NCBI RefSeq assembly: GCF_020382885.2
Contig: NC_058508.1
Span: 6,502,055-6,566,054, forward strand
Direction of reading: 5' to 3'
Source: Scatophagus argus
Taxonomy: Eukaryota; Chordata; Actinopteri; Scatophagidae
Length of the DNA stretch: 64,000 nucleotides
In this document: piece by piece, positions 1 through 64,000 of the stretch
Position numbering within the stretch: position 1 is the stretch's first letter
Layout: every line of letters begins with the position of its first letter
Notes under the pieces: generated by a model
Told to the model about the DNA's origin: nothing
Databases searched by the model: none
The model's input: the letters and a program-made list of their open reading frames with translations, nothing else
Made by a program: the position numbers and the translations under genes

Positions 1-3000
1 TAGCATGTTTATTGTGCTTTCCTCCCCTGTCCTCCAAGGGCCTATTTATAATAAGGCACATCCCCATGTCAAAATATCTGTCCCATGTTTTTTTCAGTAG
101 TTGCATCAGAGCGTTTAACCCTATATGTCATGATCAAAAATCGATTTTTTTTATTTAGTTTTATTTGGTTATTTAGTAAGTTTTTTATTTAGTTCGAGCC
201 CTTGCACTAATATACCGTGTGCTTTCTGCTCAAGTCCAAGCAACTGTTCATTTCATAATGTGACACAGCTCACCACATGAATAAATGGCACAGTCTGAAC
301 ATTGTAATCACGTTGTCTCTATATATTAAGGAAAATGTTAAGGAACTAATGATTAATGATTGCTTCTGTGGAAACACAAAATGAGAGATCATTCTAAAGG
401 TTTTGTTAGGAGTGCCTTCATTTTCATCCCAAAGTTTGCTCTGGTTGCTAGGTGGCTGCTAGGACATGGTATTGAGCTGAAGAGGAAAAGGCTTGGTTCT
501 TCCTGTGGCACGCCAACTGCTAGCAAGCTCTGCAGGAACCCAGTGAACCTTAAACTACAGTAGTAATTAGTAAAACAAATGTTATGCTATGATCATCAGA
601 TTAATAAGGTTTTAATAAGGATTAATTAAGGACATCCAGTATGATGGGCCTCGGTTGCCAATTGAACCCACGTGACCTGAATTTGACAGTGCACTGTTTA
701 AACGAGCACTCAAGAAAAGTTGACTAATAATGGCAAGTACTACTCAGGATGTGAAAATCTAGCTGGATTCCAATTCAAACCAAACCATTCCTGTGTCTGC
801 TGGTTTACATTAAATGCATTGGCAAAACACAGGATGGCTTTAATTGTGAGGCACTAACAGGAATAGCTATTCTGGAATAGCTCATCGAAACTTTAATTAC
901 AAAACAAGACACAATAATTTCAGGCATTTTTTTTAGTCCCTGAATCACTTTTTACACTGAAGGGAGTAATGGAACAAGAAGGAGCAGCTACAATGAGCTT
1001 TTACATGAAGAGTTGCAGGCAACATGGAATGAAACCAACTCCTGCTCCTGCTACTGCTGTTGTGTGGAAAACCACTTAGCCAATTGTTTGTTTAGCTGTG
1101 CTGTAAACAAATGCACCCATTGATATTGTGTTGTATTACAAAGTAACTGCTGGGTTACTACAGCCAAATGAGTATTGGTTGTAGTAATAAATCACACTTG
1201 CTGTTATGTCACTAAATCAACCAGGATGCCACCCAGTCTTCTGCTCAGTGCGACAGGTCCACTGTTTAGATATTTTCAGATCAGATCCTGCCACTCAACA
1301 TAAAGGCACTCCAGGGCTGTTGTACCTCACAGTGTAATGTCTCTGGACTCAGTGCTCTGAGGTCATTCCTTTCCACAGCTGTCTGCACAAGTGAGAACCA
1401 GATACAGTGTGTTATCTCTGACTCACTATCATGAGAAATTAAGCCTCACTGTCTGTGTAAATAAACTGCATGGCACATATTCGCACACATACACATGTGA
1501 GCTGTTCCATGTTGCCTGAGTTTACGTCACCCTCTCATGTTTTCCTGAGCAGAGAAGGGAGGAAACCGCCTGATGTATGTCTCACAGTTTGGCCAATCAT
1601 GAGAGGAAGGAAGTGACTTTCTACTGTTTGGTGTGAGCGGGTGAAGGAGTTGTGAACCATCTGCTCCACAGTAGCTCAAATGAGATGAGAAGAGGATGGG
1701 AACAGGCAGTCTGCTCTTTCTATAGGCCCACTCAGACTGGAAGAGTTATGGAAGTATGGCATGCTGCTTAATCTTTTGCCTTAGCTCTCTGTATGACCAG
1801 GAGACAATGTGTGTGTGTGTTGTGTTGCAATTGATGAATCCCCAGGTTTTTCCTTCTTTGAGCAGATGTGGAGCTCTGGGATATTTATAGTCATGCAGGG
1901 ACCAGTGTCTGTTCTCCCCTCCTCCGTCTATCCTCCTGGATATCCCCTCAAATCCAATAAGTGGTTCCTCATTCTCTCTCAGAGAAGAATTGGCCACTAG
2001 AGTATGTGAGATGGAGGCAGAGCACAGGAGGATGTAGAAATCCATTACGGAGCAGCAGAGACCGCTGGACAGGCTCACACAGGAGTTCTACGGAAAAATA
2101 AATATGAAACGGGATCCAGCATCTCCATTTCCTTTTCAGGGCGGGCTTATTATGTCTACACATTGTTTGTTTTAAAGTGTTCTGGAGATAAGTGGCGGTT
2201 AATGAAAAGAGGAGCGCGGTAATTAGCGGCTGACATTCCTGATGCATGGTGCATTGTATTAAGCAACAGTCACATTTAATTTACATGTTAAGTTAATACT
2301 GAAGGCTCCACAGTATTACAAATGTCCCAGAAACTGCACTAAAGGCACCTGCAGGCGTACTTCAAGCGTCATTTTAATAAGGGTGAAGTCTTTCTTCAAT
2401 CATAATCAATCCAGTTGTCAGCTGTCGCCTTTGTCTTCCAGTAAAAAGACCCCTGTGTCGACAGCACCGCGGGGAGGATGGTACCAGCCAAAGGAGCCTT
2501 AATGCTTTTTGGGGGGGGAGAGGGGGAAGTGGCACAGGGGGTAAGTCGGGTAAGTGACACTGAGGAAGAGTGTTGTGTGTGGGCGTACAACGATGCTGTC
2601 ACTGAGCAGGCTGTGTCGGGTGGCAGCACAGCAGGGGAGCTGGCTAGGGGTCTGAATCTGAGCTCCGGAGCGTGTCACTCCGCTGGCCCATTAATCATTC
2701 CCAGCCTGCCCTGCTGCAGCGCCTCAAAGGGGCTCGATGTGCACACACTAGGTGGTCCTGATGCCACCCTGGAAGCCCCAGCAGTCGGCTTCATGTAGGC
2801 AGACAGTGGACACAAAGAGCTGAGCATCCACACATACGCGCAGACATGTGCGTCTATTTCATCTCAGCTCAGCGAACAATAAGGCAACCCACGAACTAAC
2901 TAAAATAAACAAACAATTTGAACTGTCCCAGCCAATCAGGATCCACTTACTGCATCAAACAGAGTTGTCTGCTGTGTTTAACACACAAATTTAGATGAGG

Positions 3001-6000
3001 TCTACATAACAATATTGCAGTTTAGGTCACAGTTCACTCTAACACACAGTAGTGACTTGGGGCATAAGATCTGTATGTGATACAAAAAATATAATAATAT
3101 AAAATATATTCATATCTTTTAAGCTTTAAACTGGAGGTTGGAAAAAGTTTAGAGAGCATAATTTTCTGTATTTCAGCTCAAAAAATATAAAATAACCATT
3201 GAACCATTTCCCAAAATTAAGCCAGTAAAAATAATAATAAAAATAAATAAAAATAAAAAATAATTTAAAAAAATGCATTTACAACTCTTCCCTTCAAAAA
3301 CTTAGAAGTGAGTCTGAACTAAGTCTTAATAAAAGCTGTATAGGTGTATTAATGAAGGGAGGAGCAGTTAAGTTTGATGAAGCCATTTCCAAGAAAGTGT
3401 CTCTTACAGCTCATGGGGCCATATTTCAGATGAGAAACAATACTATGTGTACACCTCAGGAGGAGGGCCATGTGAATATAAAGTTGAAGATTAAGTGTTA
3501 AAACATGGCTCTTATATATCCCACAACTTTATTCACATTTTGGAGAATCTGCATCATTGAAGATCAGGCTGCTTTGGCCACTGGCAGTTCCCTTCAGCAG
3601 GCTGCTGTTCATATCTGATCGTACCTGAGTAATGCTCACATCCTGACACATGAATCAATGCTACTTGTAGTTCTTTGTATGAATAAAAATGACACAATAG
3701 CGGGATCAGCACACTCAGTGTTTCATGATGTGTGTGTGTTATCGCCCTTCAGACAAATGATAAACACAATAAACCCCCTGTATTCTGTATATGTTCTGTA
3801 CTGGTCAACGTTCATGCCATGATCCAGCAGCTCACGTGTGAAGGGTCCAAACATGAAATCAAAGCTAACGTATTCCTCTCAAAGCTTTCAGTCAAGTCTC
3901 CAAACTGCTGTCCGCAACATAGCAGAACAAGATTTTTCAGTGTGCACTTAAAAGCCTGAGTGAAAACCTTTCTGGCTCAAACCATCAAGCCTGTCTTGAA
4001 TTATGAGCTCAACAAAACAAAATCCTTAAAACATGCAGCCTTTACCCAGAGCACATTGGATTGTTTTTTGTTTTTTGATTTTTTTTTTTAGATCCCTCAC
4101 ACACATCCCTTTGAGAAACCTCTTGCTTGTGTTGCAAGAAAGATTGGAGATGACAGAATAAAGGCCAATTTCAGAAGTTTTGTTCTCCATTCCATAACCA
4201 TGACAGAGTTAAAGGTTGTCCCAAAGTGATGGCTGCTGTTATCGCTGTTAGCGTATGAACTAAATCACAGAAACGTAAGTGTTTGTTCTACTCGGCGCAG
4301 CTTTTTTTAAACGTGAGTTTAGTGTCAGGATGTCAATGCTTTACTGAACGATCTGTACACAAGAAACCCTGTCATGTTGTGTTTAAACTGCCTGTGTGCA
4401 TTTCATCCAGGCACCAAACACTCTGTCAAGGTTGTGGAAACTAAAAAAGTAAAAAGAAGAAGAGAAGTAGAGCAAAACATGAAGCAGTTTGAGCAAAGTT
4501 ATCATGAAAATCCATTTTGTGAGAGACATTATGAAAATTATCAGGAGTGTTGGAAAACAGAGAGACTTGTGTATGTTTTCTCTCTGGTGGCCTTAATTTG
4601 GGGTGAAGGTGTCTTTTGTTTTCCTACTCCAGATTTGAAAGTAAAAGAGACAGTTATAAAAGATGATTATATTCCCACAAACCAAGTTCAGCATGGCACA
4701 TTGGGCCCGGTTCAGTTTTATTAATAATGTTTTTTTATCAGAAAATAGGGTGATGAGAATAGCCACCATTTTGAGGTTAATTGTTGGCTTTGTGAACATT
4801 TTTGTTCCATTAAGATAATATTGTATAAATTAGAGTGCATTGACATAAATTGCTTTATGCTTTATCTGTTCATGAGGAAAAGAGAGAAACCAGTTCAGTA
4901 CAGTTGCATTACTTTTGACCAGCTGAGGGAGGATGTCGAGCTTTAGTTTAAATTAATCATTAATCATTTTTGTCTCTAAGTTTCTAAGGCGTTACACTGC
5001 CAGGCCAAGTCAAAGATACGGAACAATTCTCTCCCAAAGATGATATGAGTCGAGACAGACAATCTGTACATACTGAGAAAAGTAACGGGAATCTGGTGGA
5101 CACAAAAACAACAATAGATGAATGAATACAGGAGTTTGTTTTAGATTTAAATTGAATCTAAAATGCAAAATAATAAATAATAAATGCAAAATAAAGCTGA
5201 TGTGTAGTTTACTGTCTTAAACACTCAAGTGCATAAAACTGTAAGCAGAAACACAACAAAGTCCCGTTGCTGGCACATTTCTGTCTTTGTTAACATGAGA
5301 CAGCTCAGCCTGTCAACACACAGGCAAACTTTGAGTAATTTCACTGTGACTGATCTGCAGAATGGTTAATAACATGAATTTTGCCTCAGTCGCTCTGGGT
5401 GACATTAGTTTCTGTCACATTTTCCGCTAAATCCATCTCCAGTTTTCTGTTGCTGGTTTGCGTCCACGTCACCAGAAGAGGCTGTCACGTGAATCAGAAC
5501 GGATTCGGTTGCACTGATATTGATAAACACTCAAAGGAAAAAGCGCATCAGAAAAGCACATGAGTCCAATTAGACCTATTGTTGTTGTTGTTCTGCTCCT
5601 TTTTCTTCTTGCTCAATTTTCTCTGCTAAAATTATTCAAGCATCAAAAACCGTCATATCAAAACACACCAAAATCAGCAGGCTGGTTGCAAATTGCATCA
5701 TTTTCAGAGGCACATAAAGACACTCACTGACCAAGAGATGTTGCTGTAATAAACAGAAATGTTTGCAATTATCTAGAAAATCTTAACCTCTTAATTAAAA
5801 AAAATGCTATGAGTGAAATTAAATTCAAACTTTTCTTATTGTGAGTTTTGTCTCTTTTCTAGCAAATGAATGAAACTCAAAATACAAGTGGAGGGAGATG
5901 GAGAGTCTGTAACCATAACTATACTGAAAATATTGTTACAATGAATGAATACTGGAAATGCAACCAGATGAAGTGATGAACAAAACATCCACAAGGCCTA

Positions 6001-9000
6001 ACATCTGTGCTGGATTACTTACACAATATTATTAACACAATATCAGCATGTGATTTCATATCATAGTTGTCCTCAAAACTGGCATCCCCATTCTCAGTTC
6101 ATCTGCATCTTTGTTCCAGTGGTAACGCTCCAAAATAGGCAAAAACAATTAACATCTGCATCTCCTCATGTTTTCATTGAAATGCTGCGACACATATTCT
6201 TTGAATGCTAGATATCCCACGTGTCAAATGGTGTTCTGACACTTCATCAGCATCACTATGGCTATTATTTCTATTGATAAATTGCGGTTTCCTGTTATAT
6301 GTTCAACTTTTGGTCTTGTTCCGACTATTTGCACAGCACATCTGAAGGTTGTAACGTTCTTAAGGGTTGTTGAGGGGGAAATGTTACCCCTGTAATCACT
6401 AATGAGAATAGAGTAAAACACTTGCTGTCACATTTATTTCCTGTTTTTTTTTTCATTCAGAAAAAAGGTCCTTTCTGAAACTTTCACCACTACTGGATAT
6501 GGGGGAACTTGTGTCCGTCATGCTTAAATTCATTCCCACAGGATCAATTTCTCTTCGGCAACCAGAGGTCAAAGGTCGGAGGAGCTGATGAGAACTCAAT
6601 GCCTTGTACTTCAGTATAACACGTGCTTCTCTCATCACCAGCTCACCTTGTTTCTTTCTTCAAACAACGTCTTCACTATAACTACTGCAATGCTGTGAAT
6701 ATTGTTTTCGACACATTTCGTTCATAAACAGCCTGTTTTCATTACAGTATAACATGATATGTTAAGGAAATGTATTTAAACATGAGACCCACCAAAACAG
6801 AAATCAACAACACAAGAACAACCCCAGAAATAGCTGTGTCCCCTGGCTATGGTTGACTGGATTCATGTGAGAAATCAAAACCCTCAAATATGTCTCAGCT
6901 TACAAATTAAAGGCAAATGGCTGACTGTCCCTTTGCACTGGCACACAGTGATGTCCAGACAATGACAGGGAGAGAGACAGAGATAGAGAGAAGGAGCAAC
7001 AGGAGGAAAGAAGGAGGGAAATGAAGGAACCAAAATAACAGCGAACGAGCGAGACTGTGCAGCTTCTATTACAAGAATATCTATGACATCATGCTTTACA
7101 GAAATTCTTCTCTCCCGTCACATGGGTTGCTGCCATGGAGCCGTGCTGTGGAAATGAAACCCAGATGGTGAGCAGGCCTGGCCCGGCCCAACCTGGCAAC
7201 CCAGGGGGAGGCAGGCGGCACATTCACTGTCAGCAGAAACATCATCAGTGGTCCCCAGCAGCCGCATGGACAAAGACGGGTCAGTCAGCATCCCTAAAAG
7301 CGTCTGGTGATTCCAATAATCGGAGATAAACTAAACAGGAAATCTGATTTTAGATCAGGTGTTGTTGTGTAAATGTGGTGTCCTTGTCCTGTCGGTGTGT
7401 GTATCAGTGTTTCCTCACTCTCTGTGTGGCCGATGACCAGCGTCTGATGTGTCCAGTGGTTCACACCTGGCATAAGATTGTTGAGTAGCTCAACTCATTA
7501 AAAAGTAGACATTACAATTTGATTTATAAAATTTTATCCACATTACCGGGCCGCAGCACCGGAATAATCCAGGTGTATGAAAATGACTTAACAAGCGAGC
7601 AGAGACATTTATACAAGTAGCCCAAAGTAACAGGTGACTATCTGAAATAGCAAGCTCAAGGTAAAGGATAAATGGTTTACATTTTGAGCCCAACATAACA
7701 GATAAAAGCTGTGTCCCACTTCAACCACTTCAAACAGGCCTAAACATTGACTATTCAATTGTATAGAAATGTTAAATGTGCAATTTAAAATCATTTTGAC
7801 ATTTGGAACTTGGTGATGAAATGGTACTCGGGTTGTATTGATTTTAGCATACATATTCCTTCTTATGTGAACTCTCAAATCTCTTCCACTTTTTAGCATC
7901 AAATCTGCGGGTTCTTTAAAACTCTCAGTGTGTATTTATTTTCTGCAATCTATTTTTAGAGTTGCTGGAGAGAGTACCAGTATGTGCTGCACAGACTGGG
8001 AGCAGAGCCAGCAGGCGATTGATACAATCATATCCTAATTCAGCTACCTTGTGGGTGGCAAACATGCCGGCTCTTCCGCACAAAGATTTATGTATAGATT
8101 TAATAAAAAACCAATATAGTTTGAGCAGAGCACTAAATAAAATGCTCAAGATTCACAGATCTCTGGCCCACGAAACAGGATGGCAGTTTTCTGTCATATC
8201 AAATTCAACTACGGACAGATAAACACCTGTCGACCGTAACAGAAATGTAAAGGTTTCCACCAAAAGCACATCAAAGGTGTAAGGAAACAAGACCGACCGA
8301 ACCTCCAGCTGACTCTTAGCCATTATAAAGCAGAACACCGCATGGCAGGGTGACAGCAAAAGCAAAGCTGAAATTGAACAAATGTGCGAAATTACACATA
8401 TGAGTGACTAAGACTACCATTTTCAGCTTGCCTCAAAACCCATTTGGCAAGCAGAAGTTTCCCACAGTTCCCTTCACAGCCCATCAGTCAGGCCGGAGAG
8501 GAGCGGGGGCCTGACTGTCAGGGGTCAGTGCTACGCTGAACATGGAGAGAATATGAAGCAGCTGCCTCCTGGACAGGAGAGCCTGACGTGTCGCCATATG
8601 TGTGTGTGAGTGTGTGTTCATGTGCGTGTGTTTTTCAACCTTATTCATTCCTTTACATAAAGAATTATTGTGGGTTGTGGTCAAACATTACCATGCACGA
8701 ATGTGCTATATGTAGACCTTTAGATGTAAGTTTTACGCAGCAGCGGCTTTAGAAACTTTGGAGGGCGGACTTGTAAAATTTGTAAAACTAGACTCAAATT
8801 TACAGCTTTTGTTCTTGATAATTATAGTCTTCTTCATTGTTAATTACACTTCCTTAATAAAGAATTTCAAATAAAAATCCAACATTAAAGAATATCAGCT
8901 CCCAGCAGCCCAGCCCCTGGACATAGACATGTAATCCCCTCCCATCCACTCTGCATGGCTTTGTAGTCAGCTTGTGTCTCTTTGTGGTCGTTTGTGTCTT

Positions 9001-11202
9001 TCTGTGGTCCTTTTACATCTCTTTGTAGTCATTTTGCTTCCCCTTACGGTCATTTTGTGCCTCTTTGTAATAATTTTGCATCTCTTTGTGGTCATTTTAT
9101 GTCTCTTCGTGGTTGTTTGTGTATCTCTTTTTTGGCATTATGGGTCTCTTTACTAATTTCAGGCTCTCATTCTGGTCCAGGGGCTTCAGCTATCCAAGAT
9201 ACTATCAAGCCAACTTTTTAACTTGTGCCACTCCAGGCCACCTCTCTGGATGGCACAGCTCTGGTTTTATGGACAAATTTGTAAGTTGTGCACCTCCAGA
9301 TGATAGGAATGTGAAAGCTGCTGCCGTCAACATAAACACCTCTTGACAAAAGCACTGCGACCTTGCGTGCAAAGTCCTGGGAAACTGATTTTGTCTTACT
9401 GTGTTGAAGCCTTCTGCCAATGAAGGAAATCAACTACTATCCCATAACCACACCTCTCATTCTCTTCTCTCAATGACCGAATGCAGGGAGGAGAAATCCA
9501 GACAGATCATTAGCACCAGCCTCTCTGCATCCCCACTGCCAGACCATATGGACCCACTGTTCAATTGAAACAACTCCTCCCCTGGTCTTCCTCTTTTTTA
9601 CTTAGGTGTCAGGCCACTTTCCCCTTTGGAAGACATGCTCAGTCTGGCTTTTCTGTGGTTTTATCTGATGACAACACTCACACAAAAAGCGAGATGGTGA
9701 AAGAGGGGCCTCCCACTGACAGTGAGATGGATGCCACAAGTGACAACCTTTTGTTTTAGTAAAATGCACCGAGATGCTGGCTTTGCTGAGGCAAAAGGTG
9801 GAGGCCAAGGGGAACAACTTGTTCACTTGTTCCGTTTGGTTGAGCACACTATGGCAATGTCAGAACTTGTTACTTTTCCAGGTTTGTTTTGCTGTAGCTC
9901 GGGTGGGCTTGAGCTGTTGATATAAGCCCCCCACCCCCGACTCTGTTGAAAATAAGCATCACAGCAAATACACTCACTGCTAGAAAGAAAACTCAGATCT
10001 GGCTTCAAATTACCACAAGCTTTGTGCTCCTTTCTGAATAGTTTACTGGCTCAAAAGTAGCAGTTTATATTCTACGTGCCAAAAATGTCAATAAAACCGC
10101 CTTAATCACCCTTCTAATCTGTAATAGCACCTGCTTATGGAAACACAACACGCCCCTGCAGTCTATCTCAGCAGCTGCAATGTTTCCTTCCTATTTAAAC
10201 GCTACTACAGTTGGAAACACAGGTCAAAACGCAATTACGCATTCAGACAGGCGTACTTTGTTTGTCGAAATGACTTCCTGCCTTTTCTTTTCTCCTGGAT
10301 GTTGATAAAAATCAGGGATCAACAAAGTGCACACATTTGTTACAGAGCAAAATATGCAACCTCTGAAACATGGGAAGCAACACTTAAATTCTTTAATTTT
10401 ATCTTGGAAGAGAGTCACCATATTTAGTATGAACAATGTTTATTATCACTCACCTAAATTGTGTGCATTTATAAGACGTTAAACAAGTCGATATTTTTTT
10501 TTTATAAATATAATATTAATTTTCATTACAAAACTGAATCACTGAATCCAACAGTTTGATTGAACTATCTGCAGTTTATTTAGGATTAAACTGTAGTGAA
10601 AGTATTCACATGCAGAGAATGTAAATACATGTCTTTTTTTCCTGTGCTTGTATCAGCAGTGGTTTGATTTGTTTAGGACCTATAAAACACTGGAATAATA
10701 CCAGTAAGGAGACTGTTGAATTTTAGAATAAACTCATCAATTTTATCAGTTTTGTTTAAATGTTAAATTTACTGAATTCGTGTTTTGTTTTTCATACTCC
10801 GGAAGGTCCTCTCCTCTTTTAGCTCGTGGGATTTCAGCTCGAGGCCTTCTTCTCTCTCTCTCTGCCTTCACTGCGACTTATTTAGCCTCAACCAAATGAC
10901 TTATTATCTAATTATTATCTTATTATCTAATTATCTAAGGTCAAATCGGCACAGGTTAATTTGTGCGCGTAGCATGAACTTTCTGCATTTCATTCCCAGT
11001 AAGAAAAATAGTTCATATGAAATTCACATCAACGAATAAACATTAGGCTGGTGCGTCATTTTTGTGCGTAACGGCAAGGCAGAGCGATCACCAGAAATTT
11101 CTTATTTTAATGGCACATTTTAGATGAATGTAATAATATCAGTAAAACAAAAAAAAATCTAAAATAATTAAACAATGATGGACAAAAGCTCGGGTGACTT
11201 AC
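1..11202 (-). other. netrin-1-type gene, first coding intron (partial), no other gene seen
   Basis: This stretch lies downstream, on the minus strand, of the splice donor that closes the netrin coding exon, so it is the 5' part of a long intron whose acceptor is outside the window. I searched both strands for netrin laminin-EGF or NTR exons and found none. All reading frames here are short and have no recognisable domain. It contains a TTTGTGG-rich tandem repeat near 8.96-9.14 kb and ordinary AT-rich DNA. Long first introns are usual for netrin-1 genes (family knowledge). Confidence 0.7.
8960..9145 (+). repeat. tandem repeat, about 26-bp unit of the type CATCTCTTTGTGGTCATTTT
   Basis: Six to seven imperfect copies of a unit containing tctctttgtggtcatttt follow one another. 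This makes overlapping reading frames rich in Leu, Phe, Val and Cys that are not genes. The motif is a common teleost repeat. It lies within the netrin intron. Confidence 0.75.
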
Positions 11203-12217
11203 CCACACACTCGTTGGCTTCTCTGGCCGTGGCGCGCTGCCAAGGTCGGTCATAGTGGAAAGGTTTGCACCTGTCGCACTCTGGTCCCGCCGTGTTGTGT
11301 TTGCACTCACAAACCAGATTCCCTTCTCTGTCCTTGACGCATTTTGAAGCGTGTCCGTTGCACTTGCAGCGTCCTCCGACCTGCAGGTCCGACACGGCGT
11401 AAAAGTAAGAGTCTCGGGCAAGCTCCGAGTCGTCCTCGTTCTCGTCTCCGAAAGTGTGAAGCCGACTGAAGATCACCTTGATGTCGGTGGCCGTCACCCA
11501 GTCCTGCAACACTGGGGAATTGTCGAAGTCGTGCGCCGACGGTCTGCCGTCCAGGGTGCTGAAGGCGATGAGTCCACCTGTCAGAGGGTGCATGTCCGTG
11601 TGGGAGTCCGTGCAGATGGCTTCTTGTTCGTTCTGCTTGGTGATTGCCGCCTTGTTCTGCCTGTTGTACATTTTCTTGCACTGAGTGGAATAAAACTGAA
11701 ACGGTACCCACGATTTGCCGTAGTCCATGGACTTGTAGATTGCCATCGATTCGGGTCTGGGTGAGCAAAACTGCAGGCTCACGTAGGTGACCTCAAACTT
11801 TTTACCGAGCGACAATGTGAGGGTGACGTTCTGCGGGTACTGCACGTAGTTTTCAGACTGCCAGCAGGTGAGGTTGTGAGGGTTGTTGAGATCTGTTAAA
11901 TACGCAGGTGGATGGGACTTCTTGGGGTCCCCGGCGTCGCACGTGTGACAGTCCCTCGTCCTCTCCTCTCCCTTCTCGGTCACCACGCAGTACCTGGCGG
12001 CGGGGTTGCCACAGGTGCTGGATACGCGCACGTCCTTACCGAATGCGGAGTTGACGAAGTCGGGGATGCATCTCCGAGGGTTCCCGTTCTCATCATAGCA
12101 CGGGTCTGGAGGGGAAGACTGAGCAGCAAACATGCTGAGCCCGTATCCTCCAAAGACCCCCTTGGTCAGCGTAGAAACTGTCACCAAGGTGACCCAAACC
12201 TCCAAAATCTTTTGCAT
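11203..12217 (-). CDS. ntn1: Netrin-1-type axon guidance protein, first coding exon (partial gene)
   Basis: Netrins are secreted laminin-related cues that guide axons through DCC/neogenin and UNC5 receptors. This exon encodes about 338 residues. A signal peptide (about 1-23) is followed by a laminin N-terminal (domain VI) region beginning near the GLSMFA motif, with [20 protein letters not shown], and then the first laminin-EGF repeat ([10 protein letters not shown] onward). The exon ends after ANECV plus one base at a consensus donor (GTAAGT, reading from 11202), phase 1. To my knowledge this is the same place and phase as in mammalian NTN1. N-glycosylation sites are visible at NLT and NVT. 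The start at 12217 is the first in-frame ATG and gives a hydrophobic leader. A minus-strand acceptor (TTTCAG) ends at 12248, so 12218-12247 is likely 5'UTR spliced to an upstream non-coding exon. The other LE repeats and the NTR domain are not in the window. Assignment to netrin-1 rather than another short netrin rests on similarity through the domain VI core and is strong but not absolute. Confidence 0.93.
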
Positions 12218-12699
12218 TGTAATCCGTGCACCGCAGGGACTCTTGCGCTGAAATGTAATGGAGACAAAATCATCAGAATTAATAACACGAGAATGAATTG
12301 TGATAAAGACTAAAGCAAGTCGGGCGTAGAACAGTCACAATAAATGATGCTCTGAAAGATAGCCTTCATGGACATCATGTAACTCATACTAAATGTGAAT
12401 GAAATATTCTTACGAGGCAAAGAAAACTCCACCCAGGACACTATCAATAAACTGCTCTGTCAGAAAGTGTAGCACAACTCCAAAGAATTTGGAAAACAAG
12501 CTATCCCGTTTACGCACGAAAAACTACTGCCATACTACTTCAGTCTCTTCCCCCTCTTTGAAATCCCTAAATAAGAATAAGAAATGGCAAAAGCCCAGTT
12601 GGCTCTGAGTCTCCCTCTGCCTCTGTCTGTCCACTCAGTCACACCTCTGCCCACCTCTGTCTCTGTCTGTCCCATTCCCTCTCTGTTACAATAGAAAAA

Positions 12700-12839
12700 G
12701 GGTCCACTCATTGAGAGCAGAGGAGTCAGAGCCTTTTGAGTGTCTCTGTGGCGGGAGAGGGAGCGGCGACATCTTCCGGCGGATTATTTGCACTACATGT
12801 TAAAAAATGCATGGATTTGAGTGTCTGTTACGCAGCCAG
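12700..12839 (+). promoter_or_regulatory. candidate non-coding first exon / divergent promoter between the netrin and HMG-box genes
   Basis: This stretch is locally GC-richer (gcgggagagggagcggcg, ttccggcgg) than its surroundings. It ends in a textbook plus-strand donor, CAG|GTAAGA, at 12839/12840. It could be a 5' non-coding exon of the plus-strand HMG-box gene whose ATG is at 15104, with acceptor candidates ending in CAACAG and CACAG just upstream of that ATG. It could also be a divergent non-coding transcript from the netrin promoter. A short frame beginning ATGCATGGATTT is open into the donor but shows no known motif. This is inference from splice signals and composition only. Confidence 0.3.
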
Positions 12840-15000
12840 GTAAGACAAATATTATGCAGTGAAAATTTGTCATTTCAAAATACATAAAAAAAATGTAGAA
12901 GAACAGAGTTATTTATAGCTTTGGTAACGTGATATCTGCCTCTGACAGATCTTCCTTTTTATTGAAATGATTTCCTTGTTGTCATGTTGCAGGAATTGAT
13001 ACACAATTTTGCTGAATTTGCACATCGAAATGCACTTGAAATAAATTTGTTGCACAGTTTTTTAAGGTAAAATGAATCTGTTCACGGACACTATCATTCA
13101 TTATTTTATTCTCAGACTTCTGAAAGCCCCTTCACAGCTATGAAGACATGATACACAGATTTCATGGACTCAGCAGTCATTTTACAGGAAGCATAGAGGA
13201 GGCTTCTTTACTTTGGTGTAAAATTAGTGGATTGTCCCTTTAGCTCAACATGACTGAACCATACAGAGCTCTCAGGTGAAGCATGTGAGACTGGAGTTTT
13301 AAATCCAGAGGTAAAAGTATTTTGTCAATGTTGCTCAGCAGAAAAGACCTTAATGAACACAAAGATGTAACTGCATCTAAAAAGAAAAGTGTGGGCTCTG
13401 TGTAATAAACTCACTACCTTCCTGTGAAGGTAGTGACTTGATGCTATGGTGATGCTGCTAAAAATAATAATAATAATAATATATAAAATTAAATGCAAGA
13501 ATAATGACATTTGTGGATTTTATGGGTTGATCTGATATAAAAACATTTCTTGTGTCCATAGATGTGTCAATTAAAATGATTTTATTTCATTTTAATGGAC
13601 GAATATATGAAGACTTAATACTAAAAATGGTGTGTTCAGTTTATCATTAAGTCTCACTGAAATGTTTTATCAACTGATCTGTTTTATGGTACTTTACATT
13701 GTTTGTTACTCTGTTTAACGTCCCATATAGCAAAGTTTATTACCATCAATATCTGTCTTATCATATTGGTGCATATGGACTGAAATAAAGGTTGTGTCAT
13801 TGGCAGAGAAGGACACGAGGACATTGATAATGGCTTTAAGGTTTTGTTGCACACTTGGACACAAAGAGGGACTTCCAGGCGTACATGAGTTCTAAGGAAT
13901 CTCTTTACTCCTTCGCTCACAGTAAAATACAGCAACAGATGCATGTGAGTGCAGCGTTTCTGTATGCTGCAGTCTGCTCAGGTACACTGAGGGGATGCAA
14001 GCACACTCCCATGTTGTGACCCAAAGGACCCCTGAGCTGCCCACGAAGCACCAGTGTGAGCATCACTCCATTTAACCTTGCTTACCTCGCCCAAATAATC
14101 TAGCTGTGAGTTCAAATACACATACTACATCCCAGTGAGCATAATAACAACACAAACAAATAAACACAAGGATCAATGTCCAAAACATGTTGTATATCGC
14201 TATGGTCCCCACAGTTTTTACCTTAAAAGGCAATAACCTAACATTCTATGACTGTGCCTTGAATTAGAATGGAATCACAGAATGGAATATTTTATAGAAC
14301 ATTACTGAGCAGAATTTGGCTCAGTTCACCTGCAGCCTTCGCCGTGTGAGCTACACATTTAGTGGGACCAAACAATAATCCAAACCGGAGCAAGAGTTTG
14401 AAGCCAGTGAACTGAACCATCAGTGAATACAAAACATCTTAAGTAAGTAGTTAGACAGTTAGCTTTTGAACTAATCCTTACTGTCATTCTGTTATATGCA
14501 GGAACAGATAAATCTAACACTTAAGGCCAGCTGGGTGCTCTTGGCTCTCAGATAACTGGCACAGATAACATGATGAGTGATTTATGCTTCTTTTAGTTAT
14601 TCAAAGCTTTTCTAAGTAAACTCTGAATGTGTAAAGAAACGTGTAACTTGTAAGCAGAGCAACAGGACTTTGGTAAAGTTAGGCTGTTGAATGCCTGTAG
14701 AGGAGTACAAAAGTATAATTTATGCCACTGAAATGTGGTGGAATAAAAAGATAAAGTAGCATAAAATGGAAATAATCAAGTAGCTCAAGTACTTACTGTA
14801 AGAGCACTTGGTATTGTCAAAAGTAAAAGTACTCTTATGAATGTACTGATGAGGAGTTAAATCCTTAACATCACAGCTTCTTAATCCATCATTTTGTATG
14901 TTAACTTTTTATCTGATAATAAACTGCAGCAGTCACATAAATATAGTGAATCATACAATAAACACATCAATGAGTATAATATGACATATAATATATGTTA
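12840..15000. other. intergenic or upstream-intron DNA without a recognisable gene
   Basis: No coding exon could be supported on either strand. An 11-bp perfect hairpin lies at 13411-13436. A fragment of a common teleost repeat (GTAGCATAAAATGGAAATAATCAAGTA type) lies at about 14695-14860. A minus-strand donor-like GTAAGC near 14083-14090 is a possible netrin 5'UTR exon end, but no supporting exon could be defined. Confidence 0.6.
14695..14860 (+). repeat. teleost non-autonomous repeat fragment (ATGTGGTGGAATAAAAAG... type)
   Basis: The run gaaatgtggtggaataaaaa, tagcataaaatggaaataat, caagtactta is the well-known high-copy teleost repeat in which AAGTACTTGAGTAAA-like words recur. A related fragment in the opposite sense is at about 38619-38700. 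Recognised from memory of fish repeats. The exact class (MITE or SINE) is not determined here. Confidence 0.5.
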
Positions 15001-15103
15001 GTCCACGTAAAAAAATGTCTCAAATTCAGCTTCCTATCAACGTGTGTGACAGGAGTCCAGTACCCAACAGGGACAACAAACAGCACAGAAACCAGCCAGC
15101 AAA

Positions 15104-17377
15104 ATGGATCTGTTACCTGAGCAGGTTGACAGCACCATGACAGATAACGACTGGGAAGACTTGCTGTCTATTCTCAAGTCGACTGGAGTAGATTTAGTGG
15201 ATGAAGCGCCGAATACTCTACCACCATCTACTTCACCCCAACCTTCAACTTCACATGCTCCTGTCAATGCTGAGACGGAGCTCCAGGAGGCTGACTGTGG
15301 TGTAGCAGACAATTCCTGGGAAGACTTGCTGTCTATTCTCAAGTCGGCTGGAGTAGATTTAGTGGATGAAGCGCCGAATACTCTACCACCATCTACTTCA
15401 CCCCAACCTTCAACTTCACATGCTCCTCTCAATGCTGAGACGGAGCTCCAGGAGGCTGACTGTGGTGTAGCAGACAATTCCTGGGAAGACTTGCTGTCTA
15501 TTCTCAAGTCTGCTGGAGTTGATTTAGTGGATGAAGCACCTCACACTCCACCTTCAACTTCACCTCCTCCTGTCAATGCTGAGAAGAGGCACAATACCTA
15601 CCCTCAACACCCACCCTCAGCACAACAATCATCCTCCAAAACGGATCCTCAAGAGTCTGACAATAACGTTGCAGATCAGATCTGGGGAGAGTTGCACTCC
15701 ATTCTCAAGTCAGATGGATTTGATCTTCTGGATGACGCACCCGACCTGCTGCCTCTTTCACCTTCATTTTCACCTTCACCTCCTCCTCCTGTCCATGCTG
15801 AGCTGGAGGAGGGAGGATATGGTGGCTGTAGCTCCCTGGGAGCAGCTCCTCAGAGGGTCGAGCAGCAAAGTCAATTGTTGACAGCTCCCCCCATGAACTA
15901 TGCACCACGTCAAGAAGACATGCAGCCAGGTCACCTGCACAGTCAGGCAGGTGCTTCCAGTCAGGGACAGGTAGGATACTCAGCATAGGCCAGGCACAGG
16001 TATCATTAGGAGTCTATGAGTACCTGTACTGATACACATGCTATCAGTGTTGGATGTTTTATGTCAAAATGAAGCAAGAAACAAATCTGAATGTGAAGTC
16101 ACTTTGTTGTCCCTTCACATGCGTTGAATGTGATTAATTGTAAAACACGACTGTGTGGCTATTTTGATAACTGATTCATCTTTTCATTTATTTTCTTCTG
16201 GCAAATTTGCTTTTGTGTTGACAACCAAATAACTTTGGGATTTGAGGTGACCACAGCTTTTTGCTCTGTGGTCACCTGACCTTCACATGACGACACACTC
16301 CTGACCTCTGTGACCTTCAACAGAAACATATCGTAGCTCTATACCTCAGTGCCGTAGTTCCTCCAGATGTGTCTGACAGCAGCTCATTCAAAGTTATTAG
16401 AATTTATGAGGAGGGAACATCCTGACACCTAGGGGACAGATGATGCCACTGCAGCATGTCAAATCACCTGTTCTGTGTCTGTTTGTGTCTCCAGCAACAC
16501 AGCATACCAGTGACGGGGTTCCTTGAAGGAAACCAGAGCCTGCGTTATGTAGGACTGTGGTAAGTAACACACACATGAGTGAAAACATGAGTGAACACAG
16601 CTACTGAGTTTCAGTTTTAATCGTCACACACACTCGACCTACCACCTGAAGTGTGTATCCGTCTCTGTTTATGTGTGTAGGAATGGACAGCCGCTGTATG
16701 AGATTTGTGCTCCTGCTGTCGTTGCTGCTCCTCCAGCAGACGCGTCCAAATCAAAGTAAGTTTGCTCTGGACAGTTTTGGTCACGAATGTAATTTTCATA
16801 ATTCTCATGAGTTGTGATTGTGGTCAACATGAATAAGTCAGACACAAATTCAAATTAGGATCTTCTTTTATTTAGTTTCAATCAGCTGTTGTTTGATTTC
16901 AGGTGTCTGTTGTTTGTCCACTGATGTTCTGCATGAATATGATTATAATCAGTGTCTCTTAATGTGTTTTAGTGGACAGTACAGCAGAGACAAGGTTCAA
17001 TCTTACACACATCTTGTGTTTCCACTCTTGTAACATCACCTCCTCTCTCTCTGTTTTTGTCCAATAGAAAGAGAAAGCGTCAAAACCAGCAGGAGGGCGG
17101 TCAGTATATAAAGAAGCCCCCAAACGCCTTCATGCTGTTCCTGAATGAGCAAAGGCCACACGTTGAGGCCGAAATCAGAAGCCGAGGGAATGCGGTTGTA
17201 AACACGGTCCTGGGACAGAAGGTAAGTGTTTTGGTTCTGTACGTTTGAGACACTCAGTGTCTCACACCTCTAACTCCAAATCTGATATTTAGCTTTTCAT
17301 TTACTGTTTTATGATCAGAGAACAAACTGAACTCTAAAGGATTTTGCAGCATTGTGTGACTGAAATGTCCTGCGCGC

Positions 17378-17419
<42 letters not shown>

Positions 17420-18845
17420 ATGCTATCTAACGTCTTGTTGTTGTCCGCCCACAGTGGAAGTCACTGTCACAGGAACAGCAGGCCACATATTACGAACAGG
17501 CCGACAGAGAAAGACGGCTCCACGCCCAGCAGCACCCGGACTGGTCGTCCAGTCACAACTATGTAAGTACACCCTGCTCACACACAGCTCACGACACACA
17601 CACTACACAAGAGCTGACGACACACACTCACTGCAAAGAGTTTTTCTCAGCTGATGTCAAATGCAAAGTGTGTCGCGTTTGTTTTTGTGCAGGGCAAAAA
17701 GAGGAAGAGAGAAAGAAGAAGGAAGCCCACCTGTGCTGAAGGTAAGAGCATATTTCTGTGAATCACAGCGTGTTTTCATGTGAAATGTCATGAAAACTAG
17801 ATGATGTGTGGACTTTTAAGGATTAATTCTGCATTTTGGAAAGCTATTGACCGTTTAACATCGATACAAGAGACTGAGGAGCAGAAACCAACTCACTCAC
17901 ACTTTGAAGATATGAAGTTCAGTGTTGGTCTACATTTTAGTAGATTTAATATAAATGACACAAACAGCTTCCCTGCAGTGAACGACGACACTGACATAAA
18001 GTCTTTAACTGAAGACTGAACTGACGATTTTTACAAAGCAAATAAGAAATCAGAATCATCAACACAAACTGTGACTTTTTCAAATTAAATATCATTTGAT
18101 TCAGTGTTGGTATTAAAATGTTGTTTAACGCAGGTTTCAGAAACACCATCTTGTTTTGAAAGGTTTAGAAAACTGATCTGTGTTTCTGTCTGATTGTGTT
18201 GCTGCATCTGCATCCAAACCTGAAGATGAAACACAGCAGGCCAAGAAAGTGTGTGTGACTCCAGTGCAGACAGCAGTGACGGAGGCCTTCGTCCCACAGA
18301 CAGATGTGTTTGAGCCTCACGCACACGCAGGTGCGTTCGAGCCTCACGCATACGCAGGTGTGCTCGAGCCTCACACACAAACAGGTGTGTTCGAGCCTCA
18401 CAGACACACAGATGTGTCCGAGCCTCACAGACACACAGATGTGTCCGAGCCTCACAGACACACAGATGTGTTCGGGCCTCACGTACACACAGATGTGTTC
18501 GAGCCTCACAGACACACAGATGTGTTCGCGCCTCACGTACACGCAGATGTGTTCGAGCCTCACAGACACACAGATGTGTTCGAGCCTCACGTACACACAG
18601 ATGTGTTCGCGCCTCACGTACACGCAGATGTGTTAGAGCCCAGCATTCAGTATGTGACGTTGTCCCTGCCTCCTGACTGGATGTTCCAGCAACAGCTTCC
18701 AGTTCATTCGCCTCCACCAACTCACACACAGACGTCTATCAGCCAGTCACAGACAAGCTACCCAGCCAATGACGGAGCAGCTCGAGCCCCTTCCAATCAC
18801 TGCACAGCCTCAGCTGCACATGGACAGACTCAGTGTCCTCCGTAG
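15104..18845 (+). CDS. Divergent TCF/LEF-like HMG-box transcription factor with N-terminal WEDLLSILKS repeats
   Basis: Seven coding exons join in phase: 15104-15970, 16495-16559, 16681-16755, 17068-17221, 17455-17562, 17693-17741 and 18226-18845 (1938 nt, 645 aa). The ATG has a good context (AAAATGG). Residues 1-289 carry four modules with a D/N-x-W-x-(D/E)-L-x-S-I-L-K-S core (Trp 17, 72, 127, 194), the first three spaced exactly 55 residues, separated by Pro/Ser-rich linkers. Residues about 350-419 form one HMG box (YIKKPPNAFMLFLNEQRPHV, then WKSLSQEQQATYYEQADRER), followed by a basic tail GKKRKRERRRK. The box is split just before WKS and just before GKK, the same places as in TCF7/LEF1 genes as I know them. 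I see no beta-catenin-binding N-terminus and no C-clamp. Residues 440-645 contain twelve 9-residue EPHxHTDVF-type repeats. The last splice (GAAG|ATGAA) is the least certain. The role is presumably sequence-specific DNA binding in the nucleus; the repeats may be acidic/amphipathic activation motifs (inference). Specific ortholog not recognised. Confidence 0.82.
15145..15715 (+). repeat. 165-bp coding tandem repeat (three near-identical units plus one diverged unit)
   Basis: The tgggaagacttgctgtctat core begins at 15152, 15317 and 15482, so the period is 165 bp (55 codons), with near-identical sequence through the linker. A fourth, diverged unit (tggggagagttgcactccat) begins at 15683. The high identity of the first three units suggests recent duplication or gene-conversion-like homogenisation inside the exon. 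Confidence 0.9.
17376..17419 (+). repeat. (TG)n microsatellite just upstream of an HMG-box exon acceptor
   Basis: A run of about 20 TG/GT dinucleotides lies in the intron that splits the HMG box, ending about 35 bp before the acceptor at 17454. Confidence 0.9.
18303..18636 (+). repeat. 27-bp coding minisatellite in the last exon of the HMG-box gene
   Basis: About twelve units of the type GATGTGTTCGAGCCTCACAG plus ACACACA encode the nonapeptide (D/G)VFEPHxHT. Units alternate Arg/Val at the variable position and Glu/Ala/Gly before PH. The array leaves open frames on the opposite strand and in other frames. These are by-products of a repeat without stop codons and are not separate genes. Confidence 0.92.
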
Positions 18846-18967
18846 CTTCTTTATTATTATTATTTACTTTTTTGTTTCTTATCGTGTTCATTTCTAATTT
18901 CACTCAGTCTGTGCAAACTTGCAGCCTTTAACTGTTTTTTGGTTTTGCAATTTTGCGGAATCTGATC

Positions 18968-18973
18968 AATAAA
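18968..18973 (+). terminator. polyadenylation signal AATAAA for the HMG-box gene
   Basis: A canonical AATAAA lies 123 bp after the TAG stop at 18843-18845, and no competing signal lies between. This implies a short 3'UTR. Confidence 0.7.
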
Positions 18974-19432
18974 ATGTAGTAACCTAATTAATGATGATGT
19001 ATTATCATTGGCTAAGATGAGACCTTAGTGAGCCTCAGGGTGTGAACTGATAAGCAACACTGCAGTATACAAAGCAGTGACAATAAGCCCCACCTTCAGC
19101 AGCTGAAACATTAATGTGATCATGACATTAAGGCTCATTCTGCATAATGTGCATTTTGGCTTTGATGTCTTTAGTAGATTTGGATTTCTGATGGAGATGG
19201 ACTGATGGAGGTCTGACCTGTGAAGACAAATACACTCAGTTTGGCTAGTTTGGTTACCTTCATATGATGTGGTCATAATGTGGTCCAACTTCTGCCTGCT
19301 GGCTGAATACATATTAATTTTTGCTCAGACTGTACCCCAGTCAAGATAAGTCAAGATAAACAGCATAAGCTCCACGTTCCCTCACTATTGTTGGAGACAT
19401 GTCAGAAAACTTCACTGCGGTAGCCTGCCTCA

Positions 19433-19451
19433 ACCGGCAGGGGGCGCTATG
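19433..19451 (+). promoter_or_regulatory. CTCF-like motif (CCGGCAGGGGGCGCTATG)
   Basis: CCGGCAGGGGGCGCTATG agrees closely with the vertebrate CTCF core CCASYAGRKGGCRC. It lies between the HMG-box gene and the phafin/osteocalcin genes, where an insulator would be plausible. Motif-only call. Such a core can also sit inside dispersed repeats. Confidence 0.4.
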
Positions 19452-21699
19452 AGTATATGTGTAACCCTTTTCAAACAAGCCCAGTTGGCCCCAGAAAAGG
19501 CACATGTGAGCTGTGTCAGCTGAAACAGATAACCAGCTGAAAGTAATGGATTCTCTTTCTTCTTTGTCTAATTCTGTTTAGCACCAGCATCTGTTGAACA
19601 CTGAGAGAGCACAGGCCATACTGGTTTATGTTTTGAAACATTTATCTTCATGGATAAGAAGGAACCAGCCCAAGGCCAGATTTCTATATAAAAACCGTGC
19701 AATGCAAGTTACTTCATAAGGAAACTTATTCCCCAACAATAAATAATTTCTTATTAAATAACAGAAAATATGTATTTAATCCAAGTCCACCTTTGAAATA
19801 ATTTGAAATAATAATAATTTGTGCTCCCTGTATATCCTGATCAGCAGACATACAACCACGTCCCATTCTGAGTGAAAACAATCAATGTGAAAGTGAAAGG
19901 GCCAATTTGGAAAAGCTGGTGGTGCTACACCTAACAGCTGCTACTTTGGCACAATAGTAAAATCCTTTAGTCCAGGGTTGAAATTCCTCCCAGTACACCA
20001 GTAGTGTGAAGGGATCTGCTCCTTTGGTTGTTTCTACATGCTGACAGAATCCACAGGATCTCACTGAAAATAAACTTTTGGGACTTTTGATGTTCGACTT
20101 ACAACATTTGGAAGATAGAAAGCAGCTCAGGATGAGTCCAGCCCCATCACAGCTGTCTGACTTTTTTCTCAGACATAATAGTCCCAGTTAAAACTGAATC
20201 AAAGATATTAAATGTTTTCTGTACCATTAAGTTTATTATCACAGGGAATTTCCACTTTTGCTGCTTAAATGCAAAGTCTCGTTGGCATTACTGAGTGCAC
20301 TGAAGTGCACCATATCCACCATGTCCCCATAGTTTTTGAAAACAAAACACAGCAACAGAGACACAATTTCGTGTACCATCAGAGTGGACATTTCTGGGAG
20401 AAGCTTCTCACTGACTGTAAAGCCTTCAGACAAAGATGTGAGTGTCAGCACAGTTCTGCTGTACTTGCTATACAAATACAAAAGTGCTTCATTTGTCTGC
20501 ATTTGTGCAGCATCAGCGATAGTGCTCCTGTGGTTCCAACACACCAGGTAAGGTTAACCAACAGCTGTAAATGCACTCTGTATTCAAAGTTCTCTGACAG
20601 GAAAATATGCCACATTTCCTTGTTGTTGCTGTCCCTTGTATGAAAAGCGACAAACAGGTTTGACACTCCAACAAATGACTCACCCATGATGAGAAAGCAT
20701 TTGGGTTTGTTCCAGTTTTTACCAAGTGTTTATGAAAGCCCATTAAGCCTCTTGGAAAATGTCGTGTCATGTGAAATGTTTATATCAGCCTATTGGATCG
20801 AATCAAAATCAGAAACAGCAATTGAGGGCAGTTCAAAATGAACTGGTGTTTGCTGTTATGGACTTTTTTATCCTGAGGTACATAACAAGGAAGATGTAGA
20901 AATCTCATTTTCTTCTGCTGACATCAGCTTTAACAGACAACCTCACACATTTTTATTGTCAAACAACCCACACCCTCCTTGTTTGTACTGGCAAAGCCTC
21001 CGTCAACAGAAACCACCTAAACATCTGCCGATCCCTCTGCTCACACACCAACAGGCTGCCAGTCCGAAGTAGACAGAAACACACTTTGTCACATTTAAAA
21101 GGTCACAGGAAAGACCCAGCTGTTCACAACATCGTAGCCATTTTGCTGTCCTCCATGTTTACTGTCCAGTTGCTGACTGCTCTCATCTCTGTGGGCCTCT
21201 TGGTTTGGTAACCCGTACATGAACGACCTGCCTGTAAGCATTTAAAGTCCATGTAAGGCAAATTCCAAGATTCCAAGACGCATCAAACATGTCAATAGTT
21301 GGTGAAAACGTGTGAAAACAATGTGAACTATGTCATAACTGAATTATTCAATTAGGCAGTTTTTCACAATTTTGGACTTTCGCTCATAACAAGTAGAGTT
21401 TATTAGCATCGGCAGCTCAGACATAACACACAGTTACTACAGAACAATCAGGCTAAAAATGATTAAAATAAGGATGTCATAACAATAAGTTAAGTTTAAT
21501 GATTCCTTAAAATTCATTTTCATTATTAAATCACAATATTTTTTTCATTTATATGCTGTATTTCCCATCATTCTGAACACATTGGAGCTCCACATAAATA
21601 AACTCAGCAGTGACTTTTTAATAAGAAAAATGTGTGCATCAAAATCATGACAGAGAAAGTAAGATTGGTGCATCCAACGTGACTCTCAACACAGAAGCA

Positions 21700-21724
21700 T
21701 CACAACACACACACACACACACAC
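21700..21724 (+). repeat. (CA)n microsatellite
   Basis: A run of about 11-12 uninterrupted CA units. Confidence 0.9.
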
Positions 21725-21961
21725 ATCTGTTTTGTGAGTGCTTTGTTATTCACTGATCATTTGAAAGCAAAATGTAAACTACTTCACAGCAAACAAGTAC
21801 AGAATAAAAGCTCAGCAATGACAGCAAAGATTTTTTCACTCGATTTCCAACATGCTTCTATTGTGTCCAACTGTCTTTGTTTGAGTCTTAATGCTGCAGT
21901 TTTATTTCACTAAGGCTGTTGATTCACTGGTTTTGAGTTAACATTAAGTGTGTTAATGTGG

Positions 21962-23074
21962 TTAATGGCTGCTCCAAGTGTCCAGCCAGCTGCTCTGAGC
22001 GTAGCATTGAATCATTCCCACTCCCTCGTCTTCATCACTGGATGCTGCCACATCTTCGCCCTCTAAGCTATTCATTCCAGCACTGTCCCCCCTCAGTCGA
22101 GATATCTCATCTTCTTCTTTGTTCTGAGTGTGGCAGAGACTGCAGACCCTCAGTCTCTTAGTGGGATGAATGTGGTTAATCACTGCTCGCTGTTTGGAGC
22201 ATGAATTGCACACCAGAAAGCCACATTTTCTGCAATGGTGTCGACGTTTGGTTGCTGTGAACTTGTTGAAGCAGCGCATGCATCTGAAGGAGGCCCGGTC
22301 TGGGATCCAGGTAACAGCAAAGCTGGAACCACGTTGGCAGCTGCCGTCCTGCAGCAGGCCTGACCGGCACTCTTTGATGTGCTCAATCCAGGCCTGCTTC
22401 CCCTCGTGTGAAGGCGCGGAAACGACTTTCCTGGCGTACGGATCAGCCATTGGTTCCTCACATCCAGACTGTCCTCCATGTCCTCCAGCTCAATGTCCTC
22501 TGAAATGACAGAGAAGAACACATACTGATTATGTAATATGGACTGTCAAAATGCTTGTCCACCAAGAAATCAGAGTTTGGCAGTTATGGCTCACAGTGAA
22601 CTGAGCTTACTGTAATACAAATCATCAAATACGTTCTGAGCTTCTCTTCAGACATTCAGCAGGACTAATAATTTTGCTTTTTGGCTGAGGGTTGAAACTC
22701 CCGTAGCTGAATCAGTGTAATGGGAGTGCAACTAATTCCATGTTTTTCAAAAAGCACAAACATTTAACAGAAAGAAAAATCCTGTTTTTGTTCTACAGAT
22801 AAAAAAAATGTTTAACTGCGAGAAGTTTCGGTCATCTGTGGACATTTTTGTTCAGAATATATTTTATTTTACTTCTTTTCTATTTGAGTGGATTAATAGC
22901 CATAAGATGTATTAAATCATGTAAATAATACAAAGCTTTAAAAAAGACAACACCAAAGCAGTGACAAACGCTTATCTTCTGGTTTTTGTGAAAGCGGCCG
23001 TTCAGAATGACGCTGCCGTACACAAGAACATCGCTGAAGAGGAAGAAATTCTTAGGCTGGGGTTTCCGACGACA
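21962..23074 (-). pseudogene. Phafin-1-like (PLEKHF1) PH-FYVE protein, frameshifted and incomplete
   Basis: Phafins are endosomal PH-FYVE proteins that bind PI3P. Two blocks are visible. The upstream block, 23074 down to 22976, reads CRRKPQPKNFFLFSDVLVYG and continues to NQK, a PH-domain strand region. The downstream block, 22499 down to 21962, opens after a good acceptor (TGTCATTTCAG) with DIELEDMEDSLDVRNQWLIR. It ends the PH domain, then carries a FYVE zinc finger with C-x2-C pairs and the RRHHCRKCG ligand motif, and an acidic tail. The frame breaks at about 22420: the frame ending ...TPGKSF and the frame starting VVSAPSHEGKQAW are offset, as if seven bases were missing. No convincing donor follows NQK (ATAAGC stands where GTAAGC would be expected), and the N-terminus before CRRK is not found. 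The known mammalian genes have one coding exon. A real gene with a sequencing error is the alternative. No gene symbol is given because of the damage. Confidence 0.6.
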
Positions 23075-23199
23075 CTTTCATTGTATCTGCATTGCTTGAA
23101 TTACAGTGCCTTGTAAGCTCTTAATTGTACACACAACATAAAATTAAAAGCTCTTTTACTGTGACTTCTGCGGGACTCTTCACATCATTGGATGTCACC

Positions 23200-23221
23200 G
23201 CAGCGACATCTAGTGGTCGTA
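23200..23221 (-). promoter_or_regulatory. CTCF-like motif (minus strand ACCACTAGATGTCGCTG)
   Basis: On the minus strand the sequence ACCACTAGATGTCGCTG matches the CTCF core except for one position. It lies about 400 bp downstream of the osteocalcin stop codon. Motif-only call. Confidence 0.35.
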
Positions 23222-23621
23222 CCTTGCCAAAGCAGTAGGTTGCAGAATTAATATTATGTTCACTTATCCAGAATCCAAGATTAGGTCTTATAACAGAGCA
23301 CACATACAGCGCACAGAGTTTTATTTATCTTTATTTAGTTTCATCACACTACTCTACAGGTTACAGAAATTATAATATTTTACAGACAATTCTCTGGGCC
23401 CATGCAGGATGGAAAAATAAATCCACATGCAAATAGTGTTCCTCCTGCTCCACATCTCTCACTGTTTAATTTGTGTAACATGGTGTCATACATTCAGACA
23501 TGTTTTCTCATGCTTTTTGGCTTAACTGCAAAGAAAGGAAAACATAGAGCTCAAAGGGGATAATACTCCAATACTACAGATAATAAAAACAGCTGTGATG
23601 AGCATTCAGTTGGTTTGGCTT

Positions 23622-24623
23622 CTAGTAGGGGATTGGTCCATAGTAGGCGGTGTAGGCAGCGATGATTCCCGCAGTGTCCATCATGTCCTCACAAGCCAGG
23701 TTGGCCTCACACACTTCTCTCAGACTGAGCAGAGAGGGAGGGAGGGAGGGAGGGATGACCACAGAGAGGCAACACATACAGTAGATTCAGTTATTCCACA
23801 TATCAGCCACATATCACATATTCCATATAATCAGCCACATCTAATCTAATCTTTGACTGCCTGCCCACTGCTCCTTACAGGTGATGTGAAAGCAAAGCAG
23901 GTGTGAAATACCTCTCCAGCTGTGTCAGGGATAACTCTCCAGCAGCTCTCTTCTGTCTCACCACTGTGGAGGCCTCATCCCTCTCCACAAACAGACCTGC
24001 ACATTTCACACAACTTTGTCTCTTTGTATAAACACACTAGATTATGCAGCATGCAGTCTTTATAATTATTCTAGATCTATTTAACAAATCAGTTAGTTTC
24101 AGTTTATTATTTTTATGTAAGCAGCATCTGAGATTTTTTTTAGCCAAACTGTGAGAATCATCTGGTTTAGTATTCCTCTTTGAGTCAAACTGTCTCAGAT
24201 ATGTTCCATGTTAATATAACATCCATGATACAGTCCAACCAAAAACCATGATCTCACCCTCCTGAGCAGGGTTGTCACTGGCAGGCTGGGAGCCGGTGGA
24301 GGCGTCTGTCAAACATGAGGGGAAAAATACGAATAGAGATGTTTATTTTTCCTTTTTAATCCAGAAAGTGTCTCTTTTTAAAGCTATACCTTTTAATGCA
24401 CCCACTGTCTTGTTGTTAAGTCAGGGCAAAATAAATCACTTGGCCAGATCTTGAGTAGTACTGGCAGCTTTTAAGCTTTGTTAACAGAACAACATAAATC
24501 ATACAAAAATATAAAGTAGTTTTAATTAAAAACTTTTCTAACATATACTGATGTGTTGCTCATACCTGAAGTCAGACAGATGGCTGCCAGAGAGCAGAGA
24601 ACCAGGATGGCCAAAGTCTTCAT
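23622..24623 (-). CDS. bglap: Osteocalcin (bone Gla protein) precursor
   Basis: Osteocalcin is a secreted, vitamin-K-dependent calcium- and hydroxyapatite-binding protein of bone matrix. Four exons join in phase on the minus strand: 24623-24566, 24305-24258, 23996-23912 and 23724-23622 (294 nt, 97 aa). Residues 1-19 are a signal peptide ([19 protein letters not shown]). A short propeptide has a Phe/Ala-containing carboxylase-recognition region ending in the furin site RQKR (residues 49-52). The mature 45 residues start [20 protein letters not shown] and end in the C-terminus [10 protein letters not shown] typical of the family. Glu 11, 15 and 18 of the mature chain align with the three human Gla positions, and Cys17/Cys23 form the expected disulfide pair. 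All introns have GT-AG ends. A TATAAAG lies 92 bp upstream of the ATG. The nearest genes are the phafin remnant downstream and, beyond a retrotransposon, MGP upstream, both on the same strand. Complete and apparently functional. Confidence 0.95.
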
Positions 24624-24714
24624 ATTTCTTTCTTCACTGATCGCAGTATCAGGCAACTTAAGTTACTCAGTCACTCTTCTCTCTCTGACACATATATACA
24701 GAAATACACACTCG

Positions 24715-24721
24715 CTTTATA
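24715..24721 (-). promoter_or_regulatory. TATA box of the osteocalcin gene
   Basis: The minus-strand sequence GGATCTATAAAGCGAG contains TATAAAG. Transcription would start near 24687, giving a 5'UTR of about 65 nt. Position and orientation fit the gene. Confidence 0.75.
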
Positions 24722-24853
24722 GATCCGGTCCTTATTGTGACGTGGATATGTGATTGGTTCGAGAATCATGTATCACACACCCACAGAGATACACACCCCC
24801 GCAAAAGTCATATATACACAGTTTGGTTTTATATGTAAGATTGCCAAAATGGA

Positions 24854-24857
<4 letters not shown>

Positions 24858-24892
<35 letters not shown>
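24858..24892 (+). repeat. compound (CT)n(CA)n microsatellite
   Basis: About eight CT units are followed directly by about ten CA units, 140 bp upstream of the osteocalcin TATA box. Confidence 0.9.
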
Positions 24893-24895
<3 letters not shown>

Positions 24896-24899
24896 ATGC

Positions 24900-26330
24900 G
24901 ACCTCTGCTTCCAAAAGGAACATATTTATTTTAAAGGATAGGTGATGAGAAAACAAATGCGGGTGACTCGTCGGCCAAAATATTTTACAGCTTGTTTAGG
25001 TCACTTTAAGCTGCTGCTGACAAACCACATTGTCCTTGTGAGTCATGGTTTGCTTGTGCATCTCAGTTTCCTCCTCAGCATCTTGAGGTTTTTGTTGATG
25101 ATGACGATGAAAGAAAAGAAAAGAATGCATTACGAAACACAGGGAAAACTAACTTGTCAGTCACATTTGGTGATGATAATAAAAAGTTTAACGAAATCAA
25201 ATGCAATGCCAGCTGGCAGCCAGGAGAGGTCAGAGTTTCCTGCAGTCTTTTACATGAATGTCACTAAGTACACGCGTCACAGAAAACTCTGCAACGCAAA
25301 CTGAAACGGAAAAGCCACGGTCCCACATTATGTGACATGATTTTAATCCGAGGGCTCTTTTATTACAAACCACTGCGATTTCCTACATAAAGAAAGCAAC
25401 ATTTCTAAACAAACCCAGTGTGTTTGAAGATTTGTAGGAGGGTAATTTGAACTGTGGGAGGATATTTCTTACCAAAACAAGTGGGTGGTTTGCCAATAAA
25501 GTGGCAGAAAGCTGCAGAGAAAGGAGCATGTCACTTCATCTTAATTAAAACACAGCTCTCCAGTAGACATCTGTTTATGTAATCTTTTAAAACAACTAAT
25601 ACTTTTGTATTTTTTTTGGTTCATTAAAAAGAGATCACTGTTGGTAATGCTAATACTGAATCAGTCTTGGGTACACTGTGGCTGCTGTGTGAAGCATATT
25701 GTTAAATTACCAAAAACCCATCCTTTGAACTTCTCTAATTTATGATATGAAAATGACTCCTGCTCTTCTTGTTGCTATTCTTGACTCAAAATTTATCTTC
25801 CAGACTACTGGTACTGACAGTATTCTATGGGGTGTAATTTCACTGTCTGACCCAATGCTGGCTCCTTGTCTCATTTCAGTGACAGACTTCAAGGATTCAA
25901 CCCCAGGACAACTTTAATTTTGCACATTTGCGGCCTTGTGGCTGCATAGAAAAACAACCATCCAACATGTCTTTGTAGTACTGTGCCATGCTGACACACT
26001 GTGTGCTGACCTTTGTGTGTCTTACAACAGCGAGGATACTGATGCACAGATGTGTTGTGCGGTACTCAGATTCTTGCTGAGAGGTCAGAAACTAGAATTT
26101 GACTACATATTGTAATCAGCAGTGCTCACAGTACTGTCTGTCACAGTCTTTATCTTCCCCCTTGATGGGCCAACGGGCCAACTGAGGCCCTTCGTCATGT
26201 TTCACATGTATTTAAGTGATCAGCAGTTCTGTCTGCCTAAACCTCTCACATGGTTTCATTTAAACCCCCAAAGCAAAGCCAGACAATGAACAAATCTCCG
26301 CTCTGTGTGGCTCGACCAAGCAACAGGGTG
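24900..26330. other. osteocalcin upstream region, no supported gene
   Basis: No exon or domain could be recognised. The stretch is bounded on the right by the truncated 3' end of the BEL/Pao element. No long terminal repeat matching the left-reading element was seen here. Confidence 0.55.
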
Positions 26331-26332
26331 TT

Positions 26333-26911
26333 TCAAGTGATGTATTCGACGCGGTGTTCACAGCTCTGGACTCTGGCATCGATAGGTCTCTCATTGGCTA
26401 GGTTGGCAGCTAGCTTGAGCACAGTCAGGAATTCGCTGAAGGTAAAGCCTTCTCCTCTAACAAGACTCTGGAGAGCTCTTTTGGTGATCTTGACAGCAGC
26501 TTTGGCTGCACCATTTCGGTGAGGTGAATCGGCTGGAAGGATTCTCCATGTCCAATAGGTCCCATTTCTGGCGGCATATTCTTCAAGTGACACTTTGTTC
26601 TGTTGACTCAGATAGGTGTACATATCTTCCAGTACAGGTTTTGCCCCACTAAAATTTGTACCTGGATCGAACCAGACTTTCTGGGGATGGCCTCGGATAG
26701 AAGTGAACCTCTGGTAAGCGAGTAGGAAGCTCTCGGTCGATAGTGTGTTTGCCAGTTCGACATGGATGGCTCGACTTGACATACAGCAGAAAAGCACGCC
26801 CCATACTTTCATGCTCACTCTCCTCTTGACATCATCCCTCTTCTTCGAAGAGGTCTGGATGCGTGCCTCCAATGGTCTTGCCAAGTGGACCATCCCAGAG
26901 TACCAAGTCAC
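26333..26911 (-). pseudogene. BEL/Pao integrase core fragment fused to a protease tail
   Basis: The frame starts in protease-linker sequence (ARPLEARIQTSSKK) and passes at about 26845 into an integrase core beginning DDVKRRVSMKVWGVLFCCMS. The first catalytic region (IHVEL), the WFDPGTNF segment with an Asp, and the PHRNGAAKAAVK segment can be seen. In the last, the position normally holding the catalytic Glu of the DDE triad is Lys, so this copy should be inactive even where its frame is open. It is truncated at the C-terminus (ends at EYIT). Confidence 0.75.
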
Positions 26912-27365
26912 CGACAGAACAGACTTTCTGGGGTACTAATTGGCCTTCTTTGTGGCTGATTAGGAGTTGTATTTCTCTGGGTCTTGTGAGGTCTTTGAGG
27001 GGAACATCTGGGAAAATCTTCTGTAACTTAGTGGCTGGAACATGTCTGTGAACTTCTGCTATTTCATCAAGTCCATAGCAAATCAGCTGATGAGCTTTGA
27101 GAGTCCCTCTTTGAGTGTTGACATGTATCTTGAGAAGGTAGCGTTTAGTTGCAACAGACACCTTCACCCCCAGGACACCATGGACCACCAGCGTCACATC
27201 TTCACTTCTAAGGTTCAATTTTCTTGCAGCTCTTTGTGTGATGTAGTTTGTGTCTGATGCCAGATCAATGAGGGTCCTGATCCTCTGTTCATCATTCGCT
27301 GTAACATCAAGGAGCATCAGGATAACTGATGTAGTTCTTAAGTCTGGCTGCAAAGACTGCTCCAC
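26832..27365 (-). pseudogene. BEL/Pao aspartic protease region, third copy
   Basis: The frame contains TLIDLASDTNYITQRAARKL, a retropepsin-like active-site region in which the usual D-S/T-G triplet is replaced by D-L-A-S-D, then HVNTQRGTLKAHQLICYGLD. It is nearly identical to the copies at 28721-29188 and 31581-31907. Its upstream neighbour (minus strand) is an RNase H start and its downstream neighbour is the integrase core, neither of which is the normal neighbour of a protease. It is a rearrangement product. Confidence 0.7.
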
Positions 27366-27483
27366 ACATCTCTGCCTTCACAGGGTCACCCTTGCTGTTG
27401 AGAGGAGTCAGTTTGCCCTTGGACTCGACCAGCCTTACGACGACACCATGGCTGCAGCTCCAGCGTAGATACAGCACAGCACC

Positions 27484-28721
27484 TTATGCGTGCTCACTGC
27501 CATCAGAAAAGGTGATACCACTTGGTCCTGCACATGGATCTGGTGGAGTCAGGGGTCGGATGAATCTGAGTTGGCTCAGGACAGCATACTCTTCAAGGAG
27601 TTTTATGGCATCTTCTCTGAGCTCTTTGGACAAGGCAGCATCCCAGGTGTCTCTTCCGTAGTAAATTACTTTTGCTTCTTGAAAAGCTCTTAGGAGCAGG
27701 ATGGCTCCCTTCTGCTTTGCAGGAGCCACAAGGCCGAGCGAATCATAGAGACCAGAGACTTGGCTTAACAGTTCCCTTCTAGTGAGTGGGTCTGGGGTTT
27801 GGTGTCTTACTTCTTCTCTCAGTAAGTTCTGACCAAGGCGCATTTTCTTTTTTTTCTTAGAGAAGTTCACAGCAACCACGACATGTAGCTTGTCATCTTC
27901 AATGGTGTAGGGCAGGATCACTGTCTTCATCGACTGTGTTTCTACCACTTGGCTCTTTCCTCCCACTTTGATCTGAGTAGACCCAATCCTCCAGCTTTAA
28001 GGATCGAGTTTCAGATGGTCGAGGTTGTTGTGTGAGGTCAGGATGTCATCAACACAGACATCTTCCTCCAGCACATGTTTCTTTTCTTTGAAGTGTCTAA
28101 ATGGAGGCAAGTTGTCGGTCTCCCGCATGGCTTCTTGGGCTATGCAACCAGCTGGTTTGTCTCCGATATTCACTCTTGTTATGGCGAAAGCTTCTATTTC
28201 AGCACCGGCCCGGTCCAGCTCTGCAGAGCTTCTTTGGACAGCTTCACTGCAGCTTTGTGATTAACCATTTCGTGGACTTGTGAAGCGTAGGCCATCCTCC
28301 ACTCTGGTTCCTTCGCCAGCTGTTGTTCCGTTCTGAGAAATGTGGCTCCTACTGCTCTCCTGTTGGGTAGAGATGCTGGATCTTCTCTCCACGGATACTT
28401 GGCGTGCCAGTGTGGTTCAGGGCTATGGTGATCTCCGTTCACATATGTCAAGCCATCTCTTTCTTCAGCCAGTGTCATTTCTTTCCCTCCAGGTTGGCAA
28501 TTCCCACAGCGACATCCTCCACATTTTGGCTCACAGGCGACTCCACTGCTTTCCCACTCCCAGAACTTCAGAAAGTGTCTGCTGCTAGCAGCTGTATTGG
28601 ACTGGACGCCGGGATGGTCAGGAGGCTGGGAGGAGACTGGATCTTTACAGGTGAGTTCACTGTTCTTGACTGCTGCAGTTCTCATGGATCTTGTGAAATG
28701 TGTTTTTGACATATGGGCCAT
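27484..28721 (-). pseudogene. BEL/Pao reverse transcriptase block, second copy
   Basis: Reading down the minus strand, 28721-28194 carries the Cys-rich region CGGCRCGNCQPGGKEMTLAEE upstream of RT. About 28045-28053 encodes the VDD catalytic motif (CVDDILTSHNNL). 27966-27484 continues through QNLLREEVRHQTPDPLTRRE into the connection with RNase H. Several stops and frame shifts interrupt it. The copy at 30357-31581 is nearly identical. Confidence 0.75.
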
Positions 28722-29188
28722 TAAGCTAACTTCTTCGAAGAGGTCTGGATGCGTGCCTCCAATGGTCTTGCCAAGCGTTCACCGACAGAACGGACTTTCT
28801 GGGGTACTAATTGGCCTTCTTTGTGGCTGATTAGGAGTTGTATTTCTATGGGTCTTGTGAGGTCTTTGAGGGGAACATCTGGGAAAATCTTCTGTAACTT
28901 AGTGGCTGGAACATGTCTGTGAACTTCTGCTATTTCATCAAGTCCATAGCAAATCAGCTGATGAGCTTTGAGAGTTCCTCTTTGAGTGTTGACATGTATC
29001 TTGAGAAGGTAGCGTTTAGTTGCAACAGACACCTTCACCCCCAGGACACCATGGACCACCAGCGTCACATCTTCTCTTCTAAGGTTCAACTTTCTTGCAG
29101 CTCTTTGTGTGATGTAGTGTGTGTCTGATGCCAGATCAATGAGGGTCCCAATCCTCTGTCCATCATTCGCTGTAACATCAAGGAGCAT
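28721..29188 (-). pseudogene. BEL/Pao protease region, second copy
   Basis: This is the same protease module as 26832-27365, with the variant TLIDLASDTHYITQRAARKL. It lies directly after an integrase zinc-binding region ending in CRWKRPS. The join lies around 29215-29240, where the two joined sequences share the minus-strand word GCTGGAAGAG. Confidence 0.7.
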
Positions 29189-29222
29189 CAGGATGACTGG
29201 GTACTCGTTTAACCCGTTCTAA

Positions 29223-30350
29223 TTAAGAAGGCCTCTTCCAGCGACAGGTTCTTGCCTTTGACTTTTTGCAGACCACACACTTATCAACGACTCTTTGGGC
29301 AATAATCCTTCCTTTGATGACCCATGCTTTCTTTCGCATCCGCAGAAAAGTTCCTGTCACTCTGTCGTGTCCTTCACTGTGTGCTGTTCTGGTTAGAAGG
29401 GTAGAGATCCAGGCCTGCAAAGGTAGCAGGGGAATGGCTCTGTAGCCCTTTCTGAAGGTCTGAAACCAACCACCACACATCAGGAGCCCAGTAGTTCCAT
29501 CTCTGTAGACAACCAGTCTATCAGTTGTTGTAGTTGGAAAGTGTACGTCCTCTTGTGCTGCCAGGCATAGATCTCGGAACACATCCTCTCTTTCATTGAC
29601 TGTAATGACAGCAGATGAAGGTACTGCCTCCCACTTTTCTTTATCTCCAATCTTGGCATGCAGGAACTTTTTTGCTGCTCTCCAAATCCATGCTATCGTC
29701 CCGACCAGCTGCCTTAGACTGCTGAAGCGCCTTTCGTCCACCAGCTTCTGGACTGCTGCTACTGCAGGAGGTCTTCTACACTTGGACTCCGCCTTCTGTA
29801 TCATGACTGGGTCTTGCTCTTTCAGTTGTCTTTGGGTGAATACTGCAACAAATGTTTTCTTTAGTATTTTTTTGATACTGTCTCTTGCTTGTGAAGCGAC
29901 ATCTTTGGCGGATTTCTTTGGCCACTCACTCTCAGAGAGTCTAAGAAACTTTGGACCCAACTGCCACTCAGACTCCTCAGTTAAGTCATCAGGACCGGCC
30001 CCTCTGGTGACAATATCCGCGATGTTTACCGGCCTTGGGATCCACCACCAATCTCGAACGTCATTGCTCTTCTGGATCTCGCCAACTCGGTTCTCGAAAA
30101 AGGTCTGGTAGCCGTAACGCTCTCGCTGTATGGCGCCTAAGACGGTCTGACTGTCGATGAGATGATACCACCTCTCAACTTCGATTTGGCAGTGTTTCTG
30201 GAAATAGTTCTTAAGTCTGGCTGCAAAGACTGCTCCACACATCTCTGCCTTCACAGGGTCACCCTTGCTGTTGAGAGGAGTCAGTTTGGCCTCGGACTCG
30301 ACCAGCCTTATGACGACACCATGGCTGCAGCTCCAGCGTAGATACAGCAC
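29223..30350 (-). pseudogene. BEL/Pao RNase H and integrase N-terminal region
   Basis: A 375-codon open frame covers an RNase H-like part (KAEMCGAVFAARLKNYFQKH, then DSQTVLGAIQRE). A conserved BEL stretch (DVRDWWWIPRPVNIADIVTR) follows, then an integrase zinc-binding segment with H-x-E-GHDRVTGT and C-x2-C (CVVCKKSK). It is the longest intact frame of the element and the only single-copy part of the duplicated array. Confidence 0.8.
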
Positions 30351-30356
30351 AGCACC

Positions 30357-31581
30357 TTATGCATGCTCACTGCCATCAGAAAAGGTGATACCACTTGGTC
30401 CTGCACATGGATCTGGTGGAGTCAGGGGTCGGATGAATCTGAGTTGGCTCAGGACAGCATACTCTTCAAGGAGTTTTATGGCATCTTCTCTGAGCTCTTT
30501 GGACAAGGCTGCATCCCAGGTGTCTCTTCCATAGTAAATTACTTTTGCTTCTTGAAAAGCTCTTAGGAGCAGGATGGCTCCCTTCTGCTTTGCAGGAGCC
30601 ACAAGACCGAGCAGATCATAGAGACCAGAGACTTGGCTTAATAGTTCCCTTCTAGTGAGTGGGTCTGGGGTTTGGTGTCTTACTTCTTCTCTCAGTAAGT
30701 TCTGACCAAGGCGCATTTTCTTTTTTTTCTTAGAAAAGTTCACAGCAACCATGACATGTAGCTTGTCATCTTCAGTGGTGTAGGGCAGGATCACTGTCTT
30801 CTTGGACTCTGTGTTTCTACCACTTGGCTCTTTCCTCCCACTTTGATTTGAGTAGACCCAATCCTCCAGCTTTAAGGATCGAGTTTCAGATGGTCGAGGT
30901 TGTTGTGTGAGGTCAGGATGTCATCAACACAGACATCTTCCTCCAGCACATGTTTCTTTTCTTTGAAGTGTCTAAATGGAGGCAAGTTGTCGGTCTCCCG
31001 CATGGCTTCTTGGGCTATGCAACCAGCTGGTTTGTCTCCGATATTCACTCTTGTTATGGCGAAAGCTTCTATTTCAGCACCGGCCCGGTCCAGCTCTGCA
31101 GAGCTTCTTTGGACAGCTTCACTGCAGCTTTGCGATTAACCATTTCGTGGACTTGTGAAGCGTAGGCCATCCTCCACTCTGGTTCCTTCGCCAGCTGTTC
31201 CGTTCTGAGAAATGTGGCTCCTACTGCTCTCCTGTTGGGTAGAGATGCTGGATCTTCTCTCCACAGATACTTGGCGTGCAAGTGTGGTTCAGGGCTATGG
31301 TGATCTCCGTTCACATATGTCAAGCCATCTCTTTCTTCAGCCAGTGTCATTTCTTTCCCTCCAGGTTGGCAATTCCCACAGCGACATCCTCCACATTTTG
31401 GCTCACAGGCGACTCCACTGCTTTCCCACTCCCAGAACTTCAGAAAGTGTCTGCTGCTAGCAGCTGTATTGGGATGGTCGGGAGGCTGGGAGGAGACTGG
31501 ATCTTTACAGGTGAGTTCACTGTTCTTGACTGCTGCAGTTCTCATGGATCTTGTGAAATGTGTTTTTGACATATGGGCCAT
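30357..31581 (-). pseudogene. BEL/Pao reverse transcriptase block, first copy
   Basis: Same content as the block at 27484-28721: Cys-rich upstream region 31581-31069, VDD motif encoded at 30920-30928, downstream region 30794-30357. It differs from the other copy at scattered positions and small indels, including loss of a CCGGGATGG-type stretch near 31471. Confidence 0.75.
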
Positions 31582-31907
31582 TAAGCTAACTTCTTCGAAG
31601 AGGTCTGGATGCGTGCCTCCAATGGTCTTGCCAAGCGTTCACCGACAGAACGGACTTTCTGGGGTACTAATTGGCCTTCTTTGTGGCTGATTAGGAGTTG
31701 TATTTCTATGGGTCTTGTGAGGTCTTTGAGGGGAACATCTGGGAAAATCTTCTGTAACTTAGCGGCTGGAACATGTCTATGAACTTCTGCTATTTCATCA
31801 AGTCCATAGCAAATCAGCTGATGAGACTCTATGTGTGATGTAGTTTGTGTCTGATGCCAGATCAATGAGGGTCCCGATCCTCTGTCCATCATTCGCTGTA
31901 ACATCAA
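31581..31907 (-). pseudogene. BEL/Pao protease region, first copy with internal deletion
   Basis: Compared with the other two protease copies, about 140 bp is missing around 31826, joining HQLICYG-coding sequence directly to the SDT-region sequence in another frame. The offset to the second copy drops from about 2,870 to 2,726 bp across this point. Confidence 0.7.
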
Positions 31908-31944
31908 GGAGCATCAGGATGACTGGGTACTTGTTTAAGCCGTT

Positions 31945-32421
31945 CTAATCAAGAAGGGCTCTTCCAGCTGCAGTGGAGTTGTATGCCCTGGATGAGATGT
32001 TGCAGAAGGTGTTTCGACACTGCTGTGCCAGCTCAAGTGGAAGTTTGGAGAGGAACTCTTCTTGGGCATCAGTGTATCTTTTGCCCTCAGCTTTCACTGG
32101 ACTAGATTTGGGTGTTGTTTGGGACTTGGGTCTGGCAGCTAGACAGAAGATAGTGGTGTTGGTCTGTGCACTCTTGATTCCCACACAGGTAGGTGGTCTT
32201 TCTGCAGTAGCCGCCGTCATGGTCTTCAAGGCACCTCTTGCAGGCACCCAGTTGTTGTGCTGCGGCTGTTGTGCTCTAAACCTTCTGCAGAAATACAGTC
32301 TCTTTCTGTGTTTTGGGTCACCACAAATAATGTAACCTGTTGTGTCACTGCTGGACTTGGTTGTCTTTGTTCTGGCGTACTTTAAGAACTTGGATTTCTC
32401 CTTGGGGGGATTCGATGACAT
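31945..32421 (-). pseudogene. BEL/Pao gag C-terminal / zinc-knuckle-like fragment
   Basis: The frame contains CGDPKHRKRLYFCRRFRAQQ and a later stretch KRYTDAQEEFLSKLPLELAQ. The Cys/His spacing resembles a degraded gag knuckle region. It lies between the gag-like frame and the first protease copy, its expected place. Confidence 0.55.
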
Positions 32422-32860
32422 CTCTTAGTTGATCTAATTGTTCATATATGGATTCTTGTGATTTCAGGAACATGATGAGCTTGTCAAAGCGGTTCTGGTG
32501 GTTAACAGCGTTTCCCCTCATCTGCAGTATAGGTGAGCCAGTCCTTTATCAGAGTTTCTGGAAGCTTGCTCTTGATGGATTTAGTCACTAGTGGGTTCTT
32601 TATGGTGTCTGCACTTCCCAGTTCACTTAGATCATAAAGGGCCTTTTCCACAGTTTGGATGAGTTCTATGATTCGTCTTGGCTGGCCGTTCCTGACTGGT
32701 GGAATTGCTTGTAGCTCTTCGATGATCTCGAGAGCGATTGTGGCTTGGTTCCCGAACCGGCTGTCCAGAACTTAAAAGATCTCGTCCGATGAGCTGTACG
32801 TAGACAAGCGAAGATCTTTGGCCACCCTCTCGTCAAGGCTATCGAGCAATTGGAATTTCT

Positions 32861-33634
32861 TTACTTCTTTTGAGCCAGTCGGTTCACCTTGCTTCTGCAG
32901 AGCCTCCTATTCTTTCCTCCATCTGTAGTAGTCTCGCCAGCAAACTTTGGCAGGGCTGTGACTTGCAGCTTTATCGCTGCTACTGGAGCTAAGCCGCAAA
33001 CTGAGATGGGTTCTTGTTCAGCGTGCTGCTTTATAATTGCTGCTTTGATTAAGGAAGCCTTCCATGACACCAGCTTTGGAAGGTACGCCTCGAGCCTTCT
33101 TACACAGCGGTCAAAGTCTTTTTGCTCGGCTGGTGGAGTCCAGCGGTTCCAGTTGTGGTGCGCTTCTTTTGCCTTGTGCACCAACTTCTCTAAGTGGGTC
33201 AGCATAAACTCATATGCCTCCAGAGTTGCATCCTGCTGAATGGAGGAGACGTTCTCACACTCAGCCTCCGCAACTTGTAGAGCCAGGGACAGTTCTTTAT
33301 CTCCATATGTGGCCCACAGTGTCTCTCGGATCAGGAGTTTAACTTCTTTAGTCTTTTGCTCACATTCTTTCTCTGTCTTCTCTATGTTGGCTCTCTGTAG
33401 GTTGCTCAGCTCCTCTGCAGTAGCTGCCTTGCACTCCATGTAAGCGGCCTCCACATCTTCATTTGCCTCCATAGCTCTGGAGCTTTCTGCTGTAAGTTTC
33501 TTGAAGTTCTCTTGTAACTCCTCCATAGACATCTCCATGTGGGTTCTCGTAATGCTATTGGCAAGACGGGAAAAAAGTCTCTTAACTGTGGTCCTCTCTA
33601 CTTTCAGTTCCTCAAGTGACTTCGACTCAGCCAT
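32861..33634 (-). pseudogene. BEL/Pao gag-like protein (5' part)
   Basis: This 257-codon frame begins MAESKSLEELKVERTTVKRL and is strongly helical and charged, with repeated Glu/Lys heptad-like stretches and a WTPPAEQKDF segment. It resembles the N-terminal gag region of fish BEL elements. The frame ends prematurely at 32861 and gag continues in other frames towards 32421. ATG-proximal open start at 33634. Confidence 0.7.
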
Positions 33635-33829
33635 TTTGTCCTCTTCGACTGACTGACGGCAGGCTTTATCCTCCAGGCCTCAGGTGGAGCCCTCTCCCTC
33701 TCGGTTGTGGCCACAAATGGAGTCTTCGCTGGTCACTGGTCACGGCCGGTTTTTCACTGTCAAGTTTCTTTACGTCATCATGGCTTCCCACACTTGAAAA
33801 AGGAAGGACTTGACCAGACTTCAGGATTT

Positions 33830-34570
33830 CACTCATTATTTTCCTTTATTTGAACCAGTACACAGGAAGCAGGGGAGGCGAAAAACCTATAGTCACAAAC
33901 AAATAAATAATTTAGATGATTATTCAGAAAAAAATCCAACTTATATACATTCATCACAATTTTAACTAATTCCAAGAAAACCACAAAACTTTCATGGAAC
34001 TTAGTTACACAAAACAAGTATTTTAGTTGATTTTACTATAGGTTTTGACTTTACTACTTTTAAACGGAACTACTTAAATATTTTAATGTGCATTTTAATA
34101 AAGCAAAATTCACTGTATTTTAACTAATAACATTTATACAATTTGCCTACTTAACCTAAATAACTCCAACACGAACTTTTTATCAAACTAATTTCAAAAT
34201 AAGCAGGCAAGTAGCTCGAAGAAATGAGACATAAGCGCAGTTTACGCTTTCAATAACAGTCGGTACTCCCGGCTTTCACACTTTCAGCATAGAGTCAAAT
34301 GACGAGCACGCTTACCGGTAGCAGCTCTTTGATCAAGTCCTTTTCCCATGTGCTCAGATCTGTTCGTGGGACAGTGCGAGGAGATTCTTTTGTGTTTGCT
34401 TCTGCAGTCTCAGCTCTCTTTTTTCCAAAATGGCCGGTGCGCCGCTTTTATTGTTCAGATGCACGCTGCTGATTAGTTCGGATTGCATCCACCTGCTGAG
34501 GCGCGCCGCTCGCCGTTACGCGCACGTTGCGGCACGCACTCAGCCACACCTCCCGGCAGACAGCCGTAAC
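33830..34570 (-). mobile_element. candidate 5' LTR and leader of the BEL/Pao element
   Basis: On the minus strand a TGTTACGGCTGTCTGCCGGG start at 34570 is followed about 110 bp later by AATAAAAGC (34445-34455), usable as a promoter/poly(A) region, then by a donor-like CCGGTAAGCG near 34310. GC-rich islands such as GGCGAGCGGCGCGCC lie inside. The 3' boundary and primer-binding site could not be fixed, and there is no second LTR to compare. Boundary inference only. Confidence 0.4.
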
Positions 34571-35360
34571 ACTTACAAAATCATTTTATGTTTGTGGTGT
34601 CGTTGCCCTGTGAGAACCAGTCGATTTTTAATGAGCTCAGAAAAACAGCATTGTTTTCAGGTTTTGGTGATGCATTTTTCAACTAATCCAAGAGGGATTT
34701 TGAAGAGTTTATTTAGCTTAAAGAGTAGAAGAATTTTTCTTAACACATAAAAAAAACACTTTTAGTTTCTTCAATTTATCACAGGCATTGAAAATTAAAA
34801 ATCATTTGCTTTAATTGTACAGCCATTCAGCATTATTGTAGCCTTTAAAACACATGATGCAATGTTCTAAAAAACACCCATGTGGCAAACAAATGGTATA
34901 AACAGGATTAAGACAAAACACAATAAAGGACATTTTATTTTCAAAGCAATGGAAATAATCACTGACAGCAGTGCTTGGCTTGGATGTAAGAAATGGTTAA
35001 TAATGCCAGAAATGGTTAGTACACAGTAAGTGAAACACTTCAGTCAAGCACATCACATGAAGCTCATAAATGTGGGGAAGGTGTGATAATAGTGGAGAAC
35101 ACTTATCCTGAGATTACACAAGAGATGCGCCAGGAATTTCTACATGTGTATAATGACAGCTTGCTGTAACGTCTGAGCCGTGCTGAATGCCTCTGTGTCT
35201 ATAAAATGTGTTTTCTTCTAGGATTCCTCTCACATCCAGAAGAGGCCACAAAAGCAACCACATAAATTATATAAAAATCGTGATATGTGGAATGAAGGAA
35301 AGCGCATTCATTTCTAGGCGATAATGATAATTCTGCATTTGACTGACAAATACTTTGAGT
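34571..35360. other. MGP downstream flank, no supported gene
   Basis: AT-rich, no coding exon. It should contain the MGP 3'UTR in its right-hand part; no single poly(A) signal stands out. Confidence 0.5.
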
Positions 35361-36339
35361 TCAGTATCGACGAGACACAGCTGCTCTCTGGGGTTGAGGT
35401 CTGGAGCCAAAGTATCTCTGGTAGGCCTTCTGATAGCCGTGGTGGTAGGCGTAGAAGCGGCAGGGAGAGTAGTCCTCACAGGTCTCTGCACTCCTCTCCA
35501 CTGGAGACTTCATCTTCCTGGACAAGAGGGAGGAGGGGAGAATAGATATAAGACGGCATGACAGAGACAGTTAGAGGAAGGAATGTTGAGGACATGGAAG
35601 AGGACAATAATCAGGAACAAATACAGCCAGTGACTTTTGCCTTTGTTTTGTTGCATTTCTTCTTATTTCTTTATTTTTTTTTTTTTTTTTTTTTGCATTC
35701 AGGCATTTGCATGTGCATGTGTGCCTTGTCGTCTGTTTCTGCAGACACGTGGTCCTACATATACACAGGAATGTGCTCTGTATGTGTGTCTGCGGTGGCG
35801 TCTTTTACCTCATGAAGTTGTAATTGTCGAATCTGTTCCCTCTGGGTGGGTTGTGTACGTGTCTCCTCTGCGTTGTTATGAATGAGTTGGCTTGGTTTGG
35901 GGGCACAAACAAATCTGGAACCACAAAACTTTACTAGACAAAAATTCTTTTTGTTTTTTTCATGTACATCCTGTAAATCATCTCAGTTAGGTGAAATGTA
36001 AGGATGGGGATATGTTAGTGAAGGATAAAATGAGATTCCGATATACGAAGTTGTATCACTGAAGCTGTGTTACATTTATTAGAACTGCATGCATGTTTTT
36101 CCATGAACGAGAGACATTTAATCACCTTCAATGGATTCTGTGCTTTCATGAGATTCTATGGGAAAAACATGGAATTGGGTTAATCATAAATAAAGAATTG
36201 TTATGTAAATTATGTGCTAAAAATTGCATAATGGCTACTGAATGACAGAAGAGTGAAGATGTCGGGGACAATCTGTACCATAGCAGACACAGAAAGAGAC
36301 GGCAGCACAGAGTGCCAGAAACTGAAGAAGGCTCCTCAT
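35361..36339 (-). CDS. mgp: Matrix Gla protein precursor
   Basis: MGP is a secreted vitamin-K-dependent inhibitor of soft-tissue calcification. Four coding exons join in phase on the minus strand: 36339-36279, 36155-36126, 35914-35809 and 35517-35361 (354 nt, 117 aa). Residues 1-19 are a signal peptide (MRSLLQFLALCAAVSFCVC). The mature start YESHESTESIED keeps the first Gla (Glu 21) and three S-x-E phosphorylation sites (Ser 22, 25, 28), as in mammalian MGP. The MGP-type ANxF motif is present (ANSF, residues 39-42). The Gla core SPVERSAETCEDYSPCRFYA holds the C-x5-C pair (Cys 79, Cys 85) and ends with AYQRYFGS. A further exon upstream is non-coding: a strong acceptor (TTTTCCAACAG) opens the ATG exon at 36363. 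Osteocalcin lies about 10.7 kb downstream in the same orientation. Complete and apparently functional. Confidence 0.94.
35665..35694 (+). repeat. poly(T) tract in MGP intron
   Basis: About 20 or more consecutive T within a T-rich run, between the last two MGP exons. Confidence 0.85.
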
Positions 36340-36689
36340 CTTGGGGCTGATATATCTGCCTCTCTGTTGGAAAAGAGAAGAGAGGTGTTTCAGTGAGTCA
36401 TGTCAGCACCAGAGCCAGAGTTTGATAGGAGAAGAGGGAGAAAAACGAGAGAGAATGAGAGAATACGGCTCGGATTTTGAAATTGTGGGTAACCAGGAAA
36501 GAACCACAAGCGGGGATAGATGGCTGAAAGAGCCAAACTTTCTAAATCTGTTTCCTGTGGTTTTGTGCATATGAGGGCTACAAGCAGTCATATAAAGCCC
36601 TGATACAAGCTGGTCTGCAGTTAAACATCTGTGCTTGCTGGCACGTTGCTGCAGAATTTCTGCACGGGACAGACACAAATAAACAAATG

Positions 36690-36794
36690 CATATATATAG
36701 TATATATATACTATATATATATATGTATACACTATAAATATATATATATATATATATACACATAATATATACACATATATATATATATATATTC
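36690..36794 (+). repeat. (TA)n microsatellite with cruciform potential in MGP first intron
   Basis: Several TATATATA blocks separated by AGTA/ACTA form self-complementary segments. Confidence 0.9.
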
Positions 36795-37016
36795 ATTTGA
36801 GCAGACTGACCAAATTCCTTGTGACTGCACTGGATTTGAAGTCAGAGCCAATCCATAAACACCAACATCGATAGCTCAAACACCATTTTGTAGGAAACAA
36901 CCAAAAAGAAATGGCTGTTTAACTGCCAAGTTACTAGTTACTAGTGTCCAAATACACTAAAGTTTATTGCAGGAAGAAAGGTGGTTACTATAAAGTTATA
37001 GGTATTCTACATGTCT

Positions 37017-37017
37017 C

Positions 37018-37045
<28 letters not shown>
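37017..37045 (+). repeat. (CA)n microsatellite in MGP first intron
   Basis: About 14 CA units. A second run of similar length lies at 37130-37159. Confidence 0.9.
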
Positions 37046-37048
<3 letters not shown>

Positions 37049-37127
37049 GTAATCAATACTTAATCACATACCTACGGTAAGGTGTGACACCTCTACAAAC
37101 AGTAAAGGCAGAGAACTTTAACACCCT

Positions 37128-37160
<33 letters not shown>

Positions 37161-37862
37161 ACACACACTCCCTGTATTCACATTCCTGCACTGCAGAAAA
37201 GCTTTCATCCGCATCTTCTGTTTGTGGGATTTGGACAGGATTCTGTTTTAGCAGCCCTCCCTTTCACTGTCAATAGCAGCTTTCATTACACATAAACACA
37301 CATACATAACCTTCTCTGGCACATGTTCACATGCACACACAGCATAACATCAGTCCCTCAGGCATATCTTGGCTACAGTTGAGCCAGACTTGGGCACAGA
37401 AACAGCAATCCTCAGGCCCAAAGTTCAAAAAGCAACTTCCAAACACAAGCAAGACTAGACGCATGTGTGTGTGTGTGAGGGCCTCCATAGGTTTATGCCT
37501 GTCTGTCTTGGTAGGGATCCTAATGGGTTCACATTCCCTGCAGGCAGAAAGTGACCACCTCACAGGAAAAAGCCACAGGCATGATGCTTGCACACTCATC
37601 CAGACTGAGGTTATGTTTTAAGTGCTCTTCACACAAACAGACTAGTACTGAAGGCCTATTGTACTGTCGGAGTTGCATGTTGAAGCATTAGAGCAAAAAC
37701 ATACAAAAATAAAAAATGCACTGGTCATTAGCCAATCAACTAATTCATAAAAACTGCAGTTTTTCCAAAGTTTGACTTGTTTAAAACATGTAAACTATGT
37801 CTACTTTTCACCTGTTTTCATTGTCATTTGTTACAAGAGATTATTTGCTTGAATGTACTTAC

Positions 37863-37930
37863 CGTGAAAGATGATTATGGAGTTAAAAGTCTGTAAAATA
37901 TCTCTCTGTGTGTATTTTCTCCTGAGAAAT
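37863..37930 (-). other. MGP non-coding first exon
   Basis: Reading on the minus strand, about 25-30 nt after a TATA box there is a short exon ending TCTTTCACG at a consensus donor GTAAGTAC (from 37862). Spliced to the acceptor at 36364 it would give a 5'UTR of about 90 nt. Inferred from TATA, donor and acceptor agreement. Confidence 0.6.
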
Positions 37931-37954
37931 ATTTCCTAATTCCTCACAGCAAGG

Positions 37955-37962
37955 CTTTTATA
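37955..37962 (-). promoter_or_regulatory. TATA box of the MGP gene
   Basis: The minus-strand sequence GAGTATAAAAGCC contains TATAAAAG. The predicted start site near 37928 lies just before the non-coding exon. Confidence 0.65.
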
Positions 37963-38618
37963 CTCACCTCTCTAACCCCCACCCCTTCATTTCTACCCTC
38001 CGACTCCCTCCTCTGAGCCCTCTCCCTCTACTCCTCCTCCCTTCTCATACTATCAAGCCTCTTTTCCACCATTTAATCATACCAGGATATTAGCTCACTC
38101 TCTCCCCAACTCCCACGCCTTTACTGAGAAATACAACCCGGTGACAGACAGGGTGAGGAGGAGGAACAGAGAAAAACAAGTGGGGACACAGAGGAGGGTG
38201 AGGGGAGGCTGGCATGGGTACGTTTGAACCTGCTTCATAGCAGGTATATGATAATATTCACTGCTGTTTGCCAGCATGGCAGCTTGATATGAAAACACAC
38301 CATACAGACACGTCGTGGACTGACTCTTCAGCCTCCCTGTGTCTCTGACAAACATGTGCAGCTGCTTGTGTTTGATTGGCATGTCGTTGTTTCAAAGTAC
38401 CGACTACACTACACTAACTGTTTAAAATTTTTTGGGGAACAAAACCTTTAACTTTCATGGATGGAGACTGTGAGCTCATGAACTCTGCGTTTCTGGGTAT
38501 AAAACAACATGTCAGTCCACTGTACTAGTGCTGGCATTCTAGCAACACAAAGCACAACACCCTTGCAGGGAAACTTTCCAGCAGTTACACCATCTCAGAA
38601 CCGGCATTGCACAGTGAC

Positions 38619-38700
38619 AAAGTACTGTACTTAAGTGCAGTAAGTTTGAATATCTGCACTTCACTTGAGTATTATTTTTTCTGGAAACGCATTATTTTCA
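38619..38700 (-). repeat. teleost repeat fragment (GTACTTAAGT... CACTTGAGTATT type)
   Basis: The stretch agtactgtacttaagtgcag followed by acttgagtatta matches the other end of the repeat family seen at 14695-14860. Confidence 0.45.
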
Positions 38701-41379
38701 CTTGATTTGTTTTATAAAGACAAATATTGTGCTTTTGGGGCCACTACGTGTCTATAGCTTGAAGCACAGATCTGAAGTCAGCGGATGAACTCTCTTTTCT
38801 CTTCTAAATTGCTTTGTGTTCATCACAGGAGAAAAAACAATCAGAGAAAAGGACTTCATCAAGTTCAAAATGTAGTTTGGTTAGCTGATGGTGCCATATG
38901 GCTGTATCTGAAGCACATGTTTAATATTTTTTGAAACAAAGAAAGGTTCATGTCCTTTTAAATACGTGCTCTGAATACTGTGTACAAACTCCATCACCTG
39001 CAAAAAAATAACCATCCAACCTGGAAAATCATGTTGAGGTAAAACAAAGTAAAGGGCTGTTGCACACAGAAAGTCTTTAGTACACCTACGTTAACGTTAA
39101 TGCACTAGTTACACAGAACAACCTCCCCTGTGGTTTCTGTCTGAGTTACGTAACACCACATCACATTTGGCTCAGCCAGAACACTCTGTGAATATCTGTG
39201 TGAAAGCAGACCCTCACCAACAGTAAATAAACCGGAATAGTAGGACACGCTATGCCAGAAATCAGCAGGACTCAGACAGACAGATAAACATTAGCACAGA
39301 CATAAAGATGGAGATAAACCCCAGACAGATAAGAGAGGGGAATTCAGGTTTCAGAGAGGGAGAGAAAGCACATGTTGTTGCTGCCTTGGCTGTTTTTGAC
39401 ACTGGAGCTGCAGACATATTCAGTGATGTGGTCATATAGGCTGTTAACCCTGGAACCACTGAGCAGCGGTTTGGTTCTTTAACGCAGATTATTAAATGTC
39501 CAATTTATTTATAATCAGATACCAACACAAAGGAGGGAAAGAGAGTTGAATGAGAGGGATTTGATTCTTTTGATTTTACAAATGCTTACAGATGGCAGCA
39601 GGGATTTGTGAGTTCATTAGGGCTGAGCTACAAAAGATGGAGAGGGTGATTGCATGGAAAAGAATTGTCAAATACTCCATTTTTTTATCAACCCTTATCC
39701 TCCCAAACCTCTCTCTTATTTATACCCTCTCTCTGCCCATCTCTGAAGTCATATTTCCTCATGTGCTTCATCCACTTTTACACCTTCATGTTACTTCAGT
39801 AATTTTCCTGTTCCTCACTCCCACTTATGCAATTAATGTCCTGTTCGGACCAGTCAGCCTGCCCATGTCTGTGCGTTGTAACAAAATATCTAGCTCTTAA
39901 GAAATGTTATGAATGCAAGTTAGTGGGCCAGAACCATGTTTTTGTAAGCAGGAAAGAGTGCCAGAGGCCCAAACAGACGATAAATGAAAAGCAGAGGCAA
40001 GTGAAAAACAGGATGTGATACGCCCGGCGGAGCTGAGCATGGTTGTGACTAACAGAGTGCACCTGCACATCTGGGCTTGAACTGAAGAGAAAGGTCAATA
40101 CAGGAGATAATAAAAGGCCTTTGTAAGTGGGGCAGGTCTGAGGAGGCGATGGAAGTGATACAGCCTTGGAGGAGGAAAAGTACTGGATCAAACTCTACTG
40201 AGACTGATCGTTACGATAGCAAGAGCTTGTAGACCCAGTAGAGGATGTGGATGAAATAAGAAGGAATGGAAGGAAAGAGGGAGGATTTGGAGGGAGAAAA
40301 CGCAGAGGTGAAAAAAGTGAAGGAAAGTGTCTGAATTTCACCATGAGGGCAAGGCCACAAATGTGTAAACTATCCAAATAATGTCTACATTTACACACAC
40401 TCTCACCTGTCTGGGCAGGCTTGTGTTTCCCTCAGCGGTGGAGCAGGTGTACCTCAGGCTGCTCAGTGGCTCATTCGGTCAGAGTGGACAGAACACAGAC
40501 AAACACTAATCCAACAACATCAACTCCCAAAAACAGTTTAGCCCTTAAGTGACAAATCCAGACATTTTTCCTGCTATATTTATGCCTTATTTTCTTAATA
40601 GTCATTGGTGTGATTCACTTATTTTTTAAAATTCTATTTGAAAACAGCAGACACATTAAGGAGTGAGTGACTCAGACAGAAAACATCATGTGGTGTGAGC
40701 TGCTTCTGTGGCTCTGTCTGTGGGAGGGGAGGGAGATCCGGCCAGACTGGATGAGGGACAGACATTACTCAGGACTGTCCTCCTCCTCTCAGCCTCTGAT
40801 GGTCCTGTTGTCCTGCGGCTGTGAATTCTGCCATATGAACGTCAACCAAAACATTGTGTAGATTTATGGTTGGTGCATAACACTGCCAACCTGCAGGCCA
40901 CATGTATATTGAAGTCTATTTTTTTTAAAAATGTATTTATTTATTGTTACTGATATTTGAAATGCAAATCTGTGTGATTTCCCATGCACAGAAACATTTA
41001 GAGAAGTTAGCTGTAACAAAATGGGACAGAGGATTTTGCCTGTTCTCATTTGCTCTGGCCTCCCTCCCTGGCCTCATCATCTAATAACAAAATCAAGAAC
41101 ACACGTACAGTGTAGTTATATGGTGAACAACTTCAGGACTCACCTCTCATCACCTTTCCACCAACCCTCAGCCCTGCCTCCATGCCTACACAGAAGAAAA
41201 ATAAAACAATTTCATTAAGGCTTCTTGTAAAAAGATCCAAAGCGTTAGTGCATTATTTTAATCTGAGAAACACAAGGCATCGGTGTTAACACGCAAAGGC
41301 ATAAGAAAGAACAGCAAAGACCACAACACTGTACTCTTAAACTTAACTGTATAGGTTTGCAAAGTGCTGCGTAACAGTT

Positions 41380-41670
41380 TAAGAGTTTGACATTTTGGGA
41401 AATATACTTTCGTGCTTTCTTTCAAAGAGTTAAATGAGAAAATCAATACCAATCATGTCTGCGTGATAACTACGAAGCTGGAGCCAGGAGCTGGTTAGGG
41501 AAGACTGTTGAAGGGGGAAGAAAGACTTTTCTTTTTGGAAGGCAGATTTTGGGATTTTGTTACCTTTTACCTTTTCTTTTGTTACCAGAGTCAGGCTTCC
41601 CTTTGTTTCCAGTCTTCATGTTAAGCTAAGCTAACTGGCTGTAGTGTCATGGTTATTGTATTTTATGCTA
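41380..41670. repeat. inverted pair of halves of a common teleost dispersed repeat
   Basis: 41383-41500 reads tttgacattttgggaaatat through agccaggagctggttagg, the forward 5' half of a widespread fish repeat. 41540-41670 reads attttgttacc, ttccagtcttcatgttaagc, taagctaactggctg, which is the reverse complement of the other half. The halves therefore face each other. Confidence 0.55.
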
Positions 41671-42530
41671 CACACATTTCTCAAAAACTGTTCCGTTACA
41701 TCTTTTTCTATTCGTGCACCTTTGCAACTTGCCCATCAATCCAAAATCACCATATTTTCCTGTATATCTTAAACATAATTTGATGCATAAAGCGTCAAGT
41801 TGGGGAACACAGCGATCAGTTTGTACTCCTGTGATCACTTTTATTAATGTAATGTAATTCCTGGTGTTACATGACAGAGTGCAGATTTGTTTGGATTTCA
41901 GATCTCAAACCAGAAATGACTGAAATGAATATTTACACTCTCGTTGTCCAGACTATCCTCTTCTCCAAACTCGGCAAAGATTGTGTTCCACTTGCTGATC
42001 CAGGAATAATTCTGTTTTAAAAGTTCCTCACATTCGTAACAATATATCTTCCAGCTGTCAAACTGAGTGTGGTGGGGATAAGAGACACATCTGGCTGAAG
42101 ACAAACACTGTATTGTGTCTCACAGCCTTCCCTCCATTTCCCGTAATCTCTTGATCCTGCAGCCAACCTGTTATTACGACAAGATCATATAAGTACATCA
42201 TTCCAAGGAATTGGAATTAGGAAATAGGAAATAGTTATGCAAAAGACGGGGATCAGGTTGAGTTCTGCATAATTTCGGGTTTAATCTTAAGTGACAGGCT
42301 TCAGGAAGATTGGTTGGTATTGATCTGTAGATAACACACAAATTAACTTTGGTGCAAAGTTTCTCTGTTTTTTTTCTCTTCTCTTTATAATCCTGCCATA
42401 AAATGGCTTGGCTTTGACATGTGAGCTGCTAAACTTTAAACACAGACTAAATTACTTACAAATTAATTACAATGTGTCACCCCAGCTGCTGACACATTGA
42501 AGTCATTCAGGAGATGCTGCATGTTTGCAT

Positions 42531-42553
42531 GTGTGTGTGTGTGTGTGTGTGTA
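42531..42553 (+). repeat. (GT)n microsatellite
   Basis: About 11 GT units followed by tacatacatacat. Confidence 0.9.
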
Positions 42554-44944
42554 CATACATACATCAGTAGAATCAGCTTCTATTTCTCATAAGAGCACAA
42601 GCCAACTTTTTCATTTGACGTGCTATTTACTTTGGTGCCCCACTGCTCTTCTGTGGTGCCAACTCTAACAGACCGACCAGCAGGGCAAGTAACCAGCACC
42701 CACCCGCACCTGGCAGGAATCTCTCTCTTACACACACACATACACATCCACACAATTGTGCTGCATCAAACACCGTTCACAAACTGACACTTCAAACATG
42801 TGATGACATGAAAGGCATGCATGAAAGTGCAGTGGTGTAATCTGCAGTAGAGGAATTTCCTCACGCAAGATCCTCACATTGATTGTTATGCATGACCACG
42901 AGCAAGGTAACTGCAACAATCTGCTCATCTGTAAATAAGAACTGTTTTTCGCTTTGCATGTCTCTCTTTTTCTCTGATTTTATCTGCCTTTTTAGCAAAC
43001 TCTCTCCCTCGGGGTTTTAAAACTGAACTGTATGATTCTGCATTGTTGTTCTGCATCCTCTCCTCTTGGCCTCTTGGCCTCTTGGCTATGTATTCCTGCT
43101 AATTATACAAAGCCCAAAGTCTTGGACTCAATATTGGTTCTTTTTGGGATTCTAAACTTAAACTTTGCAGCTGGACTTCATGCAGAATTTGCAAGGCCAG
43201 ACACAGCAAAATGTGTACACGCATGAGTATGGCCGCAGAATGTATAGATATGTATATATATTATATATATGGCTATCCTGGGTGGTTAAGTGTGCCATGC
43301 CAACATTTTAAACTATGAAATTTTGTGGCAAATTCATTTCATTCCAGTGGAATTGCCACAATTTTTCTATCAAGTTTAATTCGGGTGAACTTTGACCTGA
43401 AAATGTATGCCTTGACCCACAGTAAGCTTTCTTGACAGACTTTACCTTTAAGAGGATGCAGCACCAGAGAATCTAAAATGGAGGAAGCTATTGTAGCATT
43501 AGCTTTGTTGCACCATTCACTTTGATTTAACCTCCTCTTCCAGAGTATAAGCTGCTCCGCAAAAGAGGAATGGTTTACAGACCGTTACTCCAACCCCAGC
43601 TGATGGTACAAAGACATGTGTTAAATAAACTTTGGGAACATATTGTCCCATTAATAGCTGTGCTAAAAAGCTTGAATAGTGTTATTTTTTCCCTTTATTT
43701 TTGTTTAAAAATGTTGTTTTTTATTCAGTGGAATGATGTAGGCCTATCTTAGTGGACAAATTCCAGAGGAAATTACAGATAAAGTAAAAAGATAGAAGCT
43801 TTTATTCTGTTGTCACTTTTCATTTTCATATGCAAAGACCCAAAATACCCTCAAGCGCACACTCAGGATCTATTGACATGTGTGTTGTGAAAATATGTCA
43901 GACTGTCAGATCAAGGCTTCCAAAACTCGGTGGTAACTTGGTAACTCGGTGGTGCACAAAAGGTGAACTGGCACCTCTCCACCTACCAGTCCACACTCAG
44001 GACCACAAACCCCAGATCCCAACAGACTGAACTACTGGTGCAGTTATCTTGCAGGCTTCACCAGCAAGTAGTCACTACATCACCTTTTGGTGTGACCAGG
44101 CTTTAATATTAAAAGCCGCTGTATCTATAATAAGCCATTTGTAATATTGCTCTCTTCTGTCATATTGTCAACCTCTGCGTTTTTTTCCTTCTGTTACTGA
44201 AAGTTCAGTTTCTCGTCTACATTCGTTCAGTTTTCACCTTTTCTTTCGTCTCGTGCCACCTCTCATACTGCTCTCTGTCCGTCCCTCTCAATACTGATGA
44301 CACAATAAAACACGTGTGAGCTTTGTGTGTGTTGCCCTCTCTTCATCCGTTTTGGTTGAATCTTTCCTTTATGCCAGCCCTCGATCTTTTCTATCCCTTT
44401 GTGGTTGTCAAAAGCGGTCAGTGTAATCACATGTATGAAGCCACTAACACAGACATCCAAGCAATGAACCAACACATCGTCTACAACTGACCACTGACAC
44501 GCAGGCAGCACTGACAGAGAGCCATGGGTCCTGACCGGCTGCACCCAACAACCCCTTCAGCTTCTTTCAGACTCACGTTCTCTCAGCTGTTGTTGTATTT
44601 TAGACTAGCAAACTCCCAGAAAAATGACCTCTTTAGAAGGGATGTATCCCTGAATGATGACGGCAGGACGAGTAAAGATAAACTTCCACAATCGTGGGTG
44701 CTGTGTGGAGCCAGTTGGAGATGACTTAAAATGTTGATTTGATCGATTTGTTCATTAAACTCACCATGCTAACATTGTCCTTGTGATATAAGTGTGTTTA
44801 GGCATGAGCTGATGTACCAAATCAAAATTGAAACAGCAGTGGATGTACGGGACTTTAGACAGAAAATGGAGCACATAAGAGCTCAACAAGCTGAGCTAAG
44901 CAGCATATCAAAGTTCTGCTGGTATCAGTTTGTTTTAACCCTTG

Positions 44945-44962
44945 CCTGCCCTCTTGTGGTCA
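44945..44962 (-). promoter_or_regulatory. CTCF-like motif (minus strand GACCACAAGAGGGCAGG)
   Basis: The minus-strand sequence GACCACAAGAGGGCAGG fits the CTCF core. A second, weaker candidate (minus strand CACCTGCAGGGGGCAGATG) lies at 45364-45382. Both lie in the gene-poor interval between MGP and PDE6H. Motif-only call. Confidence 0.4.
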
Positions 44963-45606
44963 GAATTGATTAGTGGCGCGTGTGGTAAATCAAATTATTT
45001 AGATGTTTGCATAATGTGATATAATATGTCATGATCTGTACCTATGCGTACTGTTATATTAAAACTAAAACAACTGTGCAATAAGCTCAGGTCTTGCAGG
45101 AGAGGCTCTATCTACTGCATCTAAAGCCCAGATAATATTGTGCAAACGATTGAAAGTCCACACACTAACAGCACTACCCACAAAACCACATATTTTATTC
45201 ATAGCAGACTATGGTATGCATGAGGTGTGTGTTATGCTGCGCTGTGGTCACACATACAGGAGTGTGAAACCTCAGTAATCTGTCCTCTTTCACCCTCTCT
45301 GTCACAGTGACTAAAGCAGACGTTTACACCAGCTGAATGGCCCTGCTCTGTACAGTGAAACTCATCTGCCCCCTGCAGGTGTAACAGAGTGATGACAGCC
45401 GTAATGGTCCTCTTAATGGAATATAAATGCTTCAACATAAAACCGCATAGAGTGGAATATGCATGAAATGTACACAACAAGGAATAAATGTGTATTATAT
45501 TTGAAAGACATAGCACTTATCCAGATGAGTTCCTACTTTACGACTTGTCTCTTTCTCCTGCTTGCCAATACTGTAATTCTTCACTTAAAGCTTCATTTCC
45601 TGTATT

Positions 45607-45916
45607 TTGCACCTCACCTCCCCTCCTCTCCTCACCTCTCCCCTCCTCTCCTCACCTCTCCTGTCCTCTCCTCACCTCACCTCTCCCCTCCTCTCCTCTC
45701 CTTTCTTCTCCTCTCCTCTCCTTTCCTCTCCCCTCACCTCCCCTCCTCTCCTCACCTTTTTTCTCCTCTCCTCACCTCTCCCTTCCTCTCCTCTCCCCTC
45801 CTCTCCTCTCCTTTCTTCTCCTCTCCTCTCCTTTCCTCTCCCCTCCTCTCCTCTCCTTTCTTCTCCTCTCCTCTCCTTTCCTCTCCCTTCCTCTCCTCTC
45901 CTCTCCCCTCCTCTCC
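45607..45916 (+). repeat. pyrimidine-only (CTCTC/CTTTC)n microsatellite array
   Basis: About 310 bp made almost purely of C and T on the plus strand, built on ctcctctcct with ctttcttctc and ctcacctctc variants in a higher-order pattern of about 30-60 bp. It yields long Ser/Pro/Leu frames and Arg/Gly/Glu frames on the two strands that are not genes. Confidence 0.95.
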
Positions 45917-47549
45917 TGCCAAAGCAAATGGAATACCAAACATTCCTGTTAAAGTAAGATAGACATAACACTGTGGAGCACAAGGAGTCTCCATTTTCAC
46001 AAATTCTGGCTTCTTACTTTAAAACAACATTTGAATGTGTAGAGTCATGTGAATGTTACCTTTGTTCCCTCAATTAGCTATATGAAAGCATCTCCTCATG
46101 CACCGCCTTTTGAGACCACTCCTCAGAGTCTTTCCATGTCTCTGGACTTTTATGCTATTAAGCTCAATGAGAGCCTCACTGTTCGTTGGTCTCTTTGGAG
46201 CTTTCCTGACCTCTCCCTGACTGCCTGAGAGCTGCCAGCGAAGACTAGTAATGAGATATTAGCCCTGATGGTGGTAACTGGGGAGAGGTGGAACATGCTA
46301 TTCCCTAATCTCTTCTCCTCTTTTTACTCTTTTCTATGAGCACTGTCTGAAGATTTACTTTTAACATCTCTTCTTAATTCCCCTTCCTCTTTCCTCTTCT
46401 TTCTTCTTGTTCTGTTCTGTCTTTCTCTCTTTCCCTTCTAACTTCTCTTAGTTTTATTCCTGGTTTTCTGTAGGAACTTTTTCTCACTTTTTCTCACACC
46501 ATCCTTCTTTTCTGCTGCTGTTTTGTGTCTGCACATTGCAACATTGTGAGTGGGTGAGGGACTGAAGTGAAACTTCCACCTTGGCTCCACATATCTCCAG
46601 CTGGGATTTGGGCGCAGAGGAGGATGTCTAAGTTCACTGTGATCTATAAAAAACAGAACAGCAGAGCTGGTTGTTAGCCATTTAGTAAAGAGTACAAATA
46701 TACAACTAAATGTCCCCATGGATGAATTGATCTTTAAATCTTGATGCGATTTTTTTAAAAAAAGGCATAGCATGGCATGGACAACCTCATGCAAAAGGTT
46801 TTGGCATATTAAACATTTTTTAATATTGGGTTTTTAGAGATATATTCCTCAGTCTGATAAGTCAAAAGGACTAGAATGATTTGATAAAGGTTTTAGTGGA
46901 ACCAGAGATGAACTATAAGGATATGGGCCCTGGAGACCATTAAGTTACAAAGGAGCCAGACTAAAATAGACATAGAACTGACACAGTTTATCAGTGGTCA
47001 TTTTGTGTGTATGTAATCATTTCGTACCACTTTGAGTGTCTTTCACTGACATTTTGCAGGTGAAGCACAACTTCTACTGCTCTGCTGTTGGTTGAAAAAA
47101 GGCAGCGTCTTTGGAAAGATGGCGATGTACGTTCTATCGGATAAAGCTTTTCTGCTGCTCCCATTTCAACTCTCTCTCTCTCTCTCTCAGCATGCTGTTG
47201 AATCTATCATATCTCAGCTCCCGACTCACAGCATACAGGATCTATAATGTGTATTTCTCGACTTCCTGAGCTTTAACAACTGCCTGAAAGCAGCATTCGC
47301 GGCGTCACATTGTTACAGACTTTGTTAAGTATTAATGAGTACGTTACTACACTGTGGGCTGGAAATGGGATGTTTAGCTAGCCAAGGGCATCTCCTGCCT
47401 CGTACACACATGGGACTGAATAATGAAGCTGAACAGATTGTGAATTTATGGGCTACAACAGAAGACGTAAACAAATAAACAGGCATTAATCTTGTTCATT
47501 AGCCGTGTATCAAGTCATGCGGCAAAAACAGGCTCTGTAAGCAATCCAA

Positions 47550-47573
47550 ACATGTGTGTGTGTGTGTGTGTGT
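47550..47573 (+). repeat. (GT)n microsatellite
   Basis: A run of about 12 GT units. Confidence 0.9.
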
Positions 47574-50500
47574 ATAATGTTGTTGTGTCTTCGTGTGTGA
47601 GAGAGGAAAGAAGGTGTAGACTTAGTGCACTGAATATGCGAATTTTTTGGAAACAGATGCTCACATTAAAAGCTGTCAGGATGTGTGTAGCAGTAAATTA
47701 AGTAATTACCTAATTAGCACATTTATTGTTAAAGAGCTATGGCACTGACAGGTCAGTAATGAAACAGACCCAGAACAACAGCTCACTCATTTTTTCTTTT
47801 CCTACCTTTATTTTATAACACAGTAAGTATGTGGCTGTTGAAAATTTAAAGAACAGTCATAAATAAGCTTTTCCCTTCTTATGTATCATTCCCTTTCATT
47901 CGATCCAGATATGAATGCAGCATTTATCAGGTCTGCGGGCAAACAGAAAACACAGGGAACGTGTACACAATGTAAAATGAAAAGGAAGGGAGCCGCAGGG
48001 AGCCGCAGGAGGGCTCTCGTCACACCGTGTGTGATTTAAGACTGAAACATGACCTCGTGACACTACAGAATGTAAAATCACATCACATCAACTCAAAGGA
48101 CTAATTCCCCCTCAGCAGGACTGTTTCATCGTGCCAGTGAGCAAAGCCTCTGAGGGATGCCTCTGAGCATTTGCTACACTGAGTAACCTTTTGCCTCCTT
48201 ATTTCTCTTCCACTCAACCTCCTGTCTTTAATCTTTTATTGCTCTTTTTTTGTATTCAGAAACACAATATCCACCCCCTGCATGTTTTGCCCTTTTGCTC
48301 CCACCTTTGGTTGCCTCATATTTTTCTGCAGCAGGATGCTGGACTGATTTGCAGGCAATGCGACTCCTCTGCTTGAGATTTGTGATATGCAGGAATCTAA
48401 TTACAGCAAAAGCATCAATTCTCCTGACGTGTCACGCATGCCAACACACAGAGACACACATCAATCCCTGAACATGTTCCTTCTGTTTCGTCAGTTGGAG
48501 AATGTGTGCAACTCTATGAAAGCTTGCTGTACATATTCACATTTCCTTGACTGCATGTGAGCTCAATAAAATCATGCACTTACGCAACAGTAGTCTATAT
48601 ATTAGTGTATTATATGTGTGCTTGCATAGTGTGTATTTCTGTCTCCAGGCTGCCTCAGCACCATCAGCCTCTATTAGCTGCTATTAATGCCGTTTCCACT
48701 GCTTTCAAGCCCGTGTGAGCATCATCCACCTCCGCTATCCACTGTCATGACAACGTCAGGCTCTCTGATTTGGTGATATCCAATTAGTCTCTACCTCTGA
48801 GCAGAAAACACTCTCACAGCTCCAATCTAATAAGTGTCCTCCCTTAATACCAATGGAAGCCTTAAATCCCAGATTACAGCTCCAGCTCCAGCTCCCCTTT
48901 TCAGCCTCGCCCAATGCAGCCGTCCCTCTCTTCCAATCTACTGTACTTCACTTTCACTGTTTTGCCCTCCTGTGCTCCTTGTCTTTCGAAACCTTTCTGT
49001 GTTGCTCTACACCCACTCTGCACAGTTGGCTCGACTACTATCACTACGTGGGCATGTCATAGTGTGAAGGGAGAGTTTTTCGCATTTTAGGAGGATGAAA
49101 AACCAAACGCTCCCCTTGTCAGGTCAAAGTCCACGTGATTATCGCTCTTATTTCTGAACAAATCTCGGCTCTTTGTGACTCTCGCTCCTCATGTATGATA
49201 TAAGTGTTCCTAGCATTAATTTTTTATCCTGTGTCTTCAGGAAGAAATCACTTAAAATCCAAGTAATGAGAAAAGCAGATGAAATATCACATTAGGCTTT
49301 AAAGTAGAGGGCAGACTGATGAAACAGCCACATAATGATATTTGTTGAGCCTGCATAAGAAATGAAAGAAAAGATGAATTAACAGAGAGAACAGAAAGTG
49401 CCTTCCCCTCTGCTCTGGTATTTCATCTTCCAATAAAGAGGAGGGCAGGAGGGTAAGCCTCTTTCTGTTCTCTCTGTTAATTCATCTTTCTGGAAGGTTT
49501 TCTGTGCTCTTCTCCTCAGCCGGTGCGACTGTCTCCTCAGTGAGACTGGTAAAGAGACCTCCTCAGTCTCATGTTTTTGTAAACTCATTTGCAGTTTGTT
49601 TGTATGGAATTTGATTAAGCCAAAAGATCTCTTTCTCTGCTTGTTGTACACCAGCTGCTTTTATTTTTTTCACTGTTTGATGTTTGTCTTTTTTTTGCTG
49701 AACTGAATTTCCTTCCTGGCAGGGAGTTTGATACGAGGATCGATTCATCTGAGTGGTAGGCCGATCGATCGCTTCATCTAACTCGCTGCCACAAAGTAAA
49801 TAAGTCCATACCAAAATGTTGAACTGTTCTTTTTAAGATCAGGCGCTAATTAGCAAGATGGAGGACATGGTAAACATCATGTCTGCTAAACATCCGCACT
49901 GCTGTTTGCTCACTCTCAGTCTTGTTTATTGTTGTGAATTTGTGCTGAAGGTTTTGTCTCTCAACTCAGCAGTCAAATCATTGTGACAGAAATTTCCAGA
50001 CTTCTCTTCAGTCTGCATCCTTGAAAAAAAAGCAAAAACTTTCCTCATTACTGTCATTTCTCTTCTCTATAATTTCTGATTCCACTGACATCAAAGCCAA
50101 GGCCACGTCAGCACACACTTTCCCTGTTGTACTTCCTGTCTCTATATTTCTTAAAGTTTATGTGATCTTTATGTATTTCAATTTCAGCCAGTGATACTCT
50201 TTCCTTTCCCCGGACAGTCATTGTGTGGATGGATTTTGATGCAACACAGTACAACTCGTGAGGCACACTTTTTACCATTCAGAAAATAACATTAAAATCA
50301 CCTACTTCTCATTTTGTCCTTGCTTTCACATTTGATTCATACAGCATCAAAGCTGAGGCTGGGCTTCAACAAATAGCATTCAGCAATTTCTGTGCGACAC
50401 GAATCTCAATGTTTATTCTCCTGCTTTACGTTCTGACTCTGCTGTAATGGTTGTCTACTGCTTCCTTCCTTCCTGCACGATGTTTTCTTGCCCGCCTCAA

Positions 50501-51182
50501 ATGAAATATGGCATACTAATAATTGCACACCCACATACTTGCTGCTGCACATGTAGCTCGCAGCTCGCCTCAGTGTGAGGGGTTTTTATAGCTATGACTC
50601 TTCTGTGAAAAGTTATGCATTTATGAAGCATAATCAGAATTTTTAGCTGAGGATATTCAGAGGAAACAGGGAATGGTTCCAGCCAAAGAAGTACACTCTT
50701 GCTGCCCCTACTTTGCATGGGCACACGGGAGAATCAAATGGGAAGATTGATTTTTTTTTACCCAAGGAGTGCAAGAAATTCAACATGATGATTTTCAATA
50801 TGAAAGAAACAACATAAAGGAATGAATGAAAATACAATCTTCCCAAAGTGTCTGTGCTGTGCAAAGGAAGAACACAAGACTTTCTGAAAACGTTTGGAGA
50901 TGACGACAAACAACGTAAGCCTATGAAATGAGATTCAGGTCAATCTGTCCTTCAGAGAATTCTTCCTGGTGTCCAATTAGGTCAGCACGCTGGCTTCTTA
51001 AAGTCTTACATAACACTGACACAAAGGAAAATTCCCAGCATCCCTGGAAAGATACCAAAACAGAAATAGATCTTTGCAACAACAGTGAAAAGGATAAATT
51101 GTTCATTTATAGGAAAAACTAAGAAATATGGAAAAGAAGACTTACCCTTCCCTCCTGAAGATGCCCTCTGGTGAAGCTGATG

Positions 51183-51220
51183 ATTATCATTTAAACTATT
51201 TTTCAAGTTTAAATGATAAT
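51183..51220. repeat. perfect 14-bp inverted repeat (hairpin)
   Basis: ATTATCATTTAAAC at 51183-51196 and GTTTAAATGATAAT at 51207-51220 are exact reverse complements with a 10-nt loop. No gene context. May be a MITE remnant. Confidence 0.85.
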
Positions 51221-52024
51221 TAAAATTTTTTTCTGCAAATTAAAGCCACAAGTCACTAAAAGCAAAGTACCTCAACAAGTCAACAACATTACTGTGATAT
51301 GATGACTTGAAAAACATGAGCAACATATTCTTTAAATGCTAATCTAAAAGCAGAGCGGTACAAATACATTGGAATGCTTTCAAATGGAAATACAACATTC
51401 ATTAAAATATCCTGTTAATCAAATAGAATGAAAGTGAATATATTTACTATAGCAAAAATCCACATATGAAAGAAATTTGCCAGTTGCCATTAAAGTAAAA
51501 GTATTAGGCTAAAAATGATGGGGATGTGAAGGGATTTTGCACTTCAAAGCTTACAGAAGCGTAGCCGATAGGAAATGGAAATGCATAATGTGTTTGCATG
51601 AATGAGAAAATTCATTAGTTGTATTTGAAGTGAATTTCTTTGAGACATGCCATGGGATTTCAATCAAAGGGGAGAAGAGAGGCCTGAGGGTAGTGACTGA
51701 ACTGGAAATAAAATGATAATAACAACAGCAGGGATGTTAAGATGTTTAATATCCAACTTAAAATGCATTGTCTAACAATGCAACAGCAAAAAACTCTTTA
51801 TGGATAATATATTTAGATAGCACATAAAGTGCTGGAAGATGACATAGATTAGGAAAACAACAGTATGATAATAGCATAAAACAGAATTAAAGGGTAGATC
51901 ACAACATCAAATCCATGACAAATGAAATGTTAAAATAGAATAAGAGACATTGCAGCACAATGAGCAGAGTTTAAGAAGAGACTGAACAAGATGATACCAG
52001 AGACAGTATGGTAAGTGGGTGGAG

Positions 52025-52500
52025 TAGAAGCGCCTAAAACCTTCATTCTCTCTAATGGTCATCAGGGGGCGACTCCACTGGTTGCAAAAATAAGTCTGGT
52101 TGCATGTAAGCTTATGAGGAAATGATTCTGCTTCTCTCCTGATTTATTGCTTCAGTAAACAGTTTCCTTAAGATTTTTTATATTTTATGATGCTCATTTG
52201 TAGGTTATGGTCCCATTAAGAATAAAATAGATGATAAAGGAGAATGTGCTTTTTTGTGAGACTACTCTGTGATTGTCAAATCTCTACTACGACATGACCT
52301 CGGGTTCTCAGTCAGATCCAATGAGATTATCCCCCCAGCTCCACCATCTCATATAGATACGATCACTCCTGGCTCTAAAACAAAATACAACAAAACAAAA
52401 CAAACAAACAAACAAAAACAAGATGGCAACAGCTATAATGAAAAAACTTGAGGCTTCAAAATGGTGGTCCACGGCCCTGCTTCATGTGAATCAGGGGCTG
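52025..52500 (+). repeat. common teleost dispersed repeat (GGGGGCGACTCCACTGGTTG type)
   Basis: The succession of agggggcgactccactggtt, gcaaaaataagtctggttgc, atgaggaaatgattctgctt, and further on gaggcttcaaaatggtgg, is the recognisable body of a high-copy fish repeat. Class not determined. Confidence 0.55.
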
Positions 52501-53248
52501 CATATGAGGGATCAACTGAAATCACATTTAAAGCTAATTTTGGGATGACAATGAAAAACTCACACATCAGACAATAACTGAGAGGATTTAGAAAACATGG
52601 AGAAATATGTGAAAAGATAAGAAAATCAGAAAGACACAAAACAATTTCCGATTTCCGTTGAACTGTACAAGTCGTGCGCATACATGTGACCACAAGTAGC
52701 TGTGCACTTGTGCTGATTTGCTTCTGAAGTGTGTCATTTAGCTCAATGACCACCCATTGGGACTTGTACCCAGGGGGGTACTTGTGCTGTTGCCAGGGGG
52801 TACGTGGAAAGATTCAGTAAGAACTAGCAGGCTCACTAATTTGAAAATGTAGATTGGAAGTCGGTGAAAAATTAGTATGGTAGCGGAGAAGTTGAAACAC
52901 TGACCTAAAAGTAACATATGATTGAAAAAAACCCAAATGTTTAAAATAGCATATGAAAATAATTGAGTTACCTAATGGATAAACACTGTTATGCAATCAT
53001 TTCGAGATTATGGGTGAGTTATGAGTTATTTAAATAAGTTTTTTTGAAAAGGTTCATTTTTCTTGTTGTGTCCTGGAAACTAAATGCTAATTTCTCAAGA
53101 TAATTTATCACGAGAAAACGACTTCATTACATTCATATGTAGCATGACATATGCACACTCCTCTCCTCTGTGGGACTCGGGGTTTGCTTTTCCTGGTGTG
53201 CTGATATGAGAGTATTTACATTATGACTACCTGTTAGGGAAAGGCTTT

Positions 53249-53294
53249 CATATACCACTGAGAGGTCAACCAAAAGACCTCTCAGTGGCTTATG
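53249..53294. repeat. inverted repeat, 19-nt arms with two mismatches
   Basis: The inner 13 bp are perfect: CCACTGAGAGGTC at 53255-53267 and GACCTCTCAGTGG at 53276-53288, loop 8 nt. Pairing continues outward with two mismatches. Confidence 0.85.
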
Positions 53295-54791
53295 GGAACT
53301 GGAAAAGAAACAGCCTTTACTTTACACCTTCTCAACAGTGGGTGTCCGAGCAGTATAATAACGTATGTCTATAAATAAGTAAGGTTTAAGCACAGTATGA
53401 TGCACGATCAGCAGTAGGTACTCCTTGATCTAACATTTTTAGCTTAAATCAGCTGCTAGTGGCGTGGTACTCCTGATCTTTGAAAAAAAATAAGTAATAA
53501 GAGCAAAACCTTTTGTTTTGTTGTGCTCATTTTCTTGAGATATTGAAATGATTAACTTTTTAATTAACACAGGCTGTTCTTGGCTTTTGTAGACAACTGA
53601 TTAAAATATTAGTGAAAAATAATGGTAAATGGTTAAATGGTAAAAATAGCCAGTTAAAAGTAGGTTAATCAATAAAGCAGTTGAAATATTGAGCTAAACT
53701 GAATGGATAGACTTTTGAAGTGTCAGCTTAAAGACTGGTAGAAATAGTTTATTAAAGGTAGTGAATAAACAGGTGAAATCGTTAGTTCAAGGTAACCGAG
53801 AAGCGGTTCAAAACACTAGCTTCTGTCACAGAGTTCAACTGCACTCTGGTCAGAGGTCAGTACTGCCGTCAGTGTTGAGATGGTATTAGGAAGTGTCGTG
53901 TGTTTAAAGTAGGCTGTATGTGATCTGCTGTGCATTGCTCTCTGAACATGCTCTGAACTGTCAGCACTAATACTGCTCCACCACCACAATCTGACCTCAT
54001 ATTCACCAGCAAAGCAGACAGTCTGAGCTCTATGACCCTCTTCATACGGGTCAGACATGTTATGACACATGAGGGTTTGTGTGGTTCATCAGTATGTGAA
54101 ACTCAACCCTTGAAAAAAGTGTTTAAAAAAGTGTTAAAAAGTGTTTGCTAAAACCTGTCATTTTTGGCTTCAAAAGTGTTCCAAAGCTGACAAGTTTTCG
54201 TGTTTACTTTGCTGCTGTCCCAGATGATGATGAATACACGTTTCAGTGTGATGCTGCTTCTCAAAGCTCTGATGGCGGCTGTGTCTTTAGCTGTGTTTTT
54301 GCTGAGAGTTGGGAACATACAACTCTTTCCACCTGTAAGTTAGTAGAGCCATCTTTAAGAAGACCATTTCCTCTATCCTGCTGAAACCCTGAACATAGAC
54401 CTCAGTGCAGATGGATCATTATTTAGCCATACAAATTTGCTGGGATTACAGTTTATATTTTATCCTTAAGGTGCAGAGAAGAGTTAAGCACACTAAGAGT
54501 TGGCTGGAAACTGAGTGAATGTAGGTGCATTTGTTGCCTCTTCCCTGATGCCTTAATTCTATCTTTAAAAGAACATTTAAACTGTGTGTGTTAATGGTTG
54601 CGTTTTCTATTTTTAGAGCGATGGCTTGGAATTTAAACACATAAATTTGTTTGTCACTGAGCTCTGAGCCCTGTGCCCTAAATGTCCACTGTGGCTCTGG
54701 CACGTCTAGACACTGATTGGGGGGAAAAAAACAAAAAAATGTGTGTCTGTTAGCTGAGAATAGTCACTCTTGGTATCTTTAAACTTAAACA

Positions 54792-54831
54792 AACATGCAT
54801 ATGTCCCACAGATGTGGGACATATGAATGTT
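54792..54831. repeat. palindrome, 18-nt arms with one mismatch
   Basis: CATATGTCCCAC at 54798-54809 and GTGGGACATATG at 54814-54825 pair perfectly around a 4-nt loop, and pairing extends outward by five more base pairs after one mismatch. Confidence 0.85.
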
Positions 54832-56479
54832 CTGCATGCCTGTGCTGTAAATGGTGGTCCTCAAGCCATGTAAGAAGTGTATGGTTTCACACAGGAATAC
54901 CTGAGCTTCATGAAAGAACAGATTTGTCAGTTGAAGTCATACTGAGCTGATGTTTACATAAATCTGACAGGCTGTAAAAATGCTGCCTGTGAAGTTGGTC
55001 ATTTTACACAAACACACACACACATATATAGTGTTGCCTGTGTCACTTTGCTGCCCTCGTGCTATTTTTCAATACCAAGTTTGTTTGTTAATCTCTGTTA
55101 ATCTAATTAGTAGCCTAAGTATTAGCGTGTTATACGCAGACAGAGGAAGGGTGGGCTCCAAGATTGACATATTGACCTACAATCCAGGCGACAACGCAGC
55201 ACAGGCATGATGTACAGGTCAGTCCAGTTCATCAATATTAACCTTAACTGACGCGTGTCTTGATCTGCCTGCATAGTTTAAAGAGGCCACAGGTAAACAA
55301 GCTTTGGTGATTTAACTATACTTACCAGCAACATTTCTGAAAACATACTGTACACATACCATTAACCAGGTCCAGGTTTTACCCTAAGCAAAATTTATTT
55401 TCAGGGGTTGCCATACTTTGTCTGTACCTGAGAATTAAGTGGTAAAACTATAAACTACATAGTGTAATTATATAACTATACTACTATTTGTTTTATAAGG
55501 ACAAAATGACAACACAAGAACATTCCTGTGATGTAATCTGACACAAAACAGAAAAACACTGAAGGCCTACATTGTGTTATAGCTGTAAAGCCTACACTAA
55601 AGAGGCAGCAGAGGCACAGTCTGAAGAGTACAGTGAGAGTTAGGTGGAGCTTTGTAAAGTTTGTGAAAGTGATCCACATCAAATTCTTAAACATTTGTCC
55701 ATTCTTGTGACTTTATGTTATTCATTACAATATTCATTTGTTTTTGTAAAACATATTATATTATATATATTAATTTGTCCTGGCATGCAGCTGTAAAGCC
55801 ATGTAACCTCCTTTGTGTCTAACATGATGACTGATTGGTGTCTGCAACACTTTTACCAATAAAATTCAATGATACTGTATGTGAGGCCTCTGGGTCAGAG
55901 AAGTATTGATTGACTTGACATAATCTGTGTTTGAATTAACCCACAGCGTAGGTATTTGATGAGCTGGGGACTCGACAATCACCCATCCTTCTACAGAATC
56001 ACCTACTGTACCTTTAAGTAGCCAAACCGATTTGACAACATTTTCACTGTTTCTTCAGTTTTTCACAGACAAACTTGGGGTTACCCAACACAACATCCAA
56101 GACTGATGTCTGAACATCCTCAGCACAGTGCCCAGGATGGTAGATTTCTGATGACACTGGCCTTGTTCTCTGTGTTCTGCTTTCTTAAAGAGCCCAGCTC
56201 CTTCATCTCCAGCCTATATACCATTAAAGCGGCTTAGCCATTGTACTGTCCTCTTTAGCACCAGACACCAACAGACTGCCCTCAAAACCCCAATGGATAT
56301 GATCAACCCCAATTCTTAACACATACATTAAAAGGGCAAATGAAGTTGAGCTTAAAAATTAAATGTAGGATATACAATATTTGTATTTAAAAAACATTAT
56401 TTTGATGTATTTTTAATCTTTATTGTAAAATCAATTAGTGTGATTAATAATTACAGCCATTAAAGATGTAGTTGTAATT

Positions 56480-56715
56480 ATGAGCATTATGCTTTCAATC
56501 TGTGGCTAGTATTCCAGGGAGATTTTTGCTAGACAAACAAGAGCATGACAATATCAGGTTGGTTCACCACTTAGGTCCAGACTGGAATATCTCTACATTT
56601 ACTAGATGGATTGCCATGAAATTCTGTACAGACTTTCATACTACCCACAGGATGCATCCTGTTGACTTTGGCAGCCTTTTGATTTTTCCTCTAACGCCAC
56701 CAGCAGGTTGATATT
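56480..56715 (+). repeat. teleost non-autonomous repeat fragment directly before the Tc1 remnant
   Basis: The stretch actagatggattgccatgaa, attctgtacagactttcata and cctctaacgccaccagcagg is a familiar fish repeat. A related fragment (tactattgatccatcctgta) lies at about 62215-62310. Confidence 0.5.
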
Positions 56716-56739
56716 TTTTACTTTGGTGTTTCTCCTTTC

Positions 56740-57510
56740 TTCTTCATCTTTCTTTCCAACAGAAATGTGTTAGAGCACACAGTGCCTCGCTGTCTGTGGC
56801 TGCGTAGCATGCTGACCTGTGTCCACCGCCAAAGACGCCTACAATGGGCACGTGAGCATCAGAACTGGACCACAGAGCAATGGGAGAAGGTGGCCTGGTC
56901 TGATAAATCATGTTTTCTTTTACATTGTGTGGATGGCCGAGTATGTGTGCGTCACTTCCCTGGGGAAGACATGACACCGGGATGCATTATGGGAAAAAGA
57001 CAAGCCAGCAGAAGCAGTGTGATGCCTTGGTCGATGTTCTGCTGGGAAACCTTGGATCCTGATATTCATATGGATGTTATTTTGACACGTACCGCCTATC
57101 TAAACACTGTTGCTGAACAAGTACACCTCTTCATGGAAACGGCGCTTCCTGAGGGCAGTGGCCTCTTTCAGCAGGATAATGTGCCCTGCCACAAATGGTT
57201 AAAAAAAACGGTTTGAGAAACACAACAGTGAGTTTGAGGTGTTGACTTGCCCTCCAGATTTTCCAGATCTCAATCTAATCGAGAATCTGTGGATGTGCTG
57301 GAAAAACAAGTCCGATCCATGGAGGCCCCACCTTGCAATTTACAGGACTTAAATGATCTGCTGCTGACAGCTTGGTGCCAGATCCCACAGCATACCTTTC
57401 GGAGTCCTGTGGAGTCCATGCCTCAGTGTATTGGGGCTGTTTTGGCGGCAAAAGAGGGAACTAGGGGGAACTACTCGATATTAGTTACTATAGCTGATTG
57501 GTGTAAATAA
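56740..57510 (+). pseudogene. Tc1-like transposase remnant
   Basis: Tc1/mariner transposases cut and paste DNA using a DDE triad. The first open piece, 56767-57216, carries RRLQWAREHQNWTTEQWEKV, WSDKS with the first catalytic Asp, and LFQQDNVPCHK with the second. A frameshift at about 57195 moves the next segment (EFEVLTCPPDFPDLNLIENL, third catalytic region) to another frame. A second shift at about 57290 moves the tail LEKQVRSMEAPPCNLQDLND to the frame ending at 57510. The N-terminal DNA-binding helix-turn-helix region is absent, so the copy is 5'-truncated and frameshifted at least twice. Terminal inverted repeats were not identified. Confidence 0.85.
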
Positions 57511-57519
57511 GAATGGCAA

Positions 57520-58815
57520 GAGTGGCTGCTTACACAACTTCTCATCAGCTCTGTGATTGCATCTTCTCCTTTTTTCACAGTGTTTGTCCCGTCTCCAAAC
57601 AGGCTAATCTGGGATCCTCCCATTTAATCAACATTTTCCACACACAGATGCCAAAAGTATTTTTCACCACTGTAAATATAGAACTCAACCTTTGTTTATC
57701 GTTTACCTCAAGTAGGGTGTAATTTGAATGATGAAAACTACCCTGATGAAGTGAGGCACATTGTAATATTATTCTAAATGCTAAACTCTTGTCAATTCAC
57801 TTATTTTGCTCCTTAAATACTTGCAATGAAATGAAAAAAAAAATACCTACGAATATTTTCAGTCACCAGGTCCAAGGAAGAAATAAGAAGAACTGCCTAA
57901 GGCATGAGGTCAAGGACAACTGGACCTGCTATTTGTTCAGTTTCCTCCGTAAAAACAAAAACGTCGTCAGGTCCAAACTCCAGGATGAATTGTTGAGTTG
58001 AGATTACACTTTTAGATATGTGACTAGTGTTTTTCACTTTGATTACTGTACCACAAGCTCTCCGCATCAGATGCAGCTCTCTCGCAGTGAGGATGCCAAA
58101 CTCATGCTGAGAAGCTCACACACAAATAGGATGTCTAATTAACTCTGATTTGGAAGGAATACTTGGGAGATAAAATGTACTTAAAGCTGAAAGTGACATG
58201 TCATGTGTAGTTGATGGTACAACAAGCTCATCTATACTTTCTGGAACAACAACAGCAACAACAACAACAACAACAACAACATTTAGATATGAAGAGATGT
58301 CCAGCAGCTGAAGAAGGCAGTGATTCACTGATATGTTGTCTAACTAACAATCCAAACATGCAGCTCCTATTATAGGAAGAAGCTGCTTGTGTTGACACTG
58401 TTTTTGTGAAGCTCAAAACAGAAACTATGTTTTTTTCATATCTTAAATGTAATTTTGTTTCTCAAGGGATGGTCGAAATACTGAGAAATTCAAAATTCTA
58501 CAAAGTCAAAGAAAGAGGGGGCCACTGTTTGCTGGTTGGCTACACAGGATAAACAACACCCAACATATGGAAACAGCATCTCACATGGACCTGAAACACA
58601 AACAACAAGTCGTCACCTCTAAATGCAGGCAAGCTGAGGTTTAGAGGGATAAGCCCAATCAGATCCTTCCAGATTGATCTTTGACATTGTCTACCGAGTA
58701 GGACAGGACAGGTGGAGTCAGGGAAGGGGGGGAGGGGAGAAGATGCTGGTATGGTGGAAAAGTCTCTCTGAGCCGACCTTTTCTGGTGATCATGTGACTG
58801 GAAAGAGGAGGATGT
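57520..58815. other. upstream flank of the PDE6H gene, no other gene
   Basis: No exon recognised. Contains an (AAC)n microsatellite at 58243-58280. Confidence 0.55.
58243..58280 (+). repeat. (AAC)n microsatellite
   Basis: Twelve or so AAC/CAA trinucleotides. Confidence 0.9.
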
Positions 58816-58817
58816 GG

Positions 58818-58840
58818 GGATTAGAGATGGAGATATAAAA
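58818..58840 (+). promoter_or_regulatory. PDE6H core promoter: OTX/CRX-type GGATTA and TATA box
   Basis: GGATTA (58818-58823), a CRX/OTX homeodomain site, lies 10 bp before TATAAAA (58834-58840). Transcription would start near 58864. CRX drives photoreceptor genes (established), which fits the product. Confidence 0.65.
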
Positions 58841-58863
58841 GCACAACGCAGACAACACACCTC

Positions 58864-58935
58864 ACAGACTCAAGAAGAGAGGAGCAGCTCTGACCAGAGA
58901 CTGGTGGTAGTATCTTGGGATACCTGTGACAACAG
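58864..58935 (+). other. PDE6H non-coding first exon
   Basis: The sequence between the predicted start site and a consensus donor (CAACAG|GTGAGT at 58935/58936) contains no ATG in good context. It splices to the acceptor at about 60160, just before the coding ATG at 60163. Confidence 0.6.
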
Positions 58936-59934
58936 GTGAGTACAAACTCTACATCGAACTCAACTTTGACTTGACTTACTAATGAGAATAGACAAAACTT
59001 ACAGTGTGTTAACAGCTGCTGCTCCTACACCTTTTCCCAATAACTTTTAGATGAAGATGACTTTGATGATAAGGGTTGTTTTACATGCATTTGTGTATTG
59101 CTGTCTAAAACTGTTAACTGATATATGAACAGCTTGAATGACTGAAAGCGTTTGCACACAAGTGAAAAAGAAAAGGAATACCTGAGAACTATTAAAAAGT
59201 CTGTACTTGCTAGCATAAAGTGGTTTGATATTGCAATTTAAATAGCTTAAAAGAGGAGAAAACTAAACATATGTAGTAGTACAGATACGCCACAAACAAA
59301 ACGACAAAAAATTAGGCATGAGCAGAAACTCAAAGGTGAGAACAGGTGTGTGTAAAGAGGATTGACTTCAGGGGCAACAATCACAGCAACAGATGGCTAA
59401 AACGCATTGGGCAGCATCTCCACAGCTCAGCTCTGGCGCAGCCTCACAGACCTCTACACATGAGTGCAGAAAGCTAGAGCCTCTGTAACCCCATCCACAG
59501 AAAGTATAGATCTGCTGTTGCTGATGCAGGTGGTGCACGTGTTTGAGTTACATAACGCACCAAATCAGTGTGTTTTTCATCTCGGTAAAATTGCCTTAAC
59601 AGGATTACCAGTGTCAGCAGTCAGGGGAAGGGGGGTGAGAAGCAGAGCTTAGGCAGGATACTACTTAAGATCACATTTGAGATGAGGACAAGGACAGAGA
59701 ACAATGCGCCTTCAGTAGGTTGGAAAGAAACCAGTGTAAATACTAATAAATCAAAGTATAACAGAGAAATGTACTGAAGAGTGACTGTAACAGTTAATTA
59801 TTTATTATCTTAAAGTTTAATAATAAACATCAGCTAATGTAAAAGATCGAGGTGAAGAGTAGAGGTTGCTTTCCCATTGCACATGGCATCCCTGCTGTTT
59901 AAGAAGAGCAATTAGTCTACTGTCGATCAGAGCG

Positions 59935-60016
59935 GGATTAGAGCTAATCCGGCTGTTTCAACTGATCTGCATAATCTTCACTGATTGGCATTGAGAGCTG
60001 GAGGGAAACAGGATTA
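59935..60016 (+). promoter_or_regulatory. cluster of OTX/CRX-type sites in PDE6H intron 1
   Basis: GGATTAGAGCTAATCC (59935-59950) is two head-to-head TAATCC sites, and a third GGATTA lies at 60011-60016. Three sites within about 80 bp in the intron just upstream of the coding exon suggest a photoreceptor enhancer (inference). Confidence 0.45.
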
Positions 60017-60162
60017 ACAGAGCAGCAGATAGGGACAGGGACAGAGGACTAAAGAGAAGAAGTCAGAGAAAGCCATGAGAGAAATGGTGACCTCTGAGGA
60101 AACAAATGTGCAATGACACTTTTTTGAAAATGTCCTCTGTCTTCTAATCACCCTCAGCAGCA

Positions 60163-60526
60163 ATGAACGCCAGCCCCCCTGCAGGAAGTGCTCTGGCCCC
60201 AGGTGGAGCAGTTGGACCCACCACACCCAAGAAGGGACCACCCAAGTTCAAGCAGAGGCAGACCCGCACATTCAAGAGCAAGGCACCCAAGCCCGGCCAG
60301 AAGGGGTAAAGACCCTTTATATTTATATATCTGTATTACATGCAAACAATCATATCAGGTCACATGCCAGGACCTGGGCCACTCACCTCTTCGTTTCTTC
60401 TTTTCCAGCTTTGGTGACGATATCCCTGGCATGGAGGGTCTTGGCACAGACATCACAGTGGTGTGCCCATGGGAAGCCTTTGGCGACATGGAGCTCAGCG
60501 ACTTGGCCAAATACGGCATCATTTAA
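60163..60526 (+). CDS. pde6h: Cone cGMP phosphodiesterase inhibitory gamma subunit (PDE6H)
   Basis: The gamma subunit inhibits photoreceptor PDE6 until transducin removes it. Two coding exons, 60163-60305 and 60409-60526, join in phase (GG|C) to 261 nt, 86 aa. The N-terminus is Pro/Gly/Ala-rich and variable. Residues from [20 protein letters not shown] are the polycationic PDE/transducin-binding region. [20 protein letters not shown] follows, and the inhibitory C-terminus reads DLAKYGII. Introns have GT-AG ends. In mammalian gamma genes I recall the C-terminal part being split once more, while here it is uninterrupted. PDE6G and PDE6H proteins are too similar to separate with certainty by eye. 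The choice of PDE6H rests on nearby MGP, its neighbour on human 12p12.3. Poly(A) signal at 61395. Confidence 0.92.
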
Positions 60527-61394
60527 ACTTGCTGCCTCCTGCCTTCCCTGCCTGCCTGTACCTCTCCTCTGTCTAATCCTCTCCGCCCTGCCTTCTCTCT
60601 ACCTCTGCTCGGCACGCCAAGATAAGGCTGCCAGCAAACCCCCTAACGCCCTCTCGTCTATCTACCTCATGCTTCGTTCCACTAAGTGGATGCAAGGCAT
60701 AATGATGTTCTTATTTTTATATTATTATTATTATATAATACTGCTTACAGTATATATACTTGAAACGAGAGAAGACGAGAAACAGAACTCCACATACCTT
60801 ACTCCCTCTCTGTTCATCCATCTATAATAGTCCCGACACTCCCGACTTCTCCTCCCTCCCTGTTTGAACTTCCCTCTCTCCCTCTGCCACTCCAAATCCA
60901 TGGCAATGGACGCAAGCAAAACACTAGTTAATACTAACTTGTATTTGCTTCTAGCTGTCTATTAAAATGTAAATATTTTGTTCTCAGTGTTGAACCTTTT
61001 TACCTTTTCTTCTATCCTACCTTTTGTACTTCCTCCATCTTTTACTTTGCATTGTATTTTCTACTCCTTGTGCACAAGGCGACTGTAAACACCACGGGAT
61101 GCATGGAGAGCGTGCAATATGCTGTATTTCTGAAAACGACAATGCACTTTCACATGATTGTGGAGGATGAACTCCCTTCAATCCCATCTGTCTCTCTCCT
61201 TGCTGCTATCTGAACCCACAGTCCTGCTTAGAGAAAACAGATGCATGTATGTTTTGTGTTGCAAACACAATGCTACAGAAAATGTATCGTGATACCATTA
61301 TGTCCTCATAGCTGGATTAAAATGTGTTTATTTTTAGTACTCAAATTGTCTGTCTCTTTCCTTTTTTCTTCTTTTTTTTTTTTTTGGAACACCA

Positions 61395-61400
61395 AATAAA
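61395..61400 (+). terminator. polyadenylation signal AATAAA, probable PDE6H 3' end
   Basis: ACCAAATAAAATC lies 869 bp after the stop codon. Another possible AATAAA lies at about 61842. Either could be used. Confidence 0.45.
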
Positions 61401-62994
61401 ATCTGAAAAGAAGCATGTTTGGCTCGAAATACATCACAAGTAAAAGCATGCCAAACAAAGGGAAGCAAAAACAATCGTGACTTGATATCGTTAATGAGGA
61501 CCTTGGATGAGAAACTAAATGACTCTAATATTTTCCTGCAGTCTGCTAACTCAGACTGATGACATCTCCTTCTGTGTCTTAACTACAACACTGTCTGAGT
61601 ACATCTAATAATAATTAATGATAATTTCAAGGCTTCCTGAAATCAGCGCACTCCCACATGGCTCTTTGTTAGAAAAGGGAAACAAATCGTGGTGTTGCTT
61701 TTGCAAATGCCTCATAACAAGAAACTGCATTCTGTCTTACCTCAAAAGGAAAACAAATGATCTAGTGGTGCTAAGTACCAAATTGTGCATAAAAGTCAAG
61801 ATTATTTTGTATAGTTTTGTATGTTAGTTTGTTTCTCTGAGAATAAATTATATTCCGGATATCATAGCACTATAACCATTTTCTACAGATGAATGCACCT
61901 TATTTATTGCACATTAACAAGTTCACACTATCAGTTCAGTGAGGCTGTATAAAGGAACAGTCGTGTTTTGAGCTAAATGCTAACATCGACATTCTAACAT
62001 GCTCACGATGAAGATACTAACATGCTGGTGTTACATCTGCTAAACCCCAGCATGTTTGCACTGTCATTTCCCAAGGTCACAATCTTAGTTTAGCCTGTTA
62101 GCATGCTAACATTTGCTAATCAGCAGCAAACAGCACACAGCTGAAAAAACAACCAAAAAAATTAGAAATCTGATCCGATGATGGTGCTGTAGGAAAGGCA
62201 TTAGGATTCATTATCTAGACCACGAATTTCTGTATAAAATTTACTATTGATCCATCCTGTAGTTGTTGAGATTCAGCCAGGAAAAAAATGTTGGATGGAA
62301 GTGTTGATGCTGCTACACTGACAAAAAAAAAACCAAAAAAAACAAAAGTGAAATGGGTTGGAAACATTAAATCCTTCAATTGTAAAGTTCATGACAGAGA
62401 CATTACTACTACATAACCGCTGTCAACATCCTTCAACCAATCCTTCATTCCATCGATAGCTTTCGCCAAATACTTGAGTTGCTATGGTTTCCCTTTCCAA
62501 ATAATGACCTAGTATCTGTACACAAATACTGTCATTCTTTCCATTTCAGCCCAACCCAATGACAATGACAGGGAACTGAGATTGTGTGATTGCTTTGGGA
62601 TACTTGAAATAAATTATGTCATGCTTGAATTCCACTCGTTTTAAGTGACACATCTGAAAGACTTTAGGTTTTAGTGCCTTTGATGTATTCAGAAGTCAGA
62701 TGATAATGTTGCATACTAGACACACCTACAGTAAATGTGCACACGTTCCGCTCCTGCAACAAACAAGACTGAAGATTTAAAAGGCAAAGCTTTGTCCTTC
62801 TGTGAGACTGAATTTAGGATTGAAGAGTGACTTAAGATCAGAACACACCCTATAAACGGGACTTGTACAGGCATGAGCTGAGGTGTTACGTATGGGCTTG
62901 TAAAAGACAACAGATGAAAGTGCTCTGTACTCTTGAAGCTACTCCCCCTGCAGCTAAATCCCCAATTCCAAATGTTGTTGCTGTGGTTTATCAG
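61401..62994. other. PDE6H downstream region, no supported exon
   Basis: Contains a teleost repeat with recurring gctaacatgctaac words at about 61965-62310. No exon could be tied to the gene fragment that follows. Confidence 0.5.
61965..62310 (+). repeat. teleost dispersed repeat rich in GCTAACATGCTAAC words
   Basis: Successive gctaacat, tagcatgctaacatttgct and tactattgatccatcctgta are characteristic of a very common fish repeat. The end part resembles 56580-56640. Confidence 0.55.
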
Positions 62995-63840
62995 TAACTA
63001 AGGTGACGGTTGGTCTCGTTCTGTATGAGACTGCGATGACTCAGTTGGACTCCCTTTCCAAAAACTTGCTACTCAACCCTTCTGACAGGGTTGGGGATGC
63101 AAATCCTTATGGTGAGTAGATTCATAAATAGGGAGGAGTGAACTCTCCCTGCCTCAATATGTGTATCATCATCTCCAGGTGCGTGAGCCCCACCTATAAT
63201 CTGAGGGAGGGACACAGAGAGACAGGAGGGGTCTGATTGGAAGGTCCCGAGTGGGGGTGCAGGTTTCTCTGCTCTTGCCCAACCTGTCGATGTGAGGTGA
63301 AAACAATCCTCTCTCCTCGTAGCTTCAGATCTCAGAAACTAATATTGTTTCACACTCTCCCTCATCTCGTGCCCTTCCTGTTACCTAGGGCCGCCGGAGA
63401 CACATGGACACATCATCACAATAGGAGTGTATTGCAAACGCTTCCAGCCAAACTTCAAGTCAAGACTTTCGGAGTGCATTTCACAGGTGGAATCAGTGTT
63501 TGGAATCACATAGTGAGGGTAAGTTCCTCTGTTTTTATAAAAGTTATATCCATTTTTGGATGTACTTTGGATGTTTTTCTTTTTTTTTTTTACCATACTC
63601 AATAACATTTCTGGAACTTATTTGCACTCTGTGTTATCAGGTTTGATGGAAGTAATCTCCCAAAGTAAATGTTTTCACCGACTCTCCTCATTTATACAAA
63701 CAAAGGCCAGTGCTAAAGTTGAGGGCCTGGGTCATATTTATCATGCGATTAAACCTACTAAAGGTCATATTTGAATCCCAGACGCCTGAAACAAAGGCTC
63801 TGTATGCTGTGCTGGAGGAAGTGGCAATCAGATATCAGGA
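62995..63840 (+). CDS. Unrecognised gene, three phase-compatible internal exons (partial)
   Basis: Three candidate exons, 62995-63111, 63389-63486 and 63782-63840, each have AG before and GT after, and their phases agree at both joins (1 then 0). The spliced peptide runs about 90 residues: TKVTVGLVLYETAMTQLDSL, SKNLLLNPSDRVGDANPYG, PPETHGHIITIGVYCKRFQP, NFKSRLSECISQ, TPETKALYAVLEEVAIRYQ. It looks like globular, mostly helical protein and not repeat translation. I do not recognise the family and give no function. An ATG inside the first exon (63034) could be a start, but the frame is open upstream to the acceptor, so the exon is probably internal. The gene runs on the plus strand, downstream of PDE6H, and continues past the window. 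Confidence 0.5.
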
Positions 63841-64000
63841 GTGAATCTCTGTCCCTTACCTCCCGTATGTGCTGCACATGAACCACAAACCTCAAGTGTG
63901 TATCCCTGTCTGGTTCTATGAGCTGATGAAACAGAGGAGATACATGTCATGTGTGCTGCCTCTGTCTCAACCTCACCTTCATGTTGTTTTTTCCTCCATT

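Follow-up and report, generated by a model that had tools for sequence, protein, structure and literature searches.

Gene structure of the TCF-like locus

Does a gene with a TCF/LEF-type HMG box encode an otherwise completely different protein, or is it a TCF gene whose other parts have been rebuilt? This question is raised by a seven-exon gene of Scatophagus argus, located on the + strand at positions 15104-18845 of the window (the whole stretch of 64,000 nucleotides that was analysed, C16 6502055-6566054), which is part of contig C16 in a genome of 570.7 Mb and 48 contigs. In the exon model built from the window sequence, 6/6 introns were GT-AG and the product of this TCF-like gene had 645 aa, which bears out the seven-exon, 645-aa model proposed in an earlier sequence-only reading. 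The features are as follows; numerals of TCF exons (I-XI) are our own numbering.

15104..15970, + strand: exon 1, with the start codon, four acidic modules and P/S/T-rich linkers; it stands in place of the TCF N-terminus
15151..15537, + strand: 165-bp tandem repeat (modules 1-3), 2.3 copies, 98% matches
16495..16559, + strand: exon 2, 65 nt, ending in ...VGLW, phase 2
16681..16755, + strand: exon 3, 75 nt, NGQPLYEI..., with phases (2, 2), which are those of the TCF exon starting xGQxxY
17068..17221, + strand: exon 4, first half of the HMG box (TCF exon IX)
17455..17562, + strand: exon 5, second half of the HMG box (TCF exon X)
17693..17741, + strand: exon 6, basic tail GKKRKRERRRK (TCF exon XI), 49 nt, phase 1 at its end
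18226..18845, + strand: exon 7, C-terminus with a His-rich 27-bp-repeat tail and the stop codon
18296..18640, + strand: 27-bp tandem repeat within exon 7, 12.8 copies, in frame
18968..18973, + strand: AATAAA, possible polyadenylation signal

The counterpart of exon 2 among the TCF exons is uncertain; compared with the TCF exon ending in LGWL, its 3' phase agrees, whereas its 5' phase differs (0 versus 1).

The HMG box and its introns are of the TCF/LEF type

Pfam HMG_box matched residues 350-418 of the TCF-like protein (E 1.2e-15), and the best solved relative of the protein was LEF1 (2lef, E 5.9e-26), with SRY/HMGB1 at 5.4e-14. A Pfam HMG search of the genome returned at least 66 matches; the window gene was not among the matches listed, and the counts are lower bounds. 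TCF/LEF boxes were found at at least six loci, namely L015 (C14), L016 (C2), L017 (C21), L018 (C4), L024 (C23), and L044 (C20). By their exons I and by the residue marks given in the available part of PMC9303524, L015 was read as tcf7, L016 as lef1, L017 as tcf7l2, and L018 and L044 as two tcf7l1 genes, for which the letters 'a' and 'b' in the tree rows are provisional. Five TCF/LEF genes are described in each of four teleosts (PMC9303524, available in part). L024 (C23:15234482-15234883) is an extra, diverged TCF/LEF-type HMG box (QLVKKPLNAF...) that follows long simple-repeat sequence, and it does not clearly correspond to one of the five TCF/LEF genes usual in teleosts.

The box of the TCF-like gene is interrupted by two phase 0 introns, one following the pair of basic residues that precedes W and the other following NY. 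The same two phase 0 breaks were present in 5/5 TCF/LEF loci inspected (L015, L016, L017, L018, and L024), in agreement, by position and by phase, with the earlier statement that the box introns are placed as in TCF/LEF genes; L044 also has an acceptor before W and a donor after NY. In the SOX loci with a visible donor (L014, L021, and L028), the box is broken elsewhere. Further intron matches, beyond those noted earlier, were found before the xGQPxY exon, at the start of the HMG exon, and at the basic-tail exon. The junctions of the xGQPxY exon are all in phase 2 (GLW|NGQPLYEI in the TCF-like gene, MPQ|QGQHMYSI in L018, and LGWL|PGQPMYPI in L044), the HMG exon of the TCF-like gene begins in phase 2, as does, by our reading, that of the TCF/LEF loci, and the basic-tail exon has 49 nt and ends in phase 1 in both the TCF-like gene and lef1, while that of L044 was read as 46 nt.

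An HMG-box tree had been named beforehand as the refutation test for TCF/LEF membership. In the box-only tree (19 rows, HMGB rows dropped), the TCF-like gene stayed inside the TCF/LEF clade with support of 100/94, beside L044 at 85/80, so that with LEF1 as its best solved relative the box is upheld as TCF/LEF-like. Its branch was very long (1.58), and its identity to any TCF box in this genome was at most 51%; the HMG box is described as highly conserved across deuterostomes (PMC9303524, available in part). The description of the product as a completely different protein is not supported, because exons 3 to 6 are a diverged TCF backbone in which the corepressor region is partly present, and the start of exon 7 probably also belongs to this backbone. 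Judged by its sequence, the TCF-like gene is a remodelled TCF.

Relationship to the TCF7L1 subfamily

A second tree was built from 14 rows, in which an upstream exon and the tail were added to the box and exons that had not been fetched were entered as gaps. The TCF-like gene fell in the TCF7L1 clade (92/92), and its pairing with L044, the tcf7l1 gene on C20, received 84/82, which is not decisive. In the same tree, lef1 and tcf7 were rejected as sisters (P 0.008 and P 0.007, respectively), but L018 (P 0.18), L024 (P 0.12), and tcf7l2 (P 0.11) were not rejected in that position.

The exons were then compared with those of the C20 tcf7l1 gene (L044, L052). Exon 3 was identical to its 75-nt exon at 39/75 bases (shuffle mean 19.2; 0/20000 shuffles as good), and exon 5 was identical to its counterpart at 74/108 bases. 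The xGQPxY exon has 75 nt in both the TCF-like gene and L044, 84 nt in L018, and is longer in tcf7l2, and a search with the exon-3 peptide placed the L044 exon first among the loci compared (E 0.46). In addition to this exon length, the two genes share the intron phases around the xGQPxY, HMG, and basic-tail exons, whereas the C20 gene, unlike the TCF-like gene, has a full beta-catenin-binding exon as well as exons V, VI, and VIII. Box position 43 of the TCF-like gene is S, which is a TCF7L1 mark (PMC9303524, available in part). The gene differs from TCF7L1 in having A, not S, at box position 64, a novel exon 1, and the repeat tail. Taken together, the TCF-like gene was probably derived from TCF7L1. 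As a separate observation, the HMG box of the C20 gene itself (about 712300-722728) is noticeably diverged for a TCF/LEF gene, yet its beta-catenin-binding exon is full.

TCF elements kept, diverged, or missing

The beta-catenin-binding N-terminus had been reported as not visible, and this was confirmed: CTNNB1_binding was not among the eight Pfam families listed for the TCF-like protein (E up to 1), and no such exon was found in the window. The same Pfam family matched exon I of the C20 tcf7l1 gene at E 2.8e-23 (L052). TCF exon queries (I, III, IV, V, VI, and three versions of VIII) against the window gave a best E of 0.019, in a simple-repeat stretch; 6/8 of these queries came from the C20 gene, and each of those matched the exon from which it had been taken at E 2e-7 or lower. 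A beta-catenin-binding exon in the window was rejected on the exon I query. The trees and this window search support the earlier proposal that the gene is a TCF/LEF paralog that evolves fast, has a TCF-type box, and lacks a recognisable beta-catenin-binding exon.

The groucho-binding region, which had also been reported as not visible, gave a divided result. The exon VIII queries against the window returned nothing convincing, but the xGQPxY exon survives in diverged form at 16681-16755, and we read this exon 3 as a diverged TCF exon VII ('helper' corepressor). The TCF7L1 subfamily is defined by LVPQ, SxxSS, and two CtBP motifs (PMC9303524, available in part), a set that the TCF-like protein does not have: a pattern search of the protein for LVPQ, SxxSS, PxDLS-like, C-clamp, and LxxLL patterns found none. 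The earlier statement that no C-clamp is visible stands as far as the pattern is concerned, but this absence is nothing unusual: according to the available part of PMC9303524, neither TCF7L1 nor LEF1 has a C-clamp. The exon-1 linkers showed a single weak Pfam-level resemblance to TCF exon V (E 0.07-0.09, one-protein search).

Acidic modules of exon 1

The W-x-D/E-L-x-S-I-L-K-S modules of the window copy start at residues 17, 72, 127, and 194, with the consensus ADNSWEDLLSILKSAGVDLVDEAP. They have a net charge of -7 to -9 and 9-10 W/F/Y/L/M per 39 residues (top-ranked windows of the protein). AlphaFold, run on the four-module alignment, predicted a single helix at module residues 7-22, with a mean pLDDT of 66.3 and 84 in the block 11-20. 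The amphipathicity of the helix is modest: for the three stretches examined, 3.7%, 3.6%, and 6.0% of shuffles had a hydrophobic moment as high. A search of the whole genome with the exon-1 protein matched only five copies on C16, described below, and the next match was on C2 at E 0.79.

A match of the protein to Sigma-70 region 1.1 (Pfam PF03979) was rejected. The whole protein scored 27.6 bits, 0 stretches passed alone, and one module alone reached 13.3 bits against a cut-off of 22.5; the whole-protein score exceeds the cut-off because the tandem modules sum weak repeat matches. A PF03979 match on 15104-15970 is thus an annotation trap.

A young five-copy family on C16

A genome search with the HMG query (50 matches) found five copies of the gene within 1 Mb of C16.

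C16 6519120, + strand: window copy
C16 6148378, 6159290, and 6170410, - strand: three copies, ~11 kb apart
C16 7138180, + strand: fifth copy
Window 13138..22400: duplicated stretch that recurs whole or partly at the other C16 copies and includes a FYVE-domain gene; 22400 is the end of the sequence searched, and the true end may lie further

Each of the five copies is divided into seven exons by GT-AG introns and has an open frame, the products being 645, 571, 627, 672, and 590 aa long, and the copies differ mainly in the number of 165-bp modules and 27-bp units. The last residues of copy A differ because its match to the window stops at 18834. The combination of four modules with a His-rich repeat tail, as described earlier, holds for the window gene, but 2/5 copies have three modules. 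Pooled across the copies, the 400 codons outside the repeats gave pS 0.0188 and pN 0.0093; the variable codons comprised 10 with synonymous changes only and 18 others. Neutrality among the copies was not rejected (P 0.09 or 0.16), and 28 changes would by chance introduce no new stop with a probability of 0.31. The TCF-like genes are a young family, and their amplification is a new finding with respect to the earlier reading.

The FYVE-domain gene, at window 21962-22489 on the - strand (Pfam FYVE, E 2.1e-17), was duplicated along with the TCF-like gene on C16; we take it to be PLEKHF-like. Positions 20200-22400 of the window have two full recurrences at 99% and partial ones near 7.13-7.14 Mb.

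Proposed function and alternative explanations

We favour, with modest confidence, the explanation that the five copies make up a young family of factors of TCF/LEF origin, which probably arose from a duplicated tcf7l1 and would activate TCF-like sites without beta-catenin. The protein would enter the nucleus through its basic stretches and would bind and bend the minor groove at TCF/LEF-like sites, for which the NAFM wedge and the basic tail are kept. We assume that these two elements have the structural roles in DNA binding known from LEF1/SRY work. The box may have changed at some of the residues in contact with DNA, KES having become RGN at what are presumably such positions. The tandem modules, with their charge and W/L content, could form a multivalent acidic activation domain, and the outcome would be a beta-catenin-independent switching-on of sites that TCF7L1 would repress. 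Of the steps in this mechanism, activation is the weakest. It is in keeping with the truncation work in PMC8651982, since Tcf7l1 that has lost the Gro/TLE-binding domain together with the C-terminal region acts as an activator of targets, according to the available part of that paper.

In a rather doubtful variant, the protein would be a natural competitor that occupies TCF sites without beta-catenin and dampens Wnt output, its modules and tail being passive or binding something else. It keeps the box and the basic tail and has lost the N-terminal domain, as have the short TCF7/LEF1 forms, which act as dominant negatives (PMC8651982, available in part), but a plain competitor would have no need of an added exon with repeated acidic modules. 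A Wnt-independent binder of TCF-like sites is most likely, with activation favoured over competition. We consider it improbable that the copies are decaying duplicates, that is, a TCF duplicate that was retained, was multiplied along with the surrounding sequence, and now has little or no function. The differences among copies are compatible with neutrality, and the amplification need not concern the TCF-like gene, since a neighbouring gene lies within the duplicated stretch; against this, open frames, splice sites, and in-frame repeats are kept in 5/5 copies, and frame and splice phases have outlasted a divergence of ~1.5 changes per site from other TCFs.

That the modules are multiplied beta-catenin-binding helices, so that Wnt input would be kept in an altered form, is very improbable. 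The two share a loose DL..(V/L)KS likeness and are both acidic, but the protein has no CTNNB1_binding match, and this identity was rejected because the modules, when aligned with C20 tcf7l1 exon I, scored no better than shuffled sequences (1742, 1831, 1822, and 1942 out of 2000 shuffles equalled or exceeded the score). Convergence of a SOX or other HMG-family gene on TCF, to which the low identity of the box to any TCF would lend itself, is hardly credible and was rejected on tree and gene structure: the box lies within the TCF/LEF clade, forcing it with SOX gave an AU P of 0.037 in the box-only tree, and the introns have TCF positions and phases.

A Wnt-independent activating family, as favoured above, can be compared with known systems. 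The short TCF7/LEF1 forms likewise have a TCF box without beta-catenin input, but they are alternative products of full genes (PMC9303524, available in part), whereas the TCF-like gene occupies a locus of its own and has a new N-terminus. Lamprey TCFc is also a divergent TCF, and neither exon I nor exon II was found for it; it differs in having a C-clamp and far fewer box changes, and the available part of the same paper mentions no acidic modules in it. No gene of such a build was found in the literature, among the matches listed. Present in five copies, with no Wnt receiver detected and a box that shares at most 51% identity with its relatives, a gene of TCF descent such as this would offer a natural test of what the box does when uncoupled from beta-catenin, and of the pace at which a central signalling factor can change its wiring. 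More tentatively, we envisage that in a fish lineage a duplicate of the Wnt repressor TCF7L1 may have become a family of Wnt-independent activators, its receiver domain replaced by repeated acidic activation helices before the gene multiplied to five copies on a single chromosome; the context may have been germline or sex-linked.

Other features of the window

An ORF at 56695-57216 (+ strand) resembles a Tc1-type transposase by eye and had no Pfam match at E up to 0.001. Pao-type retroelement ORFs occupy 26333-33679 (- strand); that at 29226-30356 contains Peptidase_A17 (E 1.9e-10) and an integrase zinc-binding domain, and 26336-26935 had no Pfam match. On the other side of the TCF-like gene, the ORF at 11168-12334 (- strand) carries Laminin_N and laminin-EGF domains (E 9e-87) and is presumably netrin-1-like.
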